DNA from: Natrialbaceae archaeon AArc-T1-2
GTDB lineage: Archaea > Halobacteriota > Halobacteria > Halobacteriales > Natrialbaceae
Assembly: GCF_030273315.1 (NCBI RefSeq)
Contig: NZ_CP127174.1
Span: 1,798,001-1,862,000, forward strand
DNA length: 64,000 bases
Direction of reading: 5' to 3'
Shown: positions 1 through 64,000 of the stretch, piece after piece
How the letters are laid out: each line of letters opens with the position of its first letter
How positions within the stretch are numbered: position 1 is the first letter of the stretch
Made by a program: the position numbers and the translations under genes
The notes under the pieces: generated by a model
The model's input: the letters and a program-made list of their open reading frames with translations, nothing else
The model's database searches: none
Told to the model about the DNA's origin: nothing

Positions 1-526
1 CGACTTCGCCCGGCTCGAGGTGTCGCTGACACCCCTCGTCACACTCGTCGCCGCGGGCTTTCGCGCCACAGTACGGACAGGTCCCTTCGACGTAGCGGTC
101 GGGGAGGTACTGGTCGGCTTCCGGATCGTACGCCACCTGGATCTCTTTCTCGTAGATGTATCCCTCCTCGTCTAACGTGCGGACGATCTCTGTGGTCGTC
201 TCGGTGTTCGCCTCGTCGTGCGTGTGACCGTAGTTGTCGAACTCGACGTTGAACCGCGGAAACGTCTCCTCGTACTGTTCGTGCCAGCGTAATGCGAACT
301 CCTCGGGCTCGACGCCCTCTTTTTCGGCGTTGACGGCGACGGGGGTGCCGTGCATGTCCGACCCACAGACGTAGGCCGATTGCTGGCCGAGGGTCCGTAA
401 CGCACGGTCGAATGCGTCTGCGCCGATGTATCCGCGGAGGTGACCGATGTGTAAGTCGCCGTTGGCGTAGGGCAACCCACAGGTCACCACCGCCGGACGG
501 TCCGTCGGGAACTCGTCGGTGCTCAT
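1..526 (-). CDS. metG: Methionyl-tRNA synthetase, N-terminal part (cut by window edge)
   Basis: Charges tRNA-Met with methionine in the cytoplasm. The reading frame starts at the ATG complementary to 524-526 and runs off the left edge, so only about 175 residues are present. Visible are the class I start region with PYANGDLHIGH, which contains the HIGH-type ATP motif, then CGSDMHGTP, and a zinc knuckle with paired cysteines (CPYC and, after a spacer, CDEGC) typical of the MetRS connective peptide. The C-terminal part with KMSKS lies outside the window. Truncation is due only to the window boundary. The identification is firm. Confidence 0.95.
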   Translation of the reverse strand, partial: MSTDEFPTDRPAVVTCGLPYANGDLHIGHLRGYIGADAFDRALRTLGQQSAYVCGSDMHGTPVAVNAEKEGVEPEEFALRWHEQYEETFPRFNVEFDNYGHTHDEANTETTTEIVRTLDEEGYIYEKEIQVAYDPEADQYLPDRYVEGTCPYCGAKARGDECDEGCQRHLEPGEV

Positions 527-774
527 ACGCGTGATAACTGGGTGGCGGGCGTAAAACCCGCCGGTTTCGCTCCGTCGTCTCTCGCCGTTCCCGTCGGCAC
601 GCGACGGACTCGAGGACGGTGTCGAACGCACCGAAAAACACGTAGCGACGCCACCGTCGTACACGTGTCAGAGCCAAGATCTGTTCGAACCACCCTCTAG
701 CAGCCGGCTTAGCCGGTTTCTGTCCGGACTGTGGTACCCGTGGGTTTTTTTATGAGTCGTGGTGACATTCAACT

Positions 775-2160
775 ATGGCATCTTCAATCGACGTACCTCG
801 CGAACAGTGGGCGACCCGTCTCGGGTTCATCCTCGCAGCGGTCGGGAGTGCCGTCGGCCTCGGGAACATCTGGCGGTTTCCGTTCCAGGTCGGACAGGAA
901 GGCGGCGGGGCCTTTCTGTTGATCTATCTGCTTTTTATCGTCCTGATCGGCTTTCCGGCGATGCTCGTCGAGTTCGTCGTCGGTCGCCGAACCGAGCGTA
1001 ACCCGGTCGGCGCGTTGCGGGCACTCGGCGGCGACATCTGGAAGTACGTCGGCGGGATCTTCATCGTCACCGGATTCGTAATTCTTTCCTACTACAGCGT
1101 CGTCGCCGGCTGGACGCTCCGGTACTTCATCGTCGGATTGCAGGACGGATACGTCGCCGACGTCGAGGGCGCCGAGGGTCAGTTCGTCGACCTCGCGACC
1201 GGACTGGATGCGATCGTCTTCCACGCCATCTTCATGGCCGCCGTGGTCATCATCGTCGCGTTCGGAATCAGACAGGGGATCGAACTCGCCGTGAAGGTAA
1301 TGGTGCCGACGATCATCGTCATCACGGTCGGGATGGCCGCGTACGCGTTCACGCTCGAGGGCGCGAGCGACGCCTACGCGTATTACCTCTCGCCCGACCT
1401 CGGCGTCATCGCCGCCGAGTGGCAGAGCATCCTCCCCGCCGCGGCGGGACAGGCGTTCTTTACCCTCTCGCTTGGAATGGGCGTGATGATCACCTACGCC
1501 TCCTACCTCGGCGAGGATCGCAACCTCGCAGAGGACGGGGCGATCATCATCGGCCTCGACACCCTGATCGCCTTTATCACGGGACTTATCGTCTTCCCGA
1601 TTCTCTTCACCGCCGGCGTCGCCCCCGGCGATCCGGGCGCTGGCGCGATCTTCGTCACCCTCGCCGCCGCCTTCGCCGACATCACGCTCGGCTGGCTGCT
1701 CGGGGCGATCTTCTTTGCGACCGTCGCGATCGCCGCGCTCTCGAGTGCCATTTCCATCATGGAGGTCGTCGTCTCCTACCTGATCGACGAACACGACGTC
1801 GACCGTACGCGCGCGACGGTGCTCATCGGTCTCAGCCTGTTCGTCCTCGGTATTCCCTCGGCGATCGATCTCGTCTTGCTCGATCTCTTCGATGGCTTCG
1901 CCGACCAGATTCTACTCGTACTCGGCGGGCTGTTGCTCGCGATCTTCGTCGGCTGGATCGCCGTCGACTTCGGCGTCGACGAACTCCGGAAGGGAATCGG
2001 CGACCTCGGGTCGTACGGCGACGCCTGGATCTGGCTCGTCCGGATCCCCGTCGTCATCACGCTGATCGTCGCGCTCGTTCTCGGTATCCTCGGCTACCTC
2101 GAGTTCCTCACCGGCACCGAGGAAGGACAGTTCCGGTGGTGGATCGAAGAGACCTTCTAA
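775..2160 (+). CDS. Sodium-dependent transporter of the NSS (SNF) family
   Basis: Secondary transporter of 461 residues that couples sodium entry to uptake of an amino acid or similar small solute across the cytoplasmic membrane. The first membrane segment carries the family signature GSAVGLGNIWRFP (residues about 23-35), whose unwound glycines bind substrate and sodium in LeuT-type proteins. About eleven or twelve hydrophobic segments follow, which is the usual size for the family. A T-rich TATA-like element near 746-752 lies about 25 nt upstream of the ATG, so the message is probably leaderless. It stands alone between the divergent metG and the convergent OsmC gene. Substrate cannot be told from sequence. 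Confidence 0.9.
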   Translation: MASSIDVPREQWATRLGFILAAVGSAVGLGNIWRFPFQVGQEGGGAFLLIYLLFIVLIGFPAMLVEFVVGRRTERNPVGALRALGGDIWKYVGGIFIVTGFVILSYYSVVAGWTLRYFIVGLQDGYVADVEGAEGQFVDLATGLDAIVFHAIFMAAVVIIVAFGIRQGIELAVKVMVPTIIVITVGMAAYAFTLEGASDAYAYYLSPDLGVIAAEWQSILPAAAGQAFFTLSLGMGVMITYASYLGEDRNLAEDGAIIIGLDTLIAFITGLIVFPILFTAGVAPGDPGAGAIFVTLAAAFADITLGWLLGAIFFATVAIAALSSAISIMEVVVSYLIDEHDVDRTRATVLIGLSLFVLGIPSAIDLVLLDLFDGFADQILLVLGGLLLAIFVGWIAVDFGVDELRKGIGDLGSYGDAWIWLVRIPVVITLIVALVLGILGYLEFLTGTEEGQFRWWIEETF

Positions 2161-2249
2161 CCGCTCCCGGTCTCGAGTTACCTCCTCGCTTTTCACTGAT
2201 CGGATCGACAATGGCAGCTCCGGCCGTGGGTAGGACCCGTACTGGAATC

Positions 2250-2645
2250 CTAGAACGCGCCCCCGTCGATCGACGCCCCGGCGTGAAGGCTCTCTTTTAA
2301 CGCGTCGTGGACCTTACAGAGCTCGAACGCGCGCTCGAGGATCGCGTCGCCTTTCTCGTCGTCGACGTCGGCGCCGACCCGGACGTCGAACTCGATCGAC
2401 TCGAGTTTGTCGTCGTCGGTGAGCTCTCCGGTGACGTCGATTTCGATTCGACCGAGATCCTCGACGTCTCGCTGCTGGCCGCCGACTCGCAGGGCGGGAA
2501 CGTAACAGGAGCCGTAGGCCGCGAGCAGCGACTCGAGCGTGTCCGGCGCGTCCTCGCCGTTCGCGTCAATCGTCGTCTCGAACTCGCGGATCTCGTTCGT
2601 GGCACTGAACCCTTCTTCGGAGACGGTGGTGACGGACTTCGACAT
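2250..2645 (-). CDS. OsmC/Ohr-family peroxide-handling protein
   Basis: Small cytoplasmic protein of 131 residues when started at the internal ATG (2645), which gives a normal OsmC length; a longer frame upstream would add 36 residues unlike the family. The two family cysteines are present: Cys47 in AAYGSCYVPA and Cys110 in FELCKVHDAL, spaced as in OsmC/Ohr thiol peroxidases that reduce organic hydroperoxides. It converges with the NSS transporter gene and is divergent from the DsbA-like gene. The exact substrate (organic peroxide or another electrophile) is not known. Confidence 0.85.
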   Translation of the reverse strand: MSKSVTTVSEEGFSATNEIREFETTIDANGEDAPDTLESLLAAYGSCYVPALRVGGQQRDVEDLGRIEIDVTGELTDDDKLESIEFDVRVGADVDDEKGDAILERAFELCKVHDALKESLHAGASIDGGAF

Positions 2646-2826
2646 TGCAACACGACGGACCACGGCCCGCGGTATAACCGTTTTCACGATCTCGACGCCG
2701 TTCGACGTGACGGGTTCAGGTACGAGAGAAAACCGAGCCGCCCCCCGTTTCACTCGATTTGCCAGGTCAGCAAATCGTCGGTTTCGTTAAGGGGGATCAG
2801 TGTGAAGCCAACCACAATTACAGTCG

Positions 2827-3546
2827 ATGACACTCGGTCGCCCATCTCGTCGCGCATTCCTCGCCGGATCGGCTCTCGCCCTCGGTGGCGGTGCCTACTA
2901 CCTCACGCGGTCGGGCGGAGACGATGCTCCCGACGTATCGCCGGACCTACACCCGAGCGACGCGACGTCGGAACTCGGCGTCGAGTTGGCCGGAAAGCCG
3001 ATCGTGGGTTCGCCCGAGGCACCGATCGAGATCTACTACTGGACGGACTTTCAGTGTCCGTACTGCGAGTGGTTCGAACGCGAGGCGCTCCCGCATCTCG
3101 TTTCCGACCACGTCGAATCCGGCCGGGTTCGTATCGTGTTCATTATCCTTGGATACTTCGGTGAAGACTCGGTGAATTCGTCGGTCGCCGCCAGATGCGT
3201 CTGGGATCAGGTCCGCGATTCCGAGCCGTCGGCGTACTGGGACTGGCACGAAGCCGTCTTCGCCGAACAGGGCGACCGGAACTCGGGCTGGGCTGCGATC
3301 GATAACCTCACCGAGACCACGCGCTCGGTCCCCAGTGTCAACGCGGACGACCTCGAGACGTGTGTCGACGATCGCCGCTCGTCGTTCGAAGACGAGATCG
3401 ACGCGGACACGGAACGGGCGGAGTCACTTCAGATTACGGAGGTCCCGTCGTTCATCATCTTCAACCCCGAGTCCGGGGCGGACCAACGACTCACCGGTGC
3501 ACAACCGTCACAACGGTTCACGGACGTGATCGACAGTCTCGAGTAG
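2827..3546 (+). CDS. Secreted DsbA-like thioredoxin-fold protein
   Basis: 239 residues. The N-terminus has a twin-arginine motif (SRRAFLAG) followed by a hydrophobic stretch to about residue 26, so export through Tat is expected. The mature part carries a thioredoxin-type active site C77-P-Y-C80 preceded by an aromatic strand (FQCPYC), and a cis-proline loop ITEVPSF near residue 206. This is the layout of DsbA/DSBA-like oxidoreductases acting on disulfides outside the membrane. No redox partner such as DsbB or CcdA lies next to it. An ATG in good context was used as start. The domain call is firm; whether it oxidises or isomerises disulfides is open. Confidence 0.85.
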   Translation: MTLGRPSRRAFLAGSALALGGGAYYLTRSGGDDAPDVSPDLHPSDATSELGVELAGKPIVGSPEAPIEIYYWTDFQCPYCEWFEREALPHLVSDHVESGRVRIVFIILGYFGEDSVNSSVAARCVWDQVRDSEPSAYWDWHEAVFAEQGDRNSGWAAIDNLTETTRSVPSVNADDLETCVDDRRSSFEDEIDADTERAESLQITEVPSFIIFNPESGADQRLTGAQPSQRFTDVIDSLE

Positions 3547-4225
3547 CGCCCGGACGGGGTACGATCGCTCGAGCGGCAGTTCGGTGCTCGCGTGTTCCTC
3601 ATACTGTCGGACGAAAACCCTGGCGGATTTTCGCCCGCCAGTATCGAACACGGTGTTTCAGTGTCCGGGGGCTCATCACGGGACAGCAGTCCCGTTCTTC
3701 GCGCCCGCTGTTTCGTCGGCTGTCCCGATTGCCGTCTTCTTTCGTTTACGTACTTCTGTCCGACAGTATCACCACCCCTCGGCTGCGCAGATGCAGAGAT
3801 AACATCTGCAACCAGTTGGCCGTGAGATGATCTTCTTGGCCGGTTACAGTGTTCGAGAGGCCACGCGTTCGTCCGATACATCCAGCGATCTTCCGTCTCC
3901 GGCCGCGTTCGGACGTCTCCCTGATACGTTTTATCGTGATTGGGCAAGAAAGGAGTGTATAACCCGATTTCTCCTCGAGAAAAGCTCGTTTTGGTAAGAA
4001 AATGTCGAACGCCCCTGGGGTACTCCCACCAGGCCATTTCGCCGGTCGCTTGACGCTGTCAGCGTCTCGGTCGTCGACCGTTCCGTTCGGCGATCCTCGT
4101 CTATACTATCACGTTCTTGTCTTTCGAGAGACTCGCCGAGCCAACAACTCCCAATAGCTTCCTCACCATTCGTTCAACAGATACGGCGAGTGGATCGAGA
4201 CCGGAAGCTCCTGCGACGACGGTCG
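3547..4225 (+). other. Intergenic region without a convincing gene (679 bp)
   Basis: Between the DsbA-like gene and the stop of aconitase on the other strand. Short open frames exist, the longest on the minus strand, but their products look like low-information haloarchaeal shadow translations. The only structured feature seen is the pair of 12-bp inverted repeats that bound 3601-3769, described separately. Confidence 0.5.
3601..3769. mobile_element. Possible MITE-like element with 12-bp terminal inverted repeats
   Basis: The sequence ATACTGTCGGAC at 3601-3612 is repeated as its exact reverse complement at 3758-3769. The 169-bp interval has no coding capacity, which fits a non-autonomous miniature inverted-repeat element mobilised by a transposase elsewhere in the genome. 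No clear target-site duplication is visible in the flanks, so this may be an old or degraded copy. Alternatively the arms may pair as a long-range RNA stem. Confidence 0.4.
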
Positions 4226-6142
4226 TCAGACCTTGCTTCGAACGTACGGTAGTTTCCCACCCTGCTCGAGGAACTTTTTCTGCCGGTCGGTTACGTCCAG
4301 CTCGGCCGTGAACCGACGTCCGCTCGTCGTATTTTCGACCGTGAGCTCCCCGCGTTCGATGCCGTCGGCGACGTTTTCGATCGAGAGCGTGTCACCCTGC
4401 TCGATGGCGTCGTACTCCTCGTCGTCCGCGAACGTCAGCGGCAGGATCCCGAAGTTCACCAGATTGTCCTTGTGGATCCGGGCGAATCCCTTCGCGATGA
4501 CGGCTTGGACGCCCAGGTGAAGCGGCGCGAGAGCAGCGTGTTCTCGTGAACTGCCCTGTCCGTAGTTTTCACCGGCAACGATGGCGCTCTGGCCCGCCTC
4601 TTTCGCTCGTTCGGGATACTCCTCGTCGATGCCGGTCAGTACGTACTCGGACAGCTTGGGAATGTTCGATCGGTAGTGGTCGGCCTCGGATGGCGAGAGG
4701 TGATCCGTCGTGATATTGTCTCCGAGTTTTATCCCGACCGGAACGGAGACGTCGTCCTCGAGCGGCTCTTTGATGGGGATCGATGCGATGTTCTCCCCTT
4801 TGACCAGCGAGTGGTCGAGATTCGGCTCGTTGTAGACGATTCCCGAGTCGGAATCGGGGTACTGGGCTGGCTCCGGTGCGCGTTCGTGGCTCTGGTCGGC
4901 CGCGACGTCTCTCGGATCCGCGATCTCGCCCGCGACGGCCGACGCTGCTGCGACTTCCGGGGAGGAGAGATAGACGCTGTCGTCCGTGTACCCGCTCCGT
5001 CCGGGATAGTTGCGGTTGAACGCCCGCAGACTCACCTCACCCGGGCCGGGAACGTGTCCGTTTCCGATACAGGCTCCACACGTCGCTTCGCTGATGCTTG
5101 CTCCCGCCGAGACGAGATCGGAGAGTATTCCTTCGTCCGACAGCGCCTCCACCGTCTGTTTGGAACCAGGGTAGATGACGAAGTCCACGTCCGGATGGAC
5201 TTCGTTACCCTCGAGTATGCTGGCTACCGACGCGATGTCCGCGAACGATCCGTTCGTACACGACCCGATGAGGACCTGATCGACGGCCGTCCCGGCAGCT
5301 CCCTCGACCGGCACCAGGTTGTCCGGCATACTGGGTTCTGCGACGAGCGGTTGAATCTCCGATAGGTCGACCTCGAGCTGATCGTCGTACTCGTAGTCCT
5401 CGGAGGGCTCGACGCGCACCCAGTCCTCTTCGCGGTTTTGCCGTCTGAGGTACTCCCGCGTAACCTCGTCGCTGGGGAAGATGCCGCTGATAGCTCCCAG
5501 CTCCGTCGTCATATTACAGATCGTACAGCGTTCGGGAACCGAAAGCGACGAGATCCCTGGGCCGGTGAACTCGAAGATTTTGCCGGCCCCGCCTTTCACC
5601 GTCAGCTCCTCGAGAATCGACAGGATGACGTCCTTGGCCGAGACCCACTCCGACAGCTCGCCGGTAAATCGAACGTTGACGACGTCGGGGTCGTCCAGAT
5701 AGAACGGCGAACCGGCCATCGTCGCTGCGACGTCCATTCCGCCGGCGCCGATGCCGAGCGTTCCGAGTCCGCCCATCGTCGGCGTGTGTGAGTCGGATGC
5801 CAGGATGAACTCGCCCGGTTTCGCGAACCGTTCCCGGTGTACCTGGTGGCAGATCCCGTTCCCCGTTTTGGACAGGTTCGAACCGTACTTCTTTGCAGCA
5901 CTCTTCAACAGCGCGTGATCCTGGCTCTGTTCGTCGTAAAACTCGAGCGAGTTGTGGTCGTGATAGGTGACCATCTCGTCCGTACTGACCGCACCGGCAC
6001 CGATCGCCTCGTACTGGAGATACACCATCGTACCGGTGTTGTCGTGCGTGTAGACCTGGTCGGCCTCGAGTGCCACCTCGTGGTCTGCAGCGTCCTCGTC
6101 ATCAACTGTATGCCGGCTGATAATTTTTCTGGCTACTGACAT
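4226..6142 (-). CDS. acn: Aconitate hydratase (single-chain, about 640-residue type)
   Basis: Interconverts citrate and isocitrate in the TCA cycle using a [4Fe-4S] cluster. All three cluster cysteine regions are present: CTICNMTTELGA, GSCTNG and TCGACIGNG, with the substrate-binding GQGSSREHAAL loop near the C-terminus in the swivel domain. At about 638 residues it belongs to the shorter archaeal and thermophile aconitase group rather than the 900-residue AcnA type. A TATA element at 6167-6176 is about 29 nt from the ATG at 6142, so I start there and not at the GTG 15 nt upstream. The gene stands alone, facing the DsbA-like gene across a long gap. Confidence 0.93.
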   Translation of the reverse strand: MSVARKIISRHTVDDEDAADHEVALEADQVYTHDNTGTMVYLQYEAIGAGAVSTDEMVTYHDHNSLEFYDEQSQDHALLKSAAKKYGSNLSKTGNGICHQVHRERFAKPGEFILASDSHTPTMGGLGTLGIGAGGMDVAATMAGSPFYLDDPDVVNVRFTGELSEWVSAKDVILSILEELTVKGGAGKIFEFTGPGISSLSVPERCTICNMTTELGAISGIFPSDEVTREYLRRQNREEDWVRVEPSEDYEYDDQLEVDLSEIQPLVAEPSMPDNLVPVEGAAGTAVDQVLIGSCTNGSFADIASVASILEGNEVHPDVDFVIYPGSKQTVEALSDEGILSDLVSAGASISEATCGACIGNGHVPGPGEVSLRAFNRNYPGRSGYTDDSVYLSSPEVAAASAVAGEIADPRDVAADQSHERAPEPAQYPDSDSGIVYNEPNLDHSLVKGENIASIPIKEPLEDDVSVPVGIKLGDNITTDHLSPSEADHYRSNIPKLSEYVLTGIDEEYPERAKEAGQSAIVAGENYGQGSSREHAALAPLHLGVQAVIAKGFARIHKDNLVNFGILPLTFADDEEYDAIEQGDTLSIENVADGIERGELTVENTTSGRRFTAELDVTDRQKKFLEQGGKLPYVRSKV

Positions 6143-6289
6143 CAGGCGACTAGCCACGCTGTGTAAACTTATACCGTTCGATTCCGGTAGTCGTCCTCGC
6201 CGACGGCGGAGATCGATACGGCAGTGGTCGCGTCTACGATACCTTTTTACAACGATGGTCCGATATCTACTGCTAGGTCGGTCGGCAAA

Positions 6290-6628
6290 ATGTCACGCGA
6301 AACCATGGGCAGTGAGCAAGACAAACCGGACTGGTGGAAAGAGAACAACCGAATCCGCGAGGAGATGGATCTCCCGCCGTACGATCCACCCCGATTTATA
6401 GACGGCGTGTACCTCCACGAGGTCGTCGACGACCTCAAGGCCGAGTGTGACTGTACGATACGGTTCGTGGGTGAGAACACGGAGTACGGTGACGACTGGG
6501 ACATCCGGATCGACGGCGACCGGGTCGCAAAGATTGGCAGGCACAGAAACGAAAACGCGAATACGGTCTACGAGATGACTGCGAGCGAGTTTCGGACGCT
6601 CGTCCGTTCGACGCTTCGGGACGAATAA
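6290..6628 (+). CDS. Conserved hypothetical acidic protein
   Basis: About 112 residues from the ATG at 6290, or 107 from the ATG at 6305. Soluble, charged, with no signal peptide or membrane segment. It contains one Cys pair (ECDC), an N-terminal segment rich in Trp, Lys and Asp, and a C-terminal segment ending in a helix (TASEFRTLVRSTL). I do not recognise a family. A T-rich element at 6241-6250 could serve as promoter. It is divergent from aconitase and convergent with the Rieske gene, so context says little about its role. Confidence 0.6.
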   Translation: MSRETMGSEQDKPDWWKENNRIREEMDLPPYDPPRFIDGVYLHEVVDDLKAECDCTIRFVGENTEYGDDWDIRIDGDRVAKIGRHRNENANTVYEMTASEFRTLVRSTLRDE

Positions 6629-6697
6629 CCGTTCAACGCCGTTTCGGCCGCCGAACAGGACGTTGCCGGGTACGACGAGTGTACCCAGTCTCGCCCG

Positions 6698-7063
6698 TTA
6701 CAGCGTGACGTAGATCGTGCCGTCGCGGACTTCCGTGGGGTACTCCGGCAGTTTGACGCCCTGGCGCGACAGGCACTCGCCGGAGGTGAGATCGTACTCC
6801 CACCCGTGCCACGGGCAGTTCAGGATCTCGCCTTCGCGACAGTAGTTGAGTTCGAGTTCGGTCGTCTCGCGGTCGTACTCGACTTCGGTGGTTCCGGTGA
6901 CGTTGCCCTCACAGGCCGGGCCAGCCTGGTGGGCACACCAGTTGTTGTACGCTTTGTACTCGCCGTCGAGGTTGAAGACGGAGATCTCCCTGCCCTCGAG
7001 CTGGATCGTGACGCGTTCGCCGTCGTCGACGTCGTCAACCGATGCGACTTCGTACTCGCTCAT
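6698..7063 (-). CDS. Rieske [2Fe-2S] ferredoxin-like protein
   Basis: 121-residue single-domain Rieske protein. The cluster ligands are clear: C43-x-H45 and C83-x2-H86 (CAH and CPWH), followed by the usual GWEYDLTSGECL strand. Proteins of this size pass electrons to ring-hydroxylating oxygenases or serve NirD-like roles. The ATG overlaps the TGA of the upstream amidohydrolase by four bases, so the two are translationally coupled. No oxygenase large subunit or flavin reductase is present in the window, which makes the electron acceptor unknown. Domain identity is firm. Confidence 0.88.
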   Translation of the reverse strand: MSEYEVASVDDVDDGERVTIQLEGREISVFNLDGEYKAYNNWCAHQAGPACEGNVTGTTEVEYDRETTELELNYCREGEILNCPWHGWEYDLTSGECLSRQGVKLPEYPTEVRDGTIYVTL

Positions 7064-8136
7064 AGGTCTAACCCGAATGCGTCGGCGGCGTTTCCGGACA
7101 GCACGTTCTCGCGATCTTCGTCGTCGTATTTCGCAGCCAGGTGCTTGTCGAGGGCTTCGGGATGGTCGAAGTCCCAGTGGGGGTAGTCGGTCGCGAACAT
7201 GAGCGAATCCGCTCCCACCATGTCGATCAGCTGTTGCATGTGTTTCGGATCGTTCGCTTCGCCGATCGGCTGGCTGGCGAAGTAGAAGTCCCGAATGTAC
7301 TCTTCGGGACTTTTCTCGAGTAGCGGCGCTTCGCTACGGCGGATCGAGTACTCCTTGTTGAGCCGGAACATCATCATCGGGATCCAGCCGATGCCTGCCT
7401 CGAGGAACGAGAAGTTCAGGTCCGGGAACTTCTCGGGAGCGCCGTTGATGATGAGACTCGACAGCGTCATCATCTGGCTCCAGGTGTGAGCCATGGTGTG
7501 GACCTCGATGAACTTCTCGAAGCCCTGGTTCTGGCGGGGGAACTCGAACATGAATGCGCCCCCGCTGCCGTGGTATGCGATGTCGAGGTCGTTGTCCTCC
7601 GCTGCCTTGTACATGATGTCGTACTCGGGGTCGCCCAGCGGCGGGTTCGGTCCGGTACTCGCGATGTACGCACCAACGATCTGGTCTTCGTCGCCCAGCC
7701 GGTCGAGCTCTTCGGCGGCTTTGTCCGGTGCCTGCGTCGCAAGCGCCGCGAGCCCGTAGAAGTTGTCGTACTCGTCGAGATACTGATCGATCATCAGGTC
7801 GTTGTATCCCGACATGAGTTCGACGGCGAGGTCCGTCTGGGGGAGCCTGGTCAGTTTCGACGTCGGGTTGAGGATCGGGTGATCGATCGAAAACTCCTGA
7901 CAGAGGACCTCGTCGACGTCCTCCGGACTTTCGACGGTGTAGTGTTCGATCTTCCCGCGGAGGTTACGGTCCCAGCCGCTACCGGGAAGCGGTGCGTAGC
8001 CGTCATTGGTCATGTGGCTCCGGTACGGTTCGTCGATGTACTTGGCGACCTCCTTGGGCGACACCGAAAGGTGCACGTCAGTGTCGACGATCGTCGTCTC
8101 TTCTATCCCTTTGGATGTCTGTGACTGTGCTGCCAT
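7060..8136 (-). CDS. Amidohydrolase-2 family TIM-barrel metal hydrolase or decarboxylase
   Basis: 358 residues. The N-terminal metal motif is DTDVHL (Asp20, His22). Later come a barrel-strand histidine in AYHGSG, another in VHTMAHTW, and the conserved Asp in FATDYPHWDF. This is the pattern of the amidohydrolase-2 group, which includes aminocarboxymuconate-semialdehyde decarboxylase and related decarboxylases of aromatic or unsaturated acids. The gene is first in a two-gene operon with the Rieske protein. A TATA-like element near 8160 suggests a leaderless start. It is divergent from the enolase-superfamily gene over an intergenic region with a 24-bp tandem repeat, so the two may be co-regulated. 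Substrate unknown. Confidence 0.85.
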   Translation of the reverse strand: MAAQSQTSKGIEETTIVDTDVHLSVSPKEVAKYIDEPYRSHMTNDGYAPLPGSGWDRNLRGKIEHYTVESPEDVDEVLCQEFSIDHPILNPTSKLTRLPQTDLAVELMSGYNDLMIDQYLDEYDNFYGLAALATQAPDKAAEELDRLGDEDQIVGAYIASTGPNPPLGDPEYDIMYKAAEDNDLDIAYHGSGGAFMFEFPRQNQGFEKFIEVHTMAHTWSQMMTLSSLIINGAPEKFPDLNFSFLEAGIGWIPMMMFRLNKEYSIRRSEAPLLEKSPEEYIRDFYFASQPIGEANDPKHMQQLIDMVGADSLMFATDYPHWDFDHPEALDKHLAAKYDDEDRENVLSGNAADAFGLDL

Positions 8137-8215
8137 ACTAACCGGTTGTGCTCCCCAATCAATTAAATGTTTGGGTTCTCGGATATGTTACCCACCCACG
8201 CTCACGCGGACGTAA

Positions 8216-8263
8216 CTAGTATTGTGCAGGAGTAGTACCCTAGTATTGTGCAGGAGTAGTACC
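8216..8263 (+). repeat. Perfect 24-bp tandem direct repeat, two copies, between divergent genes
   Basis: Units at 8216-8239 and 8240-8263 are identical, each starting CTAGTATTGTGCAGGAG. They lie upstream of both the amidohydrolase (ATG at 8136) and the enolase-superfamily gene (ATG at 8374). Tandem identical sites in a shared upstream region suggest an operator or activator array. A degenerate relative (TAGTATAGCAGGAGTTTA) occurs at 10765-10782, upstream of the stress-protein gene of the same module. Confidence 0.55.
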
Positions 8264-8331
8264 GCGGTGCGGACAGCCGGAGTGACTCTCCACCGTCCGG
8301 ACCCTGGGGTCGTACTGCCCGAGACAGCAGA

Positions 8332-8339
8332 TTTTTATC
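8332..8339 (+). promoter_or_regulatory. Probable TATA box for the enolase-superfamily gene
   Basis: The T-rich sequence TTTTTATC lies 35-42 nt upstream of the ATG at 8374, the usual spacing for a haloarchaeal promoter with a very short leader. Weak evidence, based on composition and spacing only. Confidence 0.35.
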
Positions 8340-8373
8340 GTCAGATACGGAACGTTCGGTAGGTGTTACAGTT

Positions 8374-9486
8374 ATGCATATATCATCCGCCACGATTCAT
8401 CGGCTCGAGGTGCCGATGAAAACGTCGTACGAAGCGTCAGTACATCCCGATTTCTCGACGATGGATGCACTCCTCGTCGTCATCTCAACCCCTGACGGGG
8501 AGCGTGGGATCGGAACAGTCGATCCGTCTCCGGGCTACTCGCGGCAAACGCCCGAGGAGATTCTAAGCGGACTCCAAGAGCTGGTACCTCGAGTGATCGA
8601 CGAATCGCCGGACCATCCGAACGAACTCGTCGACCTCTTCGAGACGGTTCCCGGGAACGAAAACGTGAAATGCGGAATCGAGATGGCGTATCTGGATCTT
8701 TACGGTCGACAGTACGGACTCTCGATAGGCGAGTTGCTGGGGGGGAAGCGCCGAGACTGCGAACCGCTGAACGGATGGGTCGGAATAGACGAACCCGCCG
8801 AGATGGTCTCCGATGCAAAGGGGTACAGAGACGACGGGTTCGACTCGATAAAGATAAAACTTAGCGGTGACGGGAGCGATGACATCGAGCGAATCAAACA
8901 CGTGTGTGATGCCGTCGGTGACGAGATGGAGGTCAGAGCCGACGTCAACGGTGCCTACGACCGGGAAACAGCGATCGAAGTGGCACAGGCCGTCGAAGAG
9001 TATCCGCTTGCACACCTGGAACAACCGGTTCCGCTCGAGGATCTCGAGGGGCTCGCAGACGTTACGGCATCCTCGTCGACGACCGTGATGGCCGATGAGT
9101 GTCTACTCACCGTCGAGGACGTCTTCCACGTGCTCTCGAACGACATCGCTGGTCGGCTGAAGCTGAAAGCGCTTCGACTCGGTGGCGTGCTTCCCACGAA
9201 GCGGGCACTCGACGTCGCATCGAGTGCGAATGTGCCGTGTGTGATCGGACACGGGTTCGGACTGTCGCCGTCGACCAGTGCAGAGCTACAGCTTACCGCC
9301 TCTCACGACAACATAGTTAGACCGATCGAGAGTGTGGGGCCACTGAAAATGACCGACGAACCGTTCGAACCGACGATCACCGTCGAGGACGGACGAGCAC
9401 ATATCCCGGAAGGTGACGGACTCGGCATCACCCTGAACGATTCGTCGCTCGATTCGTTCGCCGTTCACTCGGAGCACGTCTCGTAA
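8374..9486 (+). CDS. Mandelate racemase/muconate-lactonizing (enolase superfamily) enzyme
   Basis: 370 residues, two-domain enolase-superfamily protein that abstracts a proton alpha to a carboxylate. Catalytic elements in order: K160-x-K162 (IKIKL), metal ligands Asp190 (RADVNGAY), Glu216 (LEQPV) and Asp241 (MADECL), the second-strand lysine in KLKALRLGG near 265, and His293 in IGHGFG. This is the muconate-lactonizing or dipeptide-epimerase type arrangement. The gene is divergent from an amidohydrolase and followed by an IclR regulator, so it probably acts in catabolism of an organic acid imported by the nearby transporters. Which acid cannot be told. Confidence 0.88.
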   Translation: MHISSATIHRLEVPMKTSYEASVHPDFSTMDALLVVISTPDGERGIGTVDPSPGYSRQTPEEILSGLQELVPRVIDESPDHPNELVDLFETVPGNENVKCGIEMAYLDLYGRQYGLSIGELLGGKRRDCEPLNGWVGIDEPAEMVSDAKGYRDDGFDSIKIKLSGDGSDDIERIKHVCDAVGDEMEVRADVNGAYDRETAIEVAQAVEEYPLAHLEQPVPLEDLEGLADVTASSSTTVMADECLLTVEDVFHVLSNDIAGRLKLKALRLGGVLPTKRALDVASSANVPCVIGHGFGLSPSTSAELQLTASHDNIVRPIESVGPLKMTDEPFEPTITVEDGRAHIPEGDGLGITLNDSSLDSFAVHSEHVS

Positions 9487-9717
9487 CGGTCGTCCACTCG
9501 AACGATTCGTGGGGGAAACTGATCGAGTAACACACCCACGGCTTGGAACTGCCAGCTGACCGTTGTTTCGATCACGGGTTCGTCACCTCTGTTTCTGGAC
9601 GGTCGACGTGATTTGATACGCATTCGAGTGCCACACCAGTTTGGTCGACGAGCGTACGACCCGTCCGTCGGTGTTTTCTGTAGCGCAGCGAACGCGTCGC
9701 GATGGTGTCACACCGTG

Positions 9718-9732
9718 TTTACCATGAGTAAA
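9718..9732. promoter_or_regulatory. Inverted repeat before the first iclR gene, possible operator
   Basis: TTTAC-CATGA-GTAAA is a perfect 5-5-5 inverted repeat just before a TATA-like ATTTATG (from 9732) and about 35 nt from the ATG at 9767. IclR-family regulators bind palindromes of about 15 bp and often repress their own gene, so autoregulation is a reasonable guess. Confidence 0.4.
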
Positions 9733-9766
9733 TTTATGTGGGTGGGAGACATCGCAACTACACACC

Positions 9767-10534
9767 ATGGGAAGCGACAAAACGGGGGATAAACGAGTAA
9801 ATTCGGTCGAGGTATCGTTTACCATCCTCAAAACGATCCAGGATCTGGAGGGGGCGACGCTCTCTGAGATCTCCGACGAACTCGATTTACACAAGAGCAC
9901 GGTGTACGTCCACCTCAATACGCTCACACACAACCGGCTCGTCGTCAAGGACGACAATCAATACAACGTCGGGCTCCGGTTTCTGGGCTTCGGCGCGAGC
10001 GCCAGAGCGAACCGGACGATCTACCCGAAGATCAAACCGAAGATGAGGCGGCTGGCGAAAGAGACCGGTGAACGGGTACAGTTCATGGTCGAGGAACACG
10101 GACGCGGTATCTATGTCCACCGGGTCAGGGGAGAGTACGGGGTACAGACGGCAAACCACATCGGGAACTGTCGGTACCTCCATACGAGCGCAGCCGGGAA
10201 GGCGATTCTCTCGAAAACTGCCGACGAAGAAATCGACGAAATCATCGACCGATGGGGACTGCCGAGCCAGACGCCACACACCGTCGTCGATCGATCACAG
10301 CTCATGGAAGAGATCGCCTCGATTCGGGAGAACGGATACGCCCTCAACCGCGAAGAGCACATCGAAGGGCTGTGGGCGATAGGGGCACCGGTGACCAACC
10401 AGGATGGGACCGTACTCGGTGGGCTAAGTATCTCCGGGCCTGCGCACAGAATTCGTGACGAGAACAACCGTACCGAACTCATCGACCAGCTCCTCGGCAT
10501 CGTCAACGAAACCGAGTTGGACCTCCGGAAGTAG
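9767..10534 (+). CDS. IclR-family transcriptional regulator (module A)
   Basis: 255 residues. An N-terminal winged helix-turn-helix (about residues 9-70, with TLSEISDELDLHKSTVYVHL) is followed by the IclR ligand-binding GAF-like domain, with the conserved LHTSAAGKAILS and the C-terminal GLSISGPAHRI. It probably senses a metabolite of the pathway encoded around it: the enolase-superfamily enzyme before it and the stress protein, MFS carrier and TTT transporter after it. A 15-bp inverted repeat precedes the start. It is a clear paralogue of the regulator at 37911, sharing most motifs of the effector domain. Confidence 0.92.
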   Translation: MGSDKTGDKRVNSVEVSFTILKTIQDLEGATLSEISDELDLHKSTVYVHLNTLTHNRLVVKDDNQYNVGLRFLGFGASARANRTIYPKIKPKMRRLAKETGERVQFMVEEHGRGIYVHRVRGEYGVQTANHIGNCRYLHTSAAGKAILSKTADEEIDEIIDRWGLPSQTPHTVVDRSQLMEEIASIRENGYALNREEHIEGLWAIGAPVTNQDGTVLGGLSISGPAHRIRDENNRTELIDQLLGIVNETELDLRK

Positions 10535-11135
10535 ATCACCGGAACCGATACTTGACACGCTGTATTACATACATACGGGTGTAATATATGGTATCGGTCG
10601 ACCGATCGTGTACGGCGTCTGTATCGTATCGTCACGGCGCTGGTACGGGAACCGCCGCTCGAGCAGGAACCAGCGCCCGGCAGCCGGTGACGAAATGGAC
10701 CGACGAATCGGCGTTCGAGTCCGCCGATGACGGTACCGGCGTTTACTCGCTCCAAACTTCAAAATAGTATAGCAGGAGTTTATTTTTCGCTTCTGACCCT
10801 GTCTTCCCCAAAGGATAAAAACAACGCCTCTACATCCGGGTAACGGGATATATACGTCCACTATTACTGCTGTCTCGACTCTAGAACCAATGTTTGATAT
10901 TGGTAAATGGCTGTTGATCGGTTCGAATTTGGCGCTCGCATCCGTCGTCCCCACCGGCCAGTGCACGTTGTCTTCCAGCCCTCCCGGCGAACGCTGGCTT
11001 CCCTTCTCGAGAGAAAATCCCGAAGTACGACAGAGGGTAACCACGGTACTGACGGCATTTCGCAACTAAAACGACGTCGTCGTGACGAACGTGCCTAACG
11101 GAAAAGTAATATGGTTCCCCAGTTAACGCCTCGGT
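10535..11135 (+). other. Intergenic region, 601 bp, with possible regulatory sites
   Basis: No credible gene seen. It contains the degenerate copy of the 8216 repeat at 10765-10782, an ACCAAT/ATTGGT inverted repeat at 10886-10904, and an AT-rich TATA-like stretch (AAAAGTAATATGG near 11104) about 25-30 nt before the stress-protein ATG. The length suggests a regulated promoter region for the genes downstream. Confidence 0.45.
10886..10904. promoter_or_regulatory. Inverted repeat ACCAAT-7-ATTGGT
   Basis: Perfect 6-bp arms separated by seven bases in the long gap upstream of the stress-protein gene. It could be a protein-binding site or a small hairpin. No second copy was noticed in the window, so support is weak. 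Confidence 0.25.
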
Positions 11136-11567
11136 ATGGTAGTAGTGGCAGCAGTCGATCAATCTGACCAGTCAGATATCGTTGTAAAAGAGGGTGAAAA
11201 AATATCGGCGGCGCTCGACCAACCGCTCCACGTCGTTCACGTGATGAGCTACGCGGACTTTTACGACCTGCAGAAATCGAGCGTCGAAGAGACCGGAAGT
11301 CCGAGGGAGATGGAACGAGTAAAGGAGACAGCAGAGACTGTCGCTACCGAAGCGAGCGACGTGATCGACGGGTCGTCGGTATCCGTTGGACTCGTCGGCG
11401 ACGCGGCGACCGAGGTCGTCGATTACGCCAAGCAACACGACACCGAGTACATCGTCGTCGGACCGAAGAAACAGTCACCGACAGGAAAGGCCTTGTTCGG
11501 TAGTGTCTCTCAGAGCATAATTTTGAACTCGCCTTGCTCCGTAATTACCACCTCTCGTTCCGAGTAG
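11136..11567 (+). CDS. Universal stress protein (UspA family), module A
   Basis: 143-residue single Usp domain, cytoplasmic. N-terminal VVVAAVDQSDQ strand, HVVHVMSYADF, and the C-terminal nucleotide-binding region with VVGPKKQSPTGKALFGSVSQSI, a variant of the ATP-binding G-x2-G-x9-G(S/T) motif. It lies between the IclR gene and an MFS transporter gene, separated from the latter by only 19 nt, so they may be cotranscribed. Usp domains next to haloarchaeal transporters often act as regulators of uptake. It is a paralogue of the protein at 29683, which also sits in a TTT transporter module. Confidence 0.88.
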   Translation: MVVVAAVDQSDQSDIVVKEGEKISAALDQPLHVVHVMSYADFYDLQKSSVEETGSPREMERVKETAETVATEASDVIDGSSVSVGLVGDAATEVVDYAKQHDTEYIVVGPKKQSPTGKALFGSVSQSIILNSPCSVITTSRSE

Positions 11568-11586
11568 TTTATTTCTATCGACACAA

Positions 11587-12774
11587 ATGAAGAAGGACAT
11601 CCTTCGGTCTCACACCGTCTTATTAATTTCGCTGATATGGTTCATGGTACAATTTCTGCGGTACGTTTTTCCACCACTGTTCGAGACCTTTCAGTCGACC
11701 TACGGCGTTACGAACACGCAGACTGGCTTACTGTTTACACTGCTGCTGATCGGCTACTCCTCGATGCAACTCCCCTCCGGAGTCATCGCCGATCGATACG
11801 ACAAAAAGAACGTGATCGTGATCGGCGTGGCGCTTTTCACCGCCGCATCTTTCAGTGCTATTTTCGCCCCGACGTTCGGGTTTTTACTGCTCGCTACGGC
11901 ACTGATCGGTATCGGAACCGGCGTGCACAAAACGGTCGCCGTCGCGTATCTCTCGATCGTCCACTCGAAGAACACGGGATCGGCACTCGGAATAATGGAC
12001 ACCGTCGGTCAGTTCGGCGGTGTCGTCGCTCCGATCCTCGTCGTCTTGCTGCTCGACGTAACCGGCTACTGGCAGTCGGTTTTTCTCATCGGCGGCGCGG
12101 TCGGGGCGGCGCTTGCGGCACTGTTCGTCACGTACGGAGAGACCGAGTACGTCCATCGATCTGCTGACACTAGCTCGACGTCTTCGAACCCCCAACTGAG
12201 CGATTATATCTCTTCCCTGCTCAATCCTCAGTTGCTATCATTCACAGTAGTGATAACGATATTTACTTTTCTCTGGAATGGTATTGTTTCGTTTCTTCCA
12301 CTCTTTCTTACGACCCAGAAAGGGTTTTCGACCGAGCTTGCGGGGATAGCCTATTCGATACTGTTTATCGCTAGTCTTGTCCAGGCTGTGACCGGAACTA
12401 TTAGTGACAACTTTGGATCGCTGAAATTATCCCTCGGGCTGTTCACACTGGCCACGATTAGTATCATACTGCTGGTAACGGTGCAGTCGTGGCTGGCTAT
12501 CTTCGTTGCAGTCGGGTTAATCGGAATCGGATTTCACGGGTTCCGTCCCATTCGGGACGCATATCTCATGGAACTGATTTCTACGGATGTTGGCGGTGGT
12601 GTCCTCGGTACGGTACGGACCGTAATGACCGTCATCGGTGGGCTCGCACCGGTTACCGTGGGATTTCTCATCGACTTGTTCGGCTATACGACTTCGTTCA
12701 GCTTTCTTATCGTCGTTATACTCGTTGGGAACGCTATCATCGGGGTGATGTTATTGACTGCGAAACGTACCTAA
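11587..12774 (+). CDS. Major facilitator superfamily transporter
   Basis: 395 residues with about 12 membrane helices. The loop between helices 2 and 3 has the MFS signature in the form GVIADRYDKKN, and a related motif follows at TISDNFGS in the second half. The size and motifs fit an uptake or efflux carrier of the anion-cation type. Its start lies 19 nt after the stress-protein stop, so the two probably form an operon. In the C-terminal half the codon use becomes more A/T-rich than in its neighbours, which may hint at a foreign origin. Substrate is probably an organic acid of the same module, by context only. Confidence 0.88.
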   Translation: MKKDILRSHTVLLISLIWFMVQFLRYVFPPLFETFQSTYGVTNTQTGLLFTLLLIGYSSMQLPSGVIADRYDKKNVIVIGVALFTAASFSAIFAPTFGFLLLATALIGIGTGVHKTVAVAYLSIVHSKNTGSALGIMDTVGQFGGVVAPILVVLLLDVTGYWQSVFLIGGAVGAALAALFVTYGETEYVHRSADTSSTSSNPQLSDYISSLLNPQLLSFTVVITIFTFLWNGIVSFLPLFLTTQKGFSTELAGIAYSILFIASLVQAVTGTISDNFGSLKLSLGLFTLATISIILLVTVQSWLAIFVAVGLIGIGFHGFRPIRDAYLMELISTDVGGGVLGTVRTVMTVIGGLAPVTVGFLIDLFGYTTSFSFLIVVILVGNAIIGVMLLTAKRT

Positions 12775-12867
12775 TCCTGCCCGTGACTCTCGTCCGCACG
12801 ACTGATCTCGGGTTGGGATAAGTATAGCGCTTCAATTTAAAGCCTATATTCCGAAGTAGATTAGAAA

Positions 12868-12876
12868 CATATTTAT
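12868..12876 (+). promoter_or_regulatory. Probable TATA box for the first TTT transporter operon
   Basis: CATATTTAT lies about 50 nt upstream of the tctC ATG, in a markedly AT-rich stretch that follows the MFS gene. It suggests that the TTT operon has its own promoter. Confidence 0.4.
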
Positions 12877-12924
12877 GGTTAACCTCTAAACGTGACTGTG
12901 CAGCCATAGCATAACAAGTATACT

Positions 12925-13947
12925 ATGAACGGAAAACCAAGTCGTCGAAAACTGTTATCTGGTATTGGTACTGCGGCCGGCATTGCAGTTGCAGGCTGTC
13001 TCGGGGATGAGGGAGAGTTCCCGAACGACCCGATTACGATGGTTGTCCCCTTCGGGGAAGGGGGTGGCGTGGACCGCAGCACGCGCGAGCTGCAGGAAGC
13101 GCTCGAAGACGAACTCGGCGTTAACCTCCGGTTCGAGTATCATCCGGGTGCTGGCACGCAGATCGGACAGCAAGCCGCCCTCGAGGAAGACGACGCGTAT
13201 ACGATCGGGGTCGCGTCGTTACCGGCGTTCAACTTCACGATGATTACCGGGGATGCGCCTTACGACCTCGACGATTTCGCGTGGGTCGGCAACTTGCTCC
13301 AGGACCCTGGACTGATCCGCGTGCACGAGGACGACGACCGGTTCGATGACATAAACGATCTCATCGACTATGCGGTCGACAATCCCGGGGAGCTGTCCGT
13401 CAGTACCTCGGGCCCGTACAACCAGAACGTGCTGGGGCTTGCTCACCTCGAGGAGATCACGGGTGCCGAGTTCAACGTCGTCCCGTACGACGGCGGTGGC
13501 GACGCGAGAAACGCTCTCGTTACGCAGGAGGTCGATTTCGTCCACGCCAACGTGTTCAACAGCCTCGGAACCGCAGAGGACACGAGAGTGCTGGCAGTCC
13601 ACGCGGAGGAAAACGAGTGGGCGGACATCACGGACGACGCACCGACGTTCAGCGACGCCCTCGGGTTCGATCAGGAGGAGCTGCGGCCGAACTGGCCCGA
13701 AGTGCGATACTCGTGGTACATCTCCCAGGACGCAGCCGACGCTCACCCCGACCGGCTGGAGTTCCTCCAGGATGCGTTCGAGACGGCGGTGAACTCGGAG
13801 ACGTACGAAGAGACGCTCGCAGACCTCTCACCACCACAGGAGACGAAACGGGACTACATGTCGCCTGAGGAGACGGAGGAGGCGAACAGGGAGAAACACG
13901 AGACGATGGAGCAGTTCGTTGACCTGATGGGCGAGATGACGGAGTAA
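12925..13947 (+). CDS. tctC: TTT transporter substrate-binding lipoprotein (TctC-like), module A
   Basis: 340 residues. A Tat signal (PSRRKLLSG) leads into a lipobox with Cys25 (VAGC), so the mature protein is a lipid-anchored binding protein on the outer face of the membrane. The body shows the TctC/BugT features: PITMVVPFGEGGGVD near the start, YHPGAGTQIG, and the acidic C-terminal helix. These proteins bind carboxylates and deliver them to TctA/TctB. It is the first gene of an operon with tctB (2 nt after) and tctA. A paralogue is at 27012. The ligand is not known. Confidence 0.93.
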   Translation: MNGKPSRRKLLSGIGTAAGIAVAGCLGDEGEFPNDPITMVVPFGEGGGVDRSTRELQEALEDELGVNLRFEYHPGAGTQIGQQAALEEDDAYTIGVASLPAFNFTMITGDAPYDLDDFAWVGNLLQDPGLIRVHEDDDRFDDINDLIDYAVDNPGELSVSTSGPYNQNVLGLAHLEEITGAEFNVVPYDGGGDARNALVTQEVDFVHANVFNSLGTAEDTRVLAVHAEENEWADITDDAPTFSDALGFDQEELRPNWPEVRYSWYISQDAADAHPDRLEFLQDAFETAVNSETYEETLADLSPPQETKRDYMSPEETEEANREKHETMEQFVDLMGEMTE

Positions 13948-13949
13948 GC

Positions 13950-14498
13950 ATGTCCAGTCTCGAGAACGAAGAACCACTGAACGGGGGTGACGAACGGACA
14001 GAGGACCGGTGCGAATCGATCGACGATTCGTTTTTTTTGGCGCTAGTAAAGCCGTTAGTGTTCCCGACGCTCGGGCTCGTGTTTGCGCTTCTTTATCTTC
14101 ACTCGACGTACGGACGAATCGACCTATCCAACCTGACGTATCCATACGTTATCATCGGATCGCTGCTTGCTTTACTCGCCTCGGTGTACGTGAGTGAGAT
14201 CCGATCAGTCGTTCAGAAGAAAGACCGGTACGAACTCGACACGAAAGAGGCGTTGTCGGATTTGATCGACGAGTGGAAGATGTCGATCGTCGTCTGTGTC
14301 ATCGCCGTCGTATATGTCGGTGTCATCGACACCGTCGGCTTCTTCACGAGCTCGGCACTGGCGATGATCGCTCTCATGTCTCTCAGTGACGTCGATTACA
14401 AGGTGCTGGTCGCGGTTACCGTCTTCACGATCGGGATGATTTACGTCCTGTTTATCGGCGTCCTGGACGTCCGGCCACCGGAGGGGTTCCTCATATGA
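13950..14498 (+). CDS. tctB: TTT transporter small membrane subunit (TctB-like), module A
   Basis: 182 residues with four predicted membrane segments, the usual fold for TctB, starting two bases after the tctC stop. The sequence is poorly conserved, as is normal for this subunit; the call rests on size, topology and position between tctC and tctA. A long hydrophilic N-terminus of about 28 residues precedes the first helix. Confidence 0.85.
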   Translation: MSSLENEEPLNGGDERTEDRCESIDDSFFLALVKPLVFPTLGLVFALLYLHSTYGRIDLSNLTYPYVIIGSLLALLASVYVSEIRSVVQKKDRYELDTKEALSDLIDEWKMSIVVCVIAVVYVGVIDTVGFFTSSALAMIALMSLSDVDYKVLVAVTVFTIGMIYVLFIGVLDVRPPEGFLI

Positions 14499-14556
14499 GC
14501 GCCCGAGGAACCGCCGGTGTAACAACTGACATGTACGAAAACCCATTCGGTGACAC

Positions 14557-16053
14557 ATGATCGGAAACCTCGCTGCAGGAATCGAGATCCTGTTAACGCC
14601 AACGAACATCCTCCTGATCATGTTTGCAGTCATTGTCGGGATCGTAGCTGGGGCTATCCCCGGTTTCACAGGGACGAACACGGTCGCTATCGTTCTCCCG
14701 TTTACCCTCGCGATGACGCCGGAAACCGCCATCGTCTTTATGGCTGCGATATACGTCGGTGCGAACTACGGTGGCGCGATCCCCGCCGCCTTGATTAACA
14801 CACCGGGTACGGCTGGCGCAACCGCTACCGTCCTGGACGCCTACCCGATGAGCAAAAAGGGCAAGGCTGGACAGGCGATCGGGATCTCCATACTGGCCAG
14901 TGGAATCGGCGGAATCATCTCGGCGATCGTCATCGTGGCCTTACTGAACCCGCTCGGCTCTGTCGCGCTTATGTTCGGTCAGCCCGAGTACTTCGCGCTG
15001 GCGCTTTTCGGCATCATCGCGTTGGCTTCTGTCCTCGGCGAAAACGTCAGGAAAGGCCTCATTTCGGGACTTTTGGGTCTGTTGATCGCGGCCGTGACCC
15101 TCGACCCGATCACCGGACAGAGTCGACTCGATTTCGGCTTCCCGGAACTCGTTTCTGACGTGCCGTTCGTTCCGATCATCGTCGGCCTGTTCGCCATCTC
15201 GGAGTTGATGTATCTAATCAAGAAGCGACAAATTAGCGACGCCGACTTCGATATCAGCTCGATGTCGGAAGTCAAAAAAGGAGCAAAGCAGGTCCTCGCC
15301 CGACCGTTCCAGACCCTTCGAGCGATCTCTATCGGAACACTAATCGGCGCGATTCCCGGTGCCGGGACGTCCGTCGCGAACTTCATCAGCTGGGGCGAGG
15401 CGAAACGGGCGTCGGACAAGCCGGAGGAGTTCGGCGATGGATCTCCCGAAGGCGTGATCGCCTCCGAGGGGTCGAACAACGCCGTTACCTCGAGTTCGTT
15501 GCTCCCAACGCTCGTGCTCGGTATTCCAGGCAGTGGTACGACGGCAGTTATGCTGGGCGCGCTGTTGCTTCACGGGATCCAGCCCGGACCGAACCTCATG
15601 GCCGAGTTCGGTGCCGAGGCAACGGCGATCATGCTGTCGCTGCTGATAGCCAACCTCGTCCTTATCGCGTTCGCGTTCGCCATTTCGAAGTATATCGTTC
15701 GAGTAGTGCTCTTGCCGACGGAGTGGCTGGTGCCGGTCATCCTCGTCTTGACCGCGATCGGGATATTCTCGCTGAACAACTCCCTCTTCGAGGTGCGATT
15801 CATGATCCTGTTCGGCATCCTCGGGTTCATCATGCGGGAGTACGACTACTCGCTGATTCCGATGGTACTCGGCGTCATCCTGGGCCCGCTAGCCGAGGGG
15901 GCGTTCCGCCGAACGCTGGAGTTGGGTAACGGAGATGTTACCCTCTTCTTCATCAACAGTCCGATCACCGTCATCCTCTGGGTACTCATCGTCGCCGTGT
16001 TCTTCTCGGACCACATCTCGCGGTTCTTCAAAAGCCTCCTCTCACGGGTGTAA
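14557..16053 (+). CDS. tctA: TTT transporter large membrane subunit (TctA-like), module A
   Basis: 498 residues, about 12 membrane segments. Family signatures are clear: GAIPGFTGTNTVAIVLPFT in the first half and the repeated GAIPGAGTSVANFISW and EGSNNAVTSSSLLPTLVLGIPGSGTTA in the second half. This is the channel subunit of a secondary, cation-driven tripartite tricarboxylate transporter. It ends the tctCBA operon; a 14-bp palindrome follows the stop directly. The presence of a second, separate TTT system at 24719-28031 indicates two different carboxylate substrates. Confidence 0.94.
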   Translation: MIGNLAAGIEILLTPTNILLIMFAVIVGIVAGAIPGFTGTNTVAIVLPFTLAMTPETAIVFMAAIYVGANYGGAIPAALINTPGTAGATATVLDAYPMSKKGKAGQAIGISILASGIGGIISAIVIVALLNPLGSVALMFGQPEYFALALFGIIALASVLGENVRKGLISGLLGLLIAAVTLDPITGQSRLDFGFPELVSDVPFVPIIVGLFAISELMYLIKKRQISDADFDISSMSEVKKGAKQVLARPFQTLRAISIGTLIGAIPGAGTSVANFISWGEAKRASDKPEEFGDGSPEGVIASEGSNNAVTSSSLLPTLVLGIPGSGTTAVMLGALLLHGIQPGPNLMAEFGAEATAIMLSLLIANLVLIAFAFAISKYIVRVVLLPTEWLVPVILVLTAIGIFSLNNSLFEVRFMILFGILGFIMREYDYSLIPMVLGVILGPLAEGAFRRTLELGNGDVTLFFINSPITVILWVLIVAVFFSDHISRFFKSLLSRV

Positions 16054-16054
16054 C

Positions 16055-16068
16055 GATATAGCTATATC
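16055..16068. promoter_or_regulatory. 14-bp perfect palindrome just after the tctA stop
   Basis: GATATAGCTATATC begins two bases after the tctA stop codon. It has no loop, so it is less like a terminator hairpin than a protein-binding site, but it could also mark transcript 3' ends together with the following T/A-rich stretch. Confidence 0.3.
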
Positions 16069-16255
16069 AAGTTTATATTATCGCTGCTTCCCTCTGCTCG
16101 ACCACGACCGCGGCTGTCACTGTCGCACCGAGGTGGCGACTCCGTTCACGTCTGTCTGACCGACGGTATACTGTCGCGGTGGCGTTCCAACGAGAGTGTG
16201 AGCGTATCGTGTGCCTGTCTACGCTTTTGGTACGAAACGACGCGTCCGTATCGGA

Positions 16256-17779
16256 CTACGCCGTTTTGTTTTCGTCACTCCGATCCGTGATCGCCGATTC
16301 GATCGTATGTGCGACCTCGAGGAGGCGCTGATCGTCGTAGGGGCCGGCCACGAGCTGCAGCCCCGTGGGGAGACGGTCAGGGTCCTCGAGCGTGTGCGGA
16401 ATCGTGATCGCCGGGAAGCCAGTTACGTTCGCGATTCGAGTGTTTCGTGCGTAATCGATCGTCGTCTCGAATGCGTTTTCGACCCGCGGCGGGACGTCCG
16501 GCATCGTCGGCAACAACAGACAGTCGACGTCATCGAGGAGTTGCTCGAACTCCTCGCGGATCGTCTTCCGGGCGGCGTGGGCGCGCGTGTAGTGTCGCCC
16601 GTTCAACCTATCAACGAGGTGTGCACCTGAGAGTAGCTTGCTCTTGTAGAAGGGGTGCAATTCGGCGCTCGTGGCCGCGCCTCGCCGGGCGAGTCCCGCC
16701 TGGTACCCGTCGTCGACGATTCCCCCGCGACGGTACGGTGCACCGCCTGCCCGCCAGTGCGTCGCCATCTCGACGGCGCTAATGCAGTTTTTGACGGCCT
16801 TGCCGTAGTGGAAATACTCCGAAGAGACGTCCCGGACGCTGGCGCCCATGTTAGATAAGTTGTCAATAGTCTCTGCAAACCGGTCGGCGACTGTCGACTC
16901 GACACCGTCGCCGATCCCCTCCGCTAACACGCCGATCGTCAGCGACGAGACGGACGGCGTCGACCTTGAGTCGGGGTCCCACGTCGGGAGTGTATACGCC
17001 TCTCTTCCCGCGGCTTGCAACGATGCGGGGTCGCGGGGATCCGTACCGGCGATGGCTGTGAGGACGCGCCCGGCGTCGGCGACCGTCTTCGTTAGCGGCC
17101 CGACGTGATCGAGCGTGTACGTGTTTTCGACGACGCCGGTCAGCGGGACGAGCCCGTACGTGGGTTTCAGCCCCGTAATCCCACACCACGCCGCCGGAAT
17201 GCGTATCGATCCACCGGTGTCCGTTCCCAGTGCGGCCCGTACCTGGTCGGTCGCGACCGCGACGCCGCTTCCGGCGGAAGAGCCGCCGGCGAGTCGCTCT
17301 CGGTCGTGGGGATTGCAAACGGCACCGTCCGTTCCGGTCACGCCGTGGGGTGCGCCCGCGAACTCGTCGAGGGTCGTTTTCATCGTGATCGTCGCTCCGC
17401 TGGCGCGAAGCCGGCGGACGACCGTCGCGTCCGTCTGCGGACAGAACCCTCGCAGGACTTCCGATCCACACTGGAGTGGGATGCCTGCGACGGCGATGTT
17501 GTCTTTGACGCCGACGGTGAACGCCTCGAGTGCCCCGGAGTGGTCGGCAGGCGGAGGGACGTCGCAGGTGACGCTGCAGGCAGCGTCGGGGCTGTCGGTC
17601 CAGGTCCGCCCGTGGGTGTCGCCGTTGGCCGGCCTGTCGACCGGGACGTCGTCTATCTCGTCGATATCGTCGAGCATTTCGTTGACGAACTCGCAGACGT
17701 CGGCGAGTTCGGACTCGTAGAGCGTGACGTTGAACGCCTCGCCGAGTTCGACGAGTTCGGATTCGGATACTGATTTCAT
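16256..17779 (-). CDS. Amidase signature family hydrolase
   Basis: 507 residues. The Ser-cisSer-Lys triad of the amidase signature family is visible: Lys92 in VGVKDNIAVAG, the cis-serine in GGSSAGSGVA (residues 165-173) and the nucleophile Ser191 in GTDTGGSIRIPAAWCG. It therefore hydrolyses a carboxamide or similar bond in the cytoplasm. The lone context, next to an SSS symporter and not to gatB or gatC, argues for a catabolic amidase and not tRNA amidotransferase. The symporter gene ends 22 nt upstream on the same strand, so uptake and hydrolysis of one amide are probably linked. Confidence 0.9.
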   Translation of the reverse strand: MKSVSESELVELGEAFNVTLYESELADVCEFVNEMLDDIDEIDDVPVDRPANGDTHGRTWTDSPDAACSVTCDVPPPADHSGALEAFTVGVKDNIAVAGIPLQCGSEVLRGFCPQTDATVVRRLRASGATITMKTTLDEFAGAPHGVTGTDGAVCNPHDRERLAGGSSAGSGVAVATDQVRAALGTDTGGSIRIPAAWCGITGLKPTYGLVPLTGVVENTYTLDHVGPLTKTVADAGRVLTAIAGTDPRDPASLQAAGREAYTLPTWDPDSRSTPSVSSLTIGVLAEGIGDGVESTVADRFAETIDNLSNMGASVRDVSSEYFHYGKAVKNCISAVEMATHWRAGGAPYRRGGIVDDGYQAGLARRGAATSAELHPFYKSKLLSGAHLVDRLNGRHYTRAHAARKTIREEFEQLLDDVDCLLLPTMPDVPPRVENAFETTIDYARNTRIANVTGFPAITIPHTLEDPDRLPTGLQLVAGPYDDQRLLEVAHTIESAITDRSDENKTA

Positions 17780-17801
17780 GGATGAATTCGTGTCGGTGGG
17801 T

Positions 17802-19316
17802 TCAGTCGTCGTCGTCGGTCGCAGTTATCTGTTCGGTTCGTTCGTCGCGAATCTCCTGCATTTGGGCCGCCGCGGCCTCGCGGACTTCGTCGACGTCGAA
17901 GCGCTCACCGTATCCGGCGTAGCTAAGCACGGCGATCACGATGAGGGTTGCGGCGGTCGCGGGAACGGCGGTCTCGAGCGAGCCCTGTCCGAGTAGTTCC
18001 GGTTCGCCGAGGACGACGCCCCAGATGAACACGACGGTTCCGCCGACGACGAAGGCCGGAAGCGCCGACTGGCGGGTGGTTTTCTCCCACAACATCGCGA
18101 GGATGCCGGCAAAGAGGATGGACATGACCCCCATTCCGAGCGTGTTGATAGCGACGATTTCGATTCCGGTCTGGGCGATCAACGCGGCGAAGACGCCGAA
18201 GCCGATGATCGTCAGCCGGGTCATCAGGACGAGGTGTTTGTCCGAGAGCCGCTTGCGGCCGCCACGGAGTGGGATGTAGAGGTCGTTGACGAACGTCGTC
18301 GCGCCGGCGAGGAGGAACGAGTCGGCGCCGCTCATCACCGCGGCGACGGAGGCTGCGAGCAACAGTCCGGCGAACACCGGCGGGAGCATTTCGGTGAGCG
18401 TCCACGCGAACGCCATCGAGGAGTCGATGTTTGCACCGTGTGCGTTGGCGATCATTCCCGCGGTCGCGGTGAGAATGCCGAACCCGACGATAACCGAGCC
18501 GGCGAGGAAGGTGCCAAGAATCGCGACTCGGCGACTCTTTGCCGACCAGGTCCGCTGGAGCATCTGCTGGTTCGCCCCGGCGACGGTGATGTACATGAGA
18601 TACCACGAGCCGATCTGGATCAACCCGACGCCGAACCAGCTAAGATGTGGGTCCGGAACGCCGCCCGAGATGGTGCCCAGACCGCCGGCGTTACTCACCG
18701 CCATGGGGATCGCGATCACCATCCCGACGATGATGAGAACGCCGTGGAAGGCGTCGGCCCAGGCGACCGACGCCATGCCGCCGTAGGCGGTGATGGCGAT
18801 GAAGACGGCGACGCTGACCCAGAAGGCAACGTCGAGCGGAATGTCGGTAGCGACCGCGATGATAGACGCCATACCAATGGTCTGGCCGGCGGTCAGGGCA
18901 ACCTGGCCGATGACGGTGAAGATGGCCGCGAAAAACTGCGTGTATCGACCGAAGACGCGTCCGAGCAGTTCCGGCACGCTGACGACCTTGAACGAGTAAA
19001 GAAAGCCAATGAGGATCGTTATCGTTATCCAGGCGAGCCCCTGGGTCATCGCGTACCACTGTGCGCTGATTCCGTCGATGAACGCCTCCTGTGCGACGCC
19101 CATGATCAACCCGCCACCGACGAACGTCGCGAAGTAGGTCATCATGTAAACGAACAGTCCGAGATCCCGTCCGGCAAGCGTGAACGAGATATAATCCTCG
19201 CCGGCGTGGCGCCCGAACCACAGGGCAACGGCGATCGTCGCGATGAAATACAGGGCCATTGTGACGATTAACGGATCGGTCATGGTGTCAATGACTGCCA
19301 TGGTTGTGTATGCCAT
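17802..19316 (-). CDS. Sodium:solute symporter (SSS family), paired with the amidase
   Basis: About 504 residues and 13 membrane segments with typical SSS features: the GRDLGLFVYMMTYFATFVGGG start, WYLMYITVAGANQQMLQR near the middle, and SGADSFLLAGATTFVNDLY in helix 8. It imports a solute with sodium. An AT-rich TATA element at 19341-19348 is about 28 nt before the ATG at 19316, so I choose that start over an upstream frame extension; ATGs at 19301 and 19283 are alternatives. It is transcribed towards the amidase gene, 22 nt apart. Substrate is probably the amide or urea-like compound the amidase cleaves. Confidence 0.9.
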   Translation of the reverse strand: MAYTTMAVIDTMTDPLIVTMALYFIATIAVALWFGRHAGEDYISFTLAGRDLGLFVYMMTYFATFVGGGLIMGVAQEAFIDGISAQWYAMTQGLAWITITILIGFLYSFKVVSVPELLGRVFGRYTQFFAAIFTVIGQVALTAGQTIGMASIIAVATDIPLDVAFWVSVAVFIAITAYGGMASVAWADAFHGVLIIVGMVIAIPMAVSNAGGLGTISGGVPDPHLSWFGVGLIQIGSWYLMYITVAGANQQMLQRTWSAKSRRVAILGTFLAGSVIVGFGILTATAGMIANAHGANIDSSMAFAWTLTEMLPPVFAGLLLAASVAAVMSGADSFLLAGATTFVNDLYIPLRGGRKRLSDKHLVLMTRLTIIGFGVFAALIAQTGIEIVAINTLGMGVMSILFAGILAMLWEKTTRQSALPAFVVGGTVVFIWGVVLGEPELLGQGSLETAVPATAATLIVIAVLSYAGYGERFDVDEVREAAAAQMQEIRDERTEQITATDDDD

Positions 19317-19672
19317 ACAATGTAAAATAAGATGGTAGATAATAAAACTTTCCACTGAAGTTGAAATACTGGCTATAGTATGGATTGATCTATTATCATA
19401 TAATGGAACGGTTGTCAATAGTGACTGCTTCTCTACCGTTCGGCGAAGTACCGATCCGTCCGATCGGTGTGCCAGACGATGCTGCAGGTAGAACGATACG
19501 ACGTAAACGCGTGCCTCCGGACTATAGACGCTCTGACGCGACGCGTCCGAGACCGATCACGACCGTACACGTCGTCGGAACGAGCTCGGTAGTCATCCGC
19601 TGGCCGAGAGATCGTCGAATGCTGATTTCGACATTCTTATAACGATGTAAAAGGCAGTTGTATAACGTAATT
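19317..19672 (+). other. Divergent intergenic region, 356 bp
   Basis: It separates two divergently transcribed symporter units and holds AT-rich promoter-like stretches at both ends (19341-19348 for the minus-strand gene; CTTATAAC near 19636 for the plus-strand gene). No gene or repeat was noticed in the middle. Confidence 0.45.
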
Positions 19673-19882
19673 ATGGAACGTGAACGACGCTCGATCGAAC
19701 CCGATCGGATGCTCTCGGTCCTGTTCGTCGCATTGTTTCTGGGCATGGTAGCGACGGTGTGGGTACCCGTCGAGCCGATCGTTCTTGGCGTACCGTTCTG
19801 GGCCGGGAGCGCACTCGCGCTCATGATCGTCTCCGTGATCGCCGCCGGCTTTGCAGGCTGGTACTGCGGGTGGCCGAACTGA
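19673..19882 (+). CDS. Small membrane protein, symporter partner (DUF3311-like)
   Basis: 69 residues with two hydrophobic helices (about 13-35 and 40-62) and a C-terminal GWYCGWPN. Small two-helix proteins of the DUF3311 kind are commonly encoded directly upstream of an SSS symporter, as here, where the symporter ATG follows after four bases. It is likely a subunit or stabiliser of that carrier. The start was set at ATG 19673, because an earlier ATG in frame adds only five residues. Confidence 0.7.
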   Translation: MERERRSIEPDRMLSVLFVALFLGMVATVWVPVEPIVLGVPFWAGSALALMIVSVIAAGFAGWYCGWPN

Positions 19883-19886
19883 AATC

Positions 19887-21329
19887 ATGACGACCGTTGC
19901 ACTCACGATCATCGCGCTGTACGTCGTCGTTACGATCGCAATCGGCTGGTACGGCTACGTTCGGACGGGACACACCCCCGCCGAGTACTTCTTGGCCGGT
20001 GGCACCCTCGGGGTCGTCGTGTTCCCGCTGACGATGTTCGCGACGCTGATGAGCGCGTTCATCTTTCTCGGCAGCGCTGGCTGGGGATACGAACACGGGA
20101 TGGGCTGGTTCGCGTTGCTCGGCGTCGAAGTGATCGCCGGCATTCCGCTGGCGCTTATCGGTCTCAAGGTCTGGCGCGTCGGGAAGCGATACGGCGTCAT
20201 CACGCCGACCGAACTCGTCGGTCGGATCTACGACAGCGACGCGACCAAACTGGTCGTACTCGTCGTCCAGTTCGTCTGGGCCGTTCCGTACCTGGCGATC
20301 CAGGCGATGGGTGGCGGAATCCTGTTCGAAACGATTACCGACGGTGCGATGTCGTTCACACAGGGTGCAGTACTGATCTCCGTCGTCACGGCCGTCTACC
20401 TCACTCTGGGCGGCCTGCGAAGCGTCGCGTGGTCGGACGTGTTACAGGGGCTGTCGATGGTCGTCTTGCTGATCGCGGCGCTCGTGTGGCTCTACCCATC
20501 GCTCGAGCCCACGGCGGCAGCGCAGACGCTCGCTACGGAGACGGGACATCTCGAACCCGCGGGCGATCGAGGGTTCTTCACACCCGGGATCTGGCTGTCG
20601 TTCCTGCTGATGAACACGATGGCGATCATCGCCTATCCGCAGATGTTCCAGCGGTTTCTCGCGGCCGAAGACGAGCGCGCGTTTCGATCGCTGCTGGTCT
20701 GGTGGCCGATCATGGTCGTCGTTGCCGTGCTCGTTCCCGTGTTGCTCGGCGTCTGGGGGGCAGCGGCGATGCCCGGTCTCGAGGATCCGGATACGATCGT
20801 CCCTGCGCTGCTCGCCGAACACGCTCCACCGGTCGTGTTTGGAATCGTCATGGGTGGTGCGGTAGCTGCGATGATGAGCACCGCCGACAGTCTCGTGTTG
20901 ACGCTCTCGTCGGTGGTCTCGCGCGACCTGTACCGGGACCACGTGAACCCGGACGCGAGTCCGGGCCGCGAGACGTGGGTCGGGCGCGTCACTGCCGTCG
21001 TCTTGCTTGCTGGCGGGCTCGTCCTCGCACTGGCTCGACAGGAGACGATCATCGAACTCGCGGTGTATTTCATTCAGGGCAACGCGCTCTTGTTGCCGGT
21101 GTTGATCGCACCGCTTTACTGGAGGCGCGTCACAGCTACTGGTGCCCTCGCTTCGGTCGCGCTCGGGCAGGGCTTTTTCGTCGCCGCGACGTTCGGACCG
21201 GTCCCGGCGGGACCGTTTATGCCGTTCGTCCCCGCCCTGGTGCTTGCCTGTGCCGGACTGCTACTCGGCTCGCTTCTCTCTCCCGAACCGGAACCGAACG
21301 AAACCGCTACGCTGTCGTTCGACCCGTAA
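19887..21329 (+). CDS. Sodium:solute symporter (SSS family), upstream of LuxE/LuxC-like genes
   Basis: About 480 residues and 12-13 membrane helices. The SSS fold is shown by YFLAGGTLGVVVFPLTMFATL near the start, NTMAIIAYPQMFQRFLAA in the middle and GAVAAMMSTADSLVLTLSS in helix 8. It starts four bases after the small membrane protein and ends seven bases before the adenylating enzyme, so all four genes to 23876 look like one operon. It probably imports the acid substrate of the following two enzymes. It is distinct in sequence from the symporter at 17802. Confidence 0.9.
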   Translation: MTTVALTIIALYVVVTIAIGWYGYVRTGHTPAEYFLAGGTLGVVVFPLTMFATLMSAFIFLGSAGWGYEHGMGWFALLGVEVIAGIPLALIGLKVWRVGKRYGVITPTELVGRIYDSDATKLVVLVVQFVWAVPYLAIQAMGGGILFETITDGAMSFTQGAVLISVVTAVYLTLGGLRSVAWSDVLQGLSMVVLLIAALVWLYPSLEPTAAAQTLATETGHLEPAGDRGFFTPGIWLSFLLMNTMAIIAYPQMFQRFLAAEDERAFRSLLVWWPIMVVVAVLVPVLLGVWGAAAMPGLEDPDTIVPALLAEHAPPVVFGIVMGGAVAAMMSTADSLVLTLSSVVSRDLYRDHVNPDASPGRETWVGRVTAVVLLAGGLVLALARQETIIELAVYFIQGNALLLPVLIAPLYWRRVTATGALASVALGQGFFVAATFGPVPAGPFMPFVPALVLACAGLLLGSLLSPEPEPNETATLSFDP

Positions 21330-21336
21330 CGTACCC

Positions 21337-22425
21337 ATGTCGATTCCCACTACACTCACGAACCCGTACGTACCGACGGACGAAACGCTCGACGAATGGA
21401 CGACCACGGTGATCGACACCCACTTCGATCCCGAGACGGGGACGCCGTACTGGCTCGAGTGGCAATCCGACGCCGGTATCGACGTCCGCTCCGCCGTCGG
21501 CGGATTCGACGATCTGCGGACCGTCTTCGAGCCGTTCGACGAGGACGTCCTGCGGACGCTCCCGGTCGAGGAGTTTTCCCCGAACGGCCTCTCGGGCGAC
21601 CGCCGAGTCTACGAGACCGGCGGTACCACCGGCGAGCCCAAGCGCATTCTCATGTGTGAGTACTGGCGACAGCAGGCCCGCTGGACGGCGAACGTACTCG
21701 AGGAGTGGACGTTTCCGCGTGGCAACGTCCTCGGGCTAGCTCCGCCCGGCGGTGCCAACAACGCGGGGACGTTCGTCCAGCACCTGGCTCACGAGTGGGG
21801 TCGGCTCCCGTTTCACGTGACCATGGATCCCCGGTGGGTGAAACGGCTCTCGAGACGACGCGACGCGAGCGAGTTCGACGCCTACCTCGAACACCTCTGT
21901 GACCAGGCCGAACGGATCCTCACCAGTCAGGACGTTCGAGTGCTATTTACGACCGCGCGGCTGCTCGAGCGACCGCGCGTGCGCGACCTCGTCGCCGAGT
22001 CGTCGATCGAGGGGATCGTCCACGGCGGCACGGCACTCGACCGCGACACCCATCGCATCTTCCGGGACGAGTGGTACAGCGACGTCACCCTCGTCGGCGA
22101 GTATGGGAATACGCTCGTGGGCGTCGCCCCCGAGGTGCCGCCCTCGTTCGGATCGCCAACCGATCGCGACTATCACCTCGATTACGTCCCCTGTTACCCC
22201 TACTTCGTCACCGAGATCGTCGACTCGGACGGCGAGCCCGTCGCCTACGGCGAGCGTGGAACGGTCCGGCCGACGGTGCTCACCGAGGAGTGTTTCCTCC
22301 CGCTGTTACCCGAGCGGGATACGGCAGCACGGATCCGCGGTGAGGGCGACTTCGGGTGGGACTGGGTCCGAACCCCGACGACCGGCGAACACGCCGCTGA
22401 CAGCGCCGTGGAGGGGGTCTACTAA
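21337..22425 (+). CDS. LuxE/ANL-type acyl-adenylating enzyme
   Basis: 362 residues, about the size of LuxE acyl-protein synthetase and shorter than typical acyl-CoA ligases. The AMP-binding P-loop is VYETGGTTGEPKRI (residues about 90-103), and later GEYGNTLVGVAPE corresponds to the A5-type substrate-site motif. The C-terminal ligase subdomain is abbreviated. It most likely activates a carboxylic acid with ATP and hands the acyl group to the next gene product. The start ATG is seven bases after the symporter stop. The ANL superfamily call is good; the LuxE assignment rests on size and the LuxC-like neighbour. Confidence 0.72.
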   Translation: MSIPTTLTNPYVPTDETLDEWTTTVIDTHFDPETGTPYWLEWQSDAGIDVRSAVGGFDDLRTVFEPFDEDVLRTLPVEEFSPNGLSGDRRVYETGGTTGEPKRILMCEYWRQQARWTANVLEEWTFPRGNVLGLAPPGGANNAGTFVQHLAHEWGRLPFHVTMDPRWVKRLSRRRDASEFDAYLEHLCDQAERILTSQDVRVLFTTARLLERPRVRDLVAESSIEGIVHGGTALDRDTHRIFRDEWYSDVTLVGEYGNTLVGVAPEVPPSFGSPTDRDYHLDYVPCYPYFVTEIVDSDGEPVAYGERGTVRPTVLTEECFLPLLPERDTAARIRGEGDFGWDWVRTPTTGEHAADSAVEGVY

Positions 22426-22448
22426 GATGCAACCGAGGTGACCTACGC

Positions 22449-23876
22449 ATGTTACCACTGCTCTCGCTCGAGGAACGTGAGACGGCCCGAAGCGACCCCA
22501 TCGACGGAATCGACGGCACGGTCTGTGACGTCGCCCGAACACCTCGCGTTCGCGTACACGATGCGCTCACGACGGCCCGTGAGGACGGTTTCGAGACGTT
22601 ACAGGAGATCGCAGTCCGTGACCTCTTAGAGCGTCTCGCGACCGCGGGCCAGCTCTTCTTCGGACGGGGCGTTCCCGCACACAGCGGCGAGCTCCCGCCG
22701 TTCGAACGCTACCAGCGGCGAGTCGTCGCAGCGACCGGTATGCCGGCCGGGTGGGTCCGGACGGCCGCTCACTGGATCGCGTTCGGTCTCCGACACCTAT
22801 CTGAATCGTTACGGGCCCAGTCTCCGACCGGCGGGCTCGAGGTCTACGACGATCCGGGCTACGTTCGCGAGACGAACGTCGGGCTGGCGTTTGCACCCCG
22901 CGTCCGCGCGCTCGGTGCGACGATGCCGGCGAACGATCCCACGGTGTACGTCTGGCCCGTCGTCGCGCTGGCGATGAAGATTCCTCTGGTGTTACGTCCG
23001 TCCGACCGCGATCCGTTCACCGCGATTCGACTCGGACGCGCCCTCCGTCGCGCCGGGATTCCGGCGTCGGCGGTTCACGTACTGCCCGGCGATCGGTCGA
23101 TCGGCGAGACCGTCTGTCGGGACGCCGACCACGCGATGGCCTTCGGCGGAGACGCTGTCGTCGATCGGTTCCGTAGCGATCCGACCGTTTCGACGTACGG
23201 CCCCGGCGAGAGCGTCGCCGTCCTGGCACGCGATCCGACCGACCGGGAACTCGAGACGCTGGCTCGAGGCGTCGCCCGCTCCGGCGGTCGGGCGTGTTTT
23301 TGTCTGACGCGTCTCGTCGCGACGGGCGAGTGTGACGCCGACGCGCTGGCGACCCGACTCGCCGACCGGATCGTCCGCGTCGACGCCACGCGGTGTGGGT
23401 CGCTCTACGACGAACGGACCGGCGTGCCTGGCTTTTCCCCACGGCGTGCAGAACAGATCGACGCCACGGTGGGCGAGCTGACGGGAACCGACGTTACTGC
23501 CGACCGTCGAGGCGGAGGTCGAGACTGCGCTTGCGACGCCGGCCGGGGGTCCGATTCTGATTCCCGCCTCCTCGAACGCGACGGCGTCGCCCGCCTGCTG
23601 CCGACCGTTCTTCGGACCGACGAACTCGTTCCGGAGCTTCCGTTTCAGTTCGCCGGCGTGACCCGGCGCGACGTCGACGAGTTGCCGGACTGTCTCGACG
23701 GCGCGTATCTCGGCGTCGTCATCGGCGACGACGACCTCGAGCGGACGTTCGTTCGGTCGCCCGAGATACGGAAGGTATACGGCGGTCGGTACCCCGCTGC
23801 CGTCGACCTTCGGGAGACGCACGAAACGTACCTCGGATCGGAACTCTACGAGACGACGACGTACGATCCGGGGTGA
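22449..23876 (+). CDS. LuxC-like acyl reductase (aldehyde dehydrogenase fold), with a local double frameshift
   Basis: 475 residues. The ALDH-like fold is indicated by VYVWPVVALAMKIPLVLRPS and ILP-type GIPASAVHVLPGD segments, and by the catalytic-cysteine region SGGRACFCLTR (Cys283 or Cys285), similar to the QACFS region of LuxC fatty-acid reductases. It should reduce an activated acyl group to an aldehyde with NAD(P)H. Residues about 348-379 read poorly, whereas the next frame gives a plausible segment with ATPAGGPILIPASS; this points to one inserted and one missing base near 23500 and 23583, either real or sequencing errors. The preceding gene supplies the activated acyl group. Confidence 0.7.
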   Translation: MLPLLSLEERETARSDPIDGIDGTVCDVARTPRVRVHDALTTAREDGFETLQEIAVRDLLERLATAGQLFFGRGVPAHSGELPPFERYQRRVVAATGMPAGWVRTAAHWIAFGLRHLSESLRAQSPTGGLEVYDDPGYVRETNVGLAFAPRVRALGATMPANDPTVYVWPVVALAMKIPLVLRPSDRDPFTAIRLGRALRRAGIPASAVHVLPGDRSIGETVCRDADHAMAFGGDAVVDRFRSDPTVSTYGPGESVAVLARDPTDRELETLARGVARSGGRACFCLTRLVATGECDADALATRLADRIVRVDATRCGSLYDERTGVPGFSPRRAEQIDATVGELTGTDVTADRRGGGRDCACDAGRGSDSDSRLLERDGVARLLPTVLRTDELVPELPFQFAGVTRRDVDELPDCLDGAYLGVVIGDDDLERTFVRSPEIRKVYGGRYPAAVDLRETHETYLGSELYETTTYDPG

Positions 23877-23887
23877 GGGCTGTGGTA

Positions 23888-24628
23888 TCAGACCGACATT
23901 CCGCCGTCGACGTGGAGCACTTCGCCCGTGATGAACTCGTGACTCGCTACGAACCGAACGGCATCGGCGACTTCCTCTGGCGTCGCCTCGTAGCGATCGA
24001 GCAGGGTGTCGACGGTGTGATGCCCGCGGAACCGCCGGTCCTCCAGTGACTCGGTGATCACGTCGTTCATCGGCGTATCGACGGGACCGGGCGCGACGGC
24101 GTTGACGCGCACGCCGTCCGGTCCGACTTCACGTGCGAGCGCTCGCGTAAAACCGAGCAGCCCCGCCTTCGACGTCGCGTACGTGGTGTCGACGGATCCG
24201 ATCGTCGCCGCCACGCTCGCGACGTTTACCACGTTGCCGTCCGTTTTCCGCAGGTAGTCGATCGCTTCCGCCGTCACGTTGACGGCTCCCTCGACGTTGA
24301 CCGCGAGCGTGCGCTCGAGCGACGTTGGCGCGTCATCGATCGAACCGGGGTCGACGACGCCAGCGGCGTTTACGACCGTACAGAGCGGTCCAAGCTCCAG
24401 TGCCGCATCGACGAGCCGGGACGCGTCCGTTCGGTCGGAGACGTCTCCCTGCACCGCTGTCGCTTTCTGTCCGCGTGCTTCGACGGCTGTTGCGCTCTCG
24501 AGTGCGGCCGATTCGTCACGGAAGTATCCAACGGCGACGTTCAATCCGTCGTCGGCCAGTGCTTCGGCAGTTGCGCGACCGATGGCCCCTGAACCGCCGG
24601 TCACGAGCGCCGTCGCGTCGTCGGTCAT
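23888..24628 (-). CDS. Short-chain dehydrogenase/reductase
   Basis: 246 residues, classical SDR. NAD(P)-binding TGGSGAIGRAT near residue 10, NAAG at about 88, catalytic Ser in NVASVAAT and the Tyr-x3-Lys pair in TTYATSK, and the C-terminal LHVDGG. It looks like a 3-oxoacyl-ACP reductase type enzyme. It converges with the LuxC-like gene, 11 nt apart, and lies downstream of the second TTT transporter on the same strand with a gap of 90 nt, so its pathway cannot be settled. Substrate unknown. Confidence 0.9.
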   Translation of the reverse strand: MTDDATALVTGGSGAIGRATAEALADDGLNVAVGYFRDESAALESATAVEARGQKATAVQGDVSDRTDASRLVDAALELGPLCTVVNAAGVVDPGSIDDAPTSLERTLAVNVEGAVNVTAEAIDYLRKTDGNVVNVASVAATIGSVDTTYATSKAGLLGFTRALAREVGPDGVRVNAVAPGPVDTPMNDVITESLEDRRFRGHHTVDTLLDRYEATPEEVADAVRFVASHEFITGEVLHVDGGMSV

Positions 24629-24718
24629 GGTCGATATCTCGCGGCCTGCAAGTTAAGATCATCGTCGTGACCCGTCACGCGTCACGATACTGAAACGAAA
24701 CGTGTTGGTGCTGGTTGC

Positions 24719-26236
24719 TCAGTTTTTGATGATGGTGACGATGATCGAGAGCGCGATGATGGCGAGCAATCCGATGGAGATCGTACTCTCGAAGAAGAAC
24801 GCCATCGGATCGCCACGGTGGAGCAACCAGCCCGTGACGAATCCATCTTCGGCGATGCCGCCGAGAATGATCCCGAGAACCGGACTGACGAGAGGGTAAT
24901 CGTACTTGACGAAGAGCACTCCGAGGATGCCGAACACCCAGACGATCCAGAGATCGAAGAGGGAGTACCGGACGGCGAACCCGCCGATCACGGCCAGCAC
25001 GCACACGGCCGGAATGATGTACTCTGCGGGGATGTACGCGAGCTTTCCGAAGTACCGCGATCCGGGGATGCCGTAGACGAAGATCAACGCGTTACCGATA
25101 AACAGCGAGAAGATGATCGCGTACACGATCACGGCGGACCGGTCGAACAGACCCGGGCCGGGGTTGAGTCCGTGGAGGGCGATCGCGCCGAGAAGCGCAG
25201 CCGTCGAACCGCTGCCGGGAATACCGAGGGTAAGCGTCGGGATCAAGGCACCACCCTGCGTCGCGTTGTTGCTCGAGTCGGCCGCGATGATGCCCTCGAT
25301 AATTCCGGTTCCGAACTTATCCGAGAGTTCCTCTTTCGACCAGCGCTGGGCTTCGTTGTAGCTGACGAAGTTTGCGACGTCGGCACCGGCGCCGGGGAGG
25401 GATCCGATGAACGCACCGATCGACATGCCACGAACGACGTCGACCGGCCGCTTTCTGACGGCTCGGAACGCATCACGGACCTGCCCTTTTCCGCCCTTTA
25501 CGTCTGCGGTATCCTGGGCGACCGTGCCGCGGTACGCGAGTTGGATCATCTCGGCGAGCACGAACAGTCCGATGAGGGCGACGATGAAGTTGACGCCGTC
25601 TTGCAGGATGGTGAATCCGAACGTGCTACGTGGCTGTGCCAGCTGTGGGTCGTTACCGATGGTCGCGACCAGCAAGCCGAACGCTCCACCGAGTAGGGAC
25701 TTCGAGAGCGATGCGCCCTTGGCTGCGGGAATGATCGTGAGCGCGAACACCGCCAGGAGGAACATCTGGGGTGGGCCGAACTGCAGGGCGAAGTCGGCGA
25801 TCTGTGGCCCGATCAACAGCAACAACACGGCGGCGAAAATTCCGGCGATCGACGAGACGATAGCCGACACTGCCAGTGCGTAAATTGCCCGCCCGTCCCG
25901 GGTCAGTTCGTACCCGTCCCAACACGTCACGACGGACCCGGGCGCGCCGGGCGTATTGATCAAAATTGCAGGAATCGAGCCGCCGTACACCGCCCCACCG
26001 TACGCCGAAACGAGGAAGATCAGCGCCGGCGTGGCGTCAAACGGTATCGTAACGGGCGTAAGCAAAATGATCGTCATCGTCGCAGAGAACCCTGGAATGG
26101 CACCGAACAGTATTCCGAGCGCGACTCCGATGAAAATGGCAGCAATTATCACCGGGTCGCTTAACAGCAAAAGAGCGTCGCCGATCGCCGCGGGGGCAAA
26201 CACATCAGCACTTGCACCTGTAATTGAGTTTCTCAT
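24719..26236 (-). CDS. tctA: TTT transporter large membrane subunit (TctA-like), module B
   Basis: 505 residues and about 12 membrane helices, with the TctA signatures GAIPGFSATMTIILLTPVT, GSLPGAGADVANFVSY and SNNATQGGALIPTLTLGIPGSG. It follows tctB with a 12-nt gap and ends the transporter operon of the putative sulfonate locus. TTT systems carry carboxylates and, in bacteria, the sulfolactate carrier SlcHFG belongs to this family, which is a precedent for a sulfonated carboxylate. It is about as diverged from the module A protein as expected for a different substrate. Confidence 0.94.
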   Translation of the reverse strand: MRNSITGASADVFAPAAIGDALLLLSDPVIIAAIFIGVALGILFGAIPGFSATMTIILLTPVTIPFDATPALIFLVSAYGGAVYGGSIPAILINTPGAPGSVVTCWDGYELTRDGRAIYALAVSAIVSSIAGIFAAVLLLLIGPQIADFALQFGPPQMFLLAVFALTIIPAAKGASLSKSLLGGAFGLLVATIGNDPQLAQPRSTFGFTILQDGVNFIVALIGLFVLAEMIQLAYRGTVAQDTADVKGGKGQVRDAFRAVRKRPVDVVRGMSIGAFIGSLPGAGADVANFVSYNEAQRWSKEELSDKFGTGIIEGIIAADSSNNATQGGALIPTLTLGIPGSGSTAALLGAIALHGLNPGPGLFDRSAVIVYAIIFSLFIGNALIFVYGIPGSRYFGKLAYIPAEYIIPAVCVLAVIGGFAVRYSLFDLWIVWVFGILGVLFVKYDYPLVSPVLGIILGGIAEDGFVTGWLLHRGDPMAFFFESTISIGLLAIIALSIIVTIIKN

Positions 26237-26248
26237 CGTGTCACCTCG

Positions 26249-26983
26249 TTAGGGGAGTGGAAGGTTTAGCCAGTTGATGAACACACCCCAGACCAGAATC
26301 GTAAATCCGACTGAGTACGCGATGAGTATTGTCGGCCGCCGTTCGCCGAACATGTAAAGCGACGCCGCGAGGAAACCGACCGACGACACGGTGAACGGGA
26401 CTTCGACGTAGAGGAGCCCGACGTACACAAGCGAGAGAGCCGTGATTCCGGCGGCGGTTCGAACGGTAAAGCTTCCGTCCGCTTTCTGATCGGTCTCTGC
26501 GGTACGTTCGGTCTCGTCGAACTGCTCTACTACGTCCGTGCGTCCACGAGAGTGATCTCGCTGTTCTGTCGCCCCGTCGACGTTGCTCGTTTCCACGTAG
26601 CTGCCGTTCCCGTCCGGTGACATCTCCTCGGCTGTTTCTGACGTGTTCGAACCCCCGTCCGTCGACCCGCTCGGACCGTCCTCTGGCGTTTCGCCCTGTG
26701 TAGTACCCGGCTCCGCTTCTTCCGACGTCGGTGTTATAGAAATGACATGAATGAGAAGGGTAACGACGGCGAGAAGTATAGTCGCGTACAACAACGGATT
26801 GGCGTACAACATCGATTGCTCCGGCAGCCCCCGCGTGTCCCAGTAGTACAACGCACAGAACACGAGTGCTATCAGCGGAAACAGTAATTCGCCCGTATCG
26901 ATACGTACCTGCCGTTCCCCGAGCCGGAGATCGACTGTTGGCGGCTCCAAACTTTTTGCTTGCATTTTAGGTGCTCTACTCAA
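26249..26983 (-). CDS. tctB: TTT transporter small membrane subunit (TctB-like) with a long acidic insert
   Basis: 244 residues, longer than the usual 150-180. Two hydrophobic helices at about 34-85 are followed by a hydrophilic, low-complexity stretch (about residues 88-165, rich in Ser, Glu, Asp and Gly), and then helices from about 172 to 240. The extra length is thus a loop between helices 2 and 3. An ATG six codons downstream is an alternative start. The gene lies between tctC and tctA in the expected order. Confidence 0.85.
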   Translation of the reverse strand: MSRAPKMQAKSLEPPTVDLRLGERQVRIDTGELLFPLIALVFCALYYWDTRGLPEQSMLYANPLLYATILLAVVTLLIHVISITPTSEEAEPGTTQGETPEDGPSGSTDGGSNTSETAEEMSPDGNGSYVETSNVDGATEQRDHSRGRTDVVEQFDETERTAETDQKADGSFTVRTAAGITALSLVYVGLLYVEVPFTVSSVGFLAASLYMFGERRPTILIAYSVGFTILVWGVFINWLNLPLP

Positions 26984-27011
26984 AGGAATGTTATATATGT
27001 TTTTTCAGTCT

Positions 27012-28031
27012 CTAGAATTCTTCGAACAGGGGCTGGTACTGTTCCATGAATTCCGAGTACGCTTCCACCTCTTCCTGCGTTTCTTCTGGACCCTGGTAGT
27101 TGACGATCAGGTCAAGGTTCCCTTGCTCTTCGGCAGCTTCCTGGAACTCGTCGCTTTCCATGGCCTCCTCGTAGGAGTCGACGAGCATCTCGAACCGATC
27201 GGGGTACTCCTCTTGCAGTCCGCCCGGGGCGACCATGAGCTTCCACTGTCCGAACCCTTCTTCGACGAGCGGCAGTTCGTCGCCGAGCCCGAGCTCTCCG
27301 AACGTCGGCACGTCCCAGAGGTCGGTCGGCTCGTCGTTGTGCGTTCCAAGCGCGGTCACTTCGCCTTCGTGGTCCGGGTTGAACGACCACGGCTGGTTGA
27401 CGGCTGCATCGACGTCCCCGGCCAGAATCGCTTCACGTACTGGCGACCCACCCTCGAGGTTGACGATATTGAAGTCGACGTCGTACGTGTCCTGCACCAG
27501 AAGGGCAGAGAGTGCCGTGTTCCCGATCGCTGCCGTCGTCCCGACGTTCACTTCGTTGTCTTCGGCGTAGTCGATGAACTCGGCCATGTCGTCGTACGGC
27601 GAGTCCTCGGGAGCGAACCACGTGGTCGGGTCCAGGTGGTGAGTCCCGATGTAATCGAAGTCCGTGTGGTCGTACTCCGCGTCCTGGAACAGCCAGGTCG
27701 CCTGCATGTGTGGCAGGTTCCACATGGCGATGGTATAGCCGTCCGGTTCGGAGCCATACAACTCCTCGCCGCCGACCTGCGTACCGGCACCGGGTTGATT
27801 CCGCACCGCGAAGTCCGCGTCCATTGCCTCTTGCCATGCCGGCGTCGTCGCTCGCATAGACCGGTCGGTCCCACCACCCTGGGACCACGGCACGATTACG
27901 TCGATCGCCTGGCTCGGGTAGTCACCGTTACCGTTGCCGTTGTCACCCATACAGCCAGCGAGGCCCGCAACTGTTACTGCTCCCCCATACTTCAGGAATT
28001 TCCGCCGCGATTTATCAACGTTCTTTGTCAT
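27012..28031 (-). CDS. tctC: TTT transporter substrate-binding lipoprotein (TctC-like), module B
   Basis: 339 residues. Tat signal (KSRRKFLKYG) and lipobox with Cys27 (LAGC) predict a lipid-anchored extracytoplasmic binding protein. TctC features: IDVIVPWSQGGGTD, NQPGAGTQVG and the DYIGTHHLDPTTWF region. It is the first gene of the minus-strand tctCBA operon in the Xsc locus, and the most likely determinant of substrate choice for that pathway. AT-rich sequence upstream (28032-28150) could hold its promoter. Paralogue of the protein at 12925. Confidence 0.93.
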   Translation of the reverse strand: MTKNVDKSRRKFLKYGGAVTVAGLAGCMGDNGNGNGDYPSQAIDVIVPWSQGGGTDRSMRATTPAWQEAMDADFAVRNQPGAGTQVGGEELYGSEPDGYTIAMWNLPHMQATWLFQDAEYDHTDFDYIGTHHLDPTTWFAPEDSPYDDMAEFIDYAEDNEVNVGTTAAIGNTALSALLVQDTYDVDFNIVNLEGGSPVREAILAGDVDAAVNQPWSFNPDHEGEVTALGTHNDEPTDLWDVPTFGELGLGDELPLVEEGFGQWKLMVAPGGLQEEYPDRFEMLVDSYEEAMESDEFQEAAEEQGNLDLIVNYQGPEETQEEVEAYSEFMEQYQPLFEEF

Positions 28032-28374
28032 AAATTGTATCCTTTTGTCCCAGTTATTAACCCCACAACAACTTCTCTTGTTGGGAGTTATCCTACACCA
28101 TGGGCATACACCCTATTATAGTTAATTATTTATACAACATAGGCTCCATTCGAAATAATAACTCTACTGCCAGTACTGGAACGCAGTATGTATCAATACT
28201 CCCGAAACGGCTTGGAACGTTATATAAGCTGGCGGCGTCGCTAGGACACGGTCTCTCTGTCGGAAGACGACGTCAACTACACCGGCCGTGCTGTCATACG
28301 GTCTACCCTACCGATGTCCAGGCGAAACCGCAGACGGGCCGTGGGTTCGCCGGAATGGCGTACAGCGGTCCGTA
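28032..28374 (-). other. Intergenic region upstream of module B tctC, 343 bp
   Basis: AT-rich for about 150 bp before the tctC start, with several TATA-like stretches (for example near 28125-28135), so a separate promoter for the transporter operon is likely. No gene, and no copy of the palindrome found at the xsc and aldehyde dehydrogenase starts. Confidence 0.45.
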
Positions 28375-29682
<1,308 letters not shown>

Positions 29683-30111
29683 TTACGAATCTATGACCAC
29701 GAGGACACTTTGGTCACTACTCATCAGCACCGATTGTGCGGTACTGCCGAACACCGCCTTTCCGATCGGACTTCGCTTTCGTCCGCCGATGACGGTGTAT
29801 CTGGCGTCTTGCTCACGAGCATACCGGACGATGCGCTCGTCCGGATCGCCGATGAGTCCGACGGGTGTGAACTCGTCGGTGACCTGTTCAGCGAGTTCGG
29901 TAGCGATGTCGGCCGCTAGCTCTTCGACGTTTTGCTTTCCTGCGGGCTGGCCGGTCTGTTTGACTTGCTCCTGTTCGATGTCGGTAAATTCGGATCGGGT
30001 CAGTACGTGCACGACGTGAAGTTCGTCGTCGAACCGGTCGGCGAGCGTCCGTGCCTCCTCGACGACGGCCCCTGCCCGCTCCGTTTCGTTTACGGCTGCG
30101 ACGATTACCAT
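29683..30111 (-). CDS. Universal stress protein (UspA family), module B
   Basis: 142-residue Usp domain. N-terminal VIVAAVNETERA, HVVHVLTRSEF and the C-terminal region VIGGRKRSPIGKAVFGSTAQSV with the nucleotide-binding loop. Similar to the stress protein at 11136 through the whole length, including the unusual K-R-S-P-I-G-K-A segment. An AT-rich element (AAATATTTTC, about 30135-30145) suggests its own promoter. Placed between thi4 and the CoA-transferase gene, it may modulate transport or enzyme activity in this locus. Confidence 0.88.
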   Translation of the reverse strand: MVIVAAVNETERAGAVVEEARTLADRFDDELHVVHVLTRSEFTDIEQEQVKQTGQPAGKQNVEELAADIATELAEQVTDEFTPVGLIGDPDERIVRYAREQDARYTVIGGRKRSPIGKAVFGSTAQSVLMSSDQSVLVVIDS

Positions 30112-30253
30112 ACAGAAACAACTGTACTGACGGACAAATATTTTCCCCCGCTACAGTGGCTCTCTCGCCCGGCTCACGTCGAGAATTCCCTCCGACTGGT
30201 CACTCGAGCGTCGCCAACCGGTCGGCGATCTTCGACCGGTCTCGATCGGTCCG

Positions 30254-31444
30254 TCAGATGACACCGTCTTCTTCGAGTTCTGCGATCTCTTCGGGCGTTA
30301 GCCCGAGCCGTTCTTCGTACACGTCGTAGTTGTCACCGCCTTTGGTCGGAGACGGCGTGATCTCCGGCAGCTCCGCCTCCGACAGGCGGATCGGCGTTCC
30401 AGGTACCCGGATCGGCTCGTCGAACTCCGGATGCTCGATCTCGTTTACCATCTCCCGGACCTCGAGGTGGCGGTCGTGGATGACCTCTTCGATCGTCTGC
30501 ACGGACCCACACGGAACGCCCGCGTTGAGCAGCGTCTCGACGATTTCCTCGCGCGTCTTATCGCGCGTCCACTCCTCTATCGCCTCGTCGATTTCCTCCA
30601 TGTGTTCGATTCGCTGGACGTTCGTCTCGAGTCGTGGATCGTCTTTGAGATCCTCGCGGCCGATGGCGTCGGCCAGTTTCACCCAGTGGTTGTCCGACGC
30701 ACAGAGGATCGTGACGTACCCATCGCTGGCTTCGTATGCATTGTACGGTGCTTTGGCGAGACCGCTGTGTCGGCTCCCCGTTCGGGGCGGGACGTCGTCG
30801 TCTTTGTAGTACGCGCCAAGCTGTGAGAGCAACGCCGGGTAGATCGCGTCTTGCATTCCTACTTCCACGAACTGTCCTTCGCCCGTTCGCTCCCGATGGA
30901 ACAGTGCGGAGATGACGCCGGTGGCGAGATGAATTCCTCCAAGGAAGTCACCGGGAGCGATGCCGGTTTTGACCGGCGGCCCATCGGAGAACCCGGTCAC
31001 GTCCATGATTCCACCTTCGGCCTGGACGATCAGGTCCATCGCCAGCCGGTTGCTCTTCGGCCCCGACTCGCCGAACCCGCTCGAGTGAGCGTAAATGAGC
31101 TCGGGGTTGATCTCCGAAAGCGTTTCGTATCCGAGGCCGAACGACTCCATCGTCCCGACCGCGTAGTTTTCGACGAGAACGTCGGCGTCGCTGATCAGGT
31201 CCGTGAACAGTTCTTTCCCGCGCTCGGATTTCAGATTCAGCGTGATCCCGTCTTTGTTCGAGTTCAACATGGCGAACTCGGGTGGCTCTCCCTCGTCGAC
31301 TCGCGACCGGAGCGGTTCGCCGAACGGTGGTTCGACCTTCGTTACGTCCGCTCCGAGGTACGAGAGGATGAGTGAACAGTACGCCCCGTTGTAAATTTGA
31401 CCGAGGTCTATAACCTCGACACCATCGAGTGGCTGCTGGGCCAT
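30254..31444 (-). CDS. Class III CoA-transferase (CaiB/BaiF family)
   Basis: 396 residues from the ATG at 31444. Moves CoA between two carboxylic acids through an aspartyl-CoA intermediate. The catalytic aspartate is probably Asp137 in LAMDLIVQAEGG; other family marks are VIDLGQIYNGAYCS at the start, LGADVTKVEPP, NLKSERGKEL and VGMQDA. A TATA element at 31462-31476 predicts a leaderless message. In this locus it could form sulfoacetyl-CoA from sulfoacetate, replacing the SauT ligase of bacterial sulfoacetate pathways; this is inference. The family is certain, the substrate is not. Confidence 0.9.
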   Translation of the reverse strand: MAQQPLDGVEVIDLGQIYNGAYCSLILSYLGADVTKVEPPFGEPLRSRVDEGEPPEFAMLNSNKDGITLNLKSERGKELFTDLISDADVLVENYAVGTMESFGLGYETLSEINPELIYAHSSGFGESGPKSNRLAMDLIVQAEGGIMDVTGFSDGPPVKTGIAPGDFLGGIHLATGVISALFHRERTGEGQFVEVGMQDAIYPALLSQLGAYYKDDDVPPRTGSRHSGLAKAPYNAYEASDGYVTILCASDNHWVKLADAIGREDLKDDPRLETNVQRIEHMEEIDEAIEEWTRDKTREEIVETLLNAGVPCGSVQTIEEVIHDRHLEVREMVNEIEHPEFDEPIRVPGTPIRLSEAELPEITPSPTKGGDNYDVYEERLGLTPEEIAELEEDGVI

Positions 31445-31461
31445 GTGCCCATAATACACGT

Positions 31462-31476
31462 AATATAATATAAAAT
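31462..31476 (-). promoter_or_regulatory. Probable TATA box of the CoA-transferase gene
   Basis: An A/T-only stretch (AATATAATATAAAAT) is centred about 26 nt upstream of the ATG at 31444, the spacing expected when transcription starts at or next to the start codon. Confidence 0.5.
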
Positions 31477-31602
31477 TTGGGGCGGAAAACGGTAATCGGA
31501 TACGCCCCTATTCGTGTCGAGATCCGACGCCGCGTGGACGGTCCGACGTCGTCCGGACCTCCCGCGAGGACCGTCCGACGATGGAGAGCTATCAGTCGCC
31601 GT

Positions 31603-32670
31603 TCATACAGGATCGGACAGCTCGTTCTGTTCGACGTTCGATTCCCGCCGGCTCAACAGCCCACCGTTCGTGATCGGCCCTAACGTCTGTCGGCCGTGAG
31701 ACGCTCTGACGGCCGAAACGGCGGTGATATCGACGATGTCCTCGACGCTTGCGCCGCGTGAGAGGTCGCTCACCGACCGCCCGTATCCCTGAAGGATCGG
31801 TCCGAGCGCTCGCGCACCGGCCAGTCGCTCGGTGAGTTTGTATGCGATGTTTCCCGTCTCCAGGTTCGGGAAGATGAAGACGTTCGCGTCGCCTTCGATC
31901 GGACACGCGCCGTCTACCTTTCGGTTGGCGACGTCCGGATCGAGCGCGACGTCTGCCTGTATCTCGCCCGCGACGGCTGCATCGTCGAGGCGCTCTCGTA
32001 CCTGGTCGGTCGTTTCCGCGACCTTCTCGGCTCGCGGGTGGGAAGCACTACCCTGCGTCGAGAACGAGAGCATGGCGATTTTCGGCGACCACTCGAGCAG
32101 TGTTCGTGCGGTTTCGGCTGTCGTCACGGCGATGTCGGCGAGTCTGTCGGCGGACGGCTCGATGTTGACGCCACAGTCGGCGTACAGGAGCGCACCGTTC
32201 TCGCCGATCGACGGATCGTCGAACCCCATCACGAAGAAACTCGAGGCGGTGTCCACGTCGGGATCGAGTCCGACGACCCCGTTAGCGGTCGCGACGACGT
32301 CGGCGGTCGAGTTGACCGCACCCGCGACCATCCCGTCGACCTCGCCGAGTCGTACCAACAGCGCGCCGAACACGAGTGGATCGTCCAGGAGGGTGGCTGC
32401 GACTGCTCGTTCGACGCCGCGAAGATCGGCGTAGTGAGCCGCGTAGTCGTCGCGTCGGCTTCCGTCCGGAACCGAGACGACGTCGATCCCGGCTTCAGCG
32501 TCGAGTTCGTGGTCGGTCGCGTCGCTCGCGACGACGACGGGCTGTGCGATCTCCTCGGTAGCGATCCGCCGTGCGGCGTCGACGACGCGTTCGTCGTCAC
32601 CTTCGGGGAGGAGGATCCGCGTCGACGTCTCTCGAGCGCGCTGGCGAAGTGCTGTGATTGTATCGGTCAT
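31603..32670 (-). CDS. pta: Phosphate acetyltransferase, next to xsc
   Basis: 355 residues from the ATG at 32670; converts acetyl phosphate and CoA to acetyl-CoA and phosphate. Typical short-form Pta, without the N-terminal DRTGG domain: start with RILLPEGDDERVVDAA, GMVAGAVNSTADV, FADCG-like LLYADCGVN, MLSFSTQGSA and the C-terminal NFPNL-type FIFPNLETGNIAYKL. It begins 84 nt after xsc on the same strand, the arrangement known from bacterial sulfonate degraders, where Pta removes the acetyl phosphate made by Xsc. Pta is uncommon in archaea, so this link strengthens the Xsc call. Confidence 0.92.
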   Translation of the reverse strand: MTDTITALRQRARETSTRILLPEGDDERVVDAARRIATEEIAQPVVVASDATDHELDAEAGIDVVSVPDGSRRDDYAAHYADLRGVERAVAATLLDDPLVFGALLVRLGEVDGMVAGAVNSTADVVATANGVVGLDPDVDTASSFFVMGFDDPSIGENGALLYADCGVNIEPSADRLADIAVTTAETARTLLEWSPKIAMLSFSTQGSASHPRAEKVAETTDQVRERLDDAAVAGEIQADVALDPDVANRKVDGACPIEGDANVFIFPNLETGNIAYKLTERLAGARALGPILQGYGRSVSDLSRGASVEDIVDITAVSAVRASHGRQTLGPITNGGLLSRRESNVEQNELSDPV

Positions 32671-32754
32671 CGGCCTTCTGGGCGAACGTCGCTGGAACGG
32701 TACTGCAACCGCCCCCACGACGTAGGAGTGGTGGTGTTCCACTCCGTCGATCGC

Positions 32755-34542
32755 TTACTCCTCGTAGTTCGGGTCACCGGGCTGGCGGTACTTCTCGAGG
32801 ATGCGCTCGGGATCGTCGAGCGCGTCGCGGCGGAACGGTTCGAGCAGTTCGGTGCCGTCAGTGCGGATGTCCAGCACGGACGGTTTGTCCGTCTCGAGCA
32901 TCTCTTCGACGGCGCCTGTGATCTCGTCGGGATCTTCGACGCGGATGCCGTGGGCGCCCATGTCGCGGGCGATTTCCGCGAAGTCCGGGTTCTCCGGCAG
33001 GTCCGTTCCCTGGAAGCGGTCCTGGTAGAACCAGTACTGGTTCTGTTTTTCGGCGCCCCACTGCATGTTGTTGAAGACGACCGCGTTCACGTTGATCCCT
33101 TCGCGAACGCACATCATCACTTCGTTCATCGACTGCATTCCCCAGGCACCGTCGCCGACGAACGCAACCGACTCGTCTTCCGGCCGGGCGACCTTCGCGC
33201 CGATGGCGGCCCCGTAGGCGAACCCACAGTTGCCGAACGTCCCTGCGGCCAGACAGTTGCCGCCTTCCTCGAACTCGAGGTAGGCGTTGGCCATCGAACA
33301 GGTGTTGCCGATGTCCGTTGCGATCATCGTCCCCTGTGGCAGTGCCTCCGTCACGTCGTAGAGTGCACGCCGCGGGTGGATCGGCGTCTGATCCACTTGG
33401 GACATCTCCTTCAGCTCTTCCTTCCAGTCGGCGTAGTTCTGCTGAACCTCTTCGACGCGACTGTCGGGCGCACCGTAGGAGTCGTCGAGCTTGTCGACCA
33501 GCCCTTCGACGGTTCGGGCGGCGTCACCGACCAGACCGAGTTCGACCTGGGTGGTGCGGCCGATCTGGGAGGGATCGATGTCGATCTGGATGATGTCCGC
33601 GTCGTGTGGGAACCAATCGAGGCCGTACTGTGGGAGCAGGCCGAAGCCGCTTAGACGGCTGCCGACGGCGATGACGGCGTCGGCGTCGTTGAGTTCTTCC
33701 ATCGCGGCTTTCGAACCACCGTAGCCGAGTGCGCCGACCGCCAGCGGGTGGCTGATCGGGAACGAGTCGTTGTGCAGGTAGGAGTTCGCCACTGGCGCAT
33801 TCAGCAACTCCGCCAGGTCCGCGACCTCGTCCATCGCGTCGGAGTAGATGACCCCGAGGCCGGCGATGATCGCCGGATTCTCGGCGTCCTCGAGGAGGTC
33901 GACGGCTTTGCTGATTTCGGCGTCGTCTGCGCCGCCGACTTTGGTCTGGCGGTACTGGTGTGGCTGGAGAACGTCGACCTCGACTTCGCCGTAGAGGTTG
34001 TCGCGAGGGAAGTCGATCTGTGCGGGGCCCTTCTGGTTGAGCGATTCGCGGTGGGCCGTGCGGACGTACTCGGCGATGCGACCTTTGTCTTCGAGGCGCT
34101 GTTGCCAGTCGACGCAGTCCTCGAAGATGGACATCTGGTCGGCTTCCTGGAACGTGTCGGTGCCGATGCCGCCGGTGGTCGCTGTCGGGGACAGCATGAT
34201 GACCGGGGAGTGGTTGAGCTGGGCCGCCTTGATACCAGTGACCATGTTGGTGACGCCGGGGCCGTTCTGGGCGACACAGACGCCGGGTTTCTCACCCTTG
34301 AGTGCCTGCGCGTAGCCGTCGGCCATGTGCGCGGCGTTTTGTTCGTGCCGAACGGCGAGATAGTTGATACCCGCCTTGGGCATGATATCGAGGAAGTCCA
34401 TGAACGCCGAGCCGACGATCCCGAACATCACCTCGGTATCTTCGGCGGCGAACTGCTCGAGCAACGCCTCGCTCGGCGTCATCCGCTCATTCTCGTGAAT
34501 CGGCTCACTCTCGATAGATTCGCGTGATTGTTGTTCCGACAT
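32755..34542 (-). CDS. xsc: Sulfoacetaldehyde acetyltransferase
   Basis: 595 residues. Thiamine-diphosphate enzyme that turns sulfoacetaldehyde and phosphate into acetyl phosphate and sulfite. Features: N-terminal FGIVGSAFMDFLDI and KAGI, the cofactor-activating Glu67 in RHEQNAAHMADGY, AQNGPGVTNMVTGIKAA, FQEADQMSIF, and the ThDP motif GDGAWG (463-468) to VVFNN (488-492), followed by MQWGAEKQNQ. The last segment and the GSA/QNGPG/FQE combination are characteristic of Xsc and differ from acetolactate synthase. The length is normal. A 16-bp palindrome overlaps the start codon and a TATA element lies near 34575. pta follows on the same strand. Confidence 0.93.
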   Translation of the reverse strand: MSEQQSRESIESEPIHENERMTPSEALLEQFAAEDTEVMFGIVGSAFMDFLDIMPKAGINYLAVRHEQNAAHMADGYAQALKGEKPGVCVAQNGPGVTNMVTGIKAAQLNHSPVIMLSPTATTGGIGTDTFQEADQMSIFEDCVDWQQRLEDKGRIAEYVRTAHRESLNQKGPAQIDFPRDNLYGEVEVDVLQPHQYRQTKVGGADDAEISKAVDLLEDAENPAIIAGLGVIYSDAMDEVADLAELLNAPVANSYLHNDSFPISHPLAVGALGYGGSKAAMEELNDADAVIAVGSRLSGFGLLPQYGLDWFPHDADIIQIDIDPSQIGRTTQVELGLVGDAARTVEGLVDKLDDSYGAPDSRVEEVQQNYADWKEELKEMSQVDQTPIHPRRALYDVTEALPQGTMIATDIGNTCSMANAYLEFEEGGNCLAAGTFGNCGFAYGAAIGAKVARPEDESVAFVGDGAWGMQSMNEVMMCVREGINVNAVVFNNMQWGAEKQNQYWFYQDRFQGTDLPENPDFAEIARDMGAHGIRVEDPDEITGAVEEMLETDKPSVLDIRTDGTELLEPFRRDALDDPERILEKYRQPGDPNYEE

Positions 34543-34555
34543 ACCGTGTCGTATG
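34540..34555. promoter_or_regulatory. Palindrome over the xsc start codon, possible shared operator
   Basis: CATACCGTGTCGTATG has perfect CATAC/GTATG arms and includes the xsc start codon. It matches the element at 36678-36693 in 14 of 16 positions. A regulator bound here would block a leaderless transcript. Part of the match comes from the start codons themselves, so support is moderate. Confidence 0.45.
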
Positions 34556-34574
34556 CTGTGTTATCCTTCACCCA

Positions 34575-34584
34575 CTTATATCTT
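34575..34584 (-). promoter_or_regulatory. Probable TATA box of xsc
   Basis: The minus-strand sequence AAGATATAAG lies 33-42 nt upstream of the xsc ATG, consistent with a promoter giving a short leader that begins within or near the palindrome. Confidence 0.45.
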
Positions 34585-34790
34585 CTGCAAGGGGTGATTT
34601 CGGGGGAGGGCGTCCAGGTGTGGCCCCTTCTGTCTCTCGGATCCGACGTCGCAACCGGACCGATCTCGGTCGACCCCCACGTCACCGACCGACTCTCTCG
34701 ACATCTCGAGCGAGGTACGTCATCGCGTCAGTTGTCTCAACTACGCGTGTTGGAAGCTGAAACGAAGGTACACGAAGAAGAGGCGGCGTG

Positions 34791-35108
34791 TTATGAACTC
34801 GATCGGATGCGGATCGTCGGAGACTGTTTCCGGAGCCGGAGTTCGATCTCGTAGCCACAGTACGGAAAGACGATCCGGTCGGCGCCGGCCGCAGAATCCG
34901 GTGTGTGTAACCCGTTCAGCGAGTCGGGATCGATGACGTCGTACAGCGGTGGAAGCTCGACCGGCTCGCATCCCTCCAATTCGGCGACTGCCATGGTTAT
35001 CGCACACACTGGAGTGTCGTCGGAATCTTCCCGCCAGTTCGACTCGTATACGACGTTTGAATCGGTTGCCGATACGGGTTCGGGCTGTCCTCCCCTATCC
35101 TTACCCAT
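34791..35108 (-). CDS. HalOD1-domain protein
   Basis: 105 residues. It shows the haloarchaeal output-domain pattern: an N-terminal AVAELEG helix, PVELPPLYDVIDPDSLNGLH, and the strand VFPYCGYEIELR. HalOD1 occurs alone or at the C-terminus of signalling proteins in haloarchaea; no biochemical role is established. Its position between xsc and the acylating aldehyde dehydrogenase gene, all on the same strand, suggests it may take part in regulating this locus. The small intergenic spacers on either side (about 140 and 250 nt) allow a separate promoter. Confidence 0.75.
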   Translation of the reverse strand: MGKDRGGQPEPVSATDSNVVYESNWREDSDDTPVCAITMAVAELEGCEPVELPPLYDVIDPDSLNGLHTPDSAAGADRIVFPYCGYEIELRLRKQSPTIRIRSSS

Positions 35109-35249
35109 ACCACGTCTCTCTCACGCCGACGAGTAAAGTACTTTCCCTCGTTTGAGACGCAACTCCTCGCGTCTTACGACGCGGGGTGGCGTCGGTCGAT
35201 CGAACCGAGACGTTGATGCCGTGTCTCCGATCGAAACGACGATGTCGAT

Positions 35250-36680
35250 TCACCGACCGTGCTTCTCGTGATACGATTCGAACACGTCCTCTTCGGACGG
35301 GACGTCCTCTTCGATGACCTCAGAGACGGTCGTCGTATTGATGAAGTGGGTGTATTTCAGGTTCTCGTCGAGCTGGTTTCCGCCCCACGTCCCAGCACCC
35401 ATCGACAGCGTGAAGTTCATCCCGTTGTTGAAGTTCCCTCCGTTGCCGTAACACTGGGGCTGGTTGATCATGATCCGTGCGACGTCGATCTCCCGTCCGA
35501 CCTGATCGACGTGCGCGTCCGACGTCGTGTGGAGTCCACAGGAGTGGCCGGAGCCCTCGAAGTCCAAGATATCCTGCGTGGTCTCGAGCGCGTCGTCGAA
35601 GTCAGACGCGTCGTAAAGCGTCAGGACGACCGACAGCTTCTCGCCGGACAGCGGATAGTCGTGTCCGATACCCCGTCCTTCGACCATGAAAAACTCCGCG
35701 TCCCGTGCGTCTGGATCGTCCAGTCCTGCAGCGTCGGCGATCGCCTCCGGTGGCTGTGCGATGACGTCACCGCTAAGCGACCCGTGACCCTCGGGGAACA
35801 TTGCTTGCTCGAGCTTTTCGCGCTCCGCTGCATCGCAGAGATATCCGCCTTCCGCCTCCAGCGCGGCGAGCGCGTCGTCGTACACCGATTCGACGATCAC
35901 CGCGGAGTTGTCTGCTGAACAGCTGGTGGCGTAGTCGAACGTTTTGCTCTTTTTGATGCAGTTGGCGGCGTTTTCGAGGTCTGCCGTATCGTCGACGATC
36001 GAGACGACGTTTCCTTCGCCGACACAGTAGTTCGGCGTCCCGGACTCCTGCCCTCGCTGGACGTTGTTCGACGAGCCGGTCACCTGCAACAGGTCGACTT
36101 CGTCCATCAACGTGTACGTCTTGTCCTTACTGGCCGGCGGTGGGACCATCTGTACGAGATCTGTCGGAGCACCGATCTTCTCGAGCTCGTCGTGGATGTA
36201 CTCGAGTACGAGCTCACAGACCGAGATACCGCGTGGTGACGGCGAGATGATGATCGCGTTGCGACCTTTGAGCGCCATCATCGCCAGGTTCGCCGGCGTC
36301 GCTCCCGGGTTCGTCGACGGAACGACGGCACCGACGACGCCGACCGGCTTCGCGATCTCGGTGATTCCCGCTTCTTCGTCGACGTCGATGACGCCGACCG
36401 ACGGCTCGCCGAGGATGTCAGAGAGCGTTCCGAGCGTCTTCCGTCGTTTTTTGCTGATTTTGTCCTCGACGTTTCCGAACCCGGTGTCCTCGACGGCGAC
36501 TTCGGAGATCTCTCTGGCCCGGTCTTCCTCGTAGATCGACCACGCGGCCGCCTGTACGAGTTCGTCGACTTCCTCCTGGTCGTAGTCGGCGATCTCGTCC
36601 ATCGCCGCCCGTGCCCGCTGGATCAAACTGTCTATAACGTCGTCTGCAGACTGATCGGCATCTACGGTATCGATGCTCAT
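35250..36680 (-). CDS. CoA-acylating aldehyde dehydrogenase, SauS-like candidate
   Basis: 476 residues from the ATG at 36680; an upstream in-frame extension of 68 codons was rejected because a TATA element at 36707-36714 sits about 30 nt before this ATG. The ALDH fold of the EutE/AdhE/SauS kind is shown by KPVGVVGAVVPSTNPGATP, LLQVTGSSNNVQRG, the catalytic Cys254 in DYATSCSADNSAVI, and GSGHSCGLHTT. It reduces acyl-CoA to aldehyde, or the reverse. Next to xsc it could be a sulfoacetaldehyde dehydrogenase (acylating), making sulfoacetaldehyde from sulfoacetyl-CoA. An acetaldehyde dehydrogenase is the alternative. It shares a palindrome over the start codon with xsc. Confidence 0.82.
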   Translation of the reverse strand: MSIDTVDADQSADDVIDSLIQRARAAMDEIADYDQEEVDELVQAAAWSIYEEDRAREISEVAVEDTGFGNVEDKISKKRRKTLGTLSDILGEPSVGVIDVDEEAGITEIAKPVGVVGAVVPSTNPGATPANLAMMALKGRNAIIISPSPRGISVCELVLEYIHDELEKIGAPTDLVQMVPPPASKDKTYTLMDEVDLLQVTGSSNNVQRGQESGTPNYCVGEGNVVSIVDDTADLENAANCIKKSKTFDYATSCSADNSAVIVESVYDDALAALEAEGGYLCDAAEREKLEQAMFPEGHGSLSGDVIAQPPEAIADAAGLDDPDARDAEFFMVEGRGIGHDYPLSGEKLSVVLTLYDASDFDDALETTQDILDFEGSGHSCGLHTTSDAHVDQVGREIDVARIMINQPQCYGNGGNFNNGMNFTLSMGAGTWGGNQLDENLKYTHFINTTTVSEVIEEDVPSEEDVFESYHEKHGR

Positions 36681-36693
36681 ACCGAGTCGTAAG
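36678..36693. promoter_or_regulatory. Palindrome over the aldehyde dehydrogenase start codon, possible shared operator
   Basis: CATACCGAGTCGTAAG, with CATAC and GTAAG arms, overlaps the start codon and differs at two positions from the element over the xsc start. The adjoining IclR gene at 37911 is the obvious candidate regulator. Confidence 0.45.
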
Positions 36694-36706
36694 TCGAAGA
36701 TTGTGA

Positions 36707-36714
36707 CATATATA
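36707..36714 (-). promoter_or_regulatory. Probable TATA box of the acylating aldehyde dehydrogenase gene
   Basis: CATATATA on the plus strand (TATATATG on the coding strand) is 27-34 nt upstream of the ATG and preceded by a purine-rich BRE-like CAAAG, a strong archaeal promoter arrangement giving a leaderless message. Confidence 0.55.
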
Positions 36715-36787
36715 GCTTTGGGTGGTGCAGCTTTCGTCGCCGGGTGCGAATTCGGGTCCTCGAACCGCGTATACTCCGCGTGTGAAT

Positions 36788-37339
36788 TCACTCGAGTGTC
36801 GTTCTGAGGTTTCGCAACTCGCCGCCACAGTCGGGACAGGTGTCGGCGTTCGCCGTGACGACGACGTTCCCACACTCGAAACACTCGTACTGACCCGCCT
36901 CACTTGGATCGTAATCGACGTCGTGTACGCTATCCTTGAGGACGTCTTTGGTCGCTTCGTCGTCGAGCGCCTCGATGACGTCCTCGGCCCGGACGACGCC
37001 GCTGAATTGTCCTTCGTCGTCGACGACCGGCAGGACGGCAAACTCGTTGGCCGCGATCGTCCTGGCGACGTCTCCGACCGACTCGTGCTCCTCGACGGTA
37101 ACGACGGACTCGATCATCACGTCGGCAAGCGCCGTGTCGCCGGAGGCGTTCAGCAACTCTCGCATCGAGACCACTCCCTCGAGGTGGTCGTCTTCGTCGA
37201 GTACGTACGCGTAGTAGACCGTCGTCTCGGTGCCGGTCGATGCCGTCCGAATGGCTTCGATCGCTTCCGCGACGGAGGTCGTCGCCTCGAGCGCTGGTAC
37301 GTGCTCGTCGATTACGTTTCGAACTGTCCCAGAGGACAT
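36788..37339 (-). CDS. CBS-domain protein with C-terminal zinc ribbon
   Basis: 183 residues from the ATG at 37339. Two CBS repeats (about 10-65 and 72-130), each with the typical GVVSMRELL or GVVRAEDVIEAL ending, form a nucleotide-sensing Bateman module. A C-terminal rubredoxin-like ribbon has C153-x2-C156 and C168-x2-C171. Such haloarchaeal proteins are thought to sense energy charge, but the partner is unknown. It is encoded just upstream of the acylating aldehyde dehydrogenase on the same strand with a 107-nt gap, so it may or may not belong to the locus. Confidence 0.85.
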   Translation of the reverse strand: MSSGTVRNVIDEHVPALEATTSVAEAIEAIRTASTGTETTVYYAYVLDEDDHLEGVVSMRELLNASGDTALADVMIESVVTVEEHESVGDVARTIAANEFAVLPVVDDEGQFSGVVRAEDVIEALDDEATKDVLKDSVHDVDYDPSEAGQYECFECGNVVVTANADTCPDCGGELRNLRTTLE

Positions 37340-37910
37340 ACACTGCACATCGTGACGAACCCACCTATCAGTTGTGGTTATACGGGTAGAACGAGTGTGA
37401 AAAATATGACCACACTCGGTGCGTACTCGTCCCCCCGGGTCTCGATGCGATTGATGACCGGACTCGACCGACTCTACAATTCGAATATCTCGGACGACTA
37501 TGGTTCGAATAGCTGTCCCCCAGTCGGAAGAACCGTCGCTATCGCCCGAGTCTGACGGTCGAGAGAGCGAACGAACAGCCGTGGTATAACCCAAGATAAT
37601 ATACTATATATTGGAATGGGGCGTGTGGAACGAGTTCCCGGGATAGATAACCGGGAAATCACGACGTAGAGATGGTATCTGGCGATCATACGAATAAATA
37701 GTCAATTGTTGATACGACTGTTTTCGACCGCCGTATCTGGCATCGACGGCAGCCGGCAAACGGCTACGACGCCGATCTGTAGACGGATAACTGAAAGATC
37801 CCAAGAGGGGCATAGATGGAGTATAGAGACGTCTTGCTATTGTATTCTCGTCATATGTCTCGAATATATTCCCAGAAGGTTAAATAGTCTGTAGGAGCCT
37901 ACCAACTAGC
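37340..37910 (+). other. Divergent intergenic region before the second iclR gene, 571 bp
   Basis: No convincing gene. It holds a very AT-rich, TATA-like stretch at 37592-37612, followed by a perfect 7-bp inverted repeat (TTCCCGG at 37635-37641 and CCGGGAA at 37651-37657), which would lie near the 5' end of a plus-strand transcript. The iclR promoter elements at 37880-37902 are described separately. Confidence 0.4.
37880..37902 (+). promoter_or_regulatory. Promoter and inverted repeat before the second iclR gene
   Basis: TTAAATAG at about 37880-37887 is the likely TATA box, some 26-30 nt from the ATG at 37911. Between it and the start lies GTAGGAGCCTAC (37891-37902), with perfect GTAGG/CCTAC arms, a plausible autoregulatory operator. 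Confidence 0.4.
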
Positions 37911-38681
37911 ATGCACGGTCCAAGTCAGACGGGAACGCCCCTCAAAACAGTCGTTCGAACGTTCGAAATAGTCGAATTCATAAAGGATAGAGAAGGAGCG
38001 AGAGTTCTAGAGGTATCCGAGCACTTCGATCTCCCGAATAGTACGGTGCACAGCTATCTCGCGTCGTTACACGAGCTCGGATACCTCGTGAAAGACGGCG
38101 ACGAGTACCACGTCGGATTACAGTTCCTACACGTTGGTGGGCACGCTGCGACGCGTCACCGGGCGTATCAGATGGCGAGGCCGAAGGTCAAGGAGTTGGC
38201 GATGGAGACGAACGAGCGAGCCCAATTTATCGTCGAGGAGTTCGGCTACGGAATCTATCTCCACATGGAAACGGGTGATAACGCGGTCGAAACGGACGTT
38301 CGCATCGGAAAGATGGCGAGTCTACACACGACGTCGGCGGGAAAAGCGATCCTGGCACATCTTCCCGAGGAGCAAGTGATGCGTATCGTCGACCGGTACG
38401 GGCTGTCGAAACGGACCGAGAACACGATAACAGATCCCGACGCGTTGCTCGAGGAGCTAGAGACGATCAGAGACCGTGGATACGCGTACAACGACGGGGA
38501 GCGAATTACGGGCATGCGTGCCGTCGGCGTCCCGATTACGGACGTCGAAGACGACGTTGTCGGGGCGCTTAGCGTCTCGGGACCCGCTCATCGAATGAAG
38601 GGTAACTGGTACGAAAAGGAGATTCCCGATCTACTGTTGGGGACGGCAAACGAGCTAGAGCTGAATCTCACGTACCAGTAA
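37911..38681 (+). CDS. IclR-family transcriptional regulator (module B)
   Basis: 256 residues. N-terminal winged helix-turn-helix (about 10-72, with RVLEVSEHFDLPNSTVHSYL) and the IclR effector domain with LHTTSAGKAILAHLP and GALSVSGPAHRM. It is divergent from the CBS and acylating aldehyde dehydrogenase genes and at the end of the Xsc locus, the usual place for a pathway regulator. Bacterial sulfonate clusters also use dedicated regulators, though the type differs. It resembles the module A regulator throughout, which suggests duplication of regulator and transporter modules together. Confidence 0.92.
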   Translation: MHGPSQTGTPLKTVVRTFEIVEFIKDREGARVLEVSEHFDLPNSTVHSYLASLHELGYLVKDGDEYHVGLQFLHVGGHAATRHRAYQMARPKVKELAMETNERAQFIVEEFGYGIYLHMETGDNAVETDVRIGKMASLHTTSAGKAILAHLPEEQVMRIVDRYGLSKRTENTITDPDALLEELETIRDRGYAYNDGERITGMRAVGVPITDVEDDVVGALSVSGPAHRMKGNWYEKEIPDLLLGTANELELNLTYQ

Positions 38682-39705
38682 GCCGTTCACGGTTCGGTTC
38701 GTATTCGCCCGCATCCAATTCGATATATTCGAACTATACGTTCCTCGATCGGTGAAACACTCGCATACTGGCGTACCGTTCCGACCGGAACGGGTTACAC
38801 ACCGAGCGCACTCTAACTAATTACAGATATATGGCTGTAATACCGAACGGGCTGTACTCGCTGTATGGCACACGTGATACGAACTCCGGGTTTCGTATCG
38901 ACCTGGCAGGCGGAAGTAGGAGATTCGTTCTCGCCTGCCAAACTGCGGCCAATCCGGTCGTCTCGAGGTCGGTCGTGAGATGTGGTGACAGCATAACAGA
39001 CCTAAACCTGTTATCCATAATTAACTTCCATGAAGTTAGGGCACTTCGTTTGCGTAACGGTCAGTCCGTAAACGCCGTACGATTCAAGATAATAGGAATC
39101 CTTTGGGAGCATAGGTTGATAGCCGACCGAAATATTCACCATCGATAGACGGTAGTATTTTAATTCTTACTACAACCCGAGACGAATATTCGGCGTAGAA
39201 CAGATCACCGGGAGCCGAGCAGACGACCCGAAACCGATGAACTCGTTCGGTGCACGTGCGAACCGGAATGGCGTCTCGGAAGCGCGAAGACGGTGCATTC
39301 GAGCGGTTACGTGACTGTCCGGGCTGGCCGATGCCGCTCGAAGACGACGGGATTCGTCGATTCGAGGGTCGGGCAATCGGTCTCCTGATGCGTCGTGGAT
39401 GTTGATCGTCCGCCCGCGGCCGACTACCGCCCGTGCTTTCGGCCAAATCCGTCTGATTCGCCCGACTCAGTTCACCTCACTCCGTTTTTCACTGCAGTAC
39501 GTCTCGAGAAGCGGTCCTCGTCGAGCCCGATCGGGATAATCGACCTCAGGTTCGGAACCACCTGTTTGCTGTCATAGATGCCTACGCTCATATAGAACGA
39601 ATAGAACGATATTTAGATTCAATAGTTATCTAACCTGGACCGACTCTCGTTCGACGCATCGAAAGAGCAGTCAGCTATTTCCGTCGACCGGCGAGAGGAA
39701 CGGGT
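38682..39705 (+). other. Long non-coding gap (about 1.0 kb) rich in perfect inverted repeats
   Basis: No credible protein gene; short frames, including one of 45 codons ending near 39406, lack family features. It is AT-richer than its neighbours in the middle part and carries at least five perfect inverted repeats between 38821 and 39173, listed as a separate feature. It may hold an RNA gene, regulatory sites or the remains of a mobile element. Confidence 0.45.
38821..39173. ncRNA. Candidate structured RNA region: five perfect inverted repeats
   Basis: Perfect arms, in order: TTACAG/CTGTAA (38821-38840, 8-nt loop), GATACGAA/TTCGTATC (38876-38899, 8-nt loop), TGGCAGGCG/CGCCTGCCA (38904-38940, 19-nt loop), TAACTTC/GAAGTTA (39022-39038, 3-nt loop), and GTAGTA/TACTAC (39152-39173, 10-nt loop). 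The first three lie within 120 bp and would fold as consecutive stems on either strand. The 17-bp element could instead be an operator. No known RNA family is recognised, and the strand is undetermined. Confidence 0.3.
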
Positions 39706-40500
39706 ATGGACGACGGAAAACAGGCAAGGTTCGGGTCTGAAGGTGAGTTACAGACCGACGACAGGGACGAGACCGACGACGAGTCGGAATCCGTTCGCGA
39801 CGACTTCGGCAACGAACTCGAGGAGAACGAGACCAAATCGGGCGTAAACCGGTACGTCGTCACCAGTTTGCTCCAGAAGGCCGTCCGTCGGTCTGACGAG
39901 GAGACTGCAGCGTGGGCCGCGTGGGAGCTGGTTCGATCCGGATACGCCTGGAACTTCTGGGATCGTATCACCCTCTTTCTCGTCGAAGATCTGCGGGCGG
40001 GCCACGAGGTTGCCCTCGTGGTGCGTCGGTACGAGGAGTTGGCCCGCGAGCGGTGGTCGGAAGACTCCTGGCGCGGACGACTCTGTGCCGTACACGCTGC
40101 TCTGGCGGCTGCTCGAGCGCCGTCGTCTCGCGAATCCGTCCACGCCGAGGAGTACTTCGATGCGCTCTCCGACGAGCGGGTTCGTGCACGCGAGGAAAAC
40201 CGCGAGCCACGGTACGAGCATCCCGCCGACGGACTCGAGCCGGGCGGGACGTACGACGCCGTTTTCGATCACCACACGGCCGACGGCAAACGACTCGGCC
40301 GTGACGTCGACTTCTTTCGGGCACACGGCGCCCGGGTCGGGCCCGACGGAGAGCCGGAACTGAGCCGCCAGTGGCGACTGCGGAGCATGCGACTCGAGGA
40401 TCGCGAGTACACGGAAGACGAGCTGGCTCGAGCCGTTCGGCCGGTCGACCCGGACGACAGATGGTCCGAATCGGAGCCGGATCGCTGCAGTGAGGAGTGA
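39706..40500 (+). CDS. Conserved protein resembling the C-terminal helical domain of RarA/MgsA
   Basis: 264 residues. A very acidic, unstructured N-terminus (about 1-40) is followed by a helical region: SLLQKAVRRSDEETAAWAAWEL, LVVRRYEELA-type segment and CAVHAALAAARAPSSRES, then a DHHTADGKRLGRD segment. This order resembles the helical C-terminal part of the replication-associated AAA+ protein RarA (MgsA), but the ATPase module is absent. A free-standing domain may act with another protein at replication forks. The similarity is judged by eye and may be only partial; otherwise it is a conserved hypothetical protein. It stands alone. Confidence 0.5.
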   Translation: MDDGKQARFGSEGELQTDDRDETDDESESVRDDFGNELEENETKSGVNRYVVTSLLQKAVRRSDEETAAWAAWELVRSGYAWNFWDRITLFLVEDLRAGHEVALVVRRYEELARERWSEDSWRGRLCAVHAALAAARAPSSRESVHAEEYFDALSDERVRAREENREPRYEHPADGLEPGGTYDAVFDHHTADGKRLGRDVDFFRAHGARVGPDGEPELSRQWRLRSMRLEDREYTEDELARAVRPVDPDDRWSESEPDRCSEE

Positions 40501-40594
40501 CAGAGGTCGATGTGTTACAGTTACTTACCGCCTTCGCGCCGAACAGATAAGGGTAGACGAAATTTATTTTGTGGTGACTGTCTATGATTCGTGC

Positions 40595-41200
40595 ATGGTG
40601 CCCTTGCAGCGTACTGAGTTGGCGACTGTCTTGCCGCGCGGTGATCCGATCGTACTGACGGCGATAACCGAACCGCTCGAGTTCTATCACGGACTCGAAA
40701 CTCCCGAACAGGCCGCAGTTCAGTTCGGCATTGCGGTGTTACTCGGTATCGCCGTGCTCGGACTCGCCCCCGGTCACGGGACCGGCGCGGTCCGGACGGC
40801 CACGAGAAGTCCCGTCATCTCGGCGATCGTGGGCGTGCCAGGCACGCTCGCTCTCGGAACGATGTCGTACGCCGGCTACGTACTCGCCGGTTCGAACGTC
40901 GGCATCTTCTTTGCGGTGCCGTTGCTCGCGGTCGGTGCGACGTTGCTGCCAGCCTGGATCGCCGTCGGTATCACCGCCGTCGGCGGCGTTCTCGCTCGCC
41001 GGGTCGGGATCGAACAGCAAGCCGGCTGGCTGCTCGTCGGCAGCGGCCTGATCGGTCTCGCCGCCTTCTTTCCGGTGGCTGGCGTCGCTGTTCTCGGTCT
41101 CGCCGCCGCTGTGGGCGTCGGTGCCGGTGCTCGGACGCTGTTCGGCACTGACACAGCGCAACGGGAAGACCGGGTCGTTCCGCCCGCGAACAAGGTTTGA
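40595..41200 (+). CDS. Hypothetical integral membrane protein
   Basis: 201 residues from the ATG at 40595, preceded by an AT-rich TATA-like stretch (AAATTTATTTTG, from 40560). About five hydrophobic segments from residue 40 to 190, rich in Gly, Ala and Val, with short charged ends. No family recognised. The 59-nt gap to the next small membrane protein leaves open whether they are cotranscribed. Confidence 0.65.
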   Translation: MVPLQRTELATVLPRGDPIVLTAITEPLEFYHGLETPEQAAVQFGIAVLLGIAVLGLAPGHGTGAVRTATRSPVISAIVGVPGTLALGTMSYAGYVLAGSNVGIFFAVPLLAVGATLLPAWIAVGITAVGGVLARRVGIEQQAGWLLVGSGLIGLAAFFPVAGVAVLGLAAAVGVGAGARTLFGTDTAQREDRVVPPANKV

Positions 41201-41259
41201 ATCGCTCGAGGACGACGATGCCGAAGACGTTTTTACCGCACGTGTGGAATGTGTGAGCT

Positions 41260-41628
41260 ATGAGCGCGGCTGGTCGACGACTGGAGACGGCGTCGCTTAC
41301 CCCGCTGCACTGGGTAGCGATCGCGCTCGCGATCGTCACCGGCGTCGTCCATCTCGTTCTCGGCGTCGGGTTTTTGCCACACTGGATGGGGATCGCGTTC
41401 GTTCTCGCGGCCGGTGGATTTTTCGGTGCCGTCGTGCTCGTTCTCGTCGGCTACCGTCGTCGGCTGCTCTATCTCGTCGGTATTCCTTACACCGGAATCC
41501 AGATCGTACTCTGGTACGCGCTCAATCGACCGGCCTCCGTTGCGGACGTCTCGGCCGTCGAAGCTATCGACAAGATCGCACAGGTGGCGCTGATCGTCGC
41601 GTTGATCGTCCTCTACCGTGAGTCCTGA
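41260..41628 (+). CDS. Small integral membrane protein, four helices
   Basis: 122 residues with four hydrophobic segments (about 15-35, 42-65, 68-88 and 103-120) and short loops. Resembles uncharacterised haloarchaeal membrane proteins of this size (a DUF7475-like fold is my best guess). Its stop overlaps the GTG start of the ParB-like gene by 11 nt, tying it to the gene run that follows. Function unknown. Confidence 0.65.
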   Translation: MSAAGRRLETASLTPLHWVAIALAIVTGVVHLVLGVGFLPHWMGIAFVLAAGGFFGAVVLVLVGYRRRLLYLVGIPYTGIQIVLWYALNRPASVADVSAVEAIDKIAQVALIVALIVLYRES

Positions 41629-42424
41629 CCGTCCCGTCCTCGACGGCGAACCTGCCGGTCTGGTCCGTCGGCTCCGTGGTCGACTCGTCAGCGCTTGCCG
41701 TCGGCGAATCGCCAGACCGGCACTCGCATCCCTCCCTCTCGGGACGCTCGAGGCTTGCCACCGGAGCCGGCGTCGCCTCCTGCCCTCGAGATACACCGAC
41801 GCGCCGGCGTTCGACCTGATCGAGGTCGATCCGAACCGGATCGAGTGGAGTCTCCTCGAGTCAGCGCCAGCCCGGCCACAGTGGGGGCGGGTCGTCGGTG
41901 GCGACTGGGATCGGCGAGCGGACCGGTTCGAAGACCGGGCGGTGTACCGGGGGCTCTGCCAGCGCTACCGGGACGGGTACGAGTGGGCGGAGACGGCGCT
42001 GGTCGACGCGTTCGCAGATCAGCTTCGACGGTTCGGGACCGCGTGGGGATACACCTCGATGACGGGATTCGAGAACCGATGTACGGAGATCGACCGCCTC
42101 TACGAGTCGGTCCGCGAACACGGCTACCGACGGCAGGCGGAACTCATCGACAGGACCGGAACGGCCGTTCCCCGGCTCGACGAGATCAACGTCGACGTCG
42201 GTCGGGACGGAACGCTGTACTGGCGATCGTACGGCCAACACCGCCTCGCGATCGCGAAGCTGCTCGCACTCGAGTCGGTACCGGTCCTCGTCCATCGCCG
42301 ACACCGGCGCTGGCAAGCGATTAGAGATCGCGTTCGGACGGACCGTCCAGGCGATCTTCCGCCGTCGGTCCGTGCTCGTCTCGACCATCCCGACCTTCGA
42401 GACCTGGACGGAGGGATATCGTGA
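41618..42424 (+). CDS. ParB-like-domain protein of unknown function
   Basis: 268 residues, basic at both ends. The middle and C-terminal region contains LDEINVDVGRDGTLYWRSYG and QHRLAIAKLL...VPVLVHRRHRRWQ, which resembles the ParB N-terminal nuclease or CTPase fold as it occurs in proteins encoded beside polysaccharide genes. It starts at a GTG overlapping the previous stop by 11 nt and its stop overlaps the next GTG by four bases, so it is translated in an operon with the phosphatidyltransferase. No partition role is evident. Similarity judged by eye. Confidence 0.55.
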   Translation: MSPDRPVLDGEPAGLVRRLRGRLVSACRRRIARPALASLPLGTLEACHRSRRRLLPSRYTDAPAFDLIEVDPNRIEWSLLESAPARPQWGRVVGGDWDRRADRFEDRAVYRGLCQRYRDGYEWAETALVDAFADQLRRFGTAWGYTSMTGFENRCTEIDRLYESVREHGYRRQAELIDRTGTAVPRLDEINVDVGRDGTLYWRSYGQHRLAIAKLLALESVPVLVHRRHRRWQAIRDRVRTDRPGDLPPSVRARLDHPDLRDLDGGIS

Positions 42425-43167
42425 CCGACCGCACCGTCTGCGAGCCGCGAGATCGGTGGCCCCTTGGCGTCGTTGCGGTGCCACTTGCCGCGTTCACAGC
42501 GTTCGCATTCGACGTCAGCCACGTCCCGACACCGACGGCTGCGTTCGCTTTCGGCGTCGCGACGACGCTCTCGGTTGAACTCGTCGTCGTCTGGCGCGCC
42601 CTCGAGGCGACACGCAGTGACGCGGGCTGGCCGCGGATCACGCCCGCGACCGTGGTGACGATCGGTCGCGGGAGCGTGCTGGCGGTGCTTGCAGGCTTTC
42701 TGTTCGTCGAGGTACCCGCCGGTCCGACGGCCTGGCTTCCGGGCGCGTTGTTCGCCACCGCAGCCGTCCTCGACGGCGTCGACGGACGACTCGCGCGTGC
42801 GACCGACTCGGTGTCGGAACTCGGACGGCGACTCGACACCGAGATGGACGCGCTGACCGTTCTGGTCGGTGCGGCGCTCGTCGTCTCGAACGGCCTCGCC
42901 CCGGTCGCGTTTCTCGCGCTGGGGCTCGCGCGGTACGCGTTCGTCGCCGGCATCCACGTCCGACGTCGCCGCGGGCTCGCCGTCTCCTCTCTCGAGTCGA
43001 GTCGTCGTCGCCGTGTCATAGGCGCGACGGCGATGGTCGCGATCTGGCTCGCGTTGTCTCCCATTCCGGGACGGGACCTCTCGCGACTCGTCGCGACCGT
43101 CGTACTCGTCCCCTTCCTCCTTAGCTTCGCCCGGGACTGGCTCGCGGTCACCGGTCGGCTTCGGTGA
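42421..43167 (+). CDS. CDP-alcohol phosphatidyltransferase
   Basis: 248 residues and about six membrane helices. Carries the exact family motif D-G-x2-A-R-x8-G-x3-D-x3-D in DGRLARATDSVSELGRRLDTEMD-like form (residues about 121-143, key residues Asp, Gly, Ala, Arg, Gly, Asp and Asp in order). Transfers a phosphodiester head group from CDP-activated lipid to an alcohol at the membrane. The GTG start overlaps the preceding stop in GTGA. Its neighbours, a glycosyltransferase and a methyltransferase, suggest a modified lipid or lipid-linked product. The acceptor alcohol is unknown. Confidence 0.88.
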   Translation: MTDRTVCEPRDRWPLGVVAVPLAAFTAFAFDVSHVPTPTAAFAFGVATTLSVELVVVWRALEATRSDAGWPRITPATVVTIGRGSVLAVLAGFLFVEVPAGPTAWLPGALFATAAVLDGVDGRLARATDSVSELGRRLDTEMDALTVLVGAALVVSNGLAPVAFLALGLARYAFVAGIHVRRRRGLAVSSLESSRRRRVIGATAMVAIWLALSPIPGRDLSRLVATVVLVPFLLSFARDWLAVTGRLR

Positions 43168-43278
43168 CCTGTTTGCACACAACTACCAAGTGTCTCGGTT
43201 CCGAACGGTCGGCTACGTGATCGAGCGAACCGACGCGCCGGGACCCGAATCGACGAGAGAGACGCCCGGTGGTCGACC

Positions 43279-44292
43279 GTGACCACCCGAACGCTGTATT
43301 TCACCGGCCCCGGAACAGTAACCGTCAGCCGGTCCCCGATACCCGATCCCGATCCGGGAACGGTCCGCGTCCGAACGGCAGTGTCGGCGATCAGTGCCGG
43401 AACCGAGCGGCTGCTCTACCGGGACGAGGCCCCTCCCGGACTGACGGCCGACGAGACGATCGACGCCCTCGAGGGTGATCTCTCCTACCCCATCTCGTAT
43501 GGCTACGCGGCGACCGGACACGTCACGGCCGTCGGCGAGGGCGTCGACGACGAGTGGCTCGGCCGGCGCGTCTTCGCGTACAATCCGCACGAGAGTCACT
43601 TCCTCGCGGAGCCGACCGACGTGCTTCCGATCCCCGAGGACGTCTCGGTGCGCGAGGCGGCACTGTTCGCGAACGCCGAGACCGCCGTCACGTTCGTCCT
43701 CGACGGCAACCCGACCCTCGGCGAGCGGGTCGCGCTTTTCGGACAGGGCGTCGTTGGCCTCCTGACGACCGCGTTGCTCGCCGCGAATCCGCTCGAGACG
43801 CTCGTCACGTTCGACAGGTACGAGCGTCGACGCGACGCCGCCCGGACGCTCGGAGCGGATCGCTCCCTCGATCCGGACGACGGTCCCGTCGACGACGCGT
43901 TCGAACGCGTCGCCGGCTCACGGGCGGATCTCAGTTACGAGGTCTCGGGGAATCCGGACGCGCTCGACGACGCCATCGCGACGACCGGCTACGACGGCCG
44001 GGTGATCGTCGGCTCCTGGTACGGCACCAGGGAGTCGACGCTCGCACTCGGCGGGCGCTTTCACCGCGACCGGATCGCCGTCCGGAGCAGTCAGGTCAGC
44101 ACCATCGAGCCCACCCACCGGGGCCGCTGGGATCGGAGCCGTCGCCACGACGTCGCCTGGGAGTGGCTTCGTCGACTCGACGTCGAGTCGCTTCTCACCC
44201 ACGAGTTTCCCCTCGAGGACGCCGCCGACGCCTACCGCCTGCTCGAGCAGCGGCCGGGGGAGACGCTTCAGGTGCTTTTGACCTACGACTGA
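43279..44292 (+). CDS. Zinc-less medium-chain dehydrogenase/reductase
   Basis: 337 residues, MDR superfamily. GroES-like N-terminal domain with SAISAGTERLLYRDE, then a nucleotide-binding GQGVVGLLTTALL (residues about 154-166). The usual catalytic zinc Cys and His of alcohol dehydrogenases and the four-Cys structural zinc lobe are not seen, so it is closer to BchC- or threonine-dehydrogenase-related reductases without zinc. GTG start. It lies 111 nt after the phosphatidyltransferase gene and 39 nt before the PTPS-like gene, and probably belongs to their pathway. Substrate unknown. Confidence 0.8.
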   Translation: MTTRTLYFTGPGTVTVSRSPIPDPDPGTVRVRTAVSAISAGTERLLYRDEAPPGLTADETIDALEGDLSYPISYGYAATGHVTAVGEGVDDEWLGRRVFAYNPHESHFLAEPTDVLPIPEDVSVREAALFANAETAVTFVLDGNPTLGERVALFGQGVVGLLTTALLAANPLETLVTFDRYERRRDAARTLGADRSLDPDDGPVDDAFERVAGSRADLSYEVSGNPDALDDAIATTGYDGRVIVGSWYGTRESTLALGGRFHRDRIAVRSSQVSTIEPTHRGRWDRSRRHDVAWEWLRRLDVESLLTHEFPLEDAADAYRLLEQRPGETLQVLLTYD

Positions 44293-44331
44293 CCGGCCTA
44301 GAACTAAGTGTTCTCCAACGTACGCTGACAT

Positions 44332-44709
44332 ATGTACGCCGTCTCCGTCTCCCGATCGTTCGTTGCCCAGCACTACCTGACGGTGCCGGATCCCGGACCG
44401 GAAGGATCGCTGCACTCTCACCGGTTCACGGCCGAGGCGACGTTCCGTGGCCCCGAACTCGACGAGTACGGTTACCTCGTCGACATCGACGCGGTGGTCG
44501 ACGCACTCGAGGCGGTCGTCGACTCCCTCCGGGATCGGACGCTCAACGACCTGGCGGCTTTCGAGGGACTGAATCCGAGCGCCGAACACCTCGCACGGCT
44601 CGTCGGCGACCGGCTGCTCGAGCGCCTCGAGCCCGAGACGGCGACGACTCTCGAGATCGAGATTCGGGAAGACGACGTCGCTCGCGTGACCCACGAGCGC
44701 GCCCTTTGA
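44332..44709 (+). CDS. 6-pyruvoyl-tetrahydropterin synthase/QueD-like protein without the catalytic Cys
   Basis: 125 residues, T-fold protein. The three zinc histidines are present: His14 (FVAQHYL) and His28/His30 (LHSHRF). The segment LVDIDAVVDAL and the final Glu-rich IEIREDD strand also match the PTPS family. The cysteine found four residues before the HGH pair in E. coli QueD is missing (that position holds Glu24), so the usual carboxypterin chemistry is unlikely. In context with a dehydrogenase, glycosyltransferase and methyltransferase, it may handle a different pterin or purine-like product. Confidence 0.78.
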   Translation: MYAVSVSRSFVAQHYLTVPDPGPEGSLHSHRFTAEATFRGPELDEYGYLVDIDAVVDALEAVVDSLRDRTLNDLAAFEGLNPSAEHLARLVGDRLLERLEPETATTLEIEIREDDVARVTHERAL

Positions 44710-44716
44710 GATCGAG

Positions 44717-45862
44717 ATGCACGTCGGACTCGTCGTCTACGACGGTCTCGAGGGTGCCTCGGGCGGCTTTCGGTACGACAGACGCCTCCACTCACACCTG
44801 CACGCAAACGGCGAGACGGTCGAGGTGATCGAACTGCCCTGGCACGACTATCTCCGCGCGCTCGTCGACGGTCTCTCGCCGCGGGTTCGGACACACCTCG
44901 ATCGGAACGTCGACGTCTTACTCGTCGACGGGCTCTGTCACCCGTCGCTGTGGCGACACCTCGATCGCCTCGAGGGTCCCGACGCCGTCGTCGCGCTCGT
45001 CCATCACCTCCGTGGCGACGACCCGACGACCCGACACCGTGTCGTCGCTCGAGCGTTCGAACGGCGATACCTCGAGTCGGCCGACGCGATCGTCTGTACG
45101 AGCGCGTTCACTCGCGACCGAGCCAGGGCCCTGGCTCCCGGCGTCGGCGCGACTCGGACGCTGGTCGCACCGCCCGCCGGGCGCGCCGAGGGGGCCGCGG
45201 TGTCGCCCGACCGGGTCGACGAGCGGGCCGACGAGGGACCGCTCCGGATCGTCTTCGTCGGCTCGCTGATCCCGCGCAAGGACCCGAAGACGGTGCTGTC
45301 GGCGTGTGCCCGTCTCGAGGGAGTCGACTGGGAACTGACAGTCGTCGGGAGCCACGCCGCCGACCCGGCATACGCCGCCGACGTCCTCGCCTGCGCCGCC
45401 GACCTCGGGATCGACGACCGGCTCACGGTCACCGGCACGGTTTCCGATCCGGCGCTCGCGGCCGTCCTCGAGCGAAGCCACGTCTGCTGTGTCCCCTCGC
45501 GCTACGAGGCCTTCGGGATGGCGTACCTCGAGGCGATGGAGTACGGCGTCGTCCCGATCGCGAGTGCCGTCGGCGGCGCAGGCGAGTTCGTCACGGACCG
45601 CCGGGACGGCTTCCTCCTCGAGCCCGGCGACGACCGCCGAATCGCGGCGATTCTCACTCGGCTCGCCGCCGACCGGGATCGACTCGCGTCTCTCGGACGC
45701 ACAGCCCTCGAGACCGCACGGGCCCATCCGACGTGGGACGAGACGCTCGGTGACGTCCGATCGTTCCTTCGGGCGGTCGGCGGCTGCGACGCCGACCCAT
45801 CAGCGGGTCGCTCGAGCGTCGCTGCCGGCTCCGGTCTACGGGGAGGAGGTGAAACGCGGTGA
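44717..45862 (+). CDS. GT4-type glycosyltransferase
   Basis: 381 residues, two Rossmann domains of the GT-B fold. FVGSLIPRKDP begins the C-terminal donor domain, and the E-x7-E nucleotide-sugar motif appears as PSRYEAFGMAYLEAMEYG with EAFG and LEAMEYGVVPIAS. The start is eight nt after the PTPS-like stop and the end overlaps the methyltransferase GTG by four bases, so it is tightly in the operon. It probably transfers a sugar to a small molecule or lipid head group made by its neighbours. Acceptor and sugar are unknown. Confidence 0.88.
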   Translation: MHVGLVVYDGLEGASGGFRYDRRLHSHLHANGETVEVIELPWHDYLRALVDGLSPRVRTHLDRNVDVLLVDGLCHPSLWRHLDRLEGPDAVVALVHHLRGDDPTTRHRVVARAFERRYLESADAIVCTSAFTRDRARALAPGVGATRTLVAPPAGRAEGAAVSPDRVDERADEGPLRIVFVGSLIPRKDPKTVLSACARLEGVDWELTVVGSHAADPAYAADVLACAADLGIDDRLTVTGTVSDPALAAVLERSHVCCVPSRYEAFGMAYLEAMEYGVVPIASAVGGAGEFVTDRRDGFLLEPGDDRRIAAILTRLAADRDRLASLGRTALETARAHPTWDETLGDVRSFLRAVGGCDADPSAGRSSVAAGSGLRGGGETR

Positions 45863-46767
45863 CGTCGACGGTCGAGTACCTCACTGCGAAGCGAGTCGTC
45901 GACGACCGAGCGCTGAACCGTCGCGTCTGGGACCGATTCGTCGCCGAACTCGCCGACGGGGTGTGCGAGGCCGACGAGCCGATCCGTATCGTCGACGTCG
46001 GTGCTGGCGTCGGCTCGATGATCGCCCGGCTGGCCGCGTGGGACGGACTGCCCGCGCACGTCTCCTACCGTGGCGTCGACCTCGACGAGGACGCCGTCGC
46101 CGCCGGTCGCGACCGGCTTCCCGGCTGGCTCGAGGCCGCAGGCTACGACGTCTCCGGGCGATCAGACGCCATCTGCGCTCGACGGGACGCGGGCGGCCGG
46201 GAGTCGGCCGAGCAACGACTCGACGTCACCCTCGAGGTCGGCGACGCCTTCTCGATCACCGACGACGCCGACGCCGTGATCGCAGCTGCGTTCGTCGATC
46301 TGGTCGCTCTCGAGCCCGCACTGGCGCGGTTCCGGGAGCTGCTCTGTGAGAATGGCATCCTCTATGCGCCACTGACGTTCGACGGTGCGACCGGCTTCGC
46401 TCCCGCTCATTCGCTCGACGACCGGATCGAGCGCCTCTACCACCGCCACATGGACGAGATCCGCGACCAGCCGGGGAGCAGTCGAGCCGGCCGAAAGCTG
46501 CTCGCGGCGTGTCCCGACGCCGGCTACGACGTCCTCGAGGTGGGCGGCTCGGACTGGCTCGTAGGAGCCGGCGACGCCGGGGACAGAGAGCGAACGGTCG
46601 CGAGATACCTGCTCGAGACGATCGACGGTGCACTCGCTGACTACCCCGACGACGTTCTCGGGCCGGCGACGAGAGCGCGCTGGCTCGAGACGCGAACGGA
46701 ACAGCTCGAAAACGACGAGCTCGTCGTCGTCGCCCACCACCTCGACGTGCTCGCTCGTACGAGATGA
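45859..46767 (+). CDS. Class I SAM-dependent methyltransferase
   Basis: 302 residues. Motif I is VDVGAGVGSM (about 45-54), followed by GVDLDEDAV (motif II) and the acidic post-motif region. GTG start overlapping the glycosyltransferase stop as GTGA. It is the last gene of the cluster. Likely a small-molecule methyltransferase acting on the cluster product. The middle part (about 95-125) is charged and low in conservation. Confidence 0.85.
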   Translation: MTSTVEYLTAKRVVDDRALNRRVWDRFVAELADGVCEADEPIRIVDVGAGVGSMIARLAAWDGLPAHVSYRGVDLDEDAVAAGRDRLPGWLEAAGYDVSGRSDAICARRDAGGRESAEQRLDVTLEVGDAFSITDDADAVIAAAFVDLVALEPALARFRELLCENGILYAPLTFDGATGFAPAHSLDDRIERLYHRHMDEIRDQPGSSRAGRKLLAACPDAGYDVLEVGGSDWLVGAGDAGDRERTVARYLLETIDGALADYPDDVLGPATRARWLETRTEQLENDELVVVAHHLDVLARTR

Positions 46768-46794
46768 TCGACGCTCTCCAGCCGAGACCGGACG

Positions 46795-48243
46795 TCAGCG
46801 ATCCCCGTCGTCGAGGTTCACGGAGATGTTCTTCGTCTGGAGGTACGATTCGAGCGCCTCGAGTCCTTTCTCGCGGCCGATTCCGCTTCGTTTCGTTCCG
46901 CCGAACGGCGTCTCGACGGAGCCACCGAACCACTCGTTGACGTAGACGCTTCCGGCGTCGATGTCGCGGGCCACGCCGAGTGCCCGTTTGACGTCTCGAG
47001 AGAAGACTCCGCCCGTGAGACCGAACTCGACGTCGTTTGCGATCTCGATCGCTTCGTCACGGTCGGAGAACGGGATCACGGCGAGTACCGGACCGAAGAT
47101 CTCTTCCTGGGCGATTCGCATCCCGCTTTCGACGTCGGCAAAGACCGTCGGCGGGATGAAGTAGCCGTCCCGGTCGAGGGGTTCGCCGCCGGTCTCGAGC
47201 GTCGCTCCCTCCTCGAGGCCGACGTCGAGGTAGGTTCTGACCGTCTCGAAGTGTTCGGCGTGGTTGAGCGGACCCATGTCCGGATCCTCCGTCCCCGGAC
47301 CGAGCGTGTACGACTCCGCTCGGTCGACGATTCCCTCGAGGAACTCGTCGTAGACCGACTCGTGTACGAGCGCGCGGTCGGCTGCGGAGCAGATCTGTCC
47401 GGCGTTCGAGAAGATCCCGCGAGCGACCCACTCGACCGCCTCGTCGACGTCGGCGTCGGCCATCACGACGGCCGGGTTCTTGCCGCCGAGTTCGAGCGTG
47501 ACGGGGGTGATCGTCTCCGCTGCGGACTCCATCACCGCCTGTCCAGTGGGGACGCTGCCGGTGAACGTGAGCTGGTCGACGTCCTCGTGTGAGGTAAGCG
47601 CCGCGCCGGGCTCTGTCGCCCCCGTGACGACGTTTACGACGCCGTCGGGGACGCCCGCGTCCTGGCACAGGTCGGCGAAGTGCAACGCAGAAAGTGACGT
47701 CGTGGGTGCGGGTTTTATGACGACCGTGTTCCCGGCCGCCAACGCCGGCGCGACGCCTCGAGCGGTGAGGTTGAGCGGAAAGTTCCAGGGAATAATCTGG
47801 CCGCTCACGCCGTACGGTTCACGGACCGTAAAGTCGAACTTCTCGCGATCCAGTGGGATGCTGTTTCCTTCGAGCTTGTCTGCGGCACCGGCGTAGTATT
47901 CGAAGTACCGCGCCGCTTTCTCGACGTCGCTTCGGGCCTGTGACAGGGGCTTTCCCTGGTCGCGACTCTCGATCACTGCGAGATCCTCGACGTTCTCTCG
48001 GAGCGTCGTCACGACTCGCTGGAGCGTGCGGCCGCGTTCGGCGGGCGTCTTCGATCGCCACGCCGGAAACGCTTCGCGAGCCGCCGCAACCGCTCTGTCG
48101 ACGTCGTCGGCGCTTGCGGCGGCGATCCGGGCGATCGGGTCTTCGGTCGCAGGATCGCTCGTCGTGAACCGTTCACCGCTCGATGCTGACACGCTCTTGC
48201 CACCGATGTGTAACTGGTAGCGGTCGTTCGTTGTGATCGACAT
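46795..48243 (-). CDS. NAD(P)-dependent aldehyde dehydrogenase
   Basis: 482 residues, classical ALDH. Start WNFPL-type IIPWNFPLNLTARGVAPALAAG, KPAPTTSLSAL, ELGGKNP and the catalytic cysteine in FSNAGQICSAADR; C-terminal EIFGPVL and GVFSRDV. Similar to succinate-semialdehyde and betaine-aldehyde dehydrogenases. It oxidises an aldehyde to an acid. It converges with the methyltransferase gene, and an SDR lies upstream on the same strand with a gap of about 120 nt, so the two may form a short alcohol-to-acid path. Substrate not decided. Confidence 0.92.
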   Translation of the reverse strand: MSITTNDRYQLHIGGKSVSASSGERFTTSDPATEDPIARIAAASADDVDRAVAAAREAFPAWRSKTPAERGRTLQRVVTTLRENVEDLAVIESRDQGKPLSQARSDVEKAARYFEYYAGAADKLEGNSIPLDREKFDFTVREPYGVSGQIIPWNFPLNLTARGVAPALAAGNTVVIKPAPTTSLSALHFADLCQDAGVPDGVVNVVTGATEPGAALTSHEDVDQLTFTGSVPTGQAVMESAAETITPVTLELGGKNPAVVMADADVDEAVEWVARGIFSNAGQICSAADRALVHESVYDEFLEGIVDRAESYTLGPGTEDPDMGPLNHAEHFETVRTYLDVGLEEGATLETGGEPLDRDGYFIPPTVFADVESGMRIAQEEIFGPVLAVIPFSDRDEAIEIANDVEFGLTGGVFSRDVKRALGVARDIDAGSVYVNEWFGGSVETPFGGTKRSGIGREKGLEALESYLQTKNISVNLDDGDR

Positions 48244-48364
48244 AGGGATGGGAAACTACTGCTGTACCCGCCTAACCGATGTGAGTGAATAGTCCTATTG
48301 GTAGCGGAACAAGTAGCCAACCGCCGGCGTCCCGGTGTCGCACTCGAGTTCGCCCCCGGACGAG

Positions 48365-49105
48365 CTACACCGTCTCGGGGAGCCAGCCGCCGTCGACCTC
48401 GAGGTTCTGACCGCTGACGTAGTCGTTTGTGGGCTCGAGAAAGAACCACAGCGCCCGGACGAGGTCCTCGAAGGCGGCGGGTCGGTCCCGGGGTAGTTCG
48501 TCGGGGAACTCATCGGAGTTCTCGACGACGTACGGCGAGACGGCGTTGACCGTGATCCCGTCCTCGCTCGTGTCGGCGGCGAGCATGCGAGTGAACATGA
48601 CGACGCCCGCCTTGGCGACGAAGTACGGGAAGTTCACCGGATTCACGAGCCCCTTCTCGGACGAAGCGTAGCCGACGTTGACGATCCGGCCGTACCCCGA
48701 CTCGCGCATGGCGGGCAGGGCGCGTTTCGAACAGAGAAAGGTACCGGTGAGGTTCGTCTCGAGGACGCGGTTCCAGGTCTCGAACTCGAGGTCCTCCCAG
48801 TGGACGGGCGCGAAGTCGCCGACGTTGTTGACGAGGACGTCGACGCTGCCGAGGTCCGTCTCGACCGCCTCGAAGAGCTCGTCGACGGCGTCGGGATCGG
48901 TGACGTCGCCCTGAACTGCGGTGACGTCCTCGCCACCGCGCTCGGCGGCCAGTTCGGCGACGTCGTCGGCCGCGTCCGCGCTCGTATTGTAGTGGACCGC
49001 CGTCTTCGCGCCGCAGTCGGCCGTCCCGAGTACGAGTTCGCGACCGACGCCGCTGGCGCTTCCCGTAACGAGTACCGTCTGCCCCGATAGGTCCGGCCTG
49101 TCCAT
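48365..49105 (-). CDS. Short-chain dehydrogenase/reductase
   Basis: 246 residues. NAD(P)-binding TGSASGVGRELV near the N-terminus, NNVGDFAPV, a catalytic tyrosine-lysine region in YFVAKAGVVMF and a C-terminal LEVDGGW. The usual Tyr of the Y-x3-K motif appears as FPYFVAK, consistent with Tyr followed by Lys. It resembles 3-oxoacyl-ACP reductase type enzymes. It is upstream of the aldehyde dehydrogenase gene. Substrate unknown. Confidence 0.9.
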   Translation of the reverse strand: MDRPDLSGQTVLVTGSASGVGRELVLGTADCGAKTAVHYNTSADAADDVAELAAERGGEDVTAVQGDVTDPDAVDELFEAVETDLGSVDVLVNNVGDFAPVHWEDLEFETWNRVLETNLTGTFLCSKRALPAMRESGYGRIVNVGYASSEKGLVNPVNFPYFVAKAGVVMFTRMLAADTSEDGITVNAVSPYVVENSDEFPDELPRDRPAAFEDLVRALWFFLEPTNDYVSGQNLEVDGGWLPETV

Positions 49106-49467
49106 ACCGACAGGTCGCTGCTCGAGCGGAAAAGTCGCCCGGAACCGGCGACCGACGACCGGCGACGCCGTGGTCCCGATTCTCGGCGCCGAGCGATCGG
49201 CGTCCCGAACGATGGTTCGCGTTCAATGGTATTTGAACGAGCGGTATCTTTATATATGGGTATCCAGATACTGAAGGGCAGTGCGAGAAGTGAGGATATA
49301 TCGCTGGAAGACGTGTGAGTTATCGCCGGGGTGCCTCTGACAACCGGTATTCCATGGGTATCCGTTTCCCATGGTTTTCGGACGACCGCGTAGCCTCGCG
49401 AGTGTACCCGATACCCGGCCACGGTCTACTCAACAGTTCCGAGCCCTGAACGACGTTTGAACGAATA
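49106..49467 (-). other. Intergenic region of 362 bp
   Basis: No gene seen. A TATA-like TATCTTTATATATG lies near 49246-49259 and could drive a plus-strand transcript, while an inverted repeat CCATGGG/CCCATGG with a 9-nt loop occupies 49352-49374. Functions unknown. Confidence 0.4.
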
Positions 49468-50523
49468 TCAGTCCCGATAGATCGCGTCGACGTCGGCGTG
49501 ATCGGCGAGCATCGACTCCATCTCCGCGACGGTTCGTTCGTCTCTCGTTCGGCCACTTCGGACGACGTCTTCGGCACGCTCGACCGTCGTGAGCGTGTCC
49601 GTCCGGACCGAGAGGATCGGCGTTCCCTTCTCGGCGGCCTGGCCGAGGATGGCTCCCGACGGGCGGTGACCGCCGGTGAGGATAAGACACCGGACGCCGG
49701 GTGCCTCGAGTGCGGCCGTATGGATCTCCGCACGATCGCCGCCAGTGATGACCGCCGCGTCTTTCGTTCGTCGGAAGTGTCGCAGAGCGCTGTCTGCGCC
49801 CATCGCGCCGACGATGAACCGCTCGACGTAGGTCTCGACTCCCTCCTCGGCGAGGACGGTCGCACCGAGTTCCGTCGCGAGCTCGTCGACGGTGACGCCG
49901 GCGAGAAACTGCTCGCGCGGGAGTACGCCGTGGACCGGGACCCCCTTGCTCTCGAGGAAGGGAACGACGTCGGTCTCGAGGTCGTCGAATGCGGCGTCGG
50001 CGACGTTGTTGAAGAGTACGCCGTCGAGGCGGTCGCCGAACCGACGCGTCGCGGCGAGGACGTCGTCGACGTCGCCGGGGTGGTCGTACGGGGCGATCAC
50101 CAGCACCCGCGCGTCGAGCAGGTCGGCGATGTCGGGGTCGGTGAGTTCGACGATGCCGCCGAGCTCGAGGTGGCCCCCGCCCTCGATCAGCATTCGATCG
50201 TGGTCCACAGCGAGCGTCTCGAATGCGTCCCGGACGCGTTTGCGGAGCTCGTCGGGGGCTTCGCGACCGCGGATCGCGTCCTGGACGAACGTCGGGGAGT
50301 AGACGATCGGCTCGAGGTCGCTCACGTCGGCCTCGAGTCCGAGCAACTCACGGGCAAACAGCGGGTCCTCGTCTAGGGTCTTCCCGACGTTGCTCTCGAG
50401 TCGCGTTCCCTTGGGTTTCATGTAGCCGACGCTGTCGCCGCCGTCGCGGGCCAGTTCCGCGAGCGCGAGCGTCACCGCCGTCTTGCCGGTGCTTTCTTCG
50501 AGTGAGCTGATGAGTATGTTCAT
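49468..50523 (-). CDS. BioD-like/DRTGG-domain protein paired with ADP-forming acyl-CoA synthetase
   Basis: 351 residues. N-terminal P-loop with ESTGKTAVTLALAE and GGGHLELGG (dethiobiotin-synthetase-like ATPase fold), then a DRTGG-like regulatory domain from about residue 215 (KDAAVITGGDRAEIHTAALEA and LTGGHRP). Such Pta N-terminal-like proteins occur next to Acd in haloarchaea and may modulate it. It starts seven bases after the Acd stop on the same strand, so the two are in one operon. Its activity has not been shown, and it lacks the Pta catalytic domain. Confidence 0.8.
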   Translation of the reverse strand: MNILISSLEESTGKTAVTLALAELARDGGDSVGYMKPKGTRLESNVGKTLDEDPLFARELLGLEADVSDLEPIVYSPTFVQDAIRGREAPDELRKRVRDAFETLAVDHDRMLIEGGGHLELGGIVELTDPDIADLLDARVLVIAPYDHPGDVDDVLAATRRFGDRLDGVLFNNVADAAFDDLETDVVPFLESKGVPVHGVLPREQFLAGVTVDELATELGATVLAEEGVETYVERFIVGAMGADSALRHFRRTKDAAVITGGDRAEIHTAALEAPGVRCLILTGGHRPSGAILGQAAEKGTPILSVRTDTLTTVERAEDVVRSGRTRDERTVAEMESMLADHADVDAIYRD

Positions 50524-50530
50524 GGGTAGC

Positions 50531-52627
50531 TTACAGCGTCTCCGTATCGAGTGTCACGACGAGGTCGAGTGCCTGTACGCCGTCCGGGCCGGCCGCGAGC
50601 GGGTTGACGTCGAGTTCGACGATCGCCGGAAAGTCGGTCACCAGCTGTGAGAGTCGCTGGAGCGACTCGACGACGGCGTCGATGTCGGCCGGTTCGCGCC
50701 CGCGTGCACCCCGCAACAGCGGTGCCGCCTGAATCTCCCCGACCATCTCCCGGGCTTCCGTCTCGCCGATCGGAGCGACCCGTACCGAGGTGTCCTCGAG
50801 GATCTCGACGAAGACGCCACCGAGCCCGAACACCAGCAGGGGACCGAACTGGGGATCGCGGTTCACCCCGAGCAGCGTCTCGGTCGCCGCCTCGAGGTCG
50901 ACCTGCTCTTGGACCTGCACCCCGAGCAACTGTGCGTCGGGCTGATACGCTCGTGCCCGTGAGACGAGGTCCTCGTAAGCGTTTCTGACCTCTTCGTCGG
51001 AGACGCCGATCTTGACGCCGCCGATGTCGGTCTTGTGGGCGATGTCCGGGCTGACAATCTTCATGACGACCTCGCCCGGAAGTGACTCGGCGACCGCGAC
51101 TGCGTCGTCGGGGTCGTCGACGACCTCCCCGTCCGGGATCGGGATGCCGTAGGCCTCGAGCAGTTCCATCGCCTCGACGCCGAGTTGGTTGCCCTCGCGG
51201 TCGTGGACTCGCTCTAAGATCGACCGGGCGCGCTCGCGATCGACGTCGAACGTCTCCGGCTCGTCGATCTCGCGGCGGCTCACCTCGCGGAAGGTCGCGA
51301 GCGCGTCCAGCCCCGAGACGGCCCGTGCGGGATCGAAGTAGTTCGGGATGCCCGCCTCGCGCAGGACGGTCTCCGGCTCGGTCGTTCGCTCGCCGCCCAT
51401 CAGACAGGGAACGATCGGCTGGTCGCGTTCGTCGGTGTGTTCGACGACCATCGCCGCGAGCTCGTCGTACTCGAGGACGGCCGTCGGCGAACTGACGACC
51501 ACGGCGGCGTCGACGTTGTCGTCCTCGAGGACGATCTCGAGGGCGCGCTCGAAGCGGCCGGTGTCGGCGTCACCGATGACGTCGACGGGGTTGTAGACGT
51601 TCGCCTCTGCGGGCATCGCCTCGGCGAGTCGATCGACCGTCGCGTCCTCGAAGTCGGCCATCTCAAGTCCTGTGTCGCCAACGGCGTCGGTTGTGAGCAC
51701 GCCGGGGCCGCCCGCGTTGGTGACGACGGCGACGCCGTTGCCTTCGGGTATCGTCAGCCCAGACAGCGCCCGCGCCCAGTCGAACAGTTCCTCGACCGAG
51801 CGGGCCCGCAAGACGCCGGCTTGCTCGAGTCCAGCCTCGTAGGCCTGCTCGCTGCCGGCGATCGCGCCCGTATGCGAGGAGGCCGCCTGCGCCCCGGCGT
51901 CGGTGCGGCCGGACTTGACGATCACGACCGGCGTCTCGTCGGCTACCTCGCGGGTGACGTCGATGAACGCCTCACCGTCGTCGATCCCCTCGAGGTAGCC
52001 GATGACGACCTCGGTGTCGGGATCTGCGCCCCACTCGCGGACGAAGTCCGTCTCGTCGAGGACGGCCTTGTTGCCGAGCGAGACGACGTGTCGGAAGCCG
52101 ACCTCCTGCTCGTTCGCCCAGTCCAGCACCGCGGTGACGAACGCGCCCGACTGACTCATAAAGGAGACCGAGCCCTCGAGTGGATCCTCCGGGCCGAAGG
52201 AGGCGTTCATGCCGACCGGGGTGCTCATGACCCCCAGGCAGTTCGGGCCGACGACGTCGAGGTCGTACTCGGCGGCGACCTCGCGCAACTTCCGTTCGCG
52301 CCGTGCGCCCTCGTCGCCGGTCTCACTGAAGCCGGCGGTGATGACGACGACGTGGTCGGTGTCGGTCTCGCCGATCTCTTCGAGGACGTCGACGACGACG
52401 GGGGGCGGGACGACGACTACCGCCAGGTCGACGGGAGGGGCACTCGACACGTCGGGATAACACGTCGTCCCGAGCAGTTCGTCGCGATCGGGGTTGACGG
52501 GGACGACCTCGCCGTCGAACTCGGTGAGGAGGTTCTCGAGGATCGCCCGGCCGACCGATCCCTCGCGGTCTGTCGCACCGACGACGGCGACTGTCTCGGG
52601 TGCGAATAGCTCCGATAGCCTTCCCAT
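50531..52627 (-). CDS. acd: ADP-forming acetate--CoA ligase, fused alpha and beta chains
   Basis: 698 residues. Makes acetate (or another acid) and ATP from the CoA thioester, or activates the acid in reverse. N-terminal CoA-binding Rossmann domain FAPETVAVVGATDREGSVG, the phosphorylated histidine loop SSHTGAIAGSEQAY, and a C-terminal ATP-grasp half with KIVSPDIAHKTDIGGVKIG. The alpha and beta modules are one polypeptide, as usual in haloarchaea. In this window it could recycle the acetate released if the CoA-transferase of the Xsc locus uses acetyl-CoA; that link is inference. Confidence 0.93.
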   Translation of the reverse strand: MGRLSELFAPETVAVVGATDREGSVGRAILENLLTEFDGEVVPVNPDRDELLGTTCYPDVSSAPPVDLAVVVVPPPVVVDVLEEIGETDTDHVVVITAGFSETGDEGARRERKLREVAAEYDLDVVGPNCLGVMSTPVGMNASFGPEDPLEGSVSFMSQSGAFVTAVLDWANEQEVGFRHVVSLGNKAVLDETDFVREWGADPDTEVVIGYLEGIDDGEAFIDVTREVADETPVVIVKSGRTDAGAQAASSHTGAIAGSEQAYEAGLEQAGVLRARSVEELFDWARALSGLTIPEGNGVAVVTNAGGPGVLTTDAVGDTGLEMADFEDATVDRLAEAMPAEANVYNPVDVIGDADTGRFERALEIVLEDDNVDAAVVVSSPTAVLEYDELAAMVVEHTDERDQPIVPCLMGGERTTEPETVLREAGIPNYFDPARAVSGLDALATFREVSRREIDEPETFDVDRERARSILERVHDREGNQLGVEAMELLEAYGIPIPDGEVVDDPDDAVAVAESLPGEVVMKIVSPDIAHKTDIGGVKIGVSDEEVRNAYEDLVSRARAYQPDAQLLGVQVQEQVDLEAATETLLGVNRDPQFGPLLVFGLGGVFVEILEDTSVRVAPIGETEAREMVGEIQAAPLLRGARGREPADIDAVVESLQRLSQLVTDFPAIVELDVNPLAAGPDGVQALDLVVTLDTETL

Positions 52628-52675
52628 CGTCGGAATCCACTTCGGGAGTCGAGTTAAAGCTGTGCCAACCTGCTG

Positions 52676-53779
52676 TCAGTGCATCGAGATCGACGCCCCG
52701 GACCGATCCGAGAGTGCGATCGCGAGCAGGTAAAAGGCGATCGCGACGACGACGATCGAGCCACCGGGGGGGAGGCCAGCGCCGATCGAGAAGGCGAGTC
52801 CGCCGAGAATCGCGACCTGCCCGAACAGGATCGAGAGATACAGCGTCTCACGGAAGCTCCGGGCGAGCTGGGAGGCGGTCGCGACCGGGATCACGAGCAT
52901 CGCGGCGACGAGGATCACGCCCAGGATCTGCATCGCGCCGACGACGACCACCGCGGTCATGACGATCAACAAGGTGTTGTACCGATCGACGTTCAGCCGT
53001 GCGACGCGGGCGGCCTGTTCGTCGAACGTGATAAAGAGCAGCTGTTTGTAGGTGACGGCGACGACGGCGACGACGGCGACGCTAAGGACGGCCACCATCC
53101 GTGCCCCCTCGACGGTGACGATCGCGAGGCTGCCAAACAGGAAGTCTTCGATGTCGATCGCCATCGCGGCGAAGTCCCGTCCCCAGCTGATGAGGAGGGT
53201 TCCGACCGCGAAACTCCCGCTCAAGACGATCGCGATTGGCACGTCGCCGTAGGTGTTGGTCCGTTCGGTCAGTTTCTGGAGCCCGATCGCACCGAGTGCG
53301 CTCACGACGAGCGCGACGAAAAGCAGCGAGCCGGTCCAGCCGGTGAGCGCGATGAACAGGAGGCCAACGGCGACGCCAGCAAACGCCGTGTGAGCGAGCG
53401 TCTCGCCGATGAGCGCCATCTGACGGTGCACGAGGTAGGTACCGACCAGCGGCGCGACGATCCCGATGAGCACGCCCGTCGCGATCGCCCGCCACATGAA
53501 CGGATGCCGAAAGACGTTCGTCCCGAGGTAGACGTCCATGTAGGCACCCACGATCCGGAACTGCTCGAATGCAAGCGCCGCGTAGGGGCCGACGACGGCC
53601 CACTCGGGCGCAAACCGGAGCCAGTCGAGGACGATAAAGCCGATCATCAGGGTCGCGAGCACGCCCGTCAGGACGATGCCGCCGAACTCGAGTCGTTCCC
53701 GTGTCGAGTCGCCGAGGAACCACTCGAGGCGGCCGGCGGTGCGGTCGACCCCCTCCTCGGATCGCGTATCCAGGCTCAT
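52676..53779 (-). CDS. znuB: Zinc/manganese ABC transporter permease (ZnuB-like)
   Basis: 367 residues, ABC-3 family, with about nine membrane helices after a hydrophilic N-terminus of about 30 residues. Family features: VGTYLVHRQMALIGETLAHTAFAG and SCLLI-type region, and the C-terminal MQILGVILVAAMLVIPVATASQLA. The ATG region overlaps the ATPase gene by four bases. It moves Zn or Mn through the membrane with the ATPase and binding protein below. The zinc assignment is from the neighbouring His-rich protein. Confidence 0.9.
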   Translation of the reverse strand: MSLDTRSEEGVDRTAGRLEWFLGDSTRERLEFGGIVLTGVLATLMIGFIVLDWLRFAPEWAVVGPYAALAFEQFRIVGAYMDVYLGTNVFRHPFMWRAIATGVLIGIVAPLVGTYLVHRQMALIGETLAHTAFAGVAVGLLFIALTGWTGSLLFVALVVSALGAIGLQKLTERTNTYGDVPIAIVLSGSFAVGTLLISWGRDFAAMAIDIEDFLFGSLAIVTVEGARMVAVLSVAVVAVVAVTYKQLLFITFDEQAARVARLNVDRYNTLLIVMTAVVVVGAMQILGVILVAAMLVIPVATASQLARSFRETLYLSILFGQVAILGGLAFSIGAGLPPGGSIVVVAIAFYLLAIALSDRSGASISMH

Positions 53780-54594
53780 GGATGATCGTGTTCGACGATG
53801 CCGTGGGCTGCGCCGTAGGCCTCCGCCAACGCATCGCTCTCGAGGAACGAGGCGGTGTCCCCGTGGTGGTACAGTTTCGTGTTGATACAGGCGATCTTGT
53901 CTACGTGTTTTGTCAGGACGTCGATGTCGTGTTCGATGAGGATGATCGTGATTCCCTGTCGGTTGAGGTCGTCGAGCAGGCCGTAGAACTGCTCGCGGGA
54001 CTCGGCGTCGACGCCGACGGTGGGCTCGTCGAGCGCCAGCAGATCGGCCTCGGAGGCAAGCGCCCGGGCGATGAAGGCACGCTGGCGCTGGCCGCCCGAG
54101 AGCTGGTTGATCCGGCGATCGGCCAGATCCGCGACCTCGACGGTCTCGAGTGCCTCCTCGACGATCCGCTGGTCCGCCTCGCTTAGTCGCGAGTGACCGA
54201 CGTGTGCGAACCGGCCCATCGTCACCGCCTCGCGGACGGTGATCGGCATCGTTCCGCCTCTGTCGGTCGATCGCTGGGCGACGTAGCCGATGCGCTGTCC
54301 GTCCTCGAACTGCTTGGCCGGTTCGCCGAACAGCTCGACGGAGCCGCTGTCAGGCCGTCGCAGGCCGAGCATGAGGTGTAACAGCGTCGTCTTGCCCGAG
54401 CCGTTCGGCCCGATCAGCCCGAGGAAATCGCCCTGCTCGATCGACAGCGAGACGTCTTCGACGGCGACTTTCTCGCCGTAGGCGAACGTGACATCCTCGA
54501 CGGTGACGGCCGGATTCACGGTACTCGTACTGGAGTCTCGACCGTCGCGCGGTTTAGTTCTTCTATCTCTCCGTCCATCGTCAGTCATCGACAC
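53776..54594 (-). CDS. znuC: Zinc/manganese ABC transporter ATPase (ZnuC-like)
   Basis: 272 residues. Walker A GPNGSGKTTLLH, ABC signature LSGGQRQRAFIARAL, Walker B LLALDEPTVGVD, and the switch histidine in LIEHDID. An N-terminal extension of about 30 mostly charged residues precedes the domain; a later ATG (54588) is a possible start. It overlaps the upstream znuA stop by 14 nt and the downstream znuB start by four bases. Confidence 0.93.
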   Translation of the reverse strand: MSMTDDGRRDRRTKPRDGRDSSTSTVNPAVTVEDVTFAYGEKVAVEDVSLSIEQGDFLGLIGPNGSGKTTLLHLMLGLRRPDSGSVELFGEPAKQFEDGQRIGYVAQRSTDRGGTMPITVREAVTMGRFAHVGHSRLSEADQRIVEEALETVEVADLADRRINQLSGGQRQRAFIARALASEADLLALDEPTVGVDAESREQFYGLLDDLNRQGITIILIEHDIDVLTKHVDKIACINTKLYHHGDTASFLESDALAEAYGAAHGIVEHDHP

Positions 54595-55990
54595 CTAATG
54601 CCTTCTCGAGTGCGGGGATGTTCACTTCCTCCATCTGTTCGACCCAGCCCCAGCCCTGCTCGGCCCACTCGTGGGTCGTCCCCTCGGCGGGACTAAGCGG
54701 CTCGGCGTCGGTCGCCGGACTGTTCCCGAGCAACATTCTGGCCGCGCTCGGCAGTTCCTCGTCGTCGGGGGCCTCGAACGGGTCGTAGAGGATCGTCTCG
54801 ACGTCGTGCTCCTCGACGACCTCGATCATGTCGCCGATGTCATCGAGGGACTCGGCAGCGTCGGGTGCGACACCGACTGGCGTGTGCAACCGGAAGTCGT
54901 ACCGTCGCTCGACGTACTGGAACGAATCGTGAGCGACGAAGACGGCGACGTCGCGCTCTGCGTTTGCCGTGAGTTCCTCGAACTGTCTGTCGACGTCAGC
55001 GAGTCGGTCCTTGTAATCCTCGGCGTTTGCGGCGTAACGGTCGGCGTTGTCCGGGTCGACCTTGGCGAGCCCGTCCGCGATGGTGTCGACGACCTGCCCT
55101 GCGAGGACTGGATCGACCCACACGTGTGGGTCGTGGAACTCGTCGGCACCGTCGTCGTCGAGTTCCTCGACGACCTCGACGTCCATCGGGGCCGTGTCAG
55201 TGTCGTAGACGATCTCGCCCTCGTGTCGAAGCTCGAAGACGATCTCCGTCTCCCCCGTCCCGAGACCGACCAACTCGGCGGAATCGCCGTGGGACTCGAT
55301 CCCGAGGATGTCCTCCGGCGCGCCCTCGACAAGTCGTGCGTCCAACTCGAACGGCTCGTCGGGGCCGAGTGGGACGATCCGTTCCTCGTGATCCCAGAAG
55401 ACAGCACCGACCGGAACGGAGTCGTCGACGGGAACGTCCGGAACGCCGCCGTGCCAGTGGTCGTCGTCGGGCGTGCTGTGCCAGTAGCCGAGCTGTTCGT
55501 CGGATCGAAGATCGTAGATGTCGAACCGGTTCCGGGCGATCTCGTCGGGATCGAACTCGTGGTCGTGGTCGGGTTCGGGTAACGACTCGTCCTCGCCGCC
55601 GTCGAACGGAATGAGATACGGCCCCATCCCCTCGAGGCCGTCGATGACCTCGACGTCGCCCTCGTAGTCCCGTTCCAGATCCGCGACGACGTCCTGTGCC
55701 CAGGCAAACTCGGGCGTATCGAGATAGAGAAAGACCTCGCTCTCGGCAATCTCCGGGGCGAGGTTGCCGTCGGGTTCCCAGCCGTGGCCCATCTCTCCCG
55801 TGTCGACGGGATTTTCGAACTCCATCTCGTCGCCAGCGATCTGGTTCGCCCAATCCCAGAGCGCGAAGAAGGCGGCGTATCCGCCCTCGCCGCTTCCGCC
55901 CTCTAAGGGATCGCTCAGGCAGCCGGCGAGCGTCCCGAGCGTGACGGCGCCAGCACCGCTTTTGAGGACTGATCGCCGTGTGAAATTCAT
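54581..55990 (-). CDS. znuA: Zinc-binding lipoprotein of the ABC importer (ZnuA-like), with an inserted domain
   Basis: 469 residues from the ATG at 55990, about 150 longer than typical ZnuA. Tat signal (FTRRSVLKSG) and lipobox Cys24 (LAGC). The cluster A-I core is present: FHDPHVWVDPVLAG, HDSFQYVERRYDFR, ETILYDPFEAPDDE. An extra segment (about residues 125-260) contains HDHEFDPDE and, further on, a DDDHWHGGVPDVPVDD stretch and several beta-like strands. It seems to be an additional metal-binding or sensing module inserted in the ZnuA fold. An AGTATTATTA motif at 56018-56027 is shared with the His-rich gene. Confidence 0.85.
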   Translation of the reverse strand: MNFTRRSVLKSGAGAVTLGTLAGCLSDPLEGGSGEGGYAAFFALWDWANQIAGDEMEFENPVDTGEMGHGWEPDGNLAPEIAESEVFLYLDTPEFAWAQDVVADLERDYEGDVEVIDGLEGMGPYLIPFDGGEDESLPEPDHDHEFDPDEIARNRFDIYDLRSDEQLGYWHSTPDDDHWHGGVPDVPVDDSVPVGAVFWDHEERIVPLGPDEPFELDARLVEGAPEDILGIESHGDSAELVGLGTGETEIVFELRHEGEIVYDTDTAPMDVEVVEELDDDGADEFHDPHVWVDPVLAGQVVDTIADGLAKVDPDNADRYAANAEDYKDRLADVDRQFEELTANAERDVAVFVAHDSFQYVERRYDFRLHTPVGVAPDAAESLDDIGDMIEVVEEHDVETILYDPFEAPDDEELPSAARMLLGNSPATDAEPLSPAEGTTHEWAEQGWGWVEQMEEVNIPALEKALGVDD

Positions 55991-56010
55991 ATCGATACCT
56001 GGCGATGCTC

Positions 56011-56029
56011 GGTTAAAAGTATTATTATC
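56011..56029. promoter_or_regulatory. Shared motif upstream of znuA (possible zinc-regulator site)
   Basis: A 19-bp sequence centred on AGTATTATTA, about 25 nt upstream of the znuA ATG, matches the reverse complement of 56903-56921, before the His-rich gene, in 15 of 19 positions. It overlaps the region where the znuA TATA box should be, so a repressor site is possible. Confidence 0.35.
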
Positions 56030-56129
56030 CACCACCTCTAGGTTAATAACTCGTGGCGGTGAACAGGGCCGGTACTAGCAACTCGACCGGACGGACCGGC
56101 TGGCAGGCTGTGTGACCGCGTCGCCCGCT

Positions 56130-56852
56130 CTAGCTGTCGGCGGCGAGCCTGAGGACCGCTCGATCGTCGTGTAACTCGACGATGGCGTACTCCTCGATGT
56201 CGTCACATCCTGGGACGTCGTCGGTATCGTACTCGAGGTGGCCATCGACGACCTCGATCGTGCCGGCCACGTCGGAGAAGAACGCGAACGTACCGTCGTC
56301 GTGGTCGTGATCGTCGTCGTGGTCGTCGGCCTCGAAGACGACGTATCCACTGTCGCCCTCGATGGTAACCTCGAACGGCTGGTGCGTATCGGAGATCGTC
56401 GGCGCGTCGTCTTCGGAGGCACCCGCCGAAAGGGGTTCTCGCTCGTCGAACTCCATGTGGTCACAGGCGTGGTCGATGTCGTGATCGCTTAGTCCGTGAT
56501 CGTCGTCGTGGTCGTGATCGTCGTCGTGGTCGTGATCGTCGTCGTGGTCGTGATCGTCGTCGTGGTCGTGATCGTCGTCGTGGTCGTGATCGTCGTCGTG
56601 GTCGTGATCGTCGTCGTGGTCGTGATCGTCGTCGTGGTCGTGATCGTCGTCGTGGTCGTGATCGTGGCCACCGACACCTTCGACGAGCAACGTGACGGTT
56701 GACTCTGTCGTCTCCGTCCCGTCGTCGTCAGCGGACTCGTCGTCGGCCGGTTCGTCGTCGCCACCGAGACAGCCAGCGACCCCGAGCAGCGACAGCGAAC
56801 CGGACGTTGCGAGTACTTTCCGCCGCGTCAGCGCGTTATGATTGGACGCCAT
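56130..56852 (-). CDS. Secreted His/Asp-repeat zinc lipoprotein
   Basis: 240 residues. Tat signal (LTRRKVLATS), lipobox Cys28 (VAGC), an acidic linker, then nine consecutive copies of the hexapeptide HDHDDD (about residues 64-117), and a C-terminal folded domain with HACDHMEFDE and a short HDHD run. It probably buffers zinc outside the membrane for the ZnuABC importer encoded downstream on the same strand. The repeat is nearly perfect at the DNA level. The name is descriptive; activity is inferred. Confidence 0.85.
   Translation of the reverse strand: MASNHNALTRRKVLATSGSLSLLGVAGCLGGDDEPADDESADDDGTETTESTVTLLVEGVGGHDHDHDDDHDHDDDHDHDDDHDHDDDHDHDDDHDHDDDHDHDDDHDHDDDHDHDDDHGLSDHDIDHACDHMEFDEREPLSAGASEDDAPTISDTHQPFEVTIEGDSGYVVFEADDHDDDHDHDDGTFAFFSDVAGTIEVVDGHLEYDTDDVPGCDDIEEYAIVELHDDRAVLRLAADS
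56499..56660 (+). repeat. Nine identical 18-bp tandem repeats inside the His-rich gene
   Basis: Nine head-to-tail units of ATCGTCGTCGTGGTCGTG fill 56499-56660 and encode HDHDDD on the minus strand. The identity of all copies means recent expansion or homogenisation by slippage or recombination, so copy number is likely to vary between strains. Confidence 0.9.
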
Positions 56853-56902
56853 TGTTAGGCTCTACCCGAAAAATAAGATTGGTTAGTAATGAATCCACCG
56901 AT

Positions 56903-56921
56903 GTTAATAATACTATGAACG
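56903..56921. promoter_or_regulatory. Shared motif upstream of the His-rich gene
   Basis: GTTAATAATACTATGAACG, about 50-70 nt upstream of the His-rich gene ATG (at 56852), is the counterpart of the znuA motif in the opposite orientation. Joint control of the two transcripts by zinc is possible but unproven. Confidence 0.35.
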
Positions 56922-56965
56922 TCTATCGCTCGGTCCATATTCGGTGATCGACGACGTCGCGAGTA

Positions 56966-57376
56966 TCATTCGAGCGAGACGACGAGATCGGTTCCATCGC
57001 GTCGTCGATACCGGGTCGGCTCACCCCGGACGACTTCGAACACGTCCAGCCGGATCACCAGCCTGCCGGGGCCGATCGTCGCCCGGAGGACGGGTCCGCG
57101 ACTCGTCACGACGACGTACGGCGGTGCAGGGACCGGCGACGCGGAGAGTGCGTGTCCCGTCGCGTCCACGGCGTCGGCGAGTACTCGGGGCAGCCGGGAC
57201 GCCACGCCTCGCTTCTCGAGGACGGTCTGAAACGGATCGACGACGGCGGTTCGATCGCTCGTCGCTTCGCGGTTCCACGAGGCCGCGACCGCGTCTGCAC
57301 AGGCGTCGACGGCCTCGAGGACATCCTCGTGCTCGCGTTCGATCCGACGACGGGCGGCTGTGACGACTGCTGACAC
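56966..57376 (-). CDS. Conserved haloarchaeal hypothetical protein
   Basis: About 136 residues from a GTG at 57376; a longer in-frame start at 57538 gives 190, but the added N-terminus is low in conservation-like character. A helical first half (about 1-60, with HEDVLEAVDACADAVAASW) is followed by a strand-rich second half ending in ERTRY-like GEPTRYRRRDG. No family recognised. It converges towards the zinc gene region and is separated from the zinc-finger gene by 168 nt. Confidence 0.5.
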   Translation of the reverse strand: MSAVVTAARRRIEREHEDVLEAVDACADAVAASWNREATSDRTAVVDPFQTVLEKRGVASRLPRVLADAVDATGHALSASPVPAPPYVVVTSRGPVLRATIGPGRLVIRLDVFEVVRGEPTRYRRRDGTDLVVSLE

Positions 57377-57544
57377 GTGCGACGGTGTCGCGGCGACGGA
57401 CAAAACGCTCCCGGATCGTCGCGATGGCTTCGGTGCCTTTACGGTCTGTTGTGATTCGGTACCGGCGATCGCTCGAACGGGGCAGCGATCACCGGTACCA
57501 CGGTACAACGATCCGTATCGAGGCGTCGCCGGAGACACTCGTTC

Positions 57545-57715
57545 TCAGAACTCGGTCGCGCCGATCCACGACTCGTCGCTGCAGTATCGACACTCGAACG
57601 CCGTCTCGTACTCCCTGCAGCGCCGGTGGAGCTCGCGCCCGCACGTGTCACAGGACGTGAGATCCGTCGGATCGATGCGGCCGTTGCATATCGTACAGCG
57701 GTTGCCAATTCTCAT
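57545..57715 (-). CDS. Small zinc-finger protein
   Basis: 56 residues from the ATG at 57715 (68 from an upstream in-frame ATG). Metal-ligand pattern: CTICNG, SCDTCGRELHRRC and FECRYC, i.e. three CxxC-type pairs with a His, like a small treble-clef or RING-like finger. Haloarchaea encode many such mini zinc-finger proteins; roles are mostly unknown. It is divergent from birA. Confidence 0.65.
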   Translation of the reverse strand: MRIGNRCTICNGRIDPTDLTSCDTCGRELHRRCREYETAFECRYCSDESWIGATEF

Positions 57716-57868
57716 GTATCTTGTTACCACCTCCCGTTCTCCAGTCGCCATCCACCGGGCCTGGACATAAACGTACGGACTCGGTGCTTGCCGGACAGGT
57801 CAGTTTCGACGGCAACGGATCACCGCGAGCCGTTCGATTCAAGGGCGTTGCCCTCCCTCTTCGAGGGC

Positions 57869-58804
57869 ATGAACGAGACGCGCCGACGGGTCCTCGAGGA
57901 ACTCGCGGATGGCCCCGTCACCGGTCCCGAGATCGCCGACGCGCTCGACGTCTCGCGGGCGGCAGTCTGGAAGCACGTCGAAGCGCTTCGAGACGCCGGC
58001 TTCGAGATCGAGAGCCGTACCGACGGCTACGAACTCGTCGACGTGACGGGGTACAACGGGCCGACGATCGAGTACGGCCTCGAGGCTCCGTTTACGATCG
58101 AGTACCACGAGACAATCGCGAGTACGAACGACCGGGCACGCGAACTGGCGGCCGAGGGTGCCGAAGACGTCGTCGTTCTCGCGAACGAACAGACGGGCGG
58201 ACGCGGTCGCCTCGATCGCCGCTTTGACTCGCCGCCAGGGGGCGTCTGGGTGAGTATCGTCTGTCGACCCGACATCCCCCCCGTCCGCGCACCGCTTTTC
58301 ACCCTCGCCGGGGCGGTGGCGATCGCGCGGGCAGTCCGGGAGGTCGGCGTCGACGCCCGGATCAAGTGGCCCAACGACGTCGTCGTCCCGGTTGGCGAGG
58401 ACGGCGAGTACCGAAAGCTCGCGGGCATCCTCACCGAGATGGAAGGCGAGGCCGACCGGGTCACGTGGCTCATCGTCGGCACCGGTATCAACGCGGACAT
58501 CGCGTCTGAGGAGCTTCCCGAGGGGGCGACCAGCGTCCGCGACGAGGTCGGCCCGTTCGACCGGCGGGTCTTCGTCCAGCGGCTGCTCGAGACGTTTCAC
58601 GAGTACCGCGACCTCGAGGGCGTCCTCGAGGACTGGCGTGACCTCTCGCTGACGCTCGGCCAGCGCGTCCGGGTCGAGCTGCCGGACGGCGAGATCGAAG
58701 GTGACGCAGTCGAGATCGCAGACGGTGGTGCACTCGTCGTCGAGACCGAAGACGACCGGGTACAGGTGTCTGCGGGCGACTGTGAACACCTCCGGCCGAC
58801 GTGA
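57869..58804 (+). CDS. birA: Biotin--protein ligase with N-terminal helix-turn-helix
   Basis: 311 residues from the ATG at 57869. N-terminal winged helix (about 3-60, with TGPEIADALDVSRAAVWKHV), catalytic domain with GGRGRLDRRF (biotinyl-AMP loop), KWPNDV and GTGIN, and a C-terminal SH3-like domain. Attaches biotin to acyl-CoA carboxylase and may repress biotin genes. The frame is open about 240 nt upstream but without family sequence. It converges with the stress protein at 58811, six bases apart. Confidence 0.92.
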   Translation: MNETRRRVLEELADGPVTGPEIADALDVSRAAVWKHVEALRDAGFEIESRTDGYELVDVTGYNGPTIEYGLEAPFTIEYHETIASTNDRARELAAEGAEDVVVLANEQTGGRGRLDRRFDSPPGGVWVSIVCRPDIPPVRAPLFTLAGAVAIARAVREVGVDARIKWPNDVVVPVGEDGEYRKLAGILTEMEGEADRVTWLIVGTGINADIASEELPEGATSVRDEVGPFDRRVFVQRLLETFHEYRDLEGVLEDWRDLSLTLGQRVRVELPDGEIEGDAVEIADGGALVVETEDDRVQVSAGDCEHLRPT

Positions 58805-58810
58805 CCGCTC

Positions 58811-59284
58811 TCACTCCACCGTCGCCCGTGGGTCGGCCGGCACGTCCTCGAGGTCGCTCTCGTCGACGGTGATCGTCAGGACGGGCACTGGAGCCGACCG
58901 AACGACCCGCTCGGTGACGCTGCCGAGCAACAGCCGATCGATGCCACCGCGGCCGTGCGTTCCCATCACAACGAGGTCACAGTTCCAGGCCGTAGCTTCC
59001 TCGACGATGACCCGACTCGGCGATCCCTCGAGAATCGCCGTCTCCACTGGCACGTCCTCGACTACCTCTTCGACTCGCGCAACGGCCTCCTGGCCTTCGT
59101 CACGGAGCGTGGTGACGATTCCGTCCCAGGACGTTTCCATCGGTAACCCGCCGTAGCTTGCCGTATTGACGACGTACACCGCGCGGATCGTCGCGTCGTG
59201 AGCGCTGGCGAGATCGGCCGCGTACTCGATCGCCCGCTCGACTTCCGCCGATCCGTCGGTCGGGACGAGAACCCGATCGAACAT
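58811..59284 (-). CDS. Universal stress protein (UspA family)
   Basis: 157 residues from the ATG at 59284. Starts FDRVLVPTDGSAEVERAIEYA and ends with the ATP-binding VMGTHGRGGIDRLLLGSVTERVV, the full G-x2-G-x9-G-S form. Not closely related to the two stress proteins in the transporter modules. The start could also be at 59293. Its role is general or unknown. Confidence 0.9.
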   Translation of the reverse strand: MFDRVLVPTDGSAEVERAIEYAADLASAHDATIRAVYVVNTASYGGLPMETSWDGIVTTLRDEGQEAVARVEEVVEDVPVETAILEGSPSRVIVEEATAWNCDLVVMGTHGRGGIDRLLLGSVTERVVRSAPVPVLTITVDESDLEDVPADPRATVE

Positions 59285-59352
59285 TGATACCATGTCTCAT
59301 ATTCTCACGGTAGAACAAAAGCGTTGGTGCACGAGCGACGAGATCCTGGCCC

Positions 59353-60375
59353 TCACGCGGGAACGACGACCTCGCGGACGTCGGCGACGCCTGCGCGTCT
59401 GACGACCGCCCGGACGGGATCGATCGCACCCGAGAGGTTGTTCGAGTCGCCGTCGAGTACCACCAGTCGCGCCTCGGCCCCGGGTTCGACGACGCCGTAC
59501 TCGAGACCGACGATCTCGGCACCGTTGACCGTCGCCATCCGGAGGACCTCGCGCGCCGAGAGGTCGGAGAGCTTCGAGAGCGTGGCCATCTCGCGGAACA
59601 TCGATGGCGAGTTGAGCATGACGTTGTCGGTTCCTAACGCGACGGTCGTCCGTGCCGTCAGCTCCTCGACGGGCGACACCCCGACGTCGGTGACCAGGTT
59701 CGATCGCGGACAGACGACGACGGGCACGCCTCGATCCTCGATCCGATCCAGGTGGATCGGCTCGGGGTGAACGACGTGGACCAGAAAGTCCGGATCGAGG
59801 TCCAGCGCCGGATTGATGTCGCTTGCGTCGACCTCTCCGGCGTGGATACCGAAGGGTTTGCCCGCCTCGCGGGTCGCCGTCCGTTCGCGATCGAAGCTGT
59901 CGTCGTTGGCTCCGCTCGCGCCGAAGCCGTCGCCTTCTTTCATCGCGTCGATCGAGCCGCGGGCGAACGCGAGCGCCTCGACGTCCAGCCCGCGTGCGGC
60001 CTCCCGGAGCGCCCGAACGCCGACGACACCACCCTCGCGAAAGTCCAGGCAGGCCGCCGTTCCACCCTCGAGCATGTAGCGCAACGACCGACGCATCGCG
60101 CCGACGAGTTCCTCGCGGGACGTCTCCCGCAGTAGCCGGTGTTTGAGTCCGTCCGGCGGCGCGACGAGTTCCTCGAGGCTCAAGCCGCCGCCGGCTTCCT
60201 TCGCGATCGAGTCTCCGACGTGAGTGTGGGCGTTGACGAACGCCGGCACCACGAGGTCGTCGCTCTCGACGGACGTCTCCTCGATGCGATCGATGCGTCC
60301 GTCGTCGTCGATCACGACGCGACCCTCGACGGGCTCGAGCTCTCGCCCTCGGAGGATCGTCCCCGCACGTTCCAT
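59353..60375 (-). CDS. Amidohydrolase of the cytosine/chlorohydrolase deaminase type
   Basis: 340 residues. Metal-binding HxH in VNAHTHVGDS (His67, His69 approx.), His in FGIHAGEVD, and Asp in LGTDNVMLNSPS. A beta-sandwich domain surrounds the barrel. This subgroup deaminates or dechlorinates nucleobase-like compounds. Located upstream of a universal stress protein gene in the same direction with 68 nt in between; no partner of known pathway nearby. Substrate unknown. Confidence 0.82.
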   Translation of the reverse strand: MERAGTILRGRELEPVEGRVVIDDDGRIDRIEETSVESDDLVVPAFVNAHTHVGDSIAKEAGGGLSLEELVAPPDGLKHRLLRETSREELVGAMRRSLRYMLEGGTAACLDFREGGVVGVRALREAARGLDVEALAFARGSIDAMKEGDGFGASGANDDSFDRERTATREAGKPFGIHAGEVDASDINPALDLDPDFLVHVVHPEPIHLDRIEDRGVPVVVCPRSNLVTDVGVSPVEELTARTTVALGTDNVMLNSPSMFREMATLSKLSDLSAREVLRMATVNGAEIVGLEYGVVEPGAEARLVVLDGDSNNLSGAIDPVRAVVRRAGVADVREVVVPA

Positions 60376-60411
60376 ACCCCCGATTTCGGCGCCAGTCCCT
60401 TGAACGCGTCG

Positions 60412-61635
60412 TCACTCGAGGAACTGATCGAGCGTCGCGTACAGCCCGTCCCGGGTCTCGCTCACGAGCGGGCCGTCGATCTCCAGCCCGAGGACGCTGA
60501 CTGCGGCCTGGCCGACTCGTTTCCGGACGTCGGCCGGCGAGTAGACGCCGAGTCGCCACTGGGAGTACTGAGCCGCCCGCAGGGCGTCGACCAGCGGCGA
60601 CTGGTGGCCGAGCCGTCGCATCTCGCCGTTGACCAGCACCCGGCTCGTCGACTCCGTCATCGACGGCCTGTCGGGGACGTCGAGGATGACGGCCGCTTCG
60701 TCGACCGCAGCCTCGCTCGCGATCTCGCGCTCGAACGTCCGAACGGCGTCGTGGTCGGCCTCGATGATCCCGCCGGGGACGTCGTCGATCTCGGCCCAGA
60801 CTGCCCGCTTGTAGAGGTCTCGCTCGTCGAGGCGTCTCGAGAACTCGCTCGTCCGATCGCTCGAGCGCAAGGCGACGATCAGGTCGTGGTCGTCCATGCG
60901 CTGGAGCGTCGCCGCGTCGACGTCGGTCTCGAGCAGCTGTTCGCTCGCCCGTCGGAGCATCGCCTTGCTGATCCGGGCGACGCTGTGGTTGTACACCGTC
61001 GGGTTCATCAGCGCCCGCGCGACGAGTAAGCTCTCTGCCGTCTGGACGTTGCCTTCCGCGAGGACGAGTTCGCCGTCGACGAACGTCAGCTCACGGACGA
61101 GCCGGCCGTGGTCGATCGTCCCGTAGGGGACGCCCGTGTGGTGGGCATCCCGTACGAGATAGTCCATCCGGTCGACGTCGAGCTCGCCCGAGACCAGCTG
61201 GCCGAATCGGCCTTCGCCCGCGACCAGATCCGCGACCGCGTCGGGATCGAGGTCGTGTTCGCGTAACACCTCGCCGACCTGGCCCGACGCGAGCAGTTTG
61301 TGGACGTCGTCGTGGTACCGCCCCGTTCGACGGTAGGTTAGCTCCTCGAGGTTGTGGCTGAACGGTCCGTGACCGACGTCGTGTAAGATTGCCGCCGCAC
61401 GAATCCGTTCCGCCTGGATCCCCTCGACGCCGAGGTGATCGAGTGCCGAACACGCGAGGTGGTAGACGCCCAGGCTGTGTTCGAACCGGGTGTGATTCGC
61501 CGACGGGTAGACGACCGAGACGGTGCCGAGCTGGCGTATCCCCCGCAGCCGCTGGACGGCGGGTGTATCCAGCAGGTCTCGAGCGATGCCGTCGACCCGG
61601 ATGTGGTCGTGGACGCTGTCCTTGATGTGTTTCAT
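60412..61635 (-). CDS. HD-domain phosphohydrolase, dNTPase-like
   Basis: 407 residues from the ATG at 61635. HD motif: RFEHSLGVYHLA (His), AAILHDVGHGPFSH (His-Asp, second His), and DYLVRDAHHTG (Asp). This is the layout of SamHD1-like dNTP triphosphohydrolases and related archaeal HD phosphohydrolases. The start at 61635 agrees with the usual MKHIKDSVHDHI N-terminus; an upstream extension of 21 codons was not used. Its product controls nucleotide levels or cleaves another phosphate ester. Confidence 0.88.
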   Translation of the reverse strand: MKHIKDSVHDHIRVDGIARDLLDTPAVQRLRGIRQLGTVSVVYPSANHTRFEHSLGVYHLACSALDHLGVEGIQAERIRAAAILHDVGHGPFSHNLEELTYRRTGRYHDDVHKLLASGQVGEVLREHDLDPDAVADLVAGEGRFGQLVSGELDVDRMDYLVRDAHHTGVPYGTIDHGRLVRELTFVDGELVLAEGNVQTAESLLVARALMNPTVYNHSVARISKAMLRRASEQLLETDVDAATLQRMDDHDLIVALRSSDRTSEFSRRLDERDLYKRAVWAEIDDVPGGIIEADHDAVRTFEREIASEAAVDEAAVILDVPDRPSMTESTSRVLVNGEMRRLGHQSPLVDALRAAQYSQWRLGVYSPADVRKRVGQAAVSVLGLEIDGPLVSETRDGLYATLDQFLE

Positions 61636-61707
61636 TGCCGGGGTTTCGGCGGTTTCGTACAAAAACCGTCGCCCGGTCACGGTCGGGACGACGCGCACAG
61701 CTCTCGA

Positions 61708-62835
61708 TCAGCCGAGCCGCGAGAGCTCGACCCACTCGCCTCGCGTGTCGCTCAGATCGATCGCCGCGAGGACGCGCTGGGCGGCCAGCCCGTCGGCGAA
61801 CCCCGGCTCGAACGCTCGATCCTCGTCGATCGCCCGCAGAAACTCGTAGTTCTCGTGGACGAAGGTGTGTTCCCACCCCAGCACGTGCCCCGGCGGCCAC
61901 CAGCGGTCGACGTAGGGATCGTCGGCGTCGGTGACGAGAATCGTCTCGTAGCCCCGATCGCCCTCGCGGAGGAGTTCGAGTTCGTTCAGCCGCTCGAGCG
62001 AGAAGCGAAGACTCCCCGCCGAGCCGTGGATCTCGATCGTGTGGTCGTTCTTGTGGCCCCTCGCGAACCGCGAGGCCTCGAGGGTGCCCATCGCCCCGGT
62101 TGCGAACTCGAGCTGAGCGGAGTAGGCGTCGTCGACCGTCACCGGCCGCGTCTCGTCGTCGCCGGCAACGGGTCGCTCGTCGACGAACGTCTGCAGGTGA
62201 CCGCTCACGCGTTCGATCTCGCCCGCGAGGTCGTCGTCGCCGACGAGAAACCGCAGGAGGTCCACGGTGTGCGAACCGAGATCTCCGAGCGCGCCCGACC
62301 CGGCCAGTTCCTCGTCGGTTCGCCAGGACCAGGGTTCGTCGGGATCGACGAGCCAGTCCTGCAGGTAGCGACCGCGGACGTGGTGGATGTCGCCCAGTTC
62401 GCCCGCCTCGAGCAGTTCTTTGGCGTGCTGGATCGCCGGCACGAACCGGTAGTTGAACGCCGCGCCCGCGGGAACGTCGGCCGCGACGGCCGCCGCTGCC
62501 ATCCGTTCGGCCCCCTCGAGCGTCGGTGCGAGCGGCTTCTCACAGAGCACCGGCGTGTCGGCCTTCAGCGCGGCGATCGAGGGCTCGACGTGGACGTGAT
62601 TCGGCCCGAGGTTGTAGAAGACGTCGACGTCGTCGACAACGTCGCGCCAGTCGGTAGCGACCTCGGTAAAGCCGAGCCGGTCGGCGGCGGACTCGAGTGC
62701 ATCCTCGTCACGGCCCACGAGCACGCGCCGTTCGACGTCGGGCGCGTCGGGGAAAAACGTCGGGAGCCGTGCGAGCGCGTTCGCGTGTGCCTTTCCCATG
62801 AACCGGTAGCCCAAGACGCCGACCTCGAGAGTCAT
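61708..62835 (-). CDS. Gfo/Idh/MocA-family oxidoreductase
   Basis: 375 residues. N-terminal NAD(P)-binding domain with VGVLGYRFMGKAHANALARL (about 5-24), EKPLAPTLEGAERM with the family Glu-Lys-Pro, and the C-terminal substrate domain with WRTDEELAGSGALGDLGSHTVDL, carrying the conserved Gly-x-D/x-H catalytic region. It oxidises a sugar or inositol derivative. Placed on the same strand as its neighbours but with gaps of about 70 nt, and no sugar operon in view. Confidence 0.9.
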   Translation of the reverse strand: MTLEVGVLGYRFMGKAHANALARLPTFFPDAPDVERRVLVGRDEDALESAADRLGFTEVATDWRDVVDDVDVFYNLGPNHVHVEPSIAALKADTPVLCEKPLAPTLEGAERMAAAAVAADVPAGAAFNYRFVPAIQHAKELLEAGELGDIHHVRGRYLQDWLVDPDEPWSWRTDEELAGSGALGDLGSHTVDLLRFLVGDDDLAGEIERVSGHLQTFVDERPVAGDDETRPVTVDDAYSAQLEFATGAMGTLEASRFARGHKNDHTIEIHGSAGSLRFSLERLNELELLREGDRGYETILVTDADDPYVDRWWPPGHVLGWEHTFVHENYEFLRAIDEDRAFEPGFADGLAAQRVLAAIDLSDTRGEWVELSRLG

Positions 62836-62904
62836 GAAACGGGCGTCATCGAGCAGGTAGTTAGCGTTTGGCCCGACGACGTCGCGACACGCCGAGAACG
62901 GGGA

Positions 62905-63969
62905 TCAGTCGCCCGCGGGCGTCGGCGCGCCCCGGTCAATCTCGAGGCCCTCGTCGAGTTCTTCCTCGACGTTGCGGGCGGCCTCGACCATGTTCGCCAT
63001 CTTGCCGTAGGCGACCTCCCGGGGCAGCAGCTTCACGCCACAGTCCGGCGAGACGACGAGCTGTTCGGGCGGAACGACCTCGAGACCTTTCAAAATGTTC
63101 TCTTCGATCTGTTCGACCGATTCGACCTCGGCGACGTGGACGTCGGTGACGCCGAGTGCCAGATCGGCGGTGAACTCGGGGTCTTTGAAGACGTCGAGCT
63201 GTTCGTAGTCGCCGTTTGCGAGCTCTAAGTCGAACTCGTCGACGGGGAACTCGAGAATTTCGGGGTAGATGCGCGAGTAGTCGCCGTAACAGACGTGCAG
63301 CCCGATGCGCACGTCCTCGGGGATGTCGGCGACGATGCGCTCTAAACACTCGCCGACGATGGCGTGGTCGTCGGGCGTGGTCGCGAGTGCGGGCTCGTCG
63401 ATCTGGATGTAGCGAGCGCCGGCGTCGACGAGCTTTTCGATCTCCTCGTTGACGAGGTCGGCGAGCGCGTAAGCGAGTTCCGCGTCGTCCTCGTAGGCCT
63501 CGTTGAACGACCAGCTCGCCAGCGTGTACGGACCGGTGATCGGTACCTTCACGGGACGGTCGGTGGCGCTTGCGGTGAACTCGTACTCGTCGACGAGCCA
63601 GGAGTCGGTGTACTCGACGTCGCTGACGACGCTTGGCTTGTCGAAGTAGTTGTGTCCCCACACCTTCACGGGGCCGTTGAACTCGTAGCCCTCGATCCGG
63701 TGGGCGAAGAACTCGACCATCTCGTTTCGGCGCATCTCGCCGTCGACGACGGCGTCGAGTCCGGCACGCTCGTGTTCGGCGGTGATCAGGCGGGCGGCGT
63801 CGTCTTTGGCCTCCTGCCAGTCCTCGGCGTCGAAGTCGTGGTCGGGGTCCTCGTACAGCTCTTTCGCGCGGTTGAGCCACTTCGGCTTCGGGTACGAGCC
63901 GACGACGGTCGTCAGCAGGAAGTGGTCGTTGTCGTGATCGTCTGGTCGGAACTGGTCTTTGTCGGTCAT
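62905..63969 (-). CDS. Methionine synthase, MetE C-terminal-type (B12-independent)
   Basis: 354 residues, equivalent to the catalytic C-terminal half of MetE, as usual in archaea, where the two halves are separate genes. It methylates homocysteine. Zinc ligands: His in GLHVCYGDY with the nearby Cys, the Glu of the following segment, and Cys in VSPDCGVKLLP; DEPALATTPDD is the substrate motif. Its ATG overlaps the preceding gene's stop by four bases, the tail of a partner gene entering from the right edge. Confidence 0.9.
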   Translation of the reverse strand: MTDKDQFRPDDHDNDHFLLTTVVGSYPKPKWLNRAKELYEDPDHDFDAEDWQEAKDDAARLITAEHERAGLDAVVDGEMRRNEMVEFFAHRIEGYEFNGPVKVWGHNYFDKPSVVSDVEYTDSWLVDEYEFTASATDRPVKVPITGPYTLASWSFNEAYEDDAELAYALADLVNEEIEKLVDAGARYIQIDEPALATTPDDHAIVGECLERIVADIPEDVRIGLHVCYGDYSRIYPEILEFPVDEFDLELANGDYEQLDVFKDPEFTADLALGVTDVHVAEVESVEQIEENILKGLEVVPPEQLVVSPDCGVKLLPREVAYGKMANMVEAARNVEEELDEGLEIDRGAPTPAGD

Positions 63970-64000
63970 GCCGTGGTCACCTCCGCGAGGTCTGCGGCCT
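63966..64000 (-). CDS. C-terminal end of the gene upstream of the MetE-like gene (cut by window edge)
   Basis: Only about 11 codons are visible, ending ADLAEVTTA before a TGA that overlaps the next ATG (ATGA). The tight coupling and the gene pair known from haloarchaea suggest the N-terminal-type MetE partner, but too little sequence is present to prove it. Confidence 0.4.
   Translation of the reverse strand, partial: AADLAEVTTA

Follow-up and report, generated by a model that had tools for sequence, protein, structure and literature searches.

Reducing carboxylic acids at the expense of ATP is costly and is known mostly from large CAR enzymes, from lux operons and from antibiotic clusters. 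In the lux system, LuxE and LuxC convert the acid to an acyl-AMP, transfer the acyl group to a cysteine of an ALDH-fold reductase and reduce it with NADPH to the aldehyde. A second arrangement, the two-part reductase pair considered here, is to our knowledge documented so far mainly in bacterial antibiotic pathways. EhpF and EhpG, encoded by an adjacent gene pair for the biosynthesis of D-alanylgriseoluteic acid, a phenazine of Pantoea agglomerans, were reportedly proposed by Bera in 2010 (a paper that PMC3175449 cites) to use GriC/GriD-like chemistry. In the latter system, which serves grixazone biosynthesis in Streptomyces griseus, 3-amino-4-hydroxybenzoate is adenylated by GriC, and GriD turns the resulting acyl-AMP into the aldehyde, according to a passage of PMC10179220 that cites Suzuki 2007.

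The locus described here lies in a window of 64,000 nt (the whole stretch of DNA analyzed) from Natrialbaceae archaeon AArc-T1-2. Its nearest kin are the two-component, acyl-AMP-dependent carboxylate reductases, namely EhpF/EhpG by sequence and GriC/GriD by literature; the latter are likened to it by description, as an AMP-binding protein with an ALDH-like partner and the same chemistry as we propose below (PMC10179220, in the passage on this pair). The chemistry is thus not new as such, both pairs having already been described, although enzymes of this type have been little studied. The cassette differs from EhpF/EhpG in its archaeal host, in the lack of phenazine genes and in having an SSS symporter and a convergent SDR gene instead of an antibiotic cluster. 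Within the literature searched, neither the archaeal cassette, with its linked symporter and terminal SDR, nor its bacterial mirror appears to have been described, and to the extent of that search the remark in an earlier note on this DNA that no such set is known to have been described in archaea holds.

A five-gene unit in haloarchaea

The first four genes (Table 1) are tightly packed, as the earlier note had it: the sequence and its open reading frames give intergenic gaps of exactly 4, 7 and 23 nt. Another 11 nt separate the end of the reductase gene from the convergent SDR gene, which that note missed. The GC content and third-position GC of the cassette resemble those of neighboring genes.

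Table 1. Genes of the cassette, with positions in the window
Feature	Positions	Strand	Remarks
Small two-helix membrane protein, 69 aa	19673-19882	+	Probable symporter accessory; same-place ORFs, shared motif
SSS-family sodium:solute symporter, 480 aa	19887-21329	+	PF00474; putative carboxylate importer
EhpF-type adenylating enzyme, 362 aa	21337-22425	+	ANL superfamily, N-terminal domain only; predicted acyl-AMP maker
EhpG-type ALDH-superfamily reductase, 475 aa	22449-23876	+	PF00171, ALDH fold; predicted to take acyl-AMP to aldehyde
SDR-family dehydrogenase, putative aldehyde reductase	23888-24628	-	adh_short_C2; convergent fifth member

The search of other haloarchaea that the earlier note had proposed yielded seven further loci in which orthologues keep the gene order, and the four open reading frames do not stand in a row by chance. 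In total, eight complete loci were compared: that of the window, four from genomes of the Haloterrigena group, two from Halalkalicoccus and one from Halomarina, with one Halalkalicoccus copy (364-kb plasmid) and the Halomarina copy (1.2-Mb plasmid) being plasmid borne. The series of SSS symporter, EhpF-type enzyme, ALDH-fold reductase and convergent SDR is common to all eight, and the small membrane protein is present in seven, none being detected in the Halomarina locus. Identities to the window proteins, from the first gene to the fifth, are 42-46, 66-76, 65-77, 60-66 and 61-70%. We treat the five genes as a unit because the genes that flank them vary between haloarchaeal genera.

The individual members support this picture to different degrees. 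The symporter scores 149 bits against PF00474 (cut-off, 22.8); its best NCBIfam match is panF, at 191.6 bits and below that family's cut-off of 328. The small membrane protein, which matches no Pfam or NCBIfam family, has a counterpart reading frame at the same place in six other haloarchaeal loci, with the motif PVEPIV..P.W in common. The SDR (adh_short_C2, 168 bits) belongs to the cassette as its fifth gene: its place and orientation are constant in every complete haloarchaeal locus, and its closest paralogue in its own genome is only 42% identical.

The cassette is rare and patchy, with a full orthologue in 8 of 392 haloarchaeal genomes, one further diverged case and two marginal partial matches. 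Haloarchaeal EhpF-type proteins form one clade, as do the ALDH-type proteins, and both are distinct from the bacterial clade and from the majority of proteins encoded in antibiotic clusters. The EhpF and SSS trees both join the window to Halalkalicoccus, which belongs to a different family, rather than to Haloterrigena, which is in the same family as the window (supports of 97/85 and 95/84); this suggests that the cassette has passed from one haloarchaeal family to another.

Two features near these genes may be recorded here. A short AT-rich element, TTGTATAA (window 19655-19675), is found 7 nt before the ATG of the first gene, and Haloterrigena carries the similar TTATACAA at an equal distance from its first gene; such an element is possibly part of an operator or promoter. 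Loci of the Haloterrigena group encode, about 2 kb beyond the SDR, an iron alcohol dehydrogenase (L012, 15262-16245, minus strand; likewise L055, L058 and L059) that is 29% identical to that of the bacterial clusters described below.

The adenylating enzyme and its reductase partner

When the adenylating enzyme was searched against PDB sequences with phmmer, only two matches were returned, and both were EhpF (3l2k and 3hgu; 143 bits, 8e-41). A profile of 28 homologues finds EhpF at 5e-70 and nothing else better than 5e-4, and the Pfam AMP-binding model gives 12.6 bits, below its cut-off. Identity to EhpF is about 30%. The residues G95, G96, T97 and G99, Y256, G257 and T259, and E326, R327 and D328 are conserved. 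The earlier note would have been troubled by a grouping with CoA ligases; instead, the AlphaFold2 model (pLDDT 80) has EhpF structures as its top Foldseek matches (3hgv, 3hgu and 3l2k; best 8e-28, TM 0.73-0.76), and PaaK-type ligases come second (3e-15, TM 0.65-0.68). Because the protein stops at an EGVY motif, the same end point as that of EhpF, the C-terminal ANL domain, which performs CoA transfer, is absent from both the sequence and the model. No paralogue of the gene was found in its own genome. Judged by sequence and predicted fold, the protein is best classed as EhpF-type and as neither LuxE nor a CoA ligase.

The reductase adopts an ALDH fold and matches Pfam Aldedh (PF00171) at 41 bits, above the cut-off. 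Across 23 homologues, the catalytic Cys283 and Asn162 are invariant, and the equivalent of the general base Glu268 is replaced by Tyr in haloarchaea and by His in bacteria; WLEAGGKS of KauB aligns with EVHGPGES, and haloarchaea have Tyr at that place. EhpG, which is 24% identical, shares the Cys and Asn and has likewise lost the Glu. We infer that this is the pattern expected of a non-hydrolyzing acyl-enzyme reductase. The earlier note had also named a grouping with ordinary aldehyde dehydrogenases or proline dehydrogenases as counting against its scheme, and this objection, like that of the CoA ligases, does not apply cleanly: the family profile gives EhpG of Pantoea 204 bits versus 87.5 bits for the best solved ordinary ALDH, and the protein is an EhpG-type partner rather than a hydrolytic aldehyde dehydrogenase. 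The active-site patterns of both enzymes are kept across the domains Archaea and Bacteria.

In the window, the reductase gene carries an in-frame insertion of about 15 residues (23500-23570), rich in Gly, Asp, Arg and Cys and absent from all homologues. A frameshift at residues ~355-370 was considered and ruled out by the alignment, the frame being intact on both sides of the insertion.

Could the pair nonetheless be a fatty acid reductase of the Lux type, in which a LuxE acyl-protein synthetase and LuxC make long-chain aldehydes? The lux operon works analogously, an ALDH-fold reductase receiving the acyl group of an acyl-AMP on a Cys, and LuxC (PF05893) does match the reductase weakly, at 18.5 bits against a cut-off of 21. 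Yet LuxC is matched, weakly, by only 2 of 23 members of the reductase family, Pfam LuxE matches none of the 28 members of the adenylating family at E 0.1, EhpF is far closer, and the locus holds neither LuxD nor a luciferase, as the earlier note itself observed. We consider this reading very improbable, and the Lux family labels that the note applied are wrong, the right ones being EhpF and EhpG.

Relatives beyond the haloarchaea

Scanning 84,980 genomes with the haloarchaeal alignment gave 31 loci, 29 of them outside the haloarchaea, in Planctomycetota, Acidobacteriota, Verrucomicrobiota, a few other groups and one Helarchaeota, at 32-38% identity. Of the 25 non-haloarchaeal loci with enough contig, 22 have an ALDH gene after the EhpF-type gene; among all 29, an SSS gene immediately precedes it in 14, and the ALDH is followed by an iron alcohol dehydrogenase in 14. 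A phylum-wide search produced 138 matches, nearly all of which covered the N-terminal region of proteins of 450-500 aa at about 40 bits and were taken as PaaK/F390-synthetase-like; only three were full length and strong.

The clusters of Planctomycetota and Acidobacteriota share with the cassette the series of symporter, adenylating enzyme and reductase followed by an alcohol dehydrogenase. They differ from it in their identity of only ~35%, in having an iron alcohol dehydrogenase and not an SDR, and in extra genes. In these clusters (e.g., L025, 4327-21040), the extra genes encode two PQQ-propeller proteins, a HemN-like radical SAM protein, a 195-aa protein, a halogenase-like FAD enzyme, a YbgC-like thioesterase and a PaaK-like ligase.

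Is the link between symporter and reductase inherited? In all 11 genomes searched, the linked bacterial symporter matches the haloarchaeal one better over the whole protein than any of its several paralogues does, in one case only narrowly. In the SSS tree, the linked copies of haloarchaea and bacteria fall within a wider clade (95/95) that also contains unlinked paralogues, and a single clade of all linked symporters has a p-AU of 0.075. Since this tree neither shows nor rejects such a clade, the pairing would be either old or have arisen twice.

EhpF-ALDH pairs also occur in antibiotic clusters that involve aryl acids, those of Pantoea and Burkholderia being of phenazine type and others belonging to Streptomyces, and identities of 33-35% are seen with streptomycete proteins that carry the annotation 'arylcarboxylate reductase'. 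Such clusters, along with the PaaK-like, radical SAM, halogenase-like and thioesterase genes of the bacterial symporter-linked loci, would fit a natural-product pathway in which the aldehyde becomes a building block of a pigment, an antibiotic or a glycosylated compound. That proposal seems quite unlikely for the haloarchaeal cassette, which has no biosynthetic genes beside it that are common to different genera and whose symporter points to the uptake of an acid.

The PKS-linked Streptomyces relatives of EhpF have no adjacent ALDH gene, and because some members stand beside PKS genes in this way, the family would appear to activate acids for other acceptors as well. This bears on a catabolic alternative that runs in reverse: the SDR would convert an alcohol to an aldehyde, the ALDH would oxidize it, and the adenylating enzyme would activate the resulting or imported acid for some other acceptor. 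EhpF relatives that act without an ALDH partner are in keeping with it, as are the surroundings in the window, with IclR regulators, TctA/TctC transporters, an amidohydrolase and a muconate-cycloisomerase-like enzyme. Against it, thioester hydrolysis needs a Glu that is missing from the ALDH partner, the adenylating enzyme lacks a CoA-transfer domain, and the two genes are near-constant neighbors, which independent oxidation would not need; we regard catabolism as unlikely. The TctA/TctC-type transporter genes (12925-16053 and 24719-28031) flank the cassette on either side.

A predicted route from acid to alcohol

From the observed gene content, order, conservation, folds and catalytic residues, we propose that the cassette is probably a self-contained system for taking up a carboxylic acid and reducing it, via an acyl-AMP, to the aldehyde and then the alcohol. 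In this model, the SSS symporter and its small partner would import the carboxylate with Na+. The EhpF-type enzyme is predicted to convert acid and ATP to an acyl-AMP and, because it lacks the C-terminal domain, to form no CoA ester. By analogy with GriC/GriD and EhpF/EhpG, Cys283 of the ALDH-fold partner would then take over the acyl group, and NAD(P)H would serve to reduce it to the aldehyde. Hydrolysis and oxidation to the free acid would be blocked because the general-base Glu has been lost. The SDR, from its position, is the candidate for the step from aldehyde to alcohol, a role that the iron alcohol dehydrogenase would take in the bacterial counterparts. As a predicted mechanism, the import-activate-reduce scheme of the earlier note thus agrees well with what was observed, in that a symporter, an ANL enzyme without a CoA-transfer domain and an ALDH fold with Cys and without Glu are all present.

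Which acid would be reduced? An aromatic acid is, we speculate, the likeliest candidate, since aryl acids are, as far as we know, what the described EhpF/GriC-type enzymes act on. This is the weakest step of the model: no gene in the haloarchaeal context confirms an aryl-acid substrate, and nothing in the flanks of the cassette accounts for use of the aldehyde or alcohol. The low identities to EhpF and EhpG, the PKS-linked relatives that stand without an ALDH gene, and an SSS tree that does not show one clade of linked symporters also weigh against the model.

One substrate is suggested by the window itself. On its minus strand, 30254-36884 encodes a CoA-transferase III, a phosphotransacetylase (Pta), Xsc, a HalOD1 protein and an acylating-ALDH-like protein, a set that could serve sulfoacetate degradation. 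The Xsc gene (32755-34542; 712 bits, over the NF005713 cut-off) is about 8 kb from the cassette, which might thus supply this pathway by reducing sulfoacetate to sulfoacetaldehyde. However, only the window genome comes near the Xsc level (671 bits), the seven other carriers reach at most 328 bits with acetolactate-synthase-like proteins, and the cassette flanks differ in other carrier genomes. With Xsc absent from the other carriers, we rejected the sulfonate pathway as a partner of the cassette and hold such a function to be extremely improbable.

Returning to the reductive model, it is possible, if short of probable, that haloarchaea, Planctomycetota and Acidobacteriota share an undescribed cross-domain module, in which an environmental, probably aromatic, acid would be taken up by a dedicated Na+ symporter and, outside antibiotic biosynthesis, reduced by a CoA-independent acyl-AMP reductase pair together with an alcohol dehydrogenase. 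If true, the EhpF/EhpG-type pair would serve for more than the production of antibiotics, and its compact, salt-adapted version of two proteins, which comes with an importer, could lead to small halophilic biocatalysts for aldehydes. The model also makes a testable claim for genes now annotated 'hypothetical protein.'

Another haloarchaeon has an EhpF-ALDH pair that has diverged to identities of 26% and 33% (locus L056, 9282-11789; genome G316, C7:48500-68000). It is surrounded by genes for an asparagine synthase, an AMP-binding enzyme, a lysine/ornithine N-monooxygenase, a PLP decarboxylase, an ABC transporter and a 118-aa peptide with FDSSYD repeats, a neighborhood that looks like an archaeal natural-product cluster.
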